From Lathyrus oleraceus (taxonomy: Eukaryota; Streptophyta; Magnoliopsida; Fabales; Fabaceae): a stretch of 64,000 nucleotides of DNA. This document shows positions 1-64,000 of the stretch, in pieces; position 1 is the stretch's first letter; the number at the start of each line of letters is the position of its first letter. The stretch covers positions 341,125,346-341,189,345 of the forward strand of contig NC_066585.1 in assembly GCF_024323335.1 (NCBI RefSeq), read 5' to 3'. A model generated the notes under the pieces. It ran no database searches and was not told the DNA's origin. It worked only from the letters and a program-made list of their open reading frames with translations. The position numbers and the translations under genes are program-made.

Positions 1-2
1 AG

Positions 3-1109
3 TTGTATGTCTTAGAGAAACCTGTTCCTGAAGAGGAACCTCCTAGTTCTGCACCTAAGGCAGAAAGAGATGCTTATAAGAAGCATGTCGATGAGGCCAA
101 TGAAACTGTTTGCCTCATGCTAGCTACCATGAACTCAGAGTTGCAAAAGCAACATGAGAATATGGCGGCGTTCAATATGATTGAACACCTGAAGATGCTC
201 TATCAAGAGCAAGCAAGACATGAAAGGTTTGAAGTTTCAAAAGCCCTTTTTCAAGGCAAGTTAGCTGAGGGAGCCCTTGTAGGTCCCCATGTGCTCAAGA
301 TGATTGGGTATGTGGAGAACCTTGAGAGGTTGGGTTTTCCCCTCGGAAAGGAACTTGCGACTGATTTGATCTTGCAATCGTTGCTAGATAGATTCAATCA
401 ATTTGTCCTTAATTTCAATATGAATGATATGGACAAATCTTTTCCTGAACTGCTAGCCATGTTAAGAATTACTGAGCATAATCTGAAGTCAAAAGGGAAG
501 TCCATTCTGATGATCGGAAATGGAAAGAGACAGAACAAAAGACCCACCAAGCAGGGTGATAAAGGGAAAGGCAAGGAAGTTTCCAAACCCAAACCCAAAC
601 CCACGGCTCTTGCTTTGAAGCCTAGTGGAGGCATAACAAAGGAAGGCACCTGCTTCCATTGCGTTAAGACTGGACACTATAAGAGAAACTGCCAAAAGTA
701 CCTAGAAGATAAGAAGAATGGAGTAGAGACTTCAACTTCAGGTATTTTTGTTATTGAAATTAATTTATCTACTTCTGCATCATGGGTATTAGATATTGGA
801 TGCAGCTCTCACATTTGTACCAATGTGCTGGGGCTAAAAAGGAGTAGAGATTTGGCAAAAGGTGAAGTTGACCTACAAGTTGGCAATGGAGAAAAGGTTG
901 TTGCTTTAGCCATAGAAACTTATGTATTGACTTTACCTAGTGGTTTAATAATTCAGTTAGAGAACTGTTATTATGTACCTGCAATTAGCAGGAATATTAT
1001 TTTTGTTTCTTGTTTAGACAAGTTTGGTTTTTTATTTATAATAGAGAACAATTGTTGCTCCACTTATTTGAATGATATATTCTATGCTACTGCACAAATG
1101 AACAATTGA
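3..1109 (+). pseudogene. copia gag and protease remnant
   Basis: This is the capsid-like gag and aspartic protease portion of the copia polyprotein. The first ~160 residues are gag (UBN2-type helical region with HVDEANE and LLDRFNQFV). A basic linker follows, then a CCHC zinc knuckle (CFHCVKTGHYKRNC) near residue 218 for RNA binding. The protease starts near residue 260 with WVLDIGCSSH, where family members normally have DTG, so the catalytic triad is altered. The 5' end is cut by the window and the frame ends at a TGA at 1107-1109. Downstream codons continue the polyprotein in the same frame, so this is a nonsense mutation and not the natural end. Confidence 0.88.
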
Positions 1110-1898
1110 CTATATGTCCTTGATCTTGAAATGCCTATTTATAACATTAATATTAAAAGGATGAAACCTAACGAGTTAAATCCAACTTACCTTTGACATT
1201 GTTGATTAGGCCACATAAATGAGAAACGCATTTACAAACTCCACAAAGATGGACTCTTGGACTCTTTTGATTATGAATCATATGAGACATGCAGATCTTG
1301 TTTAATTGGAAAGATGACAAAGTCTCCATTCATAGGAAAAGGTGAAAGAGCTGATGATCTTTTGGCTCTCATAGATACTGATGTATGTGGACCACTGAAC
1401 ATACAAGCCAGAGGAGGTTTTCAGTACTTCATCACATTTACTGATGATTTCAGTAGATATGATTATGTGTATTTGATGAAACACAAATCAGAGTCCTTTG
1501 AAAAGTCCAAGGAATTCAAGAATGAAGTACAAAACCAACTAGGTAAGAATATTAAAACTCTTCGATCAGATCGAGGTGGTGAGTATTTAAGCCTAGAGTT
1601 TGATGACCATCTGAAAGAGTGTGGGATCCTATCCCAACTTGCTCCTCCTAGAACACCCTAATGGAACGGTGTATCTGAGAGAAGAAATCGAACCTTGTTA
1701 GACATGGTCTTATCCATGATGAGTCACGCCGATCTTCCAAACTCCTTTTAGGGACATGCACTATTGACAGCAGCTTACACACTTAACCGTGTTCCATCCA
1801 AAAAGGTTGAGAAGACACCATATGAGACATGGAGTGGTAAGAAACCACATATGTCTTATATGAAGATTTGGGGTTGCGAAGTTGATGTGAAACGATAA
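1110..1898 (+). pseudogene. copia integrase remnant
   Basis: This is the integrase part of the copia polyprotein, in frame with gag. It shows the HxxxC zinc-binding start (LGHINEKRI, then CRSCLIGK) near 1206-1310, a catalytic core with DTDVCGPL and FTDDFSRY, and the motif SDRGGEYLSLEF. TGA codons at 1194 and 1203, TAA at 1659, TAG at 1749 and TAA at 1896 interrupt it. The TGA at 1203 and TAA at 1659 are explained by C-to-T changes and the TAG at 1749 by G-to-A, the pattern expected from methylated-cytosine decay. Non-functional. Confidence 0.85.
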
Positions 1899-2711
1899 AT
1901 TTCAACTAAGCTTGAGCCTGAATCTGACAAATGCTTATTTGTGGGGTATCCTAAAGAAACAAGAGGGTATTATTTATACAATCCTTCTGAGGGAAAAATG
2001 TTTGTCGCTCGAACTGGAGTTTTCCTAGAAAAGGATTTTATTTCCAAAGGAATCAGTGGGAGGAAAGTAGAGCTTGAAGAAATTCAAGAATCACAAAGCA
2101 TTAATACACCTATGGAGGAATTAGAGCAGGAAACACAAGTAGTTGTAGAAGAGCAACCTGCTCAAGTAGAACAAGACCAACGTAGGTCAAGCAGGATACA
2201 TCACCTACCTGAGAGATATGGATATCTCATAACTGATCAAGGTGATGTATTACTCATGGATAAGGATGACTTTAGATCGCAATCTGGTTATGTGTTTTGC
2301 TTAAATGGTGGCGCTGTGAGCTGGAAAAGTTCAAAGCAAGATACAGTTGTTGATTCTACAACCAAGGCCGAGTATATTGCTGCCTCAAGTGCATCAAAGA
2401 AAGTTGTTTGGATCAAAAAGTTCATTAGTGAAGTTGGCATAGTTCCTAGCATTGTGGATCTCATTGATCTCTATTGTAATAACAATGGTGCTATCGCACA
2501 AGCTAAGGAGCCTAGATCTCACCAACGATCCAAACACATACTTAGGCGTTATCACCTCATTCGAGAGATAATAGATAAAGGTGATGTGAAAATATGCAGA
2601 GTACCTACACTTGACAATATTGCTGAGCCATTGACAAAGCCTTTTGCACAGCAGAAGCATGATGACCATACTAGATATATGGGCATTAGGGGTATGCCTA
2701 ATTGGCTCTAG
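1899..2711 (+). pseudogene. copia integrase C-terminus joined directly to RNase H; RT missing
   Basis: The open stretch 1941-2711 starts with the integrase C-terminal region (CLFVGYPKETRGYYLYNP, then RRSSRIHHLPERYG) and, after VLLMDKDD near 2270, passes directly into RNase H (QSGYVFCLNGGAVSWKSSKQ). RNase H continues with the TKAEYIAAS and LYCNNNGAIAQAK blocks to the polyprotein end. The whole reverse transcriptase domain that normally lies between is absent, yet the frame is kept across the junction. The element could not have made its own RT. Confidence 0.87.
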
Positions 2712-2713
2712 TA

Positions 2714-2725
2714 CTAGTGGGAGAT
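2714..2725 (+). other. copia polypurine tract
   Basis: The purine-rich run AGTGGGAGAT directly precedes the LTR start TGTTGG at 2726, the usual position and sequence type of a copia plus-strand primer. The stop codon of the RNase H frame lies just upstream. Confidence 0.8.
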
Positions 2726-3682
2726 TGTTGGTGTAAGCCCTAGAGGCCAATACTTTTGGTACTTGTATCGAATTATTTATTAATAATAAAAGACTTTTTA
2801 TTTATTATGTTTGTTTAATAAAGTCCCTAGAATAGCTAGTCCATTTAATGTATCAAGTGTGACTTAATCATGACATCCCATTAAACATAAGGACATTATT
2901 CTTAAAGTATATATAGTCGAGCTTTATTGTGAAGTGGGATAACATTAAAGCATTAAGACTATTATGTATATAGACTGATGATCACATCTCATGGATCATG
3001 GATAAGGAGTTATCAAGTCTTAAACATAAGTATGAATATTAAGAGTAATATTTATACTGGATTGACCCGCTATGAGAATATTATATAGAATGTTATACAA
3101 AGTGTCATAAGTTATTCTCATGGTAATAATGGTGTATACCACACTTCGACCTGAAACCACTATGGACCCTAGATGTAGAGTCGAGTGCCTTATTGCTGAT
3201 AAAATATTGTCCGTAACTGGATGACCATAAAGACAGTTGATGGGTACTCCACGAAGCATGCTGAGGGACATGAGTGACCTAGATGGAATTTGCCCATCCT
3301 GCATCACAGGATAAATGTCTACGGGCCCAATATTGAACTAGACAAGGATGACACGGTCTATGCCTTGTGTTTAATATAGACATAAGGGCAAAAGGGTAAT
3401 TGCACACATAAGTATTATCACAAAAGGATTTGTCATATCACATGACATTTTCGTGTCTTGGGTAGCAGTAATATGTTGCTAGATACCACTCACTGTTTAT
3501 TATGTTAAATACGTAATTTAATATAATTGCTAATGTCGCGAAAACCTACAGGGTCACACACAAAAGGACGGATTGATGAGAGATAGAGTAAATAAGGAAC
3601 ACCGTAAGGTACGATGCACTTAAGTGAATTGTAGAATATCCTAAGGTACGGTGCACTTAAGTAGAATATGAAATATGGTAAG
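2726..3682 (+). repeat. copia 3' LTR, truncated
   Basis: This LTR matches the solo copy at 16776-18141 from TGTTGGTGTAAGCCC onward, with scattered substitutions. It stops after GGTAAG at 3682, where the Ogre-like LTR begins; the solo copy continues there with GTACCAAATAC. The promoter-proximal end is therefore missing here. A short block around TAAGGTACG(A/G)TGCACTTAAGT is present twice (about 3602-3665), against once at the same point in the solo copy. Bases 3678-3682 (GTAAG) are the probable 5' target duplication of the inserted element. Confidence 0.88.
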
Positions 3683-3936
3683 TGTAACACCCCAAAATTT
3701 GCCCTCCTTATTCACACATTCATTTTTAGGTCATTTAACATTAGATATATTGCATTTCATCATGTCAATCGGGATTAGCTCCAAGAAGCTTGAACATCAT
3801 CCAGGACACTTTGTGGGTTCTATTTAGATGATCAGTCAACACAAGGGAAAAACTTGAGTTACTTCCAACAAGGGTCTATTCGTCAGTCAAAACGTTAATC
3901 ATGAAGGAGCAAAGGTTTGTTCATGAGATGTCATGC

Positions 3937-4090
3937 TCGCTAGGCGAAGCCCACGTGTTATGCAAAAAAAAATGAAAAACGAAAAATAAATAAATAAAAT
4001 AAAAATAAATAAATAAATAAATAAAAGAAAAAATCTCAGACTTGGACCTCTCTCAAAAGCCCACTAAGCTACCAATATTAGGTTATAAAT
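3937..4090 (+). promoter_or_regulatory. LTR promoter of element 1: dyad, G-box, TATA
   Basis: TATAAAT at 4084-4090 is a good plant TATA box. About 140 bp upstream lies an inverted repeat TCGC-TAG-GCGA (3937-3947) followed by a G-box CACGTG (3952-3957). The second LTR keeps the dyad and the TATA box but has lost the G-box (CACGTA). Transcription is expected to start about 30 bp after the TATA box and to produce the genomic RNA. Confidence 0.65.
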
Positions 4091-5032
4091 ACTAGAGTTT
4101 TCATTGAAACAAAACCCTGGACAAAACCTGGAGAGAAACCTAGACAGAGAGAGTGAGAATTAATCTGCAGCAACCTCCAGGCAACTCTGAAAGGTTCATT
4201 CTGACTCACACACTTTCAGCTAAAGCAAACCCTAACATTGGTTTGCAAATCCAGCCGTGCCATTTGATTTCAACTGATCTCTCCAATCAGGTTTGCCCTT
4301 ATTCCCATTACCTTTGTGCTTTGAAGTTGAATACTCTGAATGTTTGAGGTATGATGGATGAATTTCATTAGGTTTTTGCCCACGGGTTCATAATTATGTA
4401 TGAATGTATAAATAATGCCTTGAATGCTTAATCGTTTAATTTCTGAAGTGTATGCCACAGGGTTTGAGGTTTCTGAAACCATACTATTATCCATGAAAAA
4501 TCCAAAACCCGCAGGCGCTCGTTAGCACCTTCGCTAGGCGAGCACGCAACGACGCTTCGCCAAGCCTTCGCTAGGCGAGATAGTAGCGATCGCGACAGTG
4601 GCATTTTCTTTTTTCTATTTTTCTCTAATCTGACTTACGTTTGTCATAGCATGTTTTCTCCTAATCCTTATCGTCTTTCACTAACCCTTTTGTTGAGTTT
4701 TTGTGAAGGCTCACATGACTTTTGCAAGGATAGCTCGCTGGATATTCCACTTTGCTTATGGGATACCATTTGGGAGATTTATTCTGATTGCCTTGTTGGC
4801 ACGTTTACTTTATACATGTTTGTTTTGTATGTGTTCGTATCCCCATAGGTAGCGTGGTTCCTTCGTCAAGGACTGCCTTTTTGCATGAGCATCCCTAACC
4901 CTACCAACTCATTGATTTTTCTTCTCCTAAGAACACGTTAACTCCTTCTACTACAGGCGAGTAAGTCTCCAAAGGTCGAGCATCCGCTAGATTGCGTAGT
5001 AACGTCGTTCGTCCAAAACCCAATCCATAACC

Positions 5033-5203
5033 CCGTAGTTAGCTGAACTACGGCTTGCTCTGATTCTCATTCCAGATGAGATACGTAGGCATAAGACGCG
5101 ATGTCTTAGCGAGCACAATTACCTTTAACCCCTAGGTAGCCGAGCTACGAAGACTCTGATTCTCATATTCAGGTGAGATACGTATGCAGTGGATGCGACA
5201 TCC
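5033..5203 (+). other. tandem triple-hairpin module near the LTR 3' end
   Basis: Two copies of a three-stem module about 102 bp apart. Copy 1: CCGTAGTT/AACTACGG (5033-5053), CTCAT/ATGAG (5066-5080), AAGAC/GTCTT (5093-5107). Copy 2: GTAGC/GCTAC (5136-5148), CTCAT/GTGAG (5162-5177), GGATG/CATCC (5191-5203). ATACGTA(G/T)GCA follows the middle stem in both copies. The first and last stems differ in sequence between copies but remain paired. Related blocks occur in the solo LTRs near 38375-38445 and 16141-16159 (minus) and, more weakly, in element 2. The position fits transcribed LTR sequence. Confidence 0.6.
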
Positions 5204-5521
5204 GTGCGAGTCATTTTCTTTTTACCCTTTTTTTTATAGTAAATAACACATTAGATAAACCCACACCCTTTAGACAAGAACTACAAAAGTGGATCCGGTA
5301 GAGTACTACGGATGCGTAGGAGTGTTAATACCTTCCCTTCGCATAATCGACTCCCGAACCCAAGATTTGGTTGCGAGACCCTGTCTTGTCCTTTCCTTTT
5401 TCCAGGTTTACTTCGAGCGTTTCCTTTCCCTCCTTTGGGATAAATAACGCACGGTGGCGACTCTCCTGTCTTTCTTCGCCGATTGTTTTTTTTCGCATTC
5501 CATTTTTCAGGTTGCGACAGC

Positions 5522-5539
5522 TGGCGACTCTGCTGGGGA
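5522..5539 (+). other. primer binding site, tRNA-Arg type
   Basis: TGGCGACTCTGCTGGGGA lies two bases after the LTR end at 5519. This is the primer site characteristic of Ogre elements, which are known to use a tRNA-Arg primer for minus-strand synthesis. Confidence 0.88.
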
Positions 5540-6500
5540 CCCGGTTTCCCTAAGCGAGTCCCTCCTAGCTTTTGTAGGTTGTTTGTTTATTGAGTGTTTA
5601 TTCTTTTGTACAGTTATTTATCTTTCAGCATTTACCTGCTTTATTGCATTGTGTACATATGACTGCCGTATCTGTTGGTTCTGTTTGTGAGATGAGTTCT
5701 ATACCCGAACTCGAGTGCACGTAGGATAGGAGAATGGCATAGTCTTGTTGACTTGTGTGGAGTTATTCCTTAGCAAGTTGACTTGCAAGCCCATTCACTT
5801 GGTGGAGGTGGAGGTCATGTTGGGATCAATAATGTCACACAAGTAAGTTGTGGTTAGACATTACTTTTTCCAATATAGACCTTAGAAGCCAAGGACCTTA
5901 GTTTACCAAACTCATCTTGGCCTATTCGTAGGACATAGTGCGAAAGTCGTTCAAGTGTAAGATTTGATATGATTGTTACGCGATACTACACTCATAAGAG
6001 TCTCTCTTGAGAATATTTTTGGAATACGAGTAGTTGTTCCTCCGATAATATCTGAAAGATGGGATTATGACTATGGGAACCTTTTGTAGAACATGTTTGG
6101 CAGGTTTAAACCTTAGTACACTCCCTTTGGGTGGTTCTTAACCTAAACTCCATGCTCGTGACTTGCAACAAACCCTTGATTCATGGTTGATCCGTTCAGG
6201 TATCCTTAATATCAATCAAACTTGGGTGTTGATAAGGTGTAAACCATAATCCACCAAAAATGGATGGTTGATATTAAGGATAACATGATCCATCCCATGA
6301 CCTTTGTTTGGTGTGCTTTGCTTGATCCTCTTAATTTCTCTCCAGGCAGTGCAACCTGACAGATGTTCAAGCGGATCCAGCAATTCTGATTGACATGCCA
6401 TTGCATTGCATAACATCATATGCATATTTGCATCCAACATCTCATGCTTATTCATTTGCAGGGTATTCCCTTTTTAAGGGGGGCCTTACAATCGAATAAG
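5540..6500 (+). other. 5' leader of element 1 with conserved stem-loop
   Basis: This non-coding leader is strongly similar to the leader of element 2 (about 51315-51955), including GATGAGTTCTATACCCGAAC and the region before the coding part. It contains a 15-bp perfect inverted repeat (6201-6215 with 6268-6282), with an inner stem ATCCA/TGGAT. No credible protein is encoded. Similarity ends at about 6330, where element 2 goes on to ORF1, which element 1 lacks. Confidence 0.75.
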
Positions 6501-6502
6501 CA

Positions 6503-8932
6503 GTGCATCGCATACCATACATACTAACCCTTGTTTGTTTTGCAGGTGTCACCGCAGTGTCTAATGTTTGTTCCCTGTTGCAGGCAGTTATTGGTCCCAA
6601 GAGAGTTCACAGGTACCCGACGAAGGAAAACCGTCTACGACTAGCAATGGACCAAATACAGAAAGAACTGGCTGATATGCGTGAAAGGATGGATCAGTTC
6701 ATGACATTGATGACTGGTATGGCAGAAGGCCAGGCGAAGCTGAAGGAATTGGTTGAGCAACCGAGGCCCGATCCAGAGGTGGAAATACCAAGTGATGAGG
6801 GGAACCCTGGTAACCCTGGGAACGTTGATAACCCTGTGAACACTGGAAACGCGGGTAACGCAAATGTTGATGGAAACCCGGGTAATGTTGGCAACACGGG
6901 AAATGTTGGGAATGGTATTGGCGGAAGGTACAATGCGAATCAAGGAATTCGGATTAACGGGCGCCCCGTTACTAAAGATTATTAGTATGATCAATTCTCT
7001 GTGCACGACGAAGCCCATGAGACCACTTGCCGTATGGATGAGCTTGCTGAGAAGCTCAAATCTTTGGAGTCTCAAAATTCCTTAGGTTTTGATGTCACAA
7101 ATCTTGGTCTGGTTCAAGGAGTAAGGATCCCTCACAAGTTCAAACCCCCTACTTTTGAGAAATACAACGGGGGCTTCTTGCCCACGCACTCATCTCCAAT
7201 CTTATCTGGGAAGGTTGGGAGCTTACACTGAAGATGAAAAGCTGTGGATGTACTATTTTGAAGACAGTTAACTAGAGCTTCTCGTGAATGGTATTCTCAT
7301 TTGTCTCGTACTACCATCAAGAGCTGGAAAGACTTGGCAGAGGCTTTTGTCAAGCAATATCAATACAACTTGGACATGGCTCCAAATCGGACCTTGTTGC
7401 AAGGAATGTCTCAGACTGCCAAGGAAACCTTTAGAGAATATGCTCAGCGTTGGAGACAGATTGCTGCATCCGTCCAACCCCCTATGTCTGAAAGGGAGAT
7501 GGCGAACATGTTCATGAACACTCTTCAAGGCAATTATATCGAGAGATTGGCTGCTTGCCCGTCAATCAGCTTTGCAGAGATAGTAATTGATGGAGAAAGG
7601 ATCGAGAGTCTGTTGAAGATGGGTTGAATTCAAGACAACAGTGCTTCCAACTCATCAGTTCCCAAGAAACCGTTTGCTGGTAACGGTCAGCGAAGAAGAG
7701 AAGGTGAGACGAGCGTTGTATATGCCGGCAGAGGCAGGGGCAGAGGACGCCCTAATTATTATCAAGATCAAGTGGCCGCAGTCACTATTCCAACACTTGT
7801 TCCTCAACCGCAGTATCATCCGCAACAGCAACCCAGGTATAACAATCAACAACAAGGAGGTAATCCGGGTCAGCAGAGACCCTATCAACAACATCCAAGG
7901 TAGGCGGACCGGGTCATTGAGCCAATCCCAATGCCTTATTCTATATTACTTCCCAAGCTGATTGGAATGAATCTGGTTACGTTGAGAACTCTGGCCCCAC
8001 CGGTCGATCCCAACAATCTGCCTAGAGGTTATGATGTCAACGTCAGATGTGTTTTTCACTCCAACGCACCTGGCCATACTACATATAATTGCAAGGCTCT
8101 CCAGCTAAAGGTACAAGATTTGAGAGATGCCCAGGCCATCAATTTTTCTCCGGTGCCTAATGTTATCCAAAACCCGATGCCAGCTCACGGCGGGCAGAGG
8201 ATTAATGCTGTTGATAGTAGGGAAACTTTGAATTTGGTTTCTGATGTGACTAAAGTGAAGACTTCGCTATCGGTGGTCAAAGATCGACTCTTGAAAGGAC
8301 GGATTTTCCCGGGCTGTGGGGAAGAGTGCAGAAATTGTCAAGACGCCGAGAACGGATGTGATAATTTGAGAAGGGGTATTCAGCAACTGATAGATGAAGG
8401 TTGTCTTCAATTCGATCAGACTCGTCCAGTGAAGAATGATGTGTCAACAGTAACGTTTTCTTTCACTCCTAAAGAAATATATGTTCCCGAGAGACCCACT
8501 CCGACAACAATATATTTCCCAGAAAGTCCAGCACCAATTTACTCTAACAACCCTCAACCGACTTTGATTGGTCCGGTCACCATCACGGTACCAGGACCTG
8601 TTCCGTATGAGAAAGACAGTGCTATCCCGTGGCACTATGGGGCTGATATCTACTGCCAGGGGCAGAAAGTTAACGAAGAAGACATTGACATTGGTAGCTC
8701 CGCTGTAGACAATGTTGGAGGAATTGGTGGCTTCACTCGGAGTGGACGCCTATTTGCACCATCAACATTACGCACGATTATTGAAGCTGAGGCAGCTGCC
8801 AAGGCTAAAGGAAAACAGGTAGCCACCGAAGAGGTTACTACTGAGGAAGCTCCTCCTAAGACTGCATTCGAGAAGGAAGTGGATGAGTTTATGAGGATTA
8901 TCAAGAAAAGTGACTACAAGGTAGTCGACTAG
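6503..8932 (+). pseudogene. Ogre-like gag, element 1, with nonsense and frameshift damage
   Basis: Gag begins around the ATG at 6647 (MDQIQKELADMRERMDQF, coiled-coil-like). A Gly/Asn/Pro-rich stretch follows (GNPGNPGNVDN). The capsid core reads WKDLAEAFVKQYQYNLDMAP and ETFREYAQRWRQ around 7325-7460. A Gln/Pro-rich linker leads to a zinc-knuckle-like CVFHSNAPGHTTYNC near 8050. One frame carries most of it, with in-frame stops at 6983 (TAG), 7625 (TGA), 7901 (TAG) and 8930 (TAG). A shift at a G run near 7168 is compensated near 7270. The TAG at 8930 stands where element 2 encodes Gln. Not functional. Confidence 0.85.
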
Positions 8933-9982
8933 CTAAATCAGACACCCTCAAAGATCTCCATTCTCTCACTATTGATGTGCTCTGAGGCACACAGAACAGC
9001 CTTGTTGAAAGTACTGAATATGGCCTATGTTCCACCAGAGATAACTGTTAACCAGTTGGAGTCGGTAGTCTCGAATGTACACACTAGCCATGCGCTAGGT
9101 TTCACCGATTATGACCTGATACCTGAGGGCAGGAATCATAACAAATCCTTGCATATCATAATGGAATGCAAAGGGACGGTGCTTTCCCATGTTTTGGTTG
9201 ATACAGGTTCTTCTCTGAATGTTCTCCCAAAGAAAGCCTTGACGAAGTTGGATTGCGATGACGCCAGCCTGAGGCCGAGTAATTTAGTTGTAAGGGCTTT
9301 TGATGGCTCTAAGCGAGCTGTTTGTGGCGAAGTTGAGTTGCTAGTTAAGATTGGACCGCAGGTATTCAAGAGTACCTTTTATGTGATGGATATCCAACCT
9401 GCCTATAGTTGTCTGCTAGGTCGACCCTGGATTCATGCTGCCGGTGTTGTTACTTCTACTCTCCACCAGAAGCTCAAATATGGACTAGAAGGTCAGGTCG
9501 TCACCGTCTGTGGTGAAGAGGATATTTTTGTTAGCCACCTGTCTACATTTAAGTATGTGGAGATGGATGGCGAGATGCATGAGATGCTGTGTCAGGGCTT
9601 CGAAGCCATAAACATCAGTGAGGTCGCGCCTGAAACTGTCTTTTCACCTGAGTCTGAGAAGGTCGGGACTTCTATCTCTTCATACAAGCAAGTTGTTGAA
9701 GTGGTTAAGGCTGGTAATGCCCAAGGCTGGGGCAAATTTGTGGAGCCAATCATAAAAGAAGACAAGTTTGGATTGGGGTATACTCCGGGGTCTCAGAAGA
9801 ATGAAGTCGGTACTTTCTCCAGCGGGGGTTTGGTTTCTCCCCACATCGTCAATGCTGCAGATGAAGACAAGGCTGACAGCGACTGTGACTTAGATAGCTG
9901 GATTCGCCCGTGTGTCCCAGGAGAAAAGCTCGATAATTGGTCGTCTGAAAAAGTCGTCCGGTTTACTCTACTGAAGGAGTAA
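8933..9982 (+). pseudogene. Ogre-like protease region, element 1
   Basis: This continues the gag frame past the TAG at 8930. The aspartic protease core is visible as LVDTGSSLNVLPKKAL near 9195-9240 and SCLLGRPWIHAAGVV near 9408-9450. A C-terminal extension ends at the TAA at 9980-9982. The protease motif itself is intact, and the frame from the methionine at 8972 to 9982 is open, but it is separated from gag by a nonsense codon and from any RT by deletion. Protein of this type would mature gag-pol inside the particle. Confidence 0.83.
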
Positions 9983-10212
9983 TTTTTATTTTTTTCCTTT
10001 TATCACATGCATAACAAAGTCTTACACTTTGACCAAGGTGTAATGACTCATCTGTAGGACCATCCATTTAGTTACATTTCGCAATTATTTTCATCATCAA
10101 TAAAGGACAGCTTTTGCAAACAATTTTGTGTTCTCTTTCTTTCAATTATATTTACTTTTACAAAAACGGCAATGTTTCTTTTTCATGTTTCTTTTTCGTT
10201 TTTCTTTCCAAA
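9983..10212 (+). other. probable Ogre intron remnant between protease and pol
   Basis: About 230 T-rich bases lie between the protease stop and the start of pol-like sequence, where Ogre elements are known to carry an intron that is spliced to make gag-pol. I could not fix the donor and acceptor here. The equivalent gap in element 2 (57102-57346) ends with a convincing TTATGCAG acceptor. Confidence 0.55.
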
Positions 10213-11370
10213 AAACACCTCGTAAAACTGATCACCCGGATCTCACTGCTAACGACACTGTTATGGCCAAGAATGACTTCGACAATCCTATCTATCAAGC
10301 CGAAGAAGGGGTTGAGGAAGATTGTGAATTGCCTGAGAAGTTAGCCAGGTTGTTGAAACAGGAGGACCGAGCTATCACACCTTATCAGGAGGTGGTTGAG
10401 ACCATCAACATTGGTACCGAAGACGACAAGAAAGAGATCAAGATCGGGGCCAGTCTACAGGCCGAGAGGAAAAGACCGTTGATCATGTACTTGACTGTTA
10501 GAAAGGTCAATGGGTTGTGTGCTCGGTCAGCATGACGAGTCAGGTCGAAAAGAGCATGCAATATACTACCTTAGCAAAAAGTTTACCGACTGTGAACAAA
10601 GATACTCAATGCAGTATATGTTGACTCACACGACTCTGTTGATATCAAAGATGGATCAAGTCAAGTATATTTTTGAAAAGCCAACAGGGTTGCTAGGTGG
10701 CAAATGATGCTGGCAGAGTATGACATCCAATACACTTCACAAAAAGCCATCAAAGGAAGTTTCTTGTCAGACTATCTTGCCGCGCAACCGATTGATGATT
10801 ACCAACCTATGAGGTTCGACTTTCCTGATGAGGACATCATGTTTCTCAAATCGAAAGATTGCGAGGAACCACTCCCAGAGGAGGGGCCTAACCCTGAATC
10901 CAAATGGATTATGATGTTTGACGGGGCGGTCAACGTCAATGGTCGCGGAGTTGGTGTAGTGTTGATCACACCGGAGGGGGTTCATATGCCATTTTGTGCC
11001 AGAATAACTTTTCCCTGCACCAACAATGAAGCCGGACGAAGCAGAATGGGTCCGTTCTCGATACAATCAGCTAAGCCTAGTAGAGGCAAAGAGACTAGCA
11101 GCTATATTCCATGGCCAGCTATATTAGAGACGGACGAAGAGAGCGTTTGATCCGAAAGTGCGCCCTCGGGAGTATCGAGTCGGTGAATTGGTACTCAAAA
11201 GAATTCTTCCTCCCAACACAGAGCACAGGGGTAAATGGACACCGAACAACGAGGGTCCATACGTGGTTAAAAGAGTTTTCTCTGGCGGAGCTCTGATGCT
11301 AACAACCATGGATGGTGAAGACTTCCCGTCCCCTGTCAACTCAGACACAGTTAAAAAATACTTCGCATAA
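10213..11370 (+). pseudogene. pol remnant, element 1: RNase H, second RNase H, integrase tail
   Basis: It starts with the pre-RT region (ITPYQEVVETINIGTEDDKKE, ~10370-10440), then jumps directly at about 10465-10485 into RNase H sequence (GCVLGQHDESG, HAIYYLSKKFTDCE), so the RT domain is absent. RNase H has a further internal deletion and a frameshift near 10500. The second, archaeal-type RNase H of the Tat lineage is seen at about 10900-11035 (WIMMFDGAVNVNGRGVGVVL, TNNEA). The integrase zinc finger and core are missing; only the C-terminal tail remains (VGELVLKRILPP, GPYVVKRVFSGGALMLTTMDG, ending KKYFA, stop near 11370). Confidence 0.83.
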
Positions 11371-11381
11371 AATAGACTCGT

Positions 11382-11573
11382 TGGACAGTAAAAAGAATAG
11401 TCCAGGCAAAAAAGGGGCATCCCGACGAACCAAAAAAAAAGAATGAAGAGGTTCGAGCAAAAATTAGGGATATAAAAATCAAAAAATGTACACCCGGTGA
11501 GTCGAAAACCCGAAAGGGCGGCTCAGGAAAAAAAGGGTATCCCGGTGGATTGAAAACCCAAAAGGGCGGTCCA
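11382..11573 (+). other. post-pol hairpin cluster, element 1 (four stems)
   Basis: Immediately after the pol stop are four stem-loops: TGGAC/GTCCA (11382-11404), CGAAC/GTTCG (11426-11455), TGAG/CTCA with inner CCC-GAAA-GGG (11498-11525), and TGGAT/GTCCA (11546-11573). Three are preceded by CCCG and the stems are generally followed by an A-rich run ending in GGG. The equivalent places in element 2 (58628-58787) and the minus element (48701-48851) fold in the same way with different stem bases. Confidence 0.6.
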
Positions 11574-12784
11574 CGCAAAAGTTAGGGAATAAGCGAATAA
11601 CTGCGATCTGAGTTCATCCGTGTTATATCACCGTTTCATTCAATCCGGCAATCTTCGAAGGTAAAAGATCGACTAATCATCCACTTCAGAAAACAAGATG
11701 GGCAGAGCGTCTTGAGGACATATGAGCCATAGCAGAGTCGAAACTCGGTGGGACCCCGTTTCCACATTGCCATTAGGATAGTTTCTCTTGTTCAATTTAT
11801 AGCGATCGCCTCTTTCCAGGGATCAGCTTCCTGATGTACTCGCCTATTCCTGGCATAAATTTTTTAACCAACAAAAGTCGAATAATTCAGTTAAAAAGCC
11901 TCTTTACTTTTCATTTATCAGTTTGTTTGCAAAAGATGTCTGAATTCTCGAGGAAACATATTGCATCTGAATGTAATGGTGGCTTTTGCAGATGACTTGC
12001 GCAGGAAAACAGTCAAAATTGCTTTGAATGTGCTTAATCCCGGACGGTGAATTCAAATCGAGTAATTCCCCGGGGCATACGTATATTTTTTTGTTACAGG
12101 TCACAGGAACCGGATGCCAAGTCATGAATCCTCACCCCAAGCGGTTGACAAAGCCTCTCCTCTGCAGAGCAGGTTTCCCAGTAGAGCTGATAGTATCCAG
12201 ACTGTATATCCCCAGTAGAGTTGACAGTATCCAGACTGTATATCCCCAGCGGAGTCGACAGTGCCAGACTGTATCTTCCCAGCAACAGCGGAGTAGTCGC
12301 ATACCCAATAGACAAGAGGGTGGTGTTCCCAGTGTTCATCTCGTCCCCAGCAGATTATTTTTTTTAACAGATTTGTTTTAATCCCCAGCCTGAGGACGAT
12401 TAGCAAGTTCATATCCCCAGCAAAGGTCGATTCCTACGACATTTCCCCAGGAAGTGCTTTCCTCACAGACTCTCCTCGCAGAGCCTCGCCAAGCAAAGTT
12501 TCCATAGTTGATACTTCCCCAGCAAGGTCAACTTTTCAAAAAAGGCCGATTTATTTTCGGTGGCTCCCCGGTCCCAGCAGACGGATCGTTTCCCACAGAG
12601 CATTCAAGGATTGATACAGCGATCCGCTCCCTGCCAGAGTTGCTTCCCCAAGCAGATTTCTTTTTTCTTTTGCGCCATGCATAACATTTGCATTTGCATT
12701 TGCATGCATATCAAACATACACATAAGCTGATAAACATGTTCTTCAAAGCAGACTGAAAAATTACTTTACAACCAAAGTCATGA
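11574..12784 (+). other. 3' untranslated region of element 1, first part
   Basis: No protein is supported. From about 12165 the sequence is built from short CCCAG-containing blocks such as CCCCAGTAGAG and CCCCAGCGGAG. Three consecutive ACAGT/ACTGT-type stems with loop (AT)CCAG occur around 12190-12270. This type of repetitive 3' region is typical of Ogre elements. Confidence 0.6.
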
Positions 12785-13820
12785 GATTCGGCCAGAGGAT
12801 CAAGTGTGTGTGTGACCCAGCATGAGGGTCATTTCGAAGATTCAGCCTGAGAATCGTTTTCCAGAGATCCAGCCTGAGGGTCATTTCGAAGATTCAGCCA
12901 GAGAGTCGACTACGAACGTTATTTCCCCAGCAAGCCAGCTGGAGGAATAGATTGACAGCTCAACAGAAAATCAACCTACAAGAGGATCCAGCCCGCGGAT
13001 CGCATTTAAAAAACAAATTCTAATCGAAGAGTCGTTATAACATGTTCTAGCCTGAAGAATATGTACGAAGCCCAAAAGTGGGATATTCTCGAATCTGCAT
13101 ATCTAACATGAAAACTGTAGATTTCGAAAGAGGGTCAACCAGCGCATGCCCCAGATGCGAGATCCTGATGATGGGAATTTATCATCAAAACAATCCAGAT
13201 CTAGCCAGAAGATCGAAGTCAGGTCTAGCCCAAAGACCGGAAATAGATTCAGCCAGAGAATCGAAACAATTCAGATCTAGCCAGAAGATCGAAGTAGATT
13301 CAGCCAGAGAATCAAAGAAAATAGATTCAGCCAGAGAATCGAAACAATTCAGATCTAGCCAGAAGATCGAAGAAGATCTAGCCAGAAGATCGAAGTCAGG
13401 TCTAGCCCGAAGACCGGAAATAGATTTAGCCAGAGAATCGAAACAATTCAGATCTAGCCAGAAGATCGAAGAAGATCTAGCCAGAAGATCGAAGTCAGGT
13501 GTAGCCCGAAGACCGGAAATAGATTCAGCCAGAGAATCGGAACAATTCAGATCTAGCCAGAAGATCGAAGTAGATTCAGCCAGAGAATCAAAGAAAATAG
13601 ATTCAGCCAGAGAATCAAAACAAAGGAGATCTAGCCAGAAGATCGAAGAAGATCTAGCCAGAAGATCGAAGAAGATCTAACCAGAAGATTGAAACCGTAT
13701 CCAACCCGAGGATCAAAATTAACATCCAACCAGAGGACTAAATTGAGTATAGGTTCAGCCAGAGGATCGAAACTCCAGATTAAGTTAGAAGACTGATTCA
13801 GATTTAGCCAGAGGATCGGA
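12785..13820 (+). repeat. array of covarying AGCC(A/C/T)GA stem-loops
   Basis: The unit is a 5-bp stem, a 7-nt loop and a short spacer, with period about 20-30 bp. Examples with perfect pairing: GACCC/GGGTC (12814-12830, loop AGCATGA), GATTC/GAATC (12839-12855, AGCCTGA), GATCC/GGATC (12985-13001, AGCCCGC), GATCT/AGATC (13198-13214, AGCCAGA), GGTCT/AGACC (13222-13238), GATTC/GAATC (13246-13262). About 19 regular units fill 13198-13680; roughly a dozen degenerate ones flank them. A 200-codon open frame at 13078-13680 is a by-product of the repeat and not a gene. Confidence 0.8.
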
Positions 13821-13967
13821 AGAGAAATAAACAGCGCGGTGTATTTCAGCATTTTTGTGGTGTTCTCGGAGCGCGAATTTTCGGTCTGTCTTTGGTATTC
13901 AATCACAGCTCACTCTGTTTGTCTGATAAGCTGTTCGCTTTCATCCTGCTCGGGTTAGCTGATGACT

Positions 13968-13980
13968 GAATAGGGGCAGG
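13968..13980 (+). other. polypurine tract of element 1
   Basis: GAATAGGGGCAGG directly precedes the 3' LTR start at 13981. Element 2 has AAATAGGGGCATC at the same position and the minus element AAATAAGGGCAGC. Confidence 0.75.
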
Positions 13981-15585
13981 TGTAACACCCCAAAATTTGC
14001 CCTCCTTATTCACGCATTCATTTTTAGGTCATTTAACATTAGATACCTTGCATTTCATCATGTCAATCGGGATTAGCTCCAAGAAGCTTGAACATCATCC
14101 AGGACACTTTGTGGGTTCTATTTAGATGATCAGTCAACACAAGGGAAAGACTTGAGTTACTTCCAACAGGGGTCTATTCGTCAGTCAAAACGTTAATCTT
14201 GAAGGAGCAAAGGTTTGTTCATGAGTTGTCATGCTCGCTAGGCGAAGCCCACGTATTATGCACACACAAAAAAAACGAAAAACGAAAAGAAAAAAAATTA
14301 ATTAAATAAAATAAAAATAAATAAATAAATAAATAAAAGAAAAAATCTCAGACTTGGACCTCTCTCAAAAGCCCACTAAGCTACCAATATTAGGCTATAA
14401 ATACTAGAGTTTTCATTGAAACAAAACCCTGGACAAAACCTGGAGAGAAACCTAGACAGAGAGAGTGAGAATTAATCTGCAGTAACCTCCAGGCAACTCT
14501 GAAAGGTTCATTCTGACTCACACACTTTCAGCTCAAGCAAACCCTAACATTGGTTTTCAAATCCAGCCGTGCCATTTGATTTCAACCGATCTCTCCAATC
14601 AGGTTTGCCCTTATTCCCATTACCTTTGTGCTTTGAAGTTGAATACTCTGAATGTTTGAGGTATGATGGATGAATTTCATTAGGTTTTTGCCCACGGGTT
14701 CATAATTATGTATGAATGTATAAATAATGCCTTGAATGCTTAATCTTTTAATTGCTGAAGTGTATGCCACAGGGTTTGAGGTTTCTGAAACCATACTGTT
14801 ATCCATGAAAAATCCAAAACCCGCAGGCGCTCGTTAGCACCTTCGCTAGGCGAGCACGCAACGACGCTTCTCCAAGCCTTCGCTAGGCGAGACAGTAGCG
14901 ATCGCGACAGTAGCATTTGCTTTTTTCTGTTTTGCTCTAATCTGACTTACATTTGTCATAGCATGTTTTCTCCTAATCCTTATCGTGTTTCACTAACCCT
15001 TTTGTTGAGTTTTTGTGAAGGCTCACATGACTTTTGCAGGGATAGCTCGCTGGATATTCCACTTTGCTTGTGGGATACCATTTGGGAGATTTATTCTGAT
15101 TGCCTTGTTGGCACGTTTACTTTATATATGTTTGTTTTGTATGTGTTCGTATCCCCACAGGTAGCGCGGTTCCTTCGTCAAGGACTGCCTTTTTGCATGA
15201 GCATCCCTAACCCTACCAACTCATTGATTTTTCTTCTCCTAAGAACACGTTAACTCCTTCTACTACAGGCGAGTAAGTCTCCAAAGGTCGAGCATCTGGT
15301 AGATTGCGTAGTAACGTCGTTCGTCCAAAACCCAATCCATAACCCCGTAGTTAGCCGAACTACGGCTTGCTCTGATTCTCATTCCAGATGAGATACGTAG
15401 GCATAAGACGCGATGTCTTAGCGAGCACAATTACCCTTAACCCTTAGGTAGCTGAGCTACGAAGACTCTGATTCTCATATTCAGATGAGATACGTATGCA
15501 GTGGATGCGACATCCGTGCGAGTCATTTTCTTTTGACCCCTTTTTTTTATAGTAAATAACACATTAGATAAACCCACATCCTCTA
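13981..15585 (+). repeat. 3' LTR of Ogre-like element 1, truncated
   Basis: It matches 3683 to about 5275 from TGTAACACCCC through the tandem hairpin module (equivalent stems near 15345-15515), then diverges after AAACCCACA near 15585. The last ~240 bp, including the terminal GCGACA, are missing, so this end was deleted after insertion. Confidence 0.85.
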
Positions 15586-15723
15586 TATGCACACCATTCG
15601 GCTCCGTCGAAGGTCTCTATGTACCTTTCAATCACTAATATTCCTTACAAATCTAAGTATCTGTTATAACACCAAGTGTCGAGGATTCTCCTACATTGGT
15701 CATAATCAATCTAGGTTTGTCTT
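15586..15723. other. unassigned 138 bp between two LTRs
   Basis: This short stretch lies between the truncated LTR and the start of the old LTR. No gene or repeat family was recognised. It may be flanking DNA kept when the LTR end was deleted. Confidence 0.4.
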
Positions 15724-16775
15724 GTGACACCCTCAGTATGACGTAACATAATCTCACTAATTATGTTACTAACATGTTGAAGCTACATGAATTATACCCG
15801 AGCGCATCACACGCTCAAAGATACAACAGTGTCGCCATCAAACTTTATTTATTCCCGAAGGAAAGGGAAAACATCGATAAAACCCGGGGGAAAGAGAAAT
15901 GGGTAAGGAAGTCGGTTATGCAAGGGGAAGTAGCACCCCAAACATCCATGATACTCCATGGGAACCATTTTAAATGTTCTTTTCAAGAATATGTGTTATT
16001 ATCTGAAGATTACTCGCGGAAAGAGTGAAAACGGGGGTTAATAGATAATTGTGAAAGAGATGAGAAATAGGTAATTGTGAGAAAATGAAAGGAATAGATA
16101 ATTGTGCTCGCCAAGGATTTGGGCCCTCGTGCCTACGTATCCTCATTCGTGCAATGAGGAAATTAGAGCTCTGTAGTTCGTAGAACTAGGACGGATGCGT
16201 TAGTTGTTTTTAGTGGACAGTATTAACATTCGCATTCTACTGTCGACTGACTTGTATGCTCGAGCATGGGAGCTTTAAGCGTCTGTCTGTTTGCGGTAGA
16301 ATGTATGAACTCGGATCACACTTTAGCAGTTAAACATTACTTGCTCGCACATGGAGGCTTAAGCGTCGTTCACGGTAGAACGGAAGTAACACGCCCTTTC
16401 TGAAAAGGGTTTTAAACTGAAACTGAAGCCCAAAGGCAAAACTAAGTTTGATGAGGTGAGTTTGGTTTTATTCTGAAATGAGAGTCATGATTTGAATCGT
16501 ACTAAAGTCTATGAATGGAGATGAATACAGTGAGCAACTGGGTCATTCGTCTTGCACCTAAAGATATTCAGAATGGGGGTAGGAATTCTCGAGTCCCATT
16601 CCTTCTCCATTGCTTAAGGCTCGTATCGTACAATCCCAATCGTAGGGTTAATTGTTTTTGAGTTTATTTACAAAATGGTTTTAGTTTTAATGGGAGAACA
16701 AAAGGATAGAAAGAAAAACCCTGAACGGTGGAATTCTGATCTTCAATCATTGCTTCAATTTATGTAGAGAGACTC

Positions 16776-18141
16776 TGTTGGTGTAAGCCCTAGAGGCCAA
16801 TACTTTTGGTACTTGTATCGAATTATTTAAAGGCATTTTCTTTATTATGGTTGATTAATAAAGTCCCTGGAATAAATAGTCCGTTTAATGTATTAAGTGT
16901 GACTTAATCGTGAGAACACATTAAACATAAGGACACTATTCTTAAAGTATCCGTAGTCGAGCTTTAATGTGAAGTGGGATAACATTAAAGCATTAAGACT
17001 ATTATGTTTGTAGACTGATGATCACATCTCATGGATCATGGATAAAGAGTTATCAAGTCTTAAACATAGGTATGAATATTAGGAGTAATATTTATACCGG
17101 ATTGACCCGCTATGAGAATACTATATAGAAAGTTATGCAAAGTGTCATAAGTTATTCTCATGGTGATAATAGTGTATACCACTCTTCGACCTGAAACCAC
17201 TATGGATCCTAGATGTAGAGTCGAGTGCTTTATTGCTGATCCAACATTGTCCGTAACTGGATAACCATAAAGACAGTTGATGGGTACTCCACGAAGCATG
17301 CTGAGGGACATGAGTGTCCTAGATAGAATTTGCCAATCCTGCGTAACAGGATAAATGTCTATGGGCCCAATATTGAACTGGACAAGGGTGACACGGTCTA
17401 TACCTTGTGTTCAATATAGACATAAGGGCAAAGGGGTAATTATACACATAATTATTATCACAGAAGGTTTTGTCAGATCACATGACATTTTCGTGACTTG
17501 GGTAGCAGTGATGTGTTGCTAGATACCGCTCACTGTTTATTATGTTAAATGCGTGATTTAATATAATTGCCAACGCCGCGAAAACCTATAGGGTCACACA
17601 CAAAGGACGGATTGATGAGAGATAGAGTAACTAAGGAACACCGTAAGGTACGGTGCACTTAAGTGGGAGACGAAATATGGTAAGGTACCAAATACTTAAG
17701 TGATTTTGGGCATATTATAAGATATGGGCCAAAATACACTTAAGTGGGCTTTTTAGCTTGAAGCCCACACAAGTGGTTCTATAAATAGAACCTCTTGGGT
17801 AGAAGCATTGTCACTCCAATCCACTCAGACAGAAATTCAAGTAGAGACTTGGAATTTTGGTTTCCCTCTTTCTCTCACTCAAAGCCTTCATTCATAACAG
17901 CTAGCACTGCGATTGAAGGAATCCGTTCGTGTGGACTGAGTAGAGACGTTGTCATCGTTCAACATTCGTGATCGCCCCGTGGATCTGTATCAAAGGTTTT
18001 GATCATTATCAGAGATCTGCACTAAAGGTTTGAATCGCCACAAGAGGTAACGATTCTATCACTGATCATGCCCATTCGTAAGGATCACTAAATGGAGAAA
18101 ATTTTAAATTCCGCTGCGCCTTGGATGGCAGTTCTTCTACA
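16776..18141 (+). repeat. copia solo LTR with exact target duplication
   Basis: This 1366-bp LTR runs from TGTTGGTGTAAGCCC to CTTCTACA and is flanked by GACTC at 16771-16775 and 18142-18146. No internal copia sequence is present, so it is the product of recombination between two LTRs. It belongs to the same family as the LTR at 2726-3682. Confidence 0.9.
17656..17787 (+). promoter_or_regulatory. copia LTR promoter: three CTTAAG palindromes and TATA box
   Basis: TATAAATA at 17780-17787 sits inside the near-palindrome TTCTATAAATAGAA. Upstream are CACTTAAGTG (17656-17665), TACTTAAGTG (17693-17702) and CACTTAAGTG (17737-17746), 35-125 bp before the TATA box. The spacing and repetition suggest binding sites, but the binding protein is unknown. 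Confidence 0.6.
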
Positions 18142-20297
18142 GACTCATCAATAGTTTGATTTAGATTGCACTAAAGTCTATGAATATAGGCGAATACAGT
18201 GAGCACTGGGTCATTCGTCCCATACCCAAAGATATTCAGAATGGGGGTAGGAATCCTCCAGTCTCATTCCTTCTCTATTACTTAAGGCTCATGACGTGCG
18301 ATTTGCATCATAATAAATGAGTGTTGAAGTTGAATTTCTTTGCAGCTTACGTTGATGAATGATTGTATTTGGATGATGAAGAGGCTTGTTAATCAACTTG
18401 AATCGAGTTGTGCTAGAGCATATGACTAGAGGTGAATACAATGAGCACTAAGTCATTCATCCCATACCCAAAGATATTCATAATGGGGGTAGGAATTCTC
18501 CAGTCCCATTCCTTCTCCATTACTTAAGACTCATGGCACACAACTTGGTTCATGATCAACAAGTGTTGAATTTTGACATTTGTAGTGCTTGAATAGTAGT
18601 CCTGTCTCATACTGATTTGAATAGCTTAAACTCTCGATCTTGATCTTTGAATCTTGATTGAAGTTGGAGATCCAGTATTCAGTATATCTTGATCACAAGG
18701 ACTTGCTTTGTCAAGTGATCAAGGGTCTTTTGATCACTTGACTAAGCTTGGGTGATTGAGCACAGTCAAGGGATTTAGTTAATCAAAGCGTACTTTGATC
18801 AACTTAATCGGTGGGAAAAAATTAGTTGAATTGAGTGTACAACTACCTAAAGAGTTAATTGTTATTTGGAATCATTTTCTCAATGCCTAAAACTAGGGGA
18901 ACATACAAAAATCGGACTATTTCTACACTAAGGGCAAAACAATCATTATTCACAATTATGGAAGGTTAAATCAAAATTCTAATAATAAAATCCTAATTGA
19001 AATTTATTCTAAATTCTAAACTATTCTATTTCTAAATTCAATTAAATTCTAGAACATTCTAATCTTTAACCAAAGTTAATATTCCTAAAAAATTCTATTT
19101 AAATCTTATTCCTAAAACAATATCCTAAGTTCAATTCTATCTAATCACATTTTTAACTTCCAATTAACTTCTTAACCTCTAATTACACTCTAATCAACAT
19201 CAATACCTAATTAAAATTAAAAAAAAAAACTAATTATCTAACATTGTTCTAAACATATTTCTAATTAATTTTAATTAACCTAATTACTAATCAAATTTCT
19301 AATCAAATCCTAAAATTCACCTAATTATCCTAAATCCTTAATTAAGATTCTAAAGATCCTAATTAACCTAAATTCTAACAATCAAAATTATCTAATTAAC
19401 AAAACAAATAACAAACAAAAACAAGGAAAATAGAATGGGCCTTTGCAAAACAGGGGTGCAGGCCCGGTTGGGGTGTGTGCTGGAAAAAGAGGGCAAAACA
19501 GGGTCCAAATGACTGGGCTTCAGTTGCCAAAGCCCAATGTTGAACATGTCACTTTCAGCCAGGGGGTGCAGCAAAGTAACTGGAGTGAGAGGGTATTGCA
19601 CTGGGCTTGGAATGTGACAAACCCAAACAGAAATAAGCCCAAAGATTGAGGACTGGTTTGAAAAAAAATTAGAAATTTGAACATGTTTTCGCGCTCCTTC
19701 TCCATGGAAGCTCAGACTGCCGGTGCCGGAGCTCCATCGCGTCGGAAACTGCTTTCGACGACGGTGACTACCGGAAATGGACATCGGAACCAACTCCACC
19801 TTCGTCTCTAACTCCCGAACAAGAATCTAAACTCCAAATCCCCTAATTCTTGGTCCAAATCCATAGTTGAAATCAATCTCTCAAGAATCCTAAGAAATCA
19901 GATCTAAAATACACCTCCATGAACAAGATTCGAGGTTCCTCATGATAGGGATTTGCAACAACATGATGCAAGGTTCAACATAGCAACCAGCATGCAATGA
20001 AGTGATGAAAAATGGACCGACCTCCGAAGCTAAGACTTGCTCCGGCGAGTGTTGATCGGAGAAGATGAAGACGGAAAATCCCTTGTAAAAATGGGTAAGA
20101 TATTGTCTTTGCTTCTAATTTGCTTGTTTCCCAATTCTTCTTCTTCAAAACACTATAGTGTGATGAGGTTGAGCTCACTCTTCTTGAAGCTTCAATGTGA
20201 AGCTTCAATGGATTTTTGGAATTTGAGCTTTGAGTGTGAGAGAGAGAGAGGATTCATAAGTGATTGCAGAGAATTCAAGGTGATGATTATAAAAAAT

Positions 20298-20300
<3 letters not shown>

Positions 20301-20328
<28 letters not shown>
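20301..20328. repeat. (GA)n microsatellite
   Basis: About 14 GA units in the Ogre-type solo LTR; read on the minus strand as a CT-rich tract, common near plant transcription starts. Confidence 0.9.
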
Positions 20329-20332
<4 letters not shown>

Positions 20333-20901
20333 AGAAGCCGGAATAATGATGAAGATATAGAATTATAATGATTAGGCTTGGGATTAATATGGCTTGAAGT
20401 TAGGCTTGTAGTTAGTTAAGTAAGGTTTGGAGTTAGTTGGGATGAACTCGGTGAGCTTAGGTGGTTAACTCATTGAGTTGGAAGTTAGTTGGTTGGTTAA
20501 CTTAATGGAATGTTTAAATGATTGTTTATGAGTGGCTATTGCAAGTGAAAACTTGAATAATGACATGTGGTTTGATTGGTTTAGGTGCAAGATAGAACCA
20601 ATAGACTCAATCATGACTGAGAACTGTAGGTTAGCAATTATATGGTCATGTTGTGCAAACTATGGTTTTGGTTATGTTTGTGCAGGTTTAAGTGTTCACA
20701 ATGTGTGTGGTTGAAGCTTGGTGAGGTATTGAACTTATTATTAAAAGTTTCGTCGAGTGTTCACGATTTTTTCTGGTATTTATGCAGGTATGCATTGGTT
20801 TTGAACTGCAATCCTTGGCTATTTTTGACGGTGGGAGTTCATGTTTCAATCCAAAAGTCCCATTCTCACAACAGTGAAAAAAATCCTGTAAAATAAGTTA
20901 T

Positions 20902-21233
20902 GAGTTGACTCAAACAGGGAATGAGTCGACTCAAACAGAGTTTATCCCAGGGTTGAGTCGACCTGTTCGGACCCGCGGAGAAATGGTTCGAAGGAAAATG
21001 GAAAATGAGTCGACGCAAGGAGTGAGTGAGTCGACTCAAACAGGATTTCCCATAATTGAGTCGACATGGGAGTTGACCTGTTCGGACCCGAAGGGACATG
21101 GTTCAAGAAAAAGGAGAATGAATCAACGCAAGGAGTGAATGAGTCGATTCAACCAGATTTTCCAGAATTGAGTCGACCTGTGACTCGACCTGTTTGGACC
21201 CGAAGGTTTTGCGTCGAGTCATGAGTCGACTCA
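20902..21233. repeat. GAGTCGACTC palindrome cluster in the Ogre-type solo LTR
   Basis: Around ten copies of GAGTCGACTC or one-sided variants fall in 330 bp, for example exact copies at 20923-20932 and 21028-21037 and a variant GAGTTGACTC at 20902-20911. Between them CCTGTTCGGACCCG recurs. Nothing here is coding. The cluster is distinctive against the AT-rich surroundings. Confidence 0.75.
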
Positions 21234-22534
21234 CAGGGTTAAAACTTCCAAAAATGAGTTTTTTACAATGTATTGTGACATTTCCTTGCATTTCTTATAT
21301 GTGATGGATATTTTGAGAATGAAAATGAAAGGAATTGGCCAATTGAATGAAAATGAATTGACTTAACACATGAATATGCCACTTGAAATGGATTGAATCA
21401 TGATTTGAAATTAGGTACGAATAGCATAAACTCAACCCAGAATCCACAACTGACTCATGAAAGAAAGACACATGAACCTTAACAAGACCTATGGACCTAA
21501 CGATAGTGGCATAACAATGATCAGATGAATGAATGAAAGTAGATGAAAGTTATGAGACCAAGGACTTGGGTTATGACTAATGGACTCAAGCAACATTTAT
21601 GGAGATACAATCACGAAGACAAAATGGATGGACCAAACACGGGAGGCTGATCGGCACACTGAGTGAAAGATCCCATGAGATTAGGGTTTTATGAATCATA
21701 GCCTTCAATCCAGGTCTTTGAATCAATCAAGGTACTTTTCAAACAACACCAAGGCTCCATGGTCCCCATCCTTAGGAGACTAGGGTTTTAAGCCAATCAC
21801 AAAACTCCATCAACAATTCCTCTGACTGTGGGCCCACAACTAGTGTTTAGAAGCCCAGTTCATGTGCGGGGGCCGAGCAGCAAGATCCCTCAAGACCGAG
21901 CAGTACCAAATTTTTTACTCCAAACCTGCTTTGTTAACCAAAAACCTCGAATCTATGATTTTTGTTAACCCATGTTAATCACGAATGAATGATGAACATG
22001 AATGAGACATGAGTGAGGTTAGGACATATGTTGGGTAAAAAAACAAAAAGGGAGGGAAAATTTTGGGGTATGACACATGTGATAATAACTGACTAAGTAT
22101 TCCATCCTGTAGGATGATAACCATGCACCCTTAGCCAAAAAGATAAGTTTAGACATATCCCGATAATCATAGTTTCTACCTACCATTACAGACTTTCTCA
22201 ATTCAAAACAATTAAGAAGCATTATAACTTCATCATACATCCAAGGTCGCTCACCAACACTTAGTCACATACCTAAGTTTGTAACTTGCACGCGATCGCT
22301 CGACACATATCACAAGCTTAATAATAATTAATGTGTCTATGTGATCCTAATATATTCTCACTTGGTCTCGACATGGTTGATACAACTAATCATCTCACTA
22401 AAAAAACACCTATATTCTTGACCTCTTTTCAATCTAATCGCATGACCTTCACGTCTTAGGTTGACACCAAAATCCCAAGGGATCAAGCCAACTTGTATTA
22501 GGGTTTTCCCACATGTAAAACACTTGTTTAAGCT

Positions 22535-22678
22535 TATTTATAGGTGTATTACATCATGGACTTAACAATTGTTACAGTCGTAATAGGCCCATAACACATC
22601 AAAGCCACACACACCATTTCTAGTACTAAAACCTGAGTTGGTTACGGGTTGACCGTAATGACCATTACGGCCCGTAAC
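22535..22678 (-). promoter_or_regulatory. minus-strand LTR promoter with nested inverted repeats
   Basis: A minus-strand TATAAATA (22535-22542) is preceded, about 100 bp upstream in that orientation, by two nested inverted repeats: GTTACGGG/CCCGTAAC (22641-22648 with 22671-22678) around CCGTAATG/CATTACGG (22653-22660 with 22663-22670). This resembles the arrangement in the other LTRs of the window. Confidence 0.5.
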
Positions 22679-23680
22679 GCACCAGAGCCTCCCACAAGGC
22701 TTTTTTTTTCTTGTTTTGATGCATTTTTCCAACAATTCACAATAAACAAGATTTTACCTTTAACCCCAATCCGCAATTAACCCATCAAGCCCTAATCATG
22801 GTTTTACTACTAAGCTAATTCACAACGTAAACCACAATTAACAATCTAAAACCTAAGATCATAACATGCATCAACAAAAATTTGATTAGAGTTCACAAAA
22901 CATAAAATCGTAAGTTAGAGGGAAGGGAACCCACCTCTAATCAGAAGTTGAAGAAGGTGAGAAGATTTATGATGATGATGATTTTTCCTCAATTTCACTT
23001 GTATGCTCAAACTCTAGCTCTTCTTAATTTTTGCCTTCCTTGATCTAAGCTTCCTCGTCAAGTGAGGTTCACGGTGAACCTTCTCAATAATGATGAGATT
23101 GTTTTGTCATTAAAAAATATGATGAAGATTAGAGATGGTTTAAAACAGAAATTCAAGAATGGGAGAATGGAGAAGATTTACCTTGATCAATCATGAAATG
23201 AGTGCTTTTCCATTATTCCCATTTCCTTTTCTTTCCATGTTTTCTCTTCATTTGGAGGGAGGATGGTTTAAACAGAACTTCAAGAATGAGAGAATGGAGA
23301 AGACTTACCTTGATCAACCATGAAATGAGTGTTTTTCCCTTATCTCAATTTCCTTTTCTTTCCACGTTTTCTCTTCATTTGGAGGGAGGAGAAACTTCTA
23401 AGTTTCTCATCTAAGTGATCAACTTATACAATTGGCATGTCTAGTCAATAACCATCGTACCCTTCGATCATAAAAAATGCCATTTGCTAAAATGAGTTAA
23501 TTAGTATCTTAAACATGATTTTAACTGTATTAATCTTTTTATTTACCTCATAAACCATATAATATAATTGGAATTTAAACCAAGATGACCTTCGTGATAA
23601 ATTACTATTTTACCCAAAGTCTATAAATCATAAACGCATATGCGGATTTTCTTAATAATTTTTTTGGTCGGGATTTTACA

Positions 23681-26061
23681 CTTATCTTGTATTTCATTTG
23701 TGACACACAAGGAATCAAACAAGTTTGTTTCTAACCATTTATCTTTATCTTTCTGTTTTACTTTTACTTATCTTTCCACATTAGTTTAATACCTCAATTT
23801 TTTTTATCCCCATATACTTAACAATTAGTTTAATAACTCACAATTTTTTCTCCATACACAATATGTAAATAAGTTAAAGAACCAATGAAATGGCAAAGTT
23901 CTTTCCTTACATAATCGTTTTGTTTAAAGAAAAAAAATTACACTTAAAAAACATTAATCCAATTTTTAGTTAATTTTTAAGTTCCACTTCGTACTATAAA
24001 TTTTAGAGTTGTTTAATAGTCCTATCACCTACCATATCTTACAATGAGACAACAATACATAAACTAATTATCTGCTACCTCCCTCTCTTGCTTCTTTAGT
24101 AAAATCTCACTTGTTAGTTGAATTCAATAAATAAATTTTAACAGCAGAAAATAAAGTGATGAGAAAGTATCAAATTTCATGACAATATGCTATACATATA
24201 TTATTATTATTTTTTATTACCAACCCATTTATTAAAATTTGAATATTAAATAGATAGATATTTTGGTGAGTTCACCAATTAAAATCAAATGTACCTACCT
24301 CAATGTGTGTGTCTTTATAGGGTAAGAATTTCTTTAAGTTGAATGAACCTAAGATATTCAAATGAAAAGAAAGAAAACTAAAGTCTAATGTTGAGTTGCT
24401 GCCTTTCCCTATCTCTAGCTAGTAAAATCTTCATCATAAACTTCGGAGTTCACATCCAAAGTACTAGCACAAACTTATAGAACTGTTAAGAAAATCGCCT
24501 CTTTAAATTAAACCCAAATGAAATTAAAATAGTCAAAATGCTATATTTAATTAGTGGATCAAAAATATATTTAAATTAATAATAAATAAACTGAATCAAA
24601 ACTAAAAACTGAAAATGAAAAATAAAAAAAAAATTATTAAGTTTTAAAAAAAAAAGTGTAACATTCAATTTTTAATTAAATGATTCGGCTTGATAAAAAT
24701 TATTATTTTCTTTATTTTTTTTTACTATAAGGCGCTTTTATAAAAAGAATATATTATATTATAAGTTTTTTTTACAAAACCAATTAATAAATCAATAATT
24801 TATTACTAATGTATTTTTTTTATTATACTCTTCAATAAATTTATTTAACAATATTTTGTAAATTTTTTTCATAATTTTTATTTTTATATAACAATGATTA
24901 TATTTTTTAATAAGTATAAAAAATTAAAATAATTTATAGTAAAAATGAGATAGTATTTTCTAACACTGATATTGAATTATCAAAGCAATAATTTTGGTTC
25001 ATTTCAATTATAAATAAATTAAAATGATTCAGTTAAATTTGTATTTGGGTGATCTTTTATTATAGTTCAACTTAATTCAATTTGGGTGTACCCACAAAAT
25101 TTAATGTTTTTAAGAAATAGATGGTCAAGATAATACTTAGGATAAGGGAAAATAGGCTTTGATGAACAAAAAGGAAAATAAAGTGTTAGAAAAAAGAGGA
25201 AAGGAGAAAGGACATGGTAGAGTTATCGAAGGGAGGCATATAGATCTTCCAACAACGCAACACCCAATAGGTTGTTTTGTTCGGACCACATAACAATGCG
25301 GTCCCCTCTTTTTCTTTTCTTTCTTAAATTTCAAACTATAGTAACAAGAAAAAAACACAGATATAATTCTAAAACCCGAATATGCCCCTGTCCTTTATTT
25401 TTTTTTCCCGCGCTAGGTAATAGAAAAATCCCAAATCATATGACGACAACCACCATCATCAATGTAAATGATACCCTCCCTTCCTTGGGCCCCACACCAT
25501 CCTTCACTTTAAGAATCTAACTGTCCTCCATTACCCGCAAATCAATGTCTCCAAATTTTAACATTTTTTCATTTTCTATTTCTTTTTCACTCTCCGGTAA
25601 TTTAGCCAACACGCATCATTCAAATGTAGCCAAAAGTACATTATCAAATATACTAAAACTTAGAATAATTCAAATGATATCTATCTAAGAACATCAAATA
25701 CATTAAATTAAATTGATATGTATTTAAGAACATTAGAAATAAAAATAAAAGTTTTAATTTATTGAATTTAGTTAACAGATGTGTAAGAATATCATATATA
25801 TATATATAGTTAACTTGATATGTATGTAAGGACATCATGAACAAAAAATACTATAAGTTTTAATATGCCATATTTCAATTATTTATTTTTAAAATTTTTA
25901 AATTTCAAATACTAATTTATTTAATAAAAATAAAAAATAAAAATATTTAGTTCCTTAAACCATGCGGGTTATTAAACCAAGATTGTTTCACACTAGAGTA
26001 TTAATTTAAGTTTAATTCTCCCAAAAATATAATAAAAAATAAAAACCTTTTGCTTTCGGTG
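23681..26061. other. AT-rich intergenic DNA upstream of the EXL gene
   Basis: About 2.4 kb of AT-rich sequence with homopolymer and TA runs. No protein longer than about 80 codons is credible and no LTR ends were recognised. The proximal part presumably includes the regulatory region of the gene at 26167. Confidence 0.6.
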
Positions 26062-26069
26062 TATAAAAA
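26062..26069 (+). promoter_or_regulatory. TATA box of the EXORDIUM-like gene
   Basis: TATAAAAA lies 105 bp before the ATG at 26167. A start about 30 bp downstream would give a 5' UTR of roughly 70 bases containing the pyrimidine-rich CTACTACTCTTTCACTCTC. Confidence 0.65.
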
Positions 26070-26166
26070 AAAGCCTCACACTCTTGAAAGATCACGTTTT
26101 GTACTTTAGGAGGTCTCACCTCAGCTACTACTCTTTCACTCTCAAACTCAAATAAGTGGAAAAAAA

Positions 26167-27216
26167 ATGTTGAAAACCTTCCCCATCAAATCACCACCGT
26201 TCACGGTGGTTCTTTCTGTCTCTCTCGTCCTTCTCTCATTCCTTCTCACGGCGGTTCCAGTTTCCAGCTACCGTCCGTGGCCGCAAAACCCCGAAAAAAA
26301 CACAACAGACTACGCCTTCGGAACCTCCAAGAAATACGAAGGCTCATCGGAGTTTGTTAAACTACGCTACCACATGGGCCCTGTCTTAACCAACATCATA
26401 ACCGTCCATACAATCTGGTACGGCACATGGAAACGCAACCAGAAAAAAATAATCCGCGAGTTCATAAACTCAATCTCCGCCAAAAACTCACCTCACCCCT
26501 CGGTTTCCGGTTGGTGGAAAACCGTTATGCTTTACACGGACCAAACCGGGTCCAACATCTCAAACACGGTTCAGTTAGGCCAAGAAAAAAACGACCGGTT
26601 TTACTCCCACGGGAAATCCTTAACAAGATTATCTATACAATCAGTAATCAAAAGCGCTATCACCGCCAAAACAAAACCGTTACCGATAAACTCACGAAGC
26701 GGTCTTTATCTACTTCTCACCGCAGATGACGTGTACGTTCAGGATTTCTGCACGTCAGCATGTGGTTTTCATTATTTCACTTTCCCTTCACTTGTTGGTT
26801 ATACTTTACCTTACGCTTGGGTTGGGAATAGTGAGAGATTCTGTGCGGGACAGTGTGCTTATCCCTTCGCTGTTCCGCAGTTTATACCTAACGTGAAACC
26901 GTTTAAATCACCGAACGGCGACGTTGGAGTTGACGGAATGATAAGTGTTATTGGACATGAGATTGCTGAGCTGGCAAGTAATCCGTTAGCAAATGCTTGG
27001 TATGCTGGTGGGGATCCGAGTTTTCCGGTGGAAATAGCGGATTTGTGTGAGGGTATTTATGGAACTGGAGGTGGTGGATCTTATACAGGGCAGGTTTTGG
27101 ACGGTCATGATGGTGCCACGTATAATATGAATGGGATTAGGAGAAAGTTTTTGGTTCAGTGGCTTTGGAGTCATGTTTTGAATTATTGTACTGGTCCTAA
27201 TGCTCTTGATCACTGA
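26167..27216 (+). CDS. EXL: EXORDIUM-like protein (phosphate-induced protein 1 family)
   Basis: A complete intronless 349-residue protein. Residues ~10-34 form a signal peptide (VVLSVSLVLLSFLLTAV, cleavage probably near VSS-YRPW), so the product is secreted to the cell wall. Family blocks are present: YHMGPVLTN, IWYGTW, DFCTSACGFH, AWVGNSERFCAGQCAYPF, the invariant GHEIAELASNPLANAWY, ADLCEGIYG, and a C-terminal NYCTGPN. Length fits the family (about 300-350). EXORDIUM proteins are linked to brassinosteroid- and sugar-dependent cell expansion; the exact paralogue cannot be assigned here. It is the only intact host gene in the window and is flanked on both sides by retrotransposon-rich DNA. The ATG is the first after the TATA box, in an A-rich context. 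Confidence 0.95.
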   Translation: MLKTFPIKSPPFTVVLSVSLVLLSFLLTAVPVSSYRPWPQNPEKNTTDYAFGTSKKYEGSSEFVKLRYHMGPVLTNIITVHTIWYGTWKRNQKKIIREFINSISAKNSPHPSVSGWWKTVMLYTDQTGSNISNTVQLGQEKNDRFYSHGKSLTRLSIQSVIKSAITAKTKPLPINSRSGLYLLLTADDVYVQDFCTSACGFHYFTFPSLVGYTLPYAWVGNSERFCAGQCAYPFAVPQFIPNVKPFKSPNGDVGVDGMISVIGHEIAELASNPLANAWYAGGDPSFPVEIADLCEGIYGTGGGGSYTGQVLDGHDGATYNMNGIRRKFLVQWLWSHVLNYCTGPNALDH

Positions 27217-28126
27217 TTTTCTTCATCAGTGTATGTAGAAGAATGAGATATTTTCATTTTTATTGTTATTCTTGTGTTTTGTGTTTTGGGCTTGTTCGGT
27301 GGGTTTGTGATTTTGTGGTGGTAATGCTGGGGTTTTTTTGGTAATTCTGTTACGGTGGTTAAGTTTGCTCATGATGCAAATAATGTAATTTTGGTTGAAT
27401 ATGATATATGATATAATTATAAAGCTCAGACATTTGTAGTTACTGTATGGTAATGGAGTTTTCACCTGTATAAATGTAATGTTTTGATTGGAGACTTACT
27501 CTTAAAAATTTGGTTCCCAATGCTTCTATTTGCTGCAGAAATGATGAATCTATTAACCCATGGTTCTGTGGATCTGCCTTTGTCATTTGAAATGTGTTTC
27601 CAAATGGGAAAGGATTCCCTCCGGTTTGAAATTGACTGGAGGGAGAACAGTGTTATCCACGCCCTTCAAATTTCATACTTCTATATATAAATATATTTTA
27701 TAGTATATGTTTGCCTTTTTATCATGGGGTGATGGCCTGTAATTTGAAATAGGAGGTTGGGGTTGTTGTTTTTATATAGTAATTGAATGAATTATGAATT
27801 ATGTGAGTGTTTAAATATTCATAGTTGTGGTCTTCGGATATTTTATTTATAAATAACTAATTTTTAAATTTATATATTAAAATAATTACATTTTTAATTT
27901 ATTTATCAAATTAATTATATTTTTGACATAGGATAAGAGGAATAAAGATTGATGTTTAAACGCCATTAGTGATGGCGATCGGATGAACATCATATCTCTG
28001 CAAATGGTGCATGCTCTATTAAGAGTATGCGTCATAATATATGGTTATTATTATTATTATTATTATTTTTATTTTAATAATTATAATTAATAAATTGCAA
28101 TAAAAAAATTAAAAAAAATCATAATA
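27217..28126. other. 3' flank of the EXL gene and intergenic DNA
   Basis: T/G-rich 3' UTR-like sequence follows the stop, with AATAAT near 27379 and ATAAAT near 27471 as possible polyadenylation signals. Farther on are two inverted repeats, TCCCTCC/GGAGGGA (27616-27644) and a 9-bp stem at 28009-28030, and ATT microsatellites. No gene is supported. Confidence 0.55.
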
Positions 28127-28680
28127 TTATTTTATAAAATTCAAATACACAACAATTGGATAGAAAATCAATGATCCGCTCAATCGAAAACGTCTTTCTA
28201 TTTCATATTTCAGTGCATTAGTTTGTCTTCGAGATCTCTCACGATTTTTTTGAGGTGTTTGAGGTCTTTGAGTGCTGGCCTCAAGAAAAGGCGGTTGATG
28301 TGAGGGTTCTCTGTGGTATTTGACATATTTGCCATCATTTCTCCCCAATAGGCAGGGGGTTGTCTCTAACGGCGCTGACATAATTGAGTTCGGTGCCCAT
28401 GTTGTCATAGTTGGGTCGTTGTGGTTGAGTTATGTATGAGCGGTATGGTTCGTTGAATTGAGACATTTAATCGTTTTGGACACGAAGCAATGGTTCTTGT
28501 GGTGTAAGAAAGTCATACAATGGTTGAGTGCTTTGGTGGTGAGATGTTTGAGTGTTCATTGGTGGGGGACTATGGTGAGATGGGGTGGACTCGTATAAAT
28601 TATCGGAACTATAGACATATGTGGTGGTTGCGTATGGTTGTTGGTGGTATGGGTCAGACTCTTGGTTTCATGTTTGGGCG
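28127..28680 (-). pseudogene. 3' part of a decayed plant-mobile-domain-like transposon gene
   Basis: Minus-strand reading is rich in Gln, Ser, Thr and Pro with an Arg-rich end (NRERSRRQTNALKYE), resembling the low-complexity C-terminus of plant mobile domain proteins in Mutator-like and related elements. Several stops interrupt it. It is separated from the next fragment (37349 onward) by the chromovirus. The family assignment rests on weak resemblance. Confidence 0.4.
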
Positions 28681-28685
28681 TGTGA

Positions 28686-30503
28686 TGTAACACCCTTCTA
28701 CCCCAAACGACATATTTAAATTGATTATCAGAGTACAACATGTAGAAGAGTTTACATTTCTTAAAACATAACACTTATCGCATCACAACATAAAACATAT
28801 TATTTATTTGATTTAAAACTTCGCAGCGGAAAACAACATAATTATTATAATAATGTGTCAACATGATCTCAACAAAACATCTCAACAATTATTCATCATA
28901 AACAACATAAATAAAGATAATTTGGCTATCGAATCCCATAATCCCCGGTGTCACATGACCAGAGCATTTGACTCGACTCTGTAGAATAACTCTACACTTA
29001 TTCTTCGAACCTCAACAATAGCTACTCCACTTTATCTGCACATTGCTCATCATAGATGAACATAAACACATGCAGAAGGGGTGAGAATTACATTATTAAA
29101 TAATTATATAACGACAGAAATATAAACATAAATATATTTCACATATACCAACACAGCTCATCATAATCATCATAATCAACATACTCATGAACATCAACAA
29201 AACAACATATCAATGCAATGCACACACCCATGCATGACTCAACACGACTCGGTATACCCATTTTGTGACCAACTACAGGATCACCACTCCCAGATTCATC
29301 ACCATAGAATCCGAGTTCCCCGTAAGGAACTAAGCCTCTCAACAAGCCCGGAGTCAACAACATCATTGGAACTCAGTCCGTTCATCACTAGGCATCGGCC
29401 TTTCATGAATGCATGCACACCAAGCATGCATCATAATCAACATAGCAACAACAGCATCATATAGTCATGTTATCATCATCATTAACACATTCTATCATAA
29501 AAGCATATCACATCATGCCACATAATCAAACACAATATTATCACACTCTACTAAGATCTATACCACTCAAAGCAACGGGAAATGATCCCTCGTATACTAT
29601 GCATCAGCTAAGTTACCTTGCTCCGCCTAAAAAAACAAAAACTGCACAACAACAGCCAGGAAAGACCACAAGTCTGCCCATACGCGTATTGCCCATGCTC
29701 ATACGCGTATTGCCCACGCTTGGCCGAATCCATACGCGTATTGGCCATTCCCATACGCGTATGCTACGCGTATCACTTCCCCATACGCGTACCACCAGAG
29801 ACCATTTCACGTTCAAAATTCCATCTTCCTCCTCCATACGCGTATTACCTAGCGCCATACGCGTACCAGCCATCTCATACGCGTATTGCCTAGTGCCATA
29901 CGCGTATGACCAGAAACCAGATTTCCAGATCTGCAATGGCTCCATCTGCTACGAGATCTATCCAAATTCATCCCTCCATAGTCCAAATTTCACACAGAAT
30001 CACTCATACCATCTAATACAATAGTCTCCTATTCGATTTCACAAATCCTAACATCATTGCCTATAATTTCTACGAATTCCTTCGATTAAAATCCCAATTT
30101 CGTTCACATAATATTTCACCATTTTCAGCATATCATTATTTAATAAGGTTCAGACCCCTTACCTCTTTGGATTGAAGGAAGCTCCGAGTAATCTTTGGCC
30201 TTTTCCTCTTCTTTCTCTTTCTCTTCAGCGTTTCCCTTTCTCTCTGACTCTGAGACACAATACGTGAAAAACCAACTCTGAGTTCTCCTTTGGAATCTTT
30301 TTCTATCCAATTTCCACTTTTACCCTTCCACTCTTCATATTCCACTTATTTTATTATTTAATTATTATTAAAATAAATAACACTTATAATAATAATAATA
30401 ATAATAATAATAATTCCCAATATTATTTAATAATTCCTTTTTACCTTCAAATAATCATATTAAATAATATTTAAATTATTCTAACGATAATCGGGGTGTT
30501 ACA
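28686..30503 (-). repeat. chromovirus 3' LTR
   Basis: This 1818-bp LTR reads TGTAACACCC at its low-coordinate end and ends GGGTGTTACA at 30503. On the minus strand the first ~350 bases are AT-rich with a microsatellite, followed by a purine-rich stretch (30184-30250) and, after ~600 bases, the ATACGCGTAT array. Identical short frames in both LTRs are not genes. Confidence 0.95.
29680..29907. repeat. ATACGCGTAT palindrome array, 3' LTR copy
   Basis: Ten copies of ATACGCGTAT or close variants, with centres near 29684, 29705, 29736, 29757, 29768, 29787, 29840, 29861, 29881 and 29902. Spacings are 21, 31, 21, 11, 19, 53, 21, 20 and 21 bp, close to whole helical turns. The core ACGCGT is a CGCG-box of the kind bound by plant CAMTA factors; binding here is inference. 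Confidence 0.85.
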
Positions 30504-30517
30504 ACTCTCCCCCACTA
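30504..30517 (-). other. chromovirus polypurine tract
   Basis: On the minus strand AGTGGGGGAGAGT directly precedes the 3' LTR, about 30 bases after the polyprotein stop. Confidence 0.85.
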
Positions 30518-30545
30518 AAAGAGTTTTCGTCCTCGAAAACATACC

Positions 30546-33500
30546 TCAAGCAAATAGAGCCGGATACGATTCCTTCATCTGATCTTCACGCTCCCAAGTC
30601 AAGCTCTCACCAGCTGGACCTCCCCAAACAACTTTCACTAGAGCAATCTTCTTACCTCTCAGGGTCTTCTCTTCTCGGTCATCTATCCGAATTGGCAACA
30701 CCTCAACGGTCAAATTATCCCTCACCTGGATATCATCCAACTGAACAACATGCGAAGGATCCGCAATATATTTTCTCAACTGAGATACATGAAACACATC
30801 ATGCAGATTAGAAAGCGACGGCGGTAAAGCTATCCGATACGCCACTTCTCCAACCCTCTTCAAAACCTGATACGGACCCACAAACCTCGGAGTAAGCTTT
30901 TTAGACTTTAAAGCTCTACCCACACCTGTCGTCGGAGTAACTCTCAAGAACACATGATCTCCCTCTTGGAACTCAAGTGCCTCTCTCCTATTATCATGAT
31001 AACTCTTCTGACGACTCTGAGAAATCTTCATTTTCTCCTGAATCATCTTAACCTTTTCAGTCGTCTGCTGCACAATCTCAGGTCCGAGTACAACACTCTC
31101 ACCTGACTCATACCAACACAATGGAATTCTACACCTCCTACCATACAATGCTTCATATGGAGCCATACCGATACTAGCATGAAAACTATTATTATAAGTA
31201 AACTCCACCAACGGCAAATAACTATCCCAAGAACCACTCTGCTCCAACACACAAGCTCTCAACAAATCCTCTAAGGATTGGATAGTTCTTTCAGTCTGAC
31301 CATCAGTCTGAGGATGATAAGCTGAACTCAACCTCAACTTAGTCCCCAACGCTTTCTGCAAACTTTCCCAAAATCTAGAAGTAAATCTGGGATCTCTGTC
31401 AGACACAATACTGGATGGAATACCATGCAGCCTCACTATCTCCTCGATATACAACTCTGCCAACTTCTCTAAAGAGTGATTAATCTTCATCGGCAAGAAA
31501 TGCGCCGACTTAGTCAACCGATCCACAATCACCCAAATAGAATCATTACCCTTCACCGTCCTCGGCAATCCCGTCACAAAATCCATGGAAATGCTATCCC
31601 ACTTCCATTCAGGAATCTTCAAAGGTTGCATCATACCTGCCGGTTTCTGATGTTCAATCTTTGACTTCTGACAAGTCAAACAGGCATACACAAACTTAGC
31701 AACATCTCTTTTCATACCAGCCCACCAAAACAACTTCTTCAAATCTTGATACATTTTAGTTGCACCTGGATGGATACTCAACCCACTCCTATGGCCCTCT
31801 TCAAGAATACTCTTTTTCAATTCAGACACATCAGGAACACAAACTCTACCTTTAAATCGCAGGATGCCATTCTTATCAATCTCAAAATTACCACCATTAC
31901 CCTGGTTAACCATAGTAATATGATCAACTAGAGCGACATCAATCTGCTGACCATTCCGAATATCTTCCAGAATTCCACTAGTCAACTTCAGCATACCCAA
32001 CTTTACACTATCAGCGGAAACTTCACAACCCAAACTCATATCACGGAACTGTTCAATTAACTCAAGCTCCCGAACCATCATCATAGACATATGTAGAGAC
32101 TTTCTACTCAGCGCATCTGCAACTACATTAGCCTTACCGGGATGATAACTCATTTCAAAGTCAAAATCCTTCAGTAATTCTAACCACCTTCTCTGCCTCA
32201 TATTTAACTCTTTCTGATCAAACAGATACTTCAGACTCTTGTGATCACTGAACACTTCGAATCTGGAACCATACAGATAATGCCTCCACATTTTCAACAC
32301 AAATACAACAGCTGCAAGTTCTAGATCATGCGTAGGATAATTCCTCTCATGAACTCTCAACTGTCTAGAAGCATAAGCTACAACTTTACCATTCTGCATC
32401 AAAACACCGCCAAGACCCATTAAAGAAGCATCACAATAAACAACGAAGGACTCACCAGGATTAGGCAAGATCAACACTGGAGCACTGGTCAACCGCTTCT
32501 TCAACTCAACAAAACTCGCTTCACAAGCTGCATCCCACACATACACTTGACCCTTCTTAGTCAACTGCGTCAACGGCAACGCCAACTTAGAGAAGCCCTC
32601 AATAAATCTGCGATAATAACCAGCTAACCCCAGAAAACTGCGTATCTCAGTAGCAGACTTCGGAGTCTCCCACTGTAATACAGCATCCACTTTAGCAGGA
32701 TCAACAGAAATCCCACCACTCGAAATCACATGGCCAAGGAAACTCACTTCCTTCAACCAGAACTCACATTTAGATAACTTTGCATATAATTTCTTTTCCC
32801 TTAACACCTGCAAAACAATTCTCAGATGTCCTGTATGCTCTTCTTCCGTCTTAGAATATATCAATATATCATCTATGAACACCACAACAAAATTATCAAG
32901 GTACGGATGAAATATACGATTCATATATTCCATAAACACACCTGGAGCATTAGACACACCGAACGGCATCACAGTGTATTCATAATGACCATACCTCGTA
33001 CGGAAAGCAGTCTTCGCAATATCATCTGACTTCACTCGGATCTGATGATAACCCGACCGCAAATCAATCTTACTGAAAACATGAGCTCCAACCAACTGGT
33101 CCATCAAATCATCAATCCTCGGCAATGGATACCGATTCTTGATAGTCACCTTATTCAACTGCCGATAATCGACACACAACCTCATCGTACCTTCTTTCTT
33201 CTTCACTAACAATACTGGTGCACCCCAAGGAGAAACACTTGGACGCACAAACTTCTTCTCAAGCAATTCCTCAAGTTGCTTCTTCAATTCAACTAATTCA
33301 GTTGCCGACATTCTATAAGGAGACATCGACACTGGACTCGTACCTGGTACTAAGTCAATGGCAAATTCGACTTCACGTTCTGGAGGTAAATCGCTTACAT
33401 CCTCCGGAAACACATCCTGAAATTCACAGACAACAGGCAATTCTACACTCACCACTTTCTTATCCGCTTGCAGAGACGCAAATAAAGCGAATATCTGAGC

Positions 33501-34913
33501 TTCATCTTTCACAAAATCCCCCACCTGCCTAGCAGATAGAAATCTTGCCTCATCATTCTCACCAACTTCAGAAAACCGCACCGTCTTCCTATAGCAGTTG
33601 ATAAACACGCCATAGAATTCTAGCCAATTCATTCCCAGAATAATATCAATTTGGTGCAAGGGTAAGCACACCAAATCCACCACGAACTCTCTCTCAAAGA
33701 TCGTCAATTGACAACCTCGACAGACAACAGAAGTCTTCACGGAACCATTAGCAGGAGTATCTATCACCATACTTCCGCCTAGGGACGACATACTCACACC
33801 AATCCTGGTCGCACACTCATACGAAATAAACGAATGAGTAGCACCAGTGTCAACAATAGCAAGCAATTCAACATTATTAATCAAGCAAGTACCTTTAATC
33901 AGATTATCTTCTTTAGGAGCTTCAACCCCACTCAGAGCAAACACCCTACCAGTAGTATGAGCTGCAGTAGCCGCCTTCTTCGGTTTCGAGCACTGCGAAC
34001 TGATATGGCCTTTCTCGCCACAATTAAAACATGTCGGACCAGCATCCTTACATTCCGTAACTCTATGACCAGTCTGACCGCATCGGAAACATCTCAGCAC
34101 TTTCTTGGTACAGCTATCAGCACGGTGGCCTGGCTCGCCACACTTGAAACACTTACCAGCTATGGAAGATCCTCCCCCACTTGGCTTCTTCTCATCTACC
34201 ATTTTCTGCTTACCTTTACCATTCGGAGATACATAAGGACTACCACGATCCTTATTCTTCTTCTCACTAAGACTCTTGTAATGAGCAGTCCTAGCCTTGC
34301 TATCTTCCTCAAATATCCTGCACTTATTAACCAATGTAGGAAACCTACGAATCTCCTGGTAACCAATGCCTTGTTTGATCTCGGGACGCAACCCGTTCTC
34401 AAACTTGACACACTTGGATCCCTCAGCATCAGCATTATCATAGTGAGGACAATACTGCACCAGCTCTTCAAACTTCGAAGCGTAGTCAGCAACAAACATG
34501 TTACCCTGCTTCAGTTCTAGAAATTCCATCTCCTTCTTACATCGCACATCAGCAGGAAAATATTTCTCCAGAAAGGCCGTCTTGAACCTTTCCCAAGTCA
34601 TCTCAGCACCTGGTACTTCAATTCTCTGGCGAGTGTTATCCCACCAGTTTTCAGCCTCCTCAGATAACATATGCGTACCAAACTGCACCTTCTGTGCTTC
34701 AGTACACGTCATCACCCGGAAAATCTTCTCAATCTCCTTCAGCCAAATCTGAGCACCATCTGGATCATAGCGCCCTTTGAATGTAGGAGGGTTATTCTTC
34801 AGGAACCTTCCCAAATTCTTAAACTCGTCGACCGGCGGATTCTGCTGCGCCTGCATAGCCTGCGCCATAGCAGCCAAAGCCTCAGCAATCGCACGGTCAT
34901 TTTCTCCAGCCAT
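30546..34913 (-). CDS. chromovirus gag-pol polyprotein
   Basis: The open frame extends up to 34958 (1470 codons), but the start at 34913 is preferred because it begins [18 protein letters not shown]. Domains, numbered from 34958: gag (~60-230, [18 protein letters not shown]); three CCHC knuckles (~270-325: [42 protein letters not shown]); protease (DTGATHSF, ~369); RT ([22 protein letters not shown] at ~697); RNase H ([28 protein letters not shown]); integrase with zinc finger (H/H/C/C near 1090-1130) and DDE core ([31 protein letters not shown]); C-terminal chromodomain-like end ([26 protein letters not shown]), which can steer insertion to chromatin. No stop or shift is present. Confidence 0.96.
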
Positions 34914-35015
34914 ACTCTGCACAACACAACCACAACCGTTAAATATCGACAGTGTCATTTACACTAATCGACCAACAGGGAAAACTTCACCATATGACTC
35001 GACTGGACTGACAAT

Positions 35016-35027
35016 GCTCTGATACCA
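35016..35027 (-). other. second methionine-tRNA primer site, adjoining the Cassandra LTR
   Basis: On the minus strand TGGTATCAGAGC lies two bases beyond the end of the Cassandra LTR. It matches the initiator-Met tRNA primer site used by both Cassandra and this chromovirus, so the element has two such sites 490 bp apart. Confidence 0.8.
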
Positions 35028-35029
35028 TT

Positions 35030-35449
35030 TGTAACACCCCAAACTGCTTTCAGGATTATCGACTAACCCCACAAACCAACACGGGTCTTTTCGGCATGTT
35101 TTGTCCTCACTCACACACTTTCCGGGAAACTTCCCAGAAGGTCACCCATCCCAATACTACTCCAAGTCAAGCACGCTTAACTATGGAGTTCTTATCTATT
35201 GGGCTACCGAAAAGAAGATGCATCTTGTTGGTATAGGTAGTACCAATTAATCCTTATAAGCCTTCACTCAACCATGCAGTCCCATACCTGCATAGCCTCA
35301 GGATCCCTCTCATTCCGATGTGAATTCGGTTTTCCCCTCGAAGTTGCTAGGAGTGTCTCATTGTCATGCATCATGCATCGACAACCACTCCATTGCCCTC
35401 GGATGTTACATGTAACCCCTCTTCGGCCTCTCCGACATCGGGTGTTACA
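35030..35449 (-). repeat. Cassandra LTR (5S-rRNA-like) captured in the chromovirus leader
   Basis: On the minus strand it begins TGTAACACCCGATG at 35449 (or at the second TGTAACATCC near 35410) and ends GGGGTGTTACA at 35030. Bases 35120-35197 match 5S rRNA on the minus strand: AGTTAAGCGTGCTTG, GGAGTAGTATTGGGATGGG and TGACCTTCTGGGAAG, the internal Pol III promoter region. This is the hallmark of Cassandra TRIM elements. Only one Cassandra LTR is present, with no flanking 5-bp duplication. Confidence 0.85.
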
Positions 35450-35504
35450 TGCCCACCAACTTCCGCTTGGTTCGTCCCCGAACCACATCGTACTGGGAGA
35501 GGTT

Positions 35505-35518
35505 TGGCTCTGATACCA
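35505..35518 (-). other. chromovirus primer binding site, initiator-Met tRNA
   Basis: TGGTATCAGAGCCA on the minus strand starts four bases after the 5' LTR end at 35523, the usual place for a chromovirus primer site. Confidence 0.9.
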
Positions 35519-35522
35519 CTAA

Positions 35523-37221
35523 TGTAACACCCTTCTACCCCAAACGACATATTTAAATTGATTATCAGAGTACAACATGTAGAAGAGTTTACATTTCTTA
35601 AAACATAACACTTATCGCATCACAACATAAAACATATTATTTATTTGATTTAAAACTTCGCAGCGGAAAACAACATAATTATTATAATAATGTGTCAACA
35701 TGATCTCAACAAAACATCTCAACAATTATTCATCATAAACAACATAAATAAAGATAATTTGGCTATCGAATCCCATAATCCCCGGTGTCACATGACCAGA
35801 GCATTTGACTCGACTCTGTAGAATAACTCTACACTTATTCTTCGAACCTCAACAATAGCTACTCCACTTTATCTGCACATTGCTCATCATAGATGAACAT
35901 AAACACATGCAGAAGGGGTGAGAATTACATTATTAAATAATTATATAACGACAGAAATATAAACATAAATATATTTCACATATACCAACACAGCTCATCA
36001 TAATCATCATAATCAACATACTCATGAACATCAACAAAACAACATATCAATGCAATGCACACACCCATGCATGACTCAACACGACTCGGTATACCCATTT
36101 TGTGACCAACTACAGGATCACCACTCCCAGATTCATCACCATAGAATCCGAGTTCCCCGTAAGGAACTAAGCCTCTCAACAAGCCCGGAGTCAACAACAT
36201 CATTGGAACTCAGTCCGTTCATCACTAGGCATCGGCCTTTCATGAATGCATGCACACCAAGCATGCATCATAATCAACATAGCAACAACAGCATCATATA
36301 GTCATGTTATCATCATCATTAACACATTCTATCATAAAAGCATATCACATCATGCCACATAATCAAACACAATATTATCACACTCTACTAAGATCTATAC
36401 CACTCAAAGCAACGGGAAATGATCCCTCGTATACTATGCATCAGCTAAGTTACCTTGCTCCGCCTAAAAAAACAAAAACTGCACAACAACAGCCAGGAAA
36501 GACCACAAGTCTGCCCATACGCGTATTGCCCATGCTCATACGCGTATTGCCCACGCTTGGCCGAATCCATACGCGTATTGGCCATTCCCATACGCGTATG
36601 CTACGCGTATCACTTCCCCATACGCGTACCACCAGAGACCATTTCACGTTCAAAATTCCATCTTCCTCCTCCATACGCGTATTACCTAGCGCCATACGCG
36701 TACCAGCCATCTCATACGCGTATTGCCTAGTGCCATACGCGTATGACCAGAAACCAGATTTCCAGATCTGCAATGGCTCCATCTGCTACGAGATCTATCC
36801 AAATTCATCCCTCCATAGTCCAAATTTCACACAGAATCACTCATACCATCTAATACAATAGTCTCCTATTCGATTTCACAAATCCTAACATCATTGCCTA
36901 TAATTTCTACGAATTCCTTCGATTAAAATCCCAATTTCGTTCACATAATATTTCACCATTTTCAGCATATCATTATTTAATAAGGTTCAGACCCCTTACC
37001 TCTTTGGATTGAAGGAAGCTCCGAGTAATCTTTGGCCTTTTCCTCTTCTTTCTCTTTCTCTTCAGCGTTTCCCTTTCTCTCTGACTCTGAGACACAATAC
37101 GTGAAAAACCAACTCTGAGTTCTCCTTTGGAATCTTTTTCTATCCAATTTCCACTTTTACCCTTCCACTCTTCATATTCCACTTATTTTATTATTTAATT
37201 ATTATTAAAATAAATAACACT

Positions 37222-37254
<33 letters not shown>

Positions 37255-37343
37255 TCCCAATATTATTTAATAATTCCTTTTTACCTTCAAATAATCATAT
37301 TAAATAATATTTAAATTATTCTAACGATAATCGGGGTGTTACA
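35523..37343 (-). repeat. chromovirus 5' LTR
   Basis: This 1821-bp LTR is identical by eye to 28686-30503 apart from one extra AAT unit near 37220-37250. It acts as the promoter-bearing 5' LTR in minus orientation. The ATACGCGTAT array is repeated at 36517-36744. The minus strand contains a possible splice donor-like GAGGTAAGG near 37010. Confidence 0.95.
36517..36744. repeat. ATACGCGTAT palindrome array, 5' LTR copy
   Basis: Same ten palindromes at the same spacings as 29680-29907, displaced by 6837 bp. This copy lies in the promoter-bearing LTR. Confidence 0.85.
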
Positions 37344-37348
37344 TGTGA

Positions 37349-37999
37349 CATGTATTAGTTGCGAGGTTGGGTGTTTGGTGGTTGGGTATATATGGTATGA
37401 TGACGTTGTGAGGTTGGTCGTTGGTTTTTGGTGAGTTGACATTGTTCTTGGGTTTAGTAATGTTCTGAGGTTGATTGTTGGGTGTATGATGACGAAGTTC
37501 GTTGGCGTGGATCGATCAAATACCTCAACTTAGAACAAACAATGTCGTTGTAACCGACCTAAGCCAATTTATATAATGTTGAGTTGGTCTAGCACCTTGT
37601 ATGATAGGTTCATTTAAGATGTGTCGACGTCGATTCTTCCAATGATGATACATCTTTTTAGTGAAGTATTTCCAAACGGAATAACCCTATTAAGCATCGA
37701 CTCTTAGTTGATGTGAGTCTCCCAAACACGTCGAAGGGTCTGGAACTTGTTGTTGCATACCGAACTACAATTTTACACGGTCACTCTGGTGCATCTCCAC
37801 AGTAGTGAACTATCACTCTGGTGCATCTCCACATTAGTGAACTTAATAATTTGTGTTATTGTTGTCCAAGCTGCAACATTATCAAGGTTAACCTCATGGT
37901 CAAGACCTAGATACGACCTCCAGATAAACTGTATAAGAAAAATACATTGATTAGAAGATTCGTAATTTGGTAATTTTTAAACCAAATTTAAAGTTGTTT
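37349..37999 (-). pseudogene. middle part of the decayed plant-mobile-domain-like gene
   Basis: The minus-strand reading includes MQQQVPDP followed by HYINWLRSV and a Gln/Ser/Pro-rich tail, with several stops. HYINWLRSV resembles the YxxWY/F motif at the end of the plant mobile domain (aminotransferase-like domain) of transposon proteins. It would join the 28127-28680 fragment if the chromovirus were absent. Not functional. Confidence 0.45.
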
Positions 38000-38004
38000 A
38001 GTTG

Positions 38005-40996
38005 TGTCGCTACCGGGATTTCACGATAACGAAACCGAGACTAAAGAGATGCCAAAGAGAGGCAAAATCAGAAGAGTCGCCACCAAATTTTATTTGTGTG
38101 CCTCTATCAGAGAGGCGAGGGGAAATAGTCGATAAAACCCTCGAAAAAAGACGCGCACGGGAAGCGCTAAAAGTGAATAAGGAATCGGTCTCACAACCGA
38201 GATTTGGGTTCGGAAGTCGGTTACGCAAGGGGAAGGTATTAACACCTCTTACGTCCATGGTACTCCATGGGAACCATTTGAGTTGTTTTACATACATGGG
38301 GATTTATCTATCATTGTGTTATTTTCAAAAGAATATGTGTGAAAGAGGGTGTGTTTTATTATTATAGTGCTCGCCAAGGATTGAGACCCTTGTGCATACG
38401 TATCACTCATTCAGGGATGAGGAATCAGAGCTCCGTAGTTCGGAGTAGAGAATGTTTGTGTGTTGGTTGATTTTACCTTTGAGAAAAGGGTTTTCAGGAT
38501 GATGCCCTAAGACACAAAAATGAGTTTGATGAGTTGTATTGTTTTTACCTTGAATAAGGATTTTATGAAAGAATGTTTGTGATTATATTGTACTAAAGTC
38601 TATGGGCGGAGGTGATTATTCTAGACAACAAGCCAAGCGTCTTGCGTCCAAAATAATCAGAGTAAGGGTAGGAATGCTCCATTCTTACTCATTCTCCATC
38701 ACTTAAGACTCGTGGCGCACAATAACAATCGTAATTATTAAGTGTTTTAAATTTGCCTATGAAAATGCCACTTGACATTGAATCAAGGGTTTGGCTTATT
38801 TGATTATGAAATTTGGCTTATGCAACATGAATGCAAAATAACCAACAAGAAATTAGAGGGTCTCATTATAAGGTAGCCCAAGAGAAAGCCTTTTGTGTGC
38901 AAAAGTGACCTAAGCTAAACAAAGGATAATGGTCTTACAAACATGTCCCCTTAAGGTGGTGCAGTGATGTCATTCTTACAACATGAATGTAAGTTACGGA
39001 TGAAAATCCAACATTTATAAAGTATCACAAAGAGTAAAGGAAGGCCTCCACGCAAATGTTCTAAGATGAGATCCTCTAAGTCCAAGTTGATTAAGAGTGG
39101 AGTGAATATTTTTGGTCTTATTATTTTATCATGTTTTTGTGGTTTTTAATGTTTGATGACAATCAAATAAATAACAAGTAAATAAACATGCATGATGAGT
39201 TTGTACAATGATGGTGATAATGAGTACTTGAATGTAAATTACAAGGTAATGACATAAAAGTAAATTACAAGATAAAGAATAACAATATCACAATAATATT
39301 GGTTAGTGGATATAAATGACATTTGAATAAATAATAAGCTAATAGTACCAAAATCACAATAATAAATGTTAATGATAAACAAAGTTAGTGAAGTATAATT
39401 AGTGGTTAGTAATATGTACAAAATGAACATCTTGAGGACTATTTTTCATAGGTCAAAAAGACTCAAAATATGACACATTAAGGGATAGCTTATCATTGAT
39501 GTAAAGTATTGAAGATGATTAAAGAATCAACTAACAGTAGATTTGTAACAAAAAAAGTTATACAACCTTAAGTCCATCTATCAATATGTCACTTAAATAA
39601 TTATGATTTGTTTTCTTTCTTTTGTTTTTTACTTCTTTTTATTTAGCAAGGTAGTAAAAGAGTAAATAAATTAGCATAATGTAAATGATATGGTTAGATA
39701 ACAATAAACATAAACATAAAGTACTTGAAATAAAGTGAACAATAAAATAAATTGCAAGGAAATAAAGTGCAATAATGTAAATGTTAGGAGTTAGTAGTTA
39801 ATGGTTAGTGGTTAGTAGAATAACAATAAGCAAATAGAATAACAAGTTAATGTAAAGAAAATGGTTTCATCTATGCATCAAATGACACAAATATGGTTGA
39901 AATAGAGGCAACCTATCAATGCCTCAAAGTATCATGAATGATCTATTGATCAATCATTAATAGGTTTGAAACATTGAAGGTTTTATCAACTCTAAACAAC
40001 CATGACCATGATCTAATAGATATCATCAACCAAACAAATGTGAAAACAAGTCAATAATGAATAGCAAATGAAACAAAATACAAAGTTTGATTAAAAATGG
40101 TGGATAAAAATAGTAAGAGCAAAAAATCCCAAAAAAAGAGTGTAAACTCAACAAAACTCACATGACTCAAATCCCTCTCAAAACAAAACCCAAGAGTAAA
40201 ACCTCATTTCCAAACACAAAACAAACCAAAAAAGTCAAGGAGTTTGAGTCCAAAATATTATCAAGATTGTGGTGTCAAAACTAGGTTGTTGTTGTGTTTG
40301 GGTTTTAGAATGAACAAAAAGCTTGGAAGAGGGTGGCTATGGTTGTTGTGGTAGGAAAATGGAAGAGAAGGAAGTTGTATGTTTATATGGTGGTGGTGAA
40401 TGATTATGTAAGTGAAGATTACAAGTTTGCTACTGTTTTTGTTGTGTGGAAATGGTGGATTTTTACATGGTGGTTGGGTGGTTAAAAGAAGAAAAGAGGG
40501 TTTGGGTGAGTTAGGGTTTAAGTTGAAAAGAGGGAGCTTGAATGTGATTTTGGCATAGGATTAGTGGCTTTCAAGCTTGAAAAATGAGAGGGGATAGTTC
40601 TCTATTTATAGAGGAAGAAAATGGGTTGAAGTGGGTGAAAGAAAATCACTTTGTGGTGAAAAAACAGAGTTACTGTTGTTGTTTGCGCATGTGTAATCGA
40701 TTACCATGATTGGGGTAATCGATTACACCAGCCAAAATGACCTAGAAACCTGATTTTTGCCAGGTAATCGATTACCATGATTAGGGTAATCGATTACACA
40801 GTCAAAAAATTGATTTTTCCTTGTTTTGTTGGTGTTTTCTCAGGTATGAACACCATGCCTTGAGCCCGTGCAACATGCCTTTGGTTATGGATGTTAATGC
40901 AATTATGGTGATAGAACGGTGAATGTATGTAGGAGTAATAGGGACATGGATCAAATGAAAGTTGTATGGGGGTAGGATGAATTTTGGGGTATGACA
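38005..40996 (-). repeat. Ogre-type solo LTR (minus)
   Basis: On the minus strand it begins TGTCATACCCCAAAATTC at 40996 and ends GGTAGCGACA at 38005. Flanks are AGTTG (38000-38004) and AGTTA (40997-41001), a target duplication with one mismatch. Shared blocks with the LTR at 15778-22075 (38590-38720) and the GTGGCGACTC motif near the end support the Ogre family. Length is 2992 bp. No internal element sequence adjoins it. It splits the plant-mobile-domain-like gene. Confidence 0.82.
40603..40797 (-). promoter_or_regulatory. solo-LTR promoter: TATA box and four ATCGAT palindromes
   Basis: A minus-strand TATAAATA (40603-40610) lies in CTCTATTTATAGAG. Upstream, in minus orientation, are four exact GTAATCGATTAC palindromes at 40693-40704, 40715-40726, 40764-40775 and 40786-40797. 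They form two pairs, each 22 bp apart. Confidence 0.7.
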
Positions 40997-41001
40997 AGTT
41001 A

Positions 41002-41370
41002 TAATACATCTTCTGGTCCAAAGTGGTCTAAAAGATTGTGATAGACTACTATAGCGTGTTTGGGACATCTGTTGTAGTTCATCCCCATAAATGACCACCT
41101 AAAATGAAAAGATTGAAAATATATTAGTTACAGTTAGTTGTAGTATAAATCCTAACAAATTCGAAGATTTAAGATATTAGTTGCAACCATCAGAACAATT
41201 TCATCAGAACCGTGCATCATAATGCGAACATCTTTGTCAGTTTTAACATTGTCCCAGAAACGACTTTCTCCATTGTCGTTGAACATGGTAACAAACCTTT
41301 GAATTCTTATGATCTTTTCACTCTCTGCAATGTCCCCATCTAACCAACAAATCAAGCTCCTATTAAGATG
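41002..41370 (-). pseudogene. 5' part of the decayed plant-mobile-domain-like gene
   Basis: Two minus-strand pieces are seen: one with WSFMGMNYNRCPKHAIVVYHN followed by LLDHFGPEDVL near 41000-41090, and a 67-codon open stretch at 41152-41355 (WLDGDIAESEKIIRI, GESRFWDNVKTD). They look like decayed exons of one transposon-type protein gene. The plant mobile domain assignment is tentative. Confidence 0.35.
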
Positions 41371-42119
41371 CTCGAGCGTCTCTGTATTTCAGAGTTGGAT
41401 CTTCATCGAAGACTTTACTGTCGAATAAATTAAATCGATATTTCTCTTGTGAATATAAGAACACATATGTGCATACATTTTAAAGAAAAATGAAAGGAGA
41501 TTGAAAAAAGAAAAGGAATGAGATAGTAATAAGTTGTGCAGAAAATGATGGGAGGGGTTGTTGTATTTAGAGAATTTGCAAATAAAGAAGTAGCCATATG
41601 CACTGGTGCATGCTTCTAGTGGATGCATGCACGCGTCACATGCAGTGGAGACTGGTACATGCATGCACCAACCATAATGGCTCCTATGTGTAACAAATGA
41701 AAGCACGCTTCAACAAGGTTGACTACTCCTCATGTCGTCCACCTGAAACATGATTACTTTGGTACATAAATTAAAAACGTGATTATTTTGATATATAATT
41801 TAAAAAATATGATAATTTAAAAAAAATCTATTATTCACGCTTCGTTGCGCGTAGAGGATATTCAAATTTTCATGTGATATAAATATATTAACAATGCTAA
41901 TGTGAGAAGGTAGAGGATACTCAAATTTTTATATGATTTAAATGTATTAACAATGCTAATGTAAGAAGTTCAATGGTTCATTGTGCATAAAGGATATTCA
42001 AATTTTAGTGAGAAAAAACATATTCACAATTAGTTATTTCTTTTAACCTATGTGATTTAAATGTATTAACAATGCTAATGTAAGAAGTTCAATGGTTCGT
42101 ATTGATTTGTAATTCCTTG
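41371..42119. other. non-coding stretch with TGCATGCA-type palindromes
   Basis: No gene is supported. Between 41603 and 41672 are several TGCATGC/ATGCATGCAC palindromes around an ACGCGT. From 41860 to 42110 a block of about 90 bp containing GTATTAACAATGCTAATGT is repeated three times in diverged form. Confidence 0.5.
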
Positions 42120-45100
42120 TGTCGTGTAGCAGTAAATTCATGATCATCAAGCTATGGATAAGCTAGACATCAAATAACAAGAGTCGCCACCATGCTTTTA
42201 TTGTTTCCAAGGGAAAAGGGAAAAAGTACGAACAAAACCCAAGAATAAGAAGTTTTCAAATCAAAACTAATAAAATGTCAGAGATTACAGGTAAGAGGGT
42301 TGGTTACACAGAGGAAAGATGTTAGCACCCAAAATGTCCTAGGTACTCCTAGGGAGCCCTTTCTTGTGTGCATATGTATTTTTGTACAAAATGATGTTTG
42401 CAAATAAATAGAATGGGGGGATGAGAAAATAATTCATTTAATTATATTTTTTTGTTTGACAAGACCTTCGGACTTGTGCCTACGTACCAACATAAAAATG
42501 AGAGATCAAAACATCGTAGTTCGTGGTATAAATTTCAAAATGTGTGCATTGCTTTTTAACAAAAATTAGGTTCCAAAGACACAAAGGCCTAAAAATGGTT
42601 TGAATATGCTAATTCTTTTTGGCTTTCTGAAAATTTTAAGTCGAGTATAATTAAGTATATTTACAAGTTTGATTAGGAAAAGAAGTTTGAAAAGGCAATG
42701 GTCTAAGGCCAAAGTTTCTAGTTTGTAAAAGTGGTCAAAGTTTGAAAATTTACAAACACAAGCAAAAAATATTTTTGAAAGGAGAGAGAGATTTTGAAAT
42801 TAAAGAAGTGGGGAGGAGATGAAGAGACTAATTCTAAGCAAAAATTTAAAAGTTAAGAGTTGAAAAGATCTGACCGATGGGCTGCAATCCAATAGACAAG
42901 AGTGTCATATAGAAACCCAAATTCCCTTGGACATTAGAATCAAGCAACAAATAATGCACAATATATCAATTTGAAGAACAAGACATCAACAAATAAAGAT
43001 AGTCATATCCAAGTTTAGTAACTCCATGATCTTTCTTCAAATTTTCCCATGTAGCATATGAGTTTCAAGATGCCATAAGTCACAGGTTCAAAATAACAGC
43101 TTCACAATGATCATGTTGCAGATGAACTCAAAATGGATCTCCAATGATGTATTAGATGAAGTTTCAGATCATAAGCACTTGGTTACATGAAAGTTGGCAT
43201 TGGCCAAGTCCTTTGCATATGGAGTGTTGCCTATATTCTAAGTCCAATAGTCTCAGATCAAACCAACAGTCCACACAAGATATTTTTTAGGGTTTTTATT
43301 CTTATTATGTACATTAATGGTCAAAGACCACACAATCAAACACAATATACATAAACAAAATATATCACACAAATATAGTCCAAGTGGACAAAGTGAAAAT
43401 GACATTAACATAAACAATTAGGATGTTATGAATAATGGCAAATGAATAAGACTTAAAAATAAAGTGCATTGAAGTAAATGGCTTGAAATTAATTGTTAGA
43501 TGTTAATGAGTTAGAAGTTAGTATTGCTTTTGCTTTGCTTTTGTTTTTAAAATATGAAAGAGGATTTTTTTTTGTTGGTGAAACTCATATTTTTTGGATC
43601 AATATTAAAATTAATATGAATTAATAAAAATCAAAGAAATAAAATGAAAATCAGAAAATACAGAAAAGCGTGGACCACTTGATCTCCCTCATTAATTGAG
43701 GTGGCAGATCAAGTGGACACAAACGCGCGTTCCATGATGGAACTTAGTCAGTGCGCCACACAAGTGGTAATCAAAACCAGCGCCTGTGATTAAAACAATT
43801 TGAAAAGGATCAATGGTTCTGAACCGTGCCACCTCGATGCCGGAGCAAAAGGTCGGTCACCTTCTCAGGCAAACCTCGCCGGACTGGTTCAATCATCACC
43901 ATGACTAAAATAAAAAAGGAGGACATGATCTGAAAGAGAAAATGGCGTAGAGCACGAATCTGACCTCAATTTTAACTAACTCCAAATATATAGAAAGATA
44001 TGAGAAGTTGAATTTTGAGGTGTGTCAACTGAGTTGCTTCGATTTGACCTCAAAGCAACTCAATCTTCTTGCCTACATTGGTAGAACTTTAGACAACCAA
44101 AGATCCAAGAGAATTGATGAGAATAGAGTGAGAATCGAAGAGAAGAAAAAATCTGGAAAATACCTTCAATGTTGTGCAGAACTTGATCTCTCTTGCTTCA
44201 ACTCACGTTTGGTCTTGCTCCAATATCTTCCAGAAGTGGTTTAGGATTGATACAAAACTTTGGATCCTAGAGTTTTTGAATCTCCAAACAGTGATATTCA
44301 AACTCAATTTTCAAGTGAAAATTATCAGGTTTTCCTTTGAATTGTGAGGGTTTGAAGAGGGGAAGCAAAGCTGGCGCGCAAGGATCCTCCCAAATAAGTT
44401 CAGAGGGTCTCTATTTATAGCAAATTGAAGTGTTATTTGCACACTTGAAATTTCTTCCAAAATTGACAATGTCATGCTTATGCTTGCATGGGCGTGTACA
44501 GGCCTATGAAGCAATGCACTAAGGTCCGAATTCAACTGTTCTGAAGTCTGAATGAAGCTTGATTGGCAAGGCAAAGTGAAATGGTCATTTGGAGTTTTGA
44601 TTTTGCCAATTGATGCAGGCCTGTTAACACCATGCGCAACCCTAGGAAACTTCATCCAAAATGAATGACATAGGACTATTTGGAAAGCTTAAATCAAGAG
44701 GAACAACTATTATGTTTAACACTTTTCCATTTGGAACTTGGATCATGATGAATTTTGAGGTGGAAGTTTGGAAATTTCAACATGTTGAAATTTTTTCTAA
44801 GTGTCAAGTCATATACTTCAATATTCCACCTTGCTTAATTTTTTATGTGAGCTCCAAATGAGAAAAGTTTCTTCATAAAAGTTGTGTATCTTTCAAATAC
44901 CTTCAAAATTATCACCAATTTGACATCATTTGGATTCATAATGAGAGAGTTAAGCATTTTTGAAGTTGAGGAAAATCACTTGTTCAATGGTATTGGTCCA
45001 AAATGACCTATAATGTATCCTCATATCACATGCTCATAAAAGTTGATTTAGATTTTACTCCAAACATTAAAGTTGAATTAGACATCTTGAATTTGATCAT

Positions 45101-45934
45101 GAAACTTGGAAATATTTCATCTCATAAAAATTGAGCAAGTTATGGCCTTGGGAAGTTGACTTTCAAATTAGGGTTTAGACAAAATGACCTATAATGTTTC
45201 AACATAGAAAATGACTTTCCAAGCAAAATTAGCCCTATACCTCAACATGAAAGTTGTTTGGAATGTCATTTAGAGTAACATTTCTCTTGAAATAATTTTT
45301 ATATGATGCAAATTGTAGGAGATAGGGTCTAGGGGGACCCGGTTTTGATCAGATGAATTCATCTGGCCAACCACCATCGACCAATTTGCTAACTTGAAAT
45401 TATCTTGACTTTTTAGGCTCATGATAGATCCTATATGCATAATATGATGAATTTTGAAGTGCAACTTAATAAATTTGATCAATTGAGGAGGAAGATTGTT
45501 GAAGAAGTTACTCAAGATACCTAGAGAAACTAGGGTTTCCAAGGCAAACCAATTCCAAACTCTTGAAGAAATCTTGATCAAAATAACATGAAAAGATCAT
45601 TGGGACTCATATATGATGCTTAGAGACATTGTGGATCATTCCTTGGTTGTGTTCTTAGCCATGAGGGTCTTAAACCTTAGATATGAACTTGATAGATCAA
45701 TGGGGATCATGCCCTACCTACAAAAGAGTTAGACAAATGCAAAGACATATTTTTGGTATTTTGGTTAGTAAAATGATAATATACAAGTATGATACAATCA
45801 CATGATGCTAGGTGACCTCTCCCAAAACAAACCCAATGAAAGAAGGGTAAGGAGGATGCCAATGTGTGATACCAATGCTAGTGCATATGATGAAATTGCA
45901 TGAGGGATCTTAGGGTCAAAATTGGGGTCTTACA
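42120..45934 (-). repeat. 3' LTR of the minus-strand Ogre-like element
   Basis: On the minus strand it starts TGTAAGACCCCAATTTTGACC at 45934 and ends near 42120 (GCTACACGACA). GGTGGCGACTC, typical of Ogre LTR ends, lies close to the end at 42182. A minus-strand TATAAATAG sits near 44412. The length of ~3.8 kb is about twice that of element 2 although the first 30 bases agree. The lower boundary is uncertain by a few bases. Confidence 0.75.
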
Positions 45935-48700
45935 GCTGCCCTTATTTAAGGACATTCTAACTGAGGATGTGAAGGTTAAAATATTCGTATCGACTCAGTA
46001 GAATGGGCTTAAATAACAACATAAAGAAACGAATTTTGGTCCCTAAGAGACCTCATGATGCATATGATATGAATGTAAAAGCAAATCCTCTGTGGGGAAA
46101 TGTTGCCACAGAGGAAAAGAAATCAGAGCGACCGAAAGTCCACAGGAGCACAATGCATTCCGTAAGGAAAGCTCACTGGGGAAACATAGACTCTGGGGGG
46201 ACTAAAAGGGTTATGCATAGGCCAGGATATGACTTAAAAACTGCTGGGAGAGTAGAGGAATTCCATAAAAATGGAAAGACTCAGTCGGGGAAACAAAAAC
46301 ATCTGCAAGGGAAACGAGTAGATCAGGATAAAACTGACATACTTGAATTGTGCAGGAACAACAATTTCACTAAAGAAATGCGCACTCAACTCAACTGGGG
46401 AAGAAATAGACTTTAACACAGGAGGAGCAGTAATTTTTTATCCACTACCGGTTACTGGGTAAGGAGATAACAAAGATCTGACAGAGAGGAGATCCGTCAT
46501 CGGTTAGGATGAACATATCAAGGATGACTCGCTGGGAACCACCAGGCGGGTGTATTCGTTACCGGTTACTGGGTAAGAATAGCCTTGCTGGGAAAAACTA
46601 TAGAAATAGGATTTACAACTACCAATTACTGGGCAAAAGACCAAAGATGAGAATATCCGTCACCGGTTAAGGTGAACATATCAAGGATAAACTCAAAGGA
46701 AAGAAAATCCGTCATCGGTTAAGATGAACATATCGAGGATAGACTTTCTTGGGGATGCTAAGGAGGATATCCGTCATCGGTTAGGATGAACATATCAAGG
46801 ATAAACCAACTTGAACAAAAAGTAGGAATTACATCTATCAAGATAGAATACCATCAAAGAGAAAATTCGTCATCAGTTAGGATGAGCATATCAAGGATAG
46901 ACTCTGTGAGGAGAGAGATAGAAATTATATCTATCAGTTACTAGATAGAAAACCAAAGAGAAAATATCCCTCACCGGTTAAAATGAACATATCAAGGATA
47001 TACTCTACGAAGGGGGGAAAGCAGGATTTACAACTATCGGTTACTGGGAAGAAGATCGCAAAGAGAAGAAAACCCGTCATCGATTAGGATGAACATATCA
47101 AGGATTAACCCTCTGGGGGAGCAAAATAGGGATTACAACTACCTTTTTACTAGGTAGAATACTAAAGATGAGAGTATCCGTCATCGGTTAGGATGAACAT
47201 ATCAAGGATAAACTCACAACAGGGGAAGAAAATATCCGTCATCGGTTAGGATGAACATATCAATGATATACTTCCTAGGGAAACATAAAATGAATCCGCT
47301 GGGGAGAAAACAGGGGTACTTTTGCCGGGTATTGGGCAAGAAGTAACAAACTGCAAACCAAGAATAATATTACCAGTTACTGGGTAATAAACTCTTAGGG
47401 GACCCAAAACATCTATCTAGGTAGGATCTAGAAAGAAAAGGTCAATCAAGACTCGACCCAATGAGGATATAACTCAAGGGGAGTGGTTCCATCCAAATAA
47501 TCAACTGGGGAGGAAACTGAAATACTAATCATCCACGAGGAAATAACTCAGTGGGGAAAGGAGAAAGGTTAAAATCTTTCTGCTTAGGGGGCTGACACTT
47601 TATATTTGAGGAAGGACAAACACTAAACTCGTATGGGGATAAAGTACCGCCATAACAGAGAATAAGAATCACAAGAATGAGTCAACAAGTGTGATGATGC
47701 AACCATGAAATTATATGAGTGTAGATGTAGATGTATATGTATATGTATATATGATGATTATGCTGACAAAATGATCGCAAAGGGTACAAGGGTGTCGCAA
47801 AATTTGAATCATCGATACAATTCTCGGTCAATCCACAAAAAAGGGAGATAACTGCTGGAGAAAAGAGAGATCGGCGTCTCAAAGGCCCAAACCTATATGG
47901 GGAAGGAGGAGATCTGTTGAGAAAGACTTTTATCGAGTCTGCGGGGATTTTAGGTCAACACCATATCAAATGGGGAACAACCATGCAAAGGATAAACACA
48001 AATAGCTGCTCATAATCCAGGAGAAAAATCTGACTGGGAGTGAATCTGATGGTAACTGGTGAGGAAACCAAAGTTCTGCCGAAATCATGCAAGTTATTGT
48101 AACGAAATATCCGCACTCAGCTGGGAACTCGGCTGGGGAAAAGCGAACAATAATCGTCTGGAGAAATCAACAAACATCGAGTGCTGAACAATGATGTCGG
48201 GGATGAAAGAGAAATTGTGCCTACTGCTTGGGGAGAACCAATACTGCTCCCCACTTAGGGCTTACTGCTTTCGAACCACTGTTGATATTCCTTCTAAATG
48301 AAATCGATTATTTAAAATTACTGCTTTTATATGTTTTAAGAAAACATGTTTTGATTAAAACTTTAATTTTCAAAAATGATCATAATAAAACTTAAAACTA
48401 TTTGGCTGAAATAAATAAGAGTAGAAATAATTGGATAAAAGCTCGACTTTAATTAATAGAATGGTAGTCTGTAAATGACAAGACTCCATAGATCTTTACA
48501 AAGTTGAAAATGGTAATTTACATGGAAAAGGGTTATATTGAATACAAATGACCACTAATACTTCTACCAACTCTAGATATCCACTGTGCTCTTGGCTGCT
48601 ATTGGGGATGATGAATCACCGCCGACCGTTGTGCTCAACAAAGTCTTCAAATCTGAAGATCAGTTGGATGCAGTTACTTGCCATAATCCCTAATTTTTGC
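45935..48700 (-). other. 3' untranslated region of the minus-strand Ogre-like element, hairpin-rich
   Basis: This stretch is built of imperfectly repeated blocks (plus-strand reading ATCCGTCATCGGTTAGGATGA, then ACATATCAAGGATA). On the minus strand, stems with a CAGTAACC-type loop occur near 46442, 46560, 46950, 47148 and 47370, with different stem bases (for example CTATC/GATAG, ATTACC/GGTAAT). A variant TTGCC/GGCAA surrounds a related loop near 47320. The 137-codon frame at 46003-46416 is not supported as a gene. Confidence 0.65.
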
Positions 48701-48851
48701 ATAAATTTCCCCAAGATGGGGTACTCAATTTATCGGGATAATTCTTTTCTATTTTTATGTCTCTAACTTTTGCCTGGATCTCCCTTTCAGGTTTTCAATC
48801 CACCGAGACGCTCATTTTTGCCTAAGCCACCCTTTCGGGTTTTCAACTTAG
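48701..48851 (-). other. post-pol hairpin cluster, minus element (three stems)
   Basis: Minus-strand stems are CTAAG/CTTAG with CCC-GAAA-GGG inside (48822-48851), TGGAT/ATCCA (48775-48802) and ATAAATT/AATTTAT with inner CCCC/GGGG (48701-48733). Element 2 has CTAGATTG/CAATCTAG at the last position and a T-G pair where this copy has T-A in the second stem. Confidence 0.65.
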
Positions 48852-48869
48852 CGAGCAATTCTTTTCTTT

Positions 48870-49275
48870 TTAGGCGAAGTATTTCTTGACTGCATCTGCG
48901 TTCGCATAAGGAGTGAACTCTTCACCATCCATAGTTGTAAGGATCAAAGCACCGCCTGAAAAGGCTCTCTTAACAACATACGGACCTTCATAATTAGGAG
49001 TCCATTTGTCCCTAGAATCTCGTTTGAAAGATAAAATCTTTTTGAGCACAAAATCACCTTCTCTGAACACGCGAGGTCTGACCTTCTTATCAAAATCTTT
49101 CTTCATCAAATTCAGTTTATCAAACCTGGTCTGACACCATTCAGCCTCGGTTAACTTGGCTTCCATGAGCATACGCAATGAAGGGATCTCAACCTCTACA
49201 GGGAACACTGCTTCCATGCCATAAACAAGTGAGAAAGGGGTTGCCCCTGTTGAAGTGCGGATAGATGTACGATAC
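48870..49275 (-). pseudogene. integrase C-terminal fragment of the minus-strand Ogre-like element
   Basis: The minus-strand frame reads integrase sequence: TGATPFSLVYGMEAVFPVEV, FREGDFVLKKIL, then WTPNYEGPYVVKRAFSGGAL, ending KKYFA with the stop at 48870. The open frame extends up to 49355, but the first ~27 residues come from the inserted LTR of element 2. The piece is intact up to the insertion point. The rest of pol lies outside the window. Confidence 0.85.
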
Positions 49276-51135
49276 TGTAAGACCCCAATTTTGACCCTAA
49301 GATCCCTCATGGCATCATAACATTGCATTTGCATAGCCTCAAGGATCATGAGCATCTTGGTTCCCTTTGCCTTTGGGTGGGAGTCCTTGTGATTGGTTTG
49401 AGATCACCAAGCATGCTTGAATTATACATCATTGTTTCTCTTACTTTTGTTTACTAAAAAAAAAACGAAAAAAAAGAAAAGAAAATAAATAAATAAAATA
49501 TAACAAAATTTTTTTTTGGACTTGAGCCTCTCTCATTTGAGCCCACAGGTCCACAAAAACCAGGTCATAAATTCAGAGTTTCAGTGAAACAAAAGGACAT
49601 GCCATTCCTATTACCCTGGCAGGAAAAAGAAAGTGAGAGAAGAGCTAACAGAGTTCAGAGCAACCTCCAAAGGCTGAAGGGAACTCATCGGCAAAGAACC
49701 AATTCCCTCTCATATAAACCCTCAGATTGCTCTGCAAACCTCACTGGTGCAACTCAATTTCAATCGATCCTCCCTAATCAGGTATCCCCTATTTCCACTA
49801 CTTTATACTTTCAACCTGAAATTTTTTGATACCCTTTTAATGTATGTGTTTGACAAGAGGTTTAGGCCTCCTGCCCTTGGTTGCTTTTTGTGAGCTTTTT
49901 TGTGAATTTTAAGGACATGATTCAGGTGGTTACATTTTGATTTGGGGGCAACTCTTGATTACCCTATCTTGTTTCTCTAACCTGTTTGTTGAGTTTTTTT
50001 GTGAGGGCTCACATGACTCTTGCATAGATGGCCTGGTGTTCCACTTTATTTGTGGGATACCCCCTAGAGGTTTATTCCGATTACCTGTGCTTAATGGCTT
50101 AAATATTTGTTTGTGACTGCTTATTCCAAAGGATGGGAGCTACTTGGATCATCAATATGATCTCAAGAGGGGAACTCCTAATGTGGTTTTATTTTCTTTT
50201 CCCTTATCACTTGTATGTTTAGGAATTTAACTCTTTTTTTTCCCCATTCTAACCCAAGCCAAAACTTTTTGTGCAAACAATAACTTTTGTTTTCAGCATT
50301 AGAAACCTAAGCCTTATGCTTTTGATTTTCAAAACTTATTTTTCATAACACTTATTTTGAATTGAACCTTTTAATTCACTTTAACCATATTTTTGTAAAT
50401 ACTTTTAATTGGTAAATATAACCCATTCAAATACTTTTTATGGTTTCAATGGCCACCTTCTTAATCAAACCCTTTTTTTTATAACCATTATCTATTAGGT
50501 TTGAATTATCCTTGAGGTAGATATAATACTCACCTTTATCCTTAGTGATGGACAATGAGTCTTCCATGCTTATTATAGGGTTAACCCCTCACTAGCATGT
50601 TGAAGCTATCCTCACATGGTGGATTTGTGGTTTTAGGTTGAGTTTTCTCCCTTTGATAACAAAAGACCTTAAGGTTTTTGGACCAATCAATTCACCAACT
50701 TTTTTTTTGAATTTTTTTACCCCGAACTACGAGGTTTTGATCCTAATCTTTTTTTAAGATGGTACGTAGGCAATGGGTTCATCCATTCAAACACAAAATG
50801 TAAATAAATTTGTATATTCTTTTCTCATCCCTTCAATCATGTTTGCACAAATAAATTTTCACAAAAAAAAAAACAACAACCTTATAACAAATATGAAAAG
50901 GGCTCCCTAAGAGTACCTAGGATGCTTTGGGTGCCTAACACCTTCCCATTGCATAACCAACCCCCTTACCCAGATCTCTGACATTTTTACTAGTTTTTTA
51001 TTCGATAAAACTTTTAGGTTTTTGTTCGCTTTCTAACCATTCCTTTAGATAAATAGAAGTACGGTGGCAACTCGACTTGTATGATTTACCTTGGATTTAG
51101 TCAATATCTCTAATGGTAACGAATACCCCGCTACA
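49276..51135 (+). repeat. 5' LTR of Ogre-like element 2
   Basis: The ~1860-bp LTR starts TGTAAGACCCCAATTTTGACC and ends CCCGCTACA at 51135. A perfect 12-bp palindrome CAAGCATGCTTG (49408-49419) lies about 150 bp before a TATA-like CATAAAT near 49566; the 3' LTR copy reads TATAAAT there. The GAACTACG...GGTACGTAGGCA block (50725-50770) contains the stem ATCTT/AAGAT, corresponding to the middle hairpin of element 1. Confidence 0.9.
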
Positions 51136-51141
51136 AAAAAA

Positions 51142-51159
51142 TGGCGAATCTGCTGGGGA
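51142..51159 (+). other. primer binding site, tRNA-Arg type, element 2
   Basis: TGGCGAATCTGCTGGGGA, one mismatch from the element 1 site, lies six bases after the LTR end. Confidence 0.85.
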
Positions 51160-52064
51160 TCAAATAATTTGCCTAGTGGATTTTGCCTACTTTTCATATT
51201 TGTTGTATTGTATTGTATTTTTTTTGTGACATATTTTTGTGCAATTTGGGATTACTGTATTGTATGTAATGATTGAATTGTTTGAATATTAATTCCTTGT
51301 ATGATTGGTGATCTTCGTGAGATGAGTTCTATACCCGAACTCGAGTGCAGTTAGGATAGGAGAATGACATAGTCTTGTCGACTTGTGTGGAGTTATTCCT
51401 TAGCAAGTTGACTTGCAAGTCCATTCACTTGGTGGAGGTTATGTTGGGATCAATAATGTCACACAAGTAAGTTGTGGTTAGACATTACTCTTTCCAATAT
51501 AGACCTTAGAAGCCAAGGACCTTAGTTTACCAAACCCATCTTGACCTATGCTTAGGATGTAGTGTGAAGGTTGTTCAAGTGTAAGATTTGATACGATTGT
51601 TACGCGATACTACATTCATAAGAGTCTCTCTTGAGAATATTTTTGGAATACGAGTAGTCGTTTCTCCGATAATATCCAAAAGATGGGATGATGACTATGG
51701 GAACCTCTTGTAGAACATGTTTGGCAGGTTTAAACCTTAGTACACTCCCTTTTGGGTGGTTCTTAACCTAAACCCCATGCTCCTGACTTGCAACAAACCC
51801 TTGATTCATGGTTGATCCGTTCAGGTATCGTTAATATCAATGGAACTTGGGTGTTGATAAGGTGTAAACCATAATCCACCAAAATGGATGGTTGATATTA
51901 AGGATAACACGATCCATCCCATGACCTTTGTTTGGTGTGCTTTGCTTGATCCTTGAGTGTGATTGTTGCATTCATGCATTCATGCACCCATTTGCATTCA
52001 TATCATCACAATAATAAGAAAATTTTCAAGGAACTTAAGGGGTTTATTTGCAAAATAATCAGAC
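51160..52064 (+). other. 5' leader of element 2
   Basis: It is closely similar to 5690-6330 of element 1 from about 51315 on. The long stem is kept: 51826-51840 pairs with 51892-51906 with one mismatch in 15. No protein is encoded before ORF1. Confidence 0.75.
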
Positions 52065-53516
52065 ATGGAAAGACAAAGAAGGAATACAAAGAAGTACAGT
52101 TTCAGACAACCAGACTTGAAAGAGTTAAGGAATTTGACATCTTATGTATTAGATCCCTTGGGTTTCAAGGCTCGTTTTGGGAAGCTTCTTCCTCTTCTGA
52201 CCACTCAGGTGGATGAAAGATTGATGAGTGTATTGGTGCAGTTTTATGATCCCTTGTACCGTTGCTTCACGTTTCCGGATTTCCAGCTTTTGCCTACCCT
52301 TGAGGAGTATGCTTATCTTGTGGGTATACCTGTTCTGGATCAGTTGTCGTTCAGTGGCTTGGAGAGTATTCCTACTTCACAAGAGATAGCAGACATGTTG
52401 CACATAGATGAATCTCTGGTTGGTGCTCATATGACTACCAAAGGTGGAATTCAAGGTCTCCCTTTTGAGTTCCTCATTGCTCAAGCTACTATGTATGGGA
52501 AGGCCATGAGTGAGGACGCCTTTGAGGCCATATTTGTACTTCTCATCTATGGGCTAGTATTATTCCCCAACATCGACAAGTTTTTGGATGTGAACGCTAT
52601 TAGAATCTTCTCTACTCTTAATCCCGTTCCGACTCTGTTGGGCGATACCTATTTCTCTTTGCATATGAGGAATGCAAAGGGTGGTGGCGCCATTGTGTGT
52701 TGTTTGCCTCTGTTGTATAAGTGGTTTATTTCTCACTTACCTCAGACGGTCGCTTTCAAGGAGAACAAGAAATGTCTACGGTGGTCCACGAGACTTATGT
52801 CTCTCACTAATGATGATATCTCTTGGTATAACCATTTTTATGATGGTGTGCAGATTATTGACTCTTGTGGCGAATTCTCCAATGTACCTCTTCTTGGTAC
52901 ATGTGGTGGGATTAACTACAATCCTGTTTTGGCACGTCGGCAGCTTGGGTTCCCCTTAAAGGATAAACCCAATAACATTCTGTTAGAGGGTGTATTCTTT
53001 CAGGATGGTAAAGATCCCCAAGGCTTGAAAGCTAGGATGGTCCGCGCTTGGCGCAAGATTCATAGGAAAGGAAGGAAAGAGTTGGGTCCTAAGAATTGCA
53101 TCGCTTTGGAGCCTTACACTATTTGGGTTAGGAAAAGGGCGTCTGAGTATCTCATGCCTTACGAGTATCCGAGACCTACACCTATGATTATGGCTGGGCC
53201 TTCAACCCTCCCTAATCAAGGAGTAGAGGAGTTGAGAGACGAAGACCGTTCACGTGCCTGGATCCGTGAACGTGAAGAGTTGCTTCAGCAGATTAAGGAG
53301 AAGGATGCGTTGATTGAGTTTCTTGAGCATCAGGTTATTGATGACTCTGATGATGTATGGACTTCTCTACTTCCTCAGTCTTCTAAATTCTGGAAGAGGA
53401 AGTATGATCGACTCGCCAAAGAGAAGGCCGATATGGAGGCAGCCTACGAGAGGGAGGTGAAGAGGCTTCGCGTATCTTATCTTCCTATGTCCCGAGCTTT
53501 AGATGATTGTTTCTAG
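52065..53516 (+). CDS. Ogre-type ORF1 protein of unknown function
   Basis: An intact 483-residue frame upstream of gag, where Ogre elements are known to carry an extra ORF1. The body is globular (YLVGIPVLDQLSF, EFLIAQATMYGKAMSEDAFE, LPLLYKWFISHLP), and the C-terminus is strongly charged and coiled-coil-like (EREELLQQIKEKDALIEFLE; KFWKRKYDRLAKEKADMEAA). The overall look recalls plant mobile domain-type proteins, but I cannot confirm this and assign no activity. It is unbroken while gag, protease and pol of the same copy carry stops. Element 1 has no trace of it. Confidence 0.8.
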   Translation: MERQRRNTKKYSFRQPDLKELRNLTSYVLDPLGFKARFGKLLPLLTTQVDERLMSVLVQFYDPLYRCFTFPDFQLLPTLEEYAYLVGIPVLDQLSFSGLESIPTSQEIADMLHIDESLVGAHMTTKGGIQGLPFEFLIAQATMYGKAMSEDAFEAIFVLLIYGLVLFPNIDKFLDVNAIRIFSTLNPVPTLLGDTYFSLHMRNAKGGGAIVCCLPLLYKWFISHLPQTVAFKENKKCLRWSTRLMSLTNDDISWYNHFYDGVQIIDSCGEFSNVPLLGTCGGINYNPVLARRQLGFPLKDKPNNILLEGVFFQDGKDPQGLKARMVRAWRKIHRKGRKELGPKNCIALEPYTIWVRKRASEYLMPYEYPRPTPMIMAGPSTLPNQGVEELRDEDRSRAWIREREELLQQIKEKDALIEFLEHQVIDDSDDVWTSLLPQSSKFWKRKYDRLAKEKADMEAAYEREVKRLRVSYLPMSRALDDCF

Positions 53517-53780
53517 GGATCCATAGGACGATTATTTTCCTTTTCTCTTGTATATGATTGACGATGCTGCACTTCTTTTCCCTGATATTATTTGATGAGA
53601 TATTTCCATATGTGATAAAATGCTTAATATTTCCAGAATTTGCAAATAAAACTCTAAAGTTCCTTTGAAATAAAAAACAAATCATATGCACAAGCATTGC
53701 ATGCATCATATGCATAAGCAGGTTTTATTTCCGGTCCCTTGCCATGTGGTCTAACTCTGTGTCCTTCATTTATTTTGAAG

Positions 53781-56042
53781 ACAAGCTGACTCACCGGTAC
53801 TACACTAGAGCCAACTCTGCAAGACTGATGGATCATCTAGAACAAGAGAACCGTGAACTGAAGGAGGAAGTGGCCAGATTGACTGCCCTAATGGAGTCAT
53901 TCATGGCTGCCTAGAGCCAGTCTTCTCCGACACCTTCAACTCCTCCCCAGAGGACGGTTATCTCCGAGATTGTCTCCTCAACTGTGCCCGCTGCCAGTAC
54001 GCACTTTGTTCCAACAGCCATGCCAACCGGGTTCCCGTGGGGGATGCCTCCCAATTTCATGCCTGAGGGTCTTGTTTCAGCCTTTGCTTCTATGCCGACA
54101 TCTAGCCTGGTCCTTGCTGTTCCTCCTCCTGTCGTGCATACTTTGCCCAGGGTAGACGACACCATCTATCATTTTGAGCCGTCTGAGGGTCCAGATGTTT
54201 ATGAGAAGATGGATGCTATGAACGATCAGTTTCTTGAGCTTCGCAAGGAATTGAAAACTCTCAGAGGGAAGGATCTTTTCGGCAAGTCTGCTGCCGAACT
54301 CTGCTTGGTCCAAATGTGAAGATCCCTGTGAAATTCAAGGTCCCTGACTTTGAAAAGTACAAAGGAAATACTTGTCCTCTCAGCCACCTGGTCATGTATG
54401 CCAGGAAGATGTCAACTCAAACCGATAATGACCAACTACTCATTCATTACTTTCAGGACAGTCTGTCCGGTGTCGCTTTGCGTTGGTACATGGGTTTAAA
54501 CAGCGCGAACATCCGATCCTTCAATGATCTTGGTGAGGCCTTCGTCAAGCAGTACAAGTACAACGTGGATATGGCCCCCGATAGAGATCAATTGAGAGCC
54601 ATGTCCCAAAAGGATAAAGAAACATTTAAGGAGTATGCCTAGAGGTGGCGAGAGGTGGCAGCACAGATCGTGCCTCCGCTAGAAGAGAAAGAGATGACTA
54701 AGATCTTTTTGAAGACTTTAAGTTCTTTTTATTATGAGCGGATGATTGCTAGCGCTCCTTCTGACTTCACCGAGATGATAAATATGGGGACGCGTCTAGA
54801 AGAAGGGGTTCGTGAAGGACGGTTAACCAGAGAAGAAGGCTCTTCTGCCAAACGTTATGGGGCGTTTGCAAAGAAGAAAGATGGAGAGGCACATGCTGTG
54901 ACCTCCCATGAGATACCAAGAAGACCCTCTGTGATGAGGAAGACCGAGCGTCCCGCCGGTAACCAGCACCAGGTGGCTCATATAGCACCTATTTTCAGAG
55001 ACAATCAACAATATCAGCAACAACAGCTCCGTCCGCAACAGCAGACCTACCAGCCTCGAAACAGTAATCAAACCAATATAAGTTACGAGAGGAAAAGGGC
55101 CATCTTCGATCCTATTCCTATGACGCACGCAGAGTTATATCCCTCTTTGATAAAGAGGAAGCTGATTACTCCGAGAGACCCACCGGCTATACCTGCTAAT
55201 CCCCAATGGTGGTATAAGCCCGAGTTACATTGTGTTTACCATTCTGGTGCTCCCGGCCACGACGTGGAGAATTGTTACCCTTTGAAGACCAAGGTTCAGG
55301 ACCTTATGAGGTGTGTAATTCTGTGTTTTGAGGACGTAGGTCCTAATGTGAAGAAGAACCCATTGCCCGAGCATGGGAAATCTGTTAACATGGTCCAGGG
55401 GTGCCCTGGCAAATACAAAGTCAAGTATGTCAGTCATATCCGACAATCTCTGGTCCAGATGCATCATTTGCTATGTGACTACGGTCATTACGAGCATGAC
55501 CATGATAGATGCCGAGTCTGCTCTGTTAACCGATTAGGTTGTTGCCAGGTGCGCAAGGATGTTCAGGAAATGCTGGACGAATGAGTCATTGAGATCCTTC
55601 AAAACAGGAGTATTGATAAAAATGAGCCTGAGGTCAATGTGATCTCCCCAGTGTTCCGGATACCCGAGCCTGTTATCATCAAGTACAATGGTAGCAAGCA
55701 GAAGGCTTCTCCCGCTCTGATCATTAAGCCTGCTGGTCCTATGCCTTACTCTTCTGAAAAAGCAGTTCCCTATCGCTACAACGCCGTAGCAGTAGAGAAT
55801 GGGAAAGAGGTGTCCCTGTCCTCTTCTTCTGTTGTGAATATTGTCGATGTTAGCGGTTTGACCCGTAGTGGCCGTGTGTTTTCAGCGCCGCTGAAGCCTC
55901 AAATTAATGCTGATTTTGTTGAATGCCCGATTGGGAACGCTGTGAATTCTCCGAATCCAGCACTTGCTGTTAAGCCCTCCTCCATACTGAAAACTCCTAC
56001 TTCTGTTGGCCCGAGTGGCAATGTGAAAGAAGACTGTGCGAG
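53781..56042 (+). pseudogene. Ogre-like gag, element 2, broken
   Basis: Gag starts near 53781 after an AG acceptor-like end, with a coiled-coil segment (HLEQENRELKEEVARLTALM). The capsid core reads FNDLGEAFVKQYKYNVDMAP near 54515-54575, followed by a Gln-rich linker and the zinc-knuckle-like CVYHSGAPGHDVENC near 55235. Breaks: TAG at 53912, a frameshift near 54310, TAG at 54640 (element 1 has CAG at the matching codon), TGA at 55582 and a one-base deletion near 56036. Non-functional as a single protein. Confidence 0.85.
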
Positions 56043-57101
56043 ATGCTGAGGCTCATCAAGAAAAGTGAGTACAATGTCGTAGACCAACTTCTACAAACGC
56101 CATCCAAAATATTTGTATTATCCTTACTCTTAAATTCAGAACCACACCGAGAGGCTCTGCAGAAGGTGTTGGATGTGGCATATGTGGATCACGATGTCAC
56201 TTTGGAGCAATTAGATAGCATTGTTGCAAACATTACTGCTTGTAACAACCTGAGCTTTTGTGACTCTGATCTCCCTGAGGAGGCAAGAGACCACAACTTG
56301 GCTTTACACATATCTATGAATTGTAGAGACGACGCCATGTCCAATATACTGGTGGACACTGGGTCATGATTGAACGTATTGCCAAAGTCCACTCTCTCAA
56401 AGCTATCATATCAAGGATCTCCCATGAGGCAGAGTGGAGTAGTTGTGAAGGCTTTCGATGGGTCTCGCAAAACTGTGATTGGGGAAGTTGATCTCCTAAT
56501 CAAGATCGGACCAAGTGATTTTCATATTACCTTCCAAGTTATGGACATTCACCCATCGTATAGTTGTCTCTTAGGCAGACCATGGATTCACGAGGCAGGT
56601 GCCGTGATATCCACCCTATACCAGAAACTGAAATTTGTGAAGAACAAGAAGCTGGTGGTGGTAGGGGGATAAAGGGCTCTCCTGGTTAGCCATTTGTCTT
56701 CCTTCTCTTATATAGATGCTGAGGTTGAAATTGGAACTCCTTTCCAAGCTTTATCTATAGTTGAGCCTATTGAGAAGAGAACTCCTTCATTTGCTTCCTA
56801 CAAAGATGCAAAGTTGGCCATTGAGCGTGGTGCAACCACTGGTTTAGGAAAAATGATTGAGTTAGAAGACAACGAGTCCCGGGCTGCCATAGGTTTTTCT
56901 TCTGGCACTTTCAACAAGCAAGGGTTATTCAAGAGTGGAGGTTTCATCCACACTGGTCTAGATGATGAGGTTGCTTCCGTTTTAGAAGAAGATACACAGG
57001 ATTCTGGCAACTTCATCATCCCTAGAGGGGCTGCAACAATTGGGTCGCTGTGGATATTCCAACAGTTGTCCATAAGTCAACGTAATAATCACTTTGTTTG
57101 A
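56043..57101 (+). pseudogene. Ogre-like protease region, element 2, broken
   Basis: This matches element 1 8940-9982. The aspartic motif NILVDTGS is followed at once by a TGA (56367-56369), then LNVLPKSTLSKL and CLLGRPWIHEAGAVI. A TAA at 56670 interrupts the C-terminal half, which ends at 57101. Confidence 0.83.
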
Positions 57102-57346
57102 AAACCCTTCTCCCATGCCAAAAGGAGGAGTGATGGCATTGTTGGCACATAAAGACAATGATATTTTCATTCAATAAATTCATGTTAAATGTTTGTTTTT
57201 CCAAATTATTTTCCCTTTTCGCTTTTTGCATGAAATTGGTGATCACATAAAACCCTAAAATATAGAATAAAATCGATCTTTTCATATGCATAATGATTTG
57301 CCTTGTTTGAATTCTAAAGCTTTTCATATCCAAAATCATTATGCAG
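57102..57346 (+). other. Ogre intron between protease and RT, element 2
   Basis: A T-rich, non-coding 245-bp gap ends with TTATGCAG at 57346, a strong 3' splice site, directly before the pol frame. Its position agrees with the intron described in Ogre elements. The donor site was not fixed. Confidence 0.6.
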
Positions 57347-57347
57347 G

Positions 57348-58596
57348 TTGATTTCTAAACCCATTGAACATAATGACCCAACACCATCTCCCAATTTTGA
57401 ATTCCCTGTATTTGAGGCAGAGGAAGATGATGTTGAAGAGATTCCTGATGAGATTACCCGCCTACTTGAGCATGAAGAGAAGATCATTCAGCCACATCTT
57501 GAGAATCTGGAAACAGTCAACTTGGGGTCTGAAGATTGTGTGCGAGAGGTAAAGATTGGGGCACTTCTGGAAGAATCTGTTAAGAAGGGGTTGATTAAGT
57601 TGCTACGAGAATATGTTGACGTCTTTGCCTGGTCATATGAAGACATGCCTGGTCTAGATACTGATATTGTGCAACATTTCCTACCTCTAAAGCCTGAGTG
57701 CATGCCTGTAAAGCAGAAGCTCAGAAGAACTCACCCTGATATGGCAGTGAAGATCAAAGAGGAAGTTTAGAAGCAAATCGATGCGGGGTTTCTGGTGACT
57801 TCTATATATCCTCAATGGGTGGCCAATATTGTGCGCGTGCCTAAGAGAGATGGAAAAGTCCGGATGTGTGTAGACTATAGAGACTTGAATAAAGCTAGTC
57901 CGAAAGATGATTTCCCTCTACCACATATTGATATGTTGGTAGATAATACAACTAAATTCAAAGTCTTCTCGTTTATGGACGGATTTTCTGGATATAATCA
58001 GATTAAAATGGCACCCGAGGATATGGAGAAGACAACATTCATCACACCTTGGGGAACATTCTGTTATCGAGTGATGCCCTTCGGTTTGAAGAACGCCGGA
58101 GCCACGTATCAACGAGCTATGACTACCTTATTCCAGGACATGATGCATAAGGAGATTGAGGTGTACGTTGATAATATGATCGCTAAGTCAAGATCGGAGG
58201 TTGTACTCCCAGTAGAGGTGGAGATCCCATCAATGAGAGTCTTGATGGAGGCCAAGATTGACTGATGCTGAATGGGTTCAGAGTCGTTATGACCAGCTGA
58301 ACTTGATAGAAGAAAAGAGATTGACTGCCATGTGCCACGGTCAATTATATCAGAAGAGGATGAAGAAAGCTTTTGATAAGAAGGTCAAGCCTCGTGTGTT
58401 CCGAGAAGGTGACCTTGTGCTCAAGAAAGTTTTGTCTTTCGCGCCCGATTCCAGGGGCAAGTGGACTCCGAACTATGAGGGTCCGTATGTTTTTAAGAGA
58501 GCCTTTCCAGGTGGTGCTTTGATACTTACAACTATGGATGGGGAGGATTTCACTCGTCCTGTGAATTCAGATGCAGTCAAGAAATACTTCGCCTAA
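57348..58596 (+). pseudogene. pol remnant, element 2: partial RT fused to integrase tail
   Basis: The pre-RT segment (ETVNLGSEDCVREVKIGALL; FAWSYEDMPGLD) leads to a TAG at 57768. RT follows (RMCVDYRDLNKASPKDDFPL, FMDGFSGYNQI, YRVMPFGLKNAGATYQRAM) and ends with YVDNMIAKSRS, where the catalytic YVDD has become YVDN. At about 58195 the frame runs straight into integrase C-terminal sequence (LPVEVEIPSMRVLMEA). After a frameshift near 58260 it continues (FREGDLVLKKVLSF, GPYVFKRAFPGGALILTTMD) to KKYFA. The RT thumb, both RNase H domains and the integrase core are deleted. Confidence 0.86.
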
Positions 58597-58627
58597 AAAA
58601 AACAATAAAAAAAAATTGAATAGCTCG

Positions 58628-58787
58628 CTAAGTTGAAAACCCGAAAGGGCGGCTTAGGCAAAAATGAGCGTCTCGGTGGATTGAAAACCCGAAAGGGCGG
58701 TCCAGGAAAAAGTTAGAGACACAAAAAATATATAATAATGATATATGTATCCCGCTAGATTGAGTACCTCATTCTGGGGCAATCTAG
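58628..58787 (+). other. post-pol hairpin cluster, element 2 (three stems)
   Basis: Stems: CTAAG/CTTAG (58628-58657) with inner CCC-GAAA-GGG, TGGAT/GTCCA (58677-58704) with the same inner hairpin, and CTAGATTG/CAATCTAG (58755-58787) with inner CCTC/GGGG. Each is followed by an A-rich run. It starts 32 bases after the pol stop. Confidence 0.68.
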
Positions 58788-60437
58788 GCAAAAAATAGGG
58801 ATTTGGCAAGTAACTGCATCCTGACAAGACCTTGTTCTACAACTGTCGTCCGTCAGAGATCCTTGCTCATTATCAGCCAAAGCTTCAAATACATCGGATT
58901 CAGAATTGGTGGAGAAATGGTCATTATGTTTAATGTAGCCCTTTTCCAATATATATCACCAATTTCAAATTTGTAAAGATCTATGGAGTCTTGCCATTCG
59001 CAGACTACCATTCCATCAAATAAATTTGAGCCTTTTATCAATTATTGGCACTCTTATCTGTTTCTATTCAACAAATGTTTTGCATGTTTTGATTAAGAAA
59101 ATATCATTATTTTAAACGATCAAATTTTTTATAATTTGTTTTTAAACAAAGTGAACATTCACAATGACGAAAGGATACTTAGGAGATCCTCAGTGCTCTC
59201 CCAAGGGTGGTACGATCCCCAACAGGGTAAGATTTTTGTCCATATTCCTGGCATGACTGTATCTCCTCCCTCCGGAACCCCTTGTGGTTTATCCTACCAA
59301 GTGGATTGCTTGTTGAGAGTCACCTCTCTTCCCTTCAGCAGAGTAGCAATCTTTCTTCCTCAGCAGCTTGGATCTCTTTGGGTAAGAGCGGTATTTGGTG
59401 GTTGATCCCGATAAATCCTTTATCTCCTCGGATAGATTCCCCAGTAGAGTTGTTGGTGTGGTGGACCTTGTCTGTGATAACTCTCGTCCCCAGCTGGAAT
59501 GATTGATGATTAATCCCTTGCAGAGTTCTTTGCTTCCTGGTATCTCTGATCCCCAACAGATTGGATACTCTCCGGTGAACTTGGCTTTCTCTCTTGAGAT
59601 GTAGTACCGGGTGGTTGATTCCTGGACCTGGTTGTGTTAGATATGTCTGTCTGTCAGCATACATCATACATAAACCACGCATATTCATGCATAATTATAA
59701 CATTCAGATATTCATGTTGCATTCTTTGCCATATACCGTTGTTTATTGTCTCCTGCTATTTGGTGATATACTTCCCCAAGCAGACGTGTGTGTCTGATCT
59801 CTCCATATAGAGTCAGCTCCATAAGCAGAAAGCGTCTATCCTTTCTTCCATATTCCCCACCGGGTTATATCCTCGTGGATGTTGATTGTTTTTGTTCCTT
59901 TCCAACACATATACTGGGATGGTTTTCCCCATTGAGTTATATCCTCACCGGGACAAGTCTTGATTTGGTGTGCCTATCTAGTTTGATCCTAGATCGGTCT
60001 CTTGAGACTCTTTTCCTGTTTCCCCGTGGTAAATGAATAATCGCTCAATAATTAGTAATTATTATCCCGACGGAGTCTGTGGTTCTCTACCCTCATACCG
60101 GTAGTTGTAAGTCATATTTCTGTGGTCTACTACCCAGTAACCGGTAGTTGTAAATCCCATTTTATCCCCGTGCAGAGTTAAACATTGATTGTTGTTCATC
60201 CTAACCGATGACGGGTACTCTCTTTTGTGGTTCTCTACCCTCATACCGGTAGATGTAATTCCCTCCTTGTTGGTTATCTTTATACAAAATTCGATATTGA
60301 CATTCCTTAATTTTTTAGTATACCACCCAGTAACCGGTGATATATATCTTGGATAATTGCTCTAATTACGCAATTTATCCCCAGCGGGTCATCTCTCGTC
60401 TATCTTGTTGTTGTTAGTAACGATTGTTCCTCTCTTG
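58788..60437 (+). other. 3' untranslated region of element 2, first part
   Basis: Non-coding. Early blocks carry CCCCAGCA and CCCCAAC motifs. From 60087 stem-loops appear: CTACC/GGTAG (60087-60104, loop CTCATACC), ACTACC/GGTAGT (60129-60148, loop CAGTAACC) and CACC/GGTG (60324-60339, same loop). Confidence 0.6.
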
Positions 60438-61640
60438 AATTGGTCATCATTATATACCTAGTTTCGATATCCCGATGCCTTTTCTTTTCGGTCGATTTAT
60501 CCTTTATTAACCCAGTAACCGGTTGTGGATAATCGTCCATGCGAGTATATTATCTACGTTCTGACGGTAATAGATAGTATATCTCATGCACTCTTTGGTC
60601 GAAGCCTTTTGTTCTTCCCCAGTTGAGTAAGATTCGTACCCCCTTTTCGGAGTCGAATGTCCATCCCATAATCAAGTTTGCTTTTTGCCCTCTTTTTGGA
60701 TGATGAGTGTTTTGGGAATATTCCCAAATTCACGCCCTGAATTGGTCATCATTATATACCTAGTTTCGGTATCCCGATGCCTTTTCTTTTCGATCGATTT
60801 ATCCTTTATTAACCCAGTAACCGGTTGTGGATAATCGTCCATGCGAGTATATTATCTACGTTCTAACGATAATAGATAGTATATCTCATGCACTCTTTGG
60901 TCGAAGCCTTTTGTTCTTCCCCAGTTGAGTAAGATTCGTACCCCCTTTTCGGAGTCGAATGTCCATCCCATAATCAAGTTTGCTTTTTGCCCTCTTTTTG
61001 GATGATGAGTGTTTTGGGAATATTCCCAAATTCACGCCCTGAATTGGTCATCATTATATACCTAGTTTCGGTATCCCGATGCCTTTTCTTTTCGGTCGAT
61101 TTATCCTTTATTAACCCAGTAACCGGTTGTGGATAATCGTCCATGCGAGTATATTATCTACGTTCTGACGGTAATAGATAGTATATCTCATGCACTCTTT
61201 GGTCGAAGCCTTTTGTTCTTCCCCAGTTGAGTAAGATTCGTACCCCCTTTTCGGAGTCGAATGTCCATCCTATCATCAAGTTTTCTTTTTGCCCTCTTTT
61301 TGGATGATGAGTGTTTTGGGAATATTCCCCAATTCACGCCTTGATTGGTCATCATTATATACCTAGTTTCGGTATCCCGATGCCTTTTCTTTTCGGTCTA
61401 TTTATCCTTTATTAACCCAGTAACCGGTTGTGGATAATCGTCCATGCGAGTATATTATCTACGTTCTGACGGTAATAGATAGTATATCTTATGCACTCTT
61501 TGGTCGAAGCTTTTGTTCTTCCCCAGTCGAGTAAGATTCGTACCCCCTTTACGAAGTCGAATATCCATCCTATCATCGAGTTTGCTTTTAGCCCTCTTTT
61601 GGATGATGAGTGTTTTGGGAATATTCCCCAATTCACGCCT
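60438..61640 (+). repeat. 302-bp tandem repeat, four copies
   Basis: The marker TGGTCATCATTATATACC recurs at 60441, 60743, 61045 and 61346, and a diverged fifth boundary is at 61645, giving periods of 302, 302, 301 and 299 bp. Copies differ by few substitutions. Each includes AACC-CAGTAACC-GGTT (for example 60510-60525). Ogre 3' regions are known sources of satellite repeats. Confidence 0.92.
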
Positions 61641-62403
61641 TAGTTGGTCACCTATTATATGCCCAGTAACCGGTATCCCTGGTGTTCCCACCTCTCTGCT
61701 CCCTATTATGACTTTTTGTCCTCTGTGGAGTCAGATTTTCCTGAGTTGAGATATACCTTTTTAGGTCTTCCTCAGATGATTTGGTTGATTGATATCTCTC
61801 ACCCTTATACCGGTCTTAGATATTCATTCTTCCCGAGCATGTTGTATCTCACCCTCATACCGGCGATCAGATCACCTGTCTTCTTGAGCTTATTACCCAG
61901 TAACCGGTAATACCTCGTCCCGCTGCTTCCCCAGGAGTGTCCTTTTAGGCATCCCCAGCGAAGTCCCTTAGTGGATTGTTTTCATCCAGATTTTTATCCG
62001 AAGTACCCGTTGTGGATAGTTTTTGCTGTATTGGCATATTCCCCAATACATGCACCTTTGAGTCAGCTCGGGTCTTTCCATTGGATATTTTCCCTTTGGA
62101 ATTCTGTTCCCCAAGCGTTGAGTCGTGACCTGCTCACGCATTTTATTCCCTCTCCTATCCCCATAAGAGTCCCTAGAGTCTCTGTCCCATTGAGTGTATT
62201 TCTCATATGGATTGTCAGTTTCTCCGGATGTCTTTTCTTCTTTGTGGACACATATCCCCACAGAGTTCGTACTATTTGCATACATACATCTGCATCATGA
62301 GGTCTCTTAGGGACCAAAATTTGTCTCTTTGTTATTATTTAAGCCCATTATACCTCGTCGAGACGAAGATTTTAACCTTCACTTCTCCGGCTAGAATGAC
62401 CTT
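61641..62403 (+). other. 3' untranslated region of element 2, last part
   Basis: Non-coding, with further stems: ATGCC/GGTAT (61659-61676) and TATTACC/GGTAATA (61891-61912), both with loop CAGTAACC. ORF-like stretches on either strand here are chance frames. Confidence 0.6.
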
Positions 62404-62416
62404 AAATAGGGGCATC
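62404..62416 (+). other. polypurine tract of element 2
   Basis: AAATAGGGGCATC immediately precedes TGTAAGACCCC at 62417. Confidence 0.8.
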
Positions 62417-64000
62417 TGTAAGACCCCAATTTTGACCCTAAGATCCCTCATGGCATCATAACATTGCATTTGCATAGCCTCAAGGATCATGAGCATCTTG
62501 GTTCCCTTTGCCTTTGGGTGGGACTCCTTGTGATTGGTTTGAGATCACCAAGCATGCTTGAATTATACATCATTGTTTCTCTTACTTTTGTTTACTAAAA
62601 AAAAAAAACGAAAAAAAAAGAAAAAAAAGAAAATAAATAAATAAATAAATAAAATATAACAAAAATTTTTTTTGGACTTGGGCCTCTCTCATTTGAGCCC
62701 ACAGGTCCACAAAAACAAGGTTATAAATTCAGAGTTTCAGTGAAACAAAAGGACACGCCATTCCTATTACCCTGGCAGGAAAAAGAAAGTGAGAGAAGAG
62801 CTAACAGAGTTCAGAGCAACCTCCAGAGGCTGAAGGGAACTCATCGGCAAAGAACCAATTCCCTCTCATATAAACCCTCAGATTGCTCTGCAAACCTCAC
62901 TGGTGCAACTCAATTTCAATCGATCCTCCCCAATCAGGTATCCCCTATTTCCACTACTTTATACTTTCAACCTGCCATTTTTTGATACCCTTTTAATGTA
63001 TGTGTTTGACAAGAGGTTTAGGCCTTCTGCCCTTGGTTGCTTTTTGTGAGCTTTTTTGTGAATTTTAATGGCATGATTCAGGTGGTTACATTTTGATTTG
63101 GGGGCAACTCTTGATTACCCTATCTTGTTTCTCTAACCTGTTTGTTGAGTTTTTTTGTGAGGGCTCACATGACTCTTGCAGAGATGGCCTGGTGTTCCAC
63201 TTTATTTGTGGGATACCCCCCTGGAGGTTTATTCCGATTACCTGTGCTTAATGGCTTGAGATATTTGTTTGTGACTGCTTATTCCAAAGGATGGGAGCTA
63301 CTTGGATCATCAATATGATCTCAAGAGGGGAACTCCTAATATGGTTTTATTTTCTTTTCCCTTATCTCTTGTATGTTTAGGAATTTAACCCTTTTTTTCC
63401 CCATTCTAACCCAAGCCAAAACTTTTTGTGCAAACAATAACTTTTGTTTTCAACATTAGAAACCTAAGCCTTATGCTTTTGATTTTCAAAACTTATTTTT
63501 CATAACAATTATTCTGAATTGAACCTTTTAATTCACTTTAACCATATTTTTGTAAATACTTTTAATTGGTAAATATAACCCATTCAAATACATTTTGTGG
63601 TTTCAATGACCACCTTCTTAATCAAACCCTTTTTTTCATAACCATTAGCTATTAGGTTTGAATTATCCTTGAGGTAGATATAATACTCACCTTTATCCTT
63701 AGTGATGGACAATGAGTCTTCCATGCTTATTATAGGGTTAACCCCTCACTAGGATGTTGAAGCTATCCTCACATGGTGGATTTGTGGTTTTAGGTTGAGT
63801 TTTCTCCCTTTGATAGCAAAAGACCTTAAGGTTTTTGGACCAATCAATTCACCAACTTTTTTTTTGAATTTTTTTACCCCGAACTACGAGGTTTTGATCC
63901 TAATTTTTTTTAAGATGGTACGTAGGCAATGGGTTCATCCATTCAAACACAAAATGTAAATAAATTTGTATATTCTTTTCTCATCCCTTCAATCATGTTT
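62417..64000 (+). repeat. 3' LTR of Ogre-like element 2, cut by window edge
   Basis: It matches 49276 to about 50850 with scattered substitutions and small poly-A length changes. The remaining ~275 bp and the 3' target duplication lie outside the window. Confidence 0.92.

Follow-up and report, generated by a model that had tools for sequence, protein, structure and literature searches.

The animal iron-responsive element has a five-pair upper stem of free sequence under a conserved six-base loop, CAGUGN. The pea Ogre hairpins described here resemble it in their short stem, fixed loop and free stem sequence, and differ in number and match: the iron-responsive element is present in single or few copies, whereas the Ogre array has many copies and no Rfam match in the window.

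Hypervariable tandem repeats in the 3'UTRs of Ogre/Tat LTR retrotransposons are reportedly the subject of a 2009 study by Macas et al. Our hairpins agree with those repeats in location, in the elements concerned, in tandem arrangement and in unit sequence and length that vary among families; the accessible portions of the literature treat them as repeats and satellite precursors, whereas here they appear as hairpins of constant loop whose pairing shows signs of selection. Titles and abstract openings of the papers listed contained no report of hairpins or covariation in Ogre 3'UTRs; the 2009 study may describe them. Neither 'hairpin' nor 'secondary structure' occurs in PMC2206039 or PMC6317226, and neither 'stem' nor 'secondary structure' in PMC7004042. 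Ogre is given as 20-33% of the pea genome (PMC2206039, accessible portion).

The nearest worked example is the RNA of satellite tobacco necrosis virus, likewise a single RNA with tens of short stem-loops that have a common loop motif and varied stems: about 30 potential stem-loops are described, with an AXXA loop preferred by the coat protein, a preference obtained from SELEX and assembly assays (PMC3593212, accessible portion). The viral motifs are degenerate and spread genome-wide, whereas the Ogre loop is nearly constant, lies in the 3'UTR and is known from sequence alone. Ty1 and Ty3 are comparable as LTR retrotransposons whose RNA has cis-acting regions at its ends. Localisation and packaging of Ty3 RNA depended on the UTRs or POL (PMC4974528, in which 'hairpin' does not occur), and Ty1 differs in that kissing loops close to its 5' end serve dimerisation (PMC5454406, accessible portion).

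A hairpin array in the 3'UTR of an Ogre element

The window, a 64-kb stretch of the pea genome at C7:341125346-341189345, holds at 12785..13817 on the plus strand an array of hairpins (class F1) with 5-bp stems and 7-nt loops, 28 of its 36 candidate units being fully paired, with 13 stems. The loop is AGCC(A/C/T)GA or a near variant; a unit was a candidate if its loop had at most one mismatch to AGCC[ACT]GA, or at most two when the stem was fully paired, and Watson-Crick and G-U pairs were accepted. Candidates number 37 at 12751-13812, 36 of them inside 12785-13817; all five stem positions pair in 28 of the 37 and at least four in 31, while nine are not fully paired. Five pairable flanking bases surround the exact loop AGCCNGA at 23 of its 25 sites within 11501-14200. 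Across the 64 kb, AGCC[ACT]GA occurs 31 times on the plus strand (23 paired, all at 12844-13806) and never on the minus strand.

A preliminary description of this DNA had proposed about 30 stem-loops with 5-bp stems and a fixed loop in an Ogre 3' region, and these points hold: 28 are fully paired, the loop is near-constant, the array sits in an Ogre 3'UTR, and the five stems it named (GACCC/GGGTC, GATTC/GAATC, GATCC/GGATC, GATCT/AGATC and GGTCT/AGACC) are all present. Its likening of the units to a tRNA anticodon arm stands for the geometry of a 5-bp stem and 7-nt loop and goes no further, as the window matched no Rfam family at gathering score. The tRNA anticodon loop has U33, and the F1 loop carries G there.

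The dense tandem core (13198..13690, plus strand) is also repetitive at a higher order, with periods near 78, 99 and 177 bp, and its hairpins are spaced 23-28 nt apart (loop starts 13203-13679). It consists largely of homogenised tandem copies of three unit types, GATCT/AGATC, GATTC/GAATC and GGTCT/AGACC, in 78-177-bp blocks. Non-homogenised hairpins with distinct stems lie at 12785..13063 on the same strand: GATTC/GGATC, GACCC/GGGTC, GATTC/GAATC, GATCC/GGGTC, GATTC/GAGTC and GATCC/GGATC, together with an 8-bp stem, CATGTTCT/AGAATATG. The minimum free energy of the RNA at 13190-13700 is -104.5 kcal/mol (z -4.4), in a fold that contains many of the array hairpins, some in a shifted register with a 6-nt loop; the minus strand gives z -4.83, so that the strands are alike and energy is uninformative on strand. 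Folded alone, ten single hairpins from the four classes introduced below reach -2.5 to -6.2 kcal/mol.

Open frames span the array on both strands (plus 13051-13680; minus 13185-13676), but a protein-coding gene was rejected because the unit spacings of 23, 24, 27 and 28 nt share no frame. Pairing of the F1 loop with the element's own leader or LTR was also rejected, for the full 7-base loop: its complement, TC[AGT]GGCT, is absent from the 3'UTR, the leader and both LTRs.

The array occupies the 3'UTR of element A, an Ogre-type Ty3/gypsy element on the plus strand. The 5' LTR (3682..5452, plus strand) has an approximate right end, set at the PBS-like TGGCGACTC at 5455, which we take to be the putative priming site for tRNA-Arg. 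The 3' LTR (13981..15582, plus strand; right end approximate) starts with TGTAACACCCC and is directly preceded by a polypurine tract, ATAGGGGCAG (13970..13979, plus strand). The two LTRs form a direct pair with 96.6% identity by self-BLAST (3682-5269 versus 13980-15582), and tandem repeats lie 5' of the 3' LTR, as in the Ogre/Tat 3'UTR. A tRNA-Arg type of primer binding site and 3'UTR tandem repeats are both given as Ogre traits (PMC2206039 and PMC7004042, accessible portions). Pfam identifies gag (Retrotrans_gag PF03732, E 1.2e-13, 7262-7627) and, barely, a protease (Asp_protease_2, E 5e-5, 24.4 bits against a cut-off of 24.3, 8933-9982). In the two frames searched downstream of the protease, 10104-10535 and 10677-11150, Pfam has no reverse transcriptase, RNase H or integrase match, and element A looks internally deleted there. 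Direct 0.9-kb copies with 91.3% identity (2721-3626 and 16769-17665) flank its LTRs on the outside, and may represent a nested insertion or older remnants. Genome-wide, the junction of polypurine tract and 3' LTR was found, with at most two mismatches, 36,935 + 36,648 = 73,583 times (backward control, 4), near the published Ogre copy number of 65,000 (PMC2206039, accessible portion).

Covariation of the F1 arms

A hand-picked set of 19 F1 units comprised two window units and 17 of the 41 units present in at least four of 43 copies. In this set, from which four of the six incompletely paired units among the 41 are missing, 96.8% of stem cells are paired (matched in 0/500 arm shuffles; slid registers do not exceed 58.9%), and the covariation score is 0.578 versus 0.353 shuffled (0/500; slid registers at most 0.194). 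By a cruder measure, two-sided change is seen at four of five pairs, which 17/500 shuffles also reach.

The unpicked set was all 41 units, and was compared with a tree-based null, our own simulation rather than R-scape, in which the parsimony changes of each stem column were placed randomly on the unit tree in 500 runs. Cells changed on both sides number 37, against a null mean of 5.2 and maximum of 25 (0/500), and 35 of the 41 units are fully paired, against 10.1 and a maximum of 34 (0/500); on all three measures the null reaches the observed value in 0/500 runs. Among the 28 distinct F1 units of the window, 19 are fully paired and both-side changes number 25 versus 5.4 (0/500), and the null reaches the observed values of the three measures in 0, 0 and 1 of 500 runs, the one being for cells paired. 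When arms were swapped among arm pairs found in at least two loci (2000 permutations), 20 of 34 were paired versus 11.1 expected (maximum 18); pairs 3 and 5 are barely above expectation.

The stem GATCT..AGATC occurs 19,781 times genome-wide and GGTCT..AGACC 3,954 times. At pair 4 of GRTCT-AGCCHGA-AGAYC the genome holds A-T 19,781, G-C 3,954, G.T 298 and A.C 126 times; the mixed arms GATCT..GAATC and GATTC..AGATC occur 15 and 40 times. Two-sided changes in F1 thus exceed arm shuffles, slid registers and the tree-based null, which bears out the earlier proposal that the arms change together beyond what tandem copying explains. The check proposed with it, covariation against a phylogenetic null, came out above our simulated null for two-sided changes in F1 and in the three classes that follow.

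Further fixed-loop classes in pea Ogre copies

The first fifty listed junctions were surveyed in map order, with 1.5 kb of upstream sequence for L031-L060 and 3.5 kb for L061-L080. Loci were assigned to F1 with at least three paired hairpins, and to F3 or F4 with at least two, a criterion that biases the latter classes toward pairing; F2 was defined by choice from one locus, L037. By our own tally a hairpin class is held by 37 of the 50 loci and none by 13 (3 F1, 1 F2, 14 F3 and 22 F4, with three loci having both F3 and F4); among the first 30 loci, three hold F1. All 15 TGTAACACCCC-type junctions in a list of 100 were examined, yielding 13 F1, 1 F2 and 1 neither. One Ogre copy, L040, has a TGTAACACCCC-type LTR preceded by GCAAC and lacks all four classes in its 1.5 kb upstream; it is a natural negative for comparison.

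The F2 loop is (A/G)T(T/C)CAG, on stems CGAT/ATCG, CGGT/ACCG, TGGC/GCCA, CGAC/GTCG and CAGT/ACTG. In L037 and six loci picked from those matching it, four positions pair around 229 of 254 loops; five Watson-Crick stems are each found in 5-7 of these seven loci, and CGGC/GCCA, with one A.C, in six. F3 has loop (C/T)TAACC on TCATC/GATGA, TCACC/GGTGA, TCACT/AGTGA and TTACC/GGTAA, and F4 has loop CAGTAACC on TTACC/GGTAA, CTACC/GGTAG, ATACC/GGTAT and others. Both-side changes number 26 in F2 (L037, 26 units) versus a null mean of 5.1 and maximum of 25 (0/500), 8 in F3 versus 1.3 and a maximum of 7 (0/500), and 9 in F4 versus 1.5 (2/500 as high). The fraction of cells paired is weaker, the null reaching the observed value in 11/500 runs for F2 and 17/500 for F3; for units fully paired it does so in 6/500 for F2 and 1/500 for F4. 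Arm swaps (2000 permutations) gave 8/15 paired versus 3.2, maximum 7, for F2 in one locus, and for arm pairs in at least two loci 7/11 versus 3.2, maximum 7, for F3 and 7/10 versus 2.1, maximum 6, for F4.

F2, F3 and F4, which go beyond the preliminary description, are all present in the same window as F1. Element A itself has a 34-bp tandem repeat with F2-like hairpins (12177..12282, plus strand; loop ATCCAG at 12195 and 12229), whose stems at 12190-12239 are ATAGT/ACTGT and ACAGT/ACTGT; the latter, with the ATCCAG loop, is found in 23 of the 43 F1 copies, 30 of which include 1.8 kb or more upstream. The 3'UTR of element B (60130..61912, plus strand) contains eight F4 hairpins with loop CAGTAACC, at 60135, 60328, 60513, 60815, 61117, 61418, 61664 and 61898; four are copies inside a 302-bp tandem repeat and the other four differ in stem. 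Its 3' LTR starts at about 62417, and its reverse transcriptase was identified by Pfam (RVT_1, E 1.5e-20, 57795-58265). Eight of the ten F4 loop sites on the plus strand of the window have four paired bases. F3 hairpins occupy the 3'UTR of element C on the minus strand (46446..47254; LTR from about 45934 leftwards), with stems TCATC/GATGA, TCACC/GGTGA and TCATT/GGTGA, alongside two F4-type hairpins at 46571 and 46457; of the eleven [CT]TAA[CT][CT] sites within 45960-47320, nine have a stem paired at all five positions. We find, then, four classes of predicted fixed-loop hairpin in pea Ogre 3'UTRs, whose stems of four to five pairs vary on both sides.

Some other features of these elements were noted. 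An open frame of 483 aa in element B (52065-53516, plus strand) matches DUF7745 (PF24924, E 6.9e-135), presumably in the place expected for Ogre ORF1; in the frame listing of element A, from that listing alone, none is of this length. In all three 3' regions the sense strand is rich in the word CCCAG, with 14, 15 and 17 occurrences versus 5.0, 3.0 and 3.4 expected from dinucleotides at 11701-13970 (plus), 59901-62405 (plus) and 45956-48300 (minus), and 0, 1 and 0 antisense. CCCAG may be a further motif, single-stranded and akin to the loops of the hairpins.

Blind scan and flanking positions

A blind scan for an identical loop word on differing complementary arms detected, at p<1e-6, 6 of 52 upstream sequences and 0 of 52 in each of the mirror, plain-complement and direct-repeat controls. 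At p<1e-5 it detected 10 of 52, versus 2, 1 and 1 in those controls, and 42 of 52 had no match. Among pieces upstream of the 3' LTR, 7/30 were found at p<1e-5 versus 0/30 inside or past the LTR, and 10/30 at p<1e-4 versus 3/30 on the LTR side. Over 84 overlapping pieces of the window, p<1e-4 picked out the three Ogre 3' ends and four other places: TATA at about 27751-29250 (2e-6, low complexity), AGAG at about 16501-18000, GAGTCG at about 20251-22500 and ATTTT at about 62251-63750.

Around the GAGTCG place, 20955-21206 holds about two copies of a 113-bp repeat that contains palindromes TGAGTCGACTCA, and GAGTCG is carried there on two stems, TGAAT/ATTCA and TGAGT/ACTCA. Elsewhere in the window, direct 1.8-kb copies with 99.8% identity (28685-30503 and 35522-37343) surround a 1470-aa ORF (30546-34958, minus strand), and the whole resembles an LTR element that inserted very recently; both copies contain 21-bp repeats with the palindrome TACGCGTA.

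At the first base beyond the stem, pairing is at or below expectation (observed/expected 0.14/0.15 at F1 position 6, 0.22/0.34 for F3 and 0.29/0.28 for F4, and 0.14 versus 0.25 at F2 position 5). It rises above expectation again at F1 positions 7-8 (0.59 and 0.50 versus 0.36 and 0.37) and F2 positions 6-8 (e.g. 0.74 versus 0.57), below stem levels in both. This outer excess likely arises from the relatedness of units. Pairing in excess of column composition was accordingly discarded as proof, since outer positions show excess too, and the tree-based test is the sole guard against this effect.

Age and strand of stem variants

After insertion a copy evolves freely, so private variants should be mostly neutral, while shared ones have passed through replication. 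Taking arm pairs of F1, F3 and F4 found in at least three loci as shared, 27 of 38 shared arm pairs are paired, versus 9 of 68 private ones (Fisher 3e-9); the 11 shared ones that are not fully paired include TATCC/GGATC, in 31 loci. Decay of a paired ancestor would account for part of this contrast, and we therefore put more weight on the two-sided changes and on the kind of mispair.

A G.T in the sense strand is a wobble pair in that RNA, and an A.C is a wobble in the RNA of the other strand. Among shared arm pairs with one non-Watson-Crick position, G.T occurs 15 times and A.C twice (p 0.002; other, 6), and among private ones 5 and 8 times (p 0.58; other, 19); shared and private differ by Fisher 0.007, on counts that are small and partly dependent. 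F1 alone contributes a shared G.T:A.C of 10:2 by our own count, three of the ten being at a C usually before G, and F2 gives 2:1. The retained pairing thus looks like that of sense RNA. Selection on sense RNA predicts both shared pairing and a G.T bias, whereas neutral duplication and strand-symmetric DNA processes do not. As to the earlier suggestion that the region acts as RNA, the shared/private contrast and the excess of G.T over A.C point to selection on sense RNA, with the small and dependent counts tempering this part of the case.

What may read the loops

On these sequence patterns, we consider it very probable that the hairpins of the Ogre array are RNA under selection for pairing. 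The genomic RNA of Ogre would carry in its 3'UTR a string of short hairpins displaying one common loop, and selection would have kept this RNA paired in lineages that transpose, since a protein would recognise the loop whatever the sequence of the stem. A constant loop on interchangeable stems would be the mark of such a protein, and many weak sites in series could provide high avidity. That the array is a multivalent platform read through its loops is, we judge, probable, and we would give about the same credence to the account as a whole as the best explanation in this one plant genome, that of pea. The likeliest reader may be the element's own Gag/nucleocapsid, a weaker step, with the array serving as a packaging or assembly signal on full-length RNA and each subfamily having its own loop; a role in Gag packaging in particular is put forward tentatively.

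The main rival to Gag is a host export or stability factor. Ogre RNA is very long, and a host protein might read the loops to export it from the nucleus, stabilise it, localise it or have it translated; such a reader would leave identical anatomy and RNA-level evidence. The position of the array, in the 3'UTR just before the LTR, also suits it, as some retroviral transport elements lie there. The differing loops of related subfamilies would nevertheless fit a co-evolving, element-encoded partner better, and we regard a host reader as possible but rather unlikely.

Selection on pairing could be dispensed with if the hairpins were a neutral by-product, in which a few inverted-repeat units multiply and their arms stay matched, with no function, through quasi-palindrome correction templated by the hairpin when the RNA is reverse-transcribed or the DNA repaired. 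Such a process would suit the core, mostly homogenised copies of three unit types in 78-177-bp blocks, and the excess pairing seen in part outside the stems; Ogre 3'UTR repeats have also been called hypervariable and satellite seeds (PMC7004042, accessible portion). Templated correction, however, would produce Watson-Crick perfection without a preference for G.T, against the 15:2 of shared and 5:8 of private mispairs, and of 38 private F1 arm pairs only six are paired, none of them all Watson-Crick. The loop moreover stays fixed as stems change, even among the dispersed F4 hairpins, and two-sided changes are above the tree-based null in all four classes. We consider a neutral origin improbable.

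A DNA-level element (palindromic protein sites, or cruciforms with a role in chromatin, transcription or the birth of satellites) is very improbable: an inverted repeat has strand symmetry as DNA, and satellites arise from related Ogre repeats (PMC7004042, accessible portion), but DNA-binding dyads usually keep their arms and leave the spacer free, whereas the array keeps the spacer and varies the arms, and the asymmetry of G.T over A.C is strand-specific.

Significance for Ogre and its host

Returning to selected RNA hairpins read by a protein, an unlikely but consequential extension is that the loop of each subfamily is a 'bar code' for its own co-evolving RNA-binding protein, whether Gag/NC or the product of the extra ORF1. 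If true, an element could thereby give its own RNA the advantage among competing and defective copies that number in the tens of thousands, and the apparent hypervariability of Ogre 3'UTRs would record this arms race. If the hairpins are selected and have subfamily loops, a large non-coding region would gain a testable function and its hypervariability a cause, and selection on RNA in plant Ty3/gypsy elements would become testable by simple binding assays. The 'junk' repeats of Ogre 3'UTRs would then be a functional RNA element in disguise, probably a series of sites at which a protein docks.
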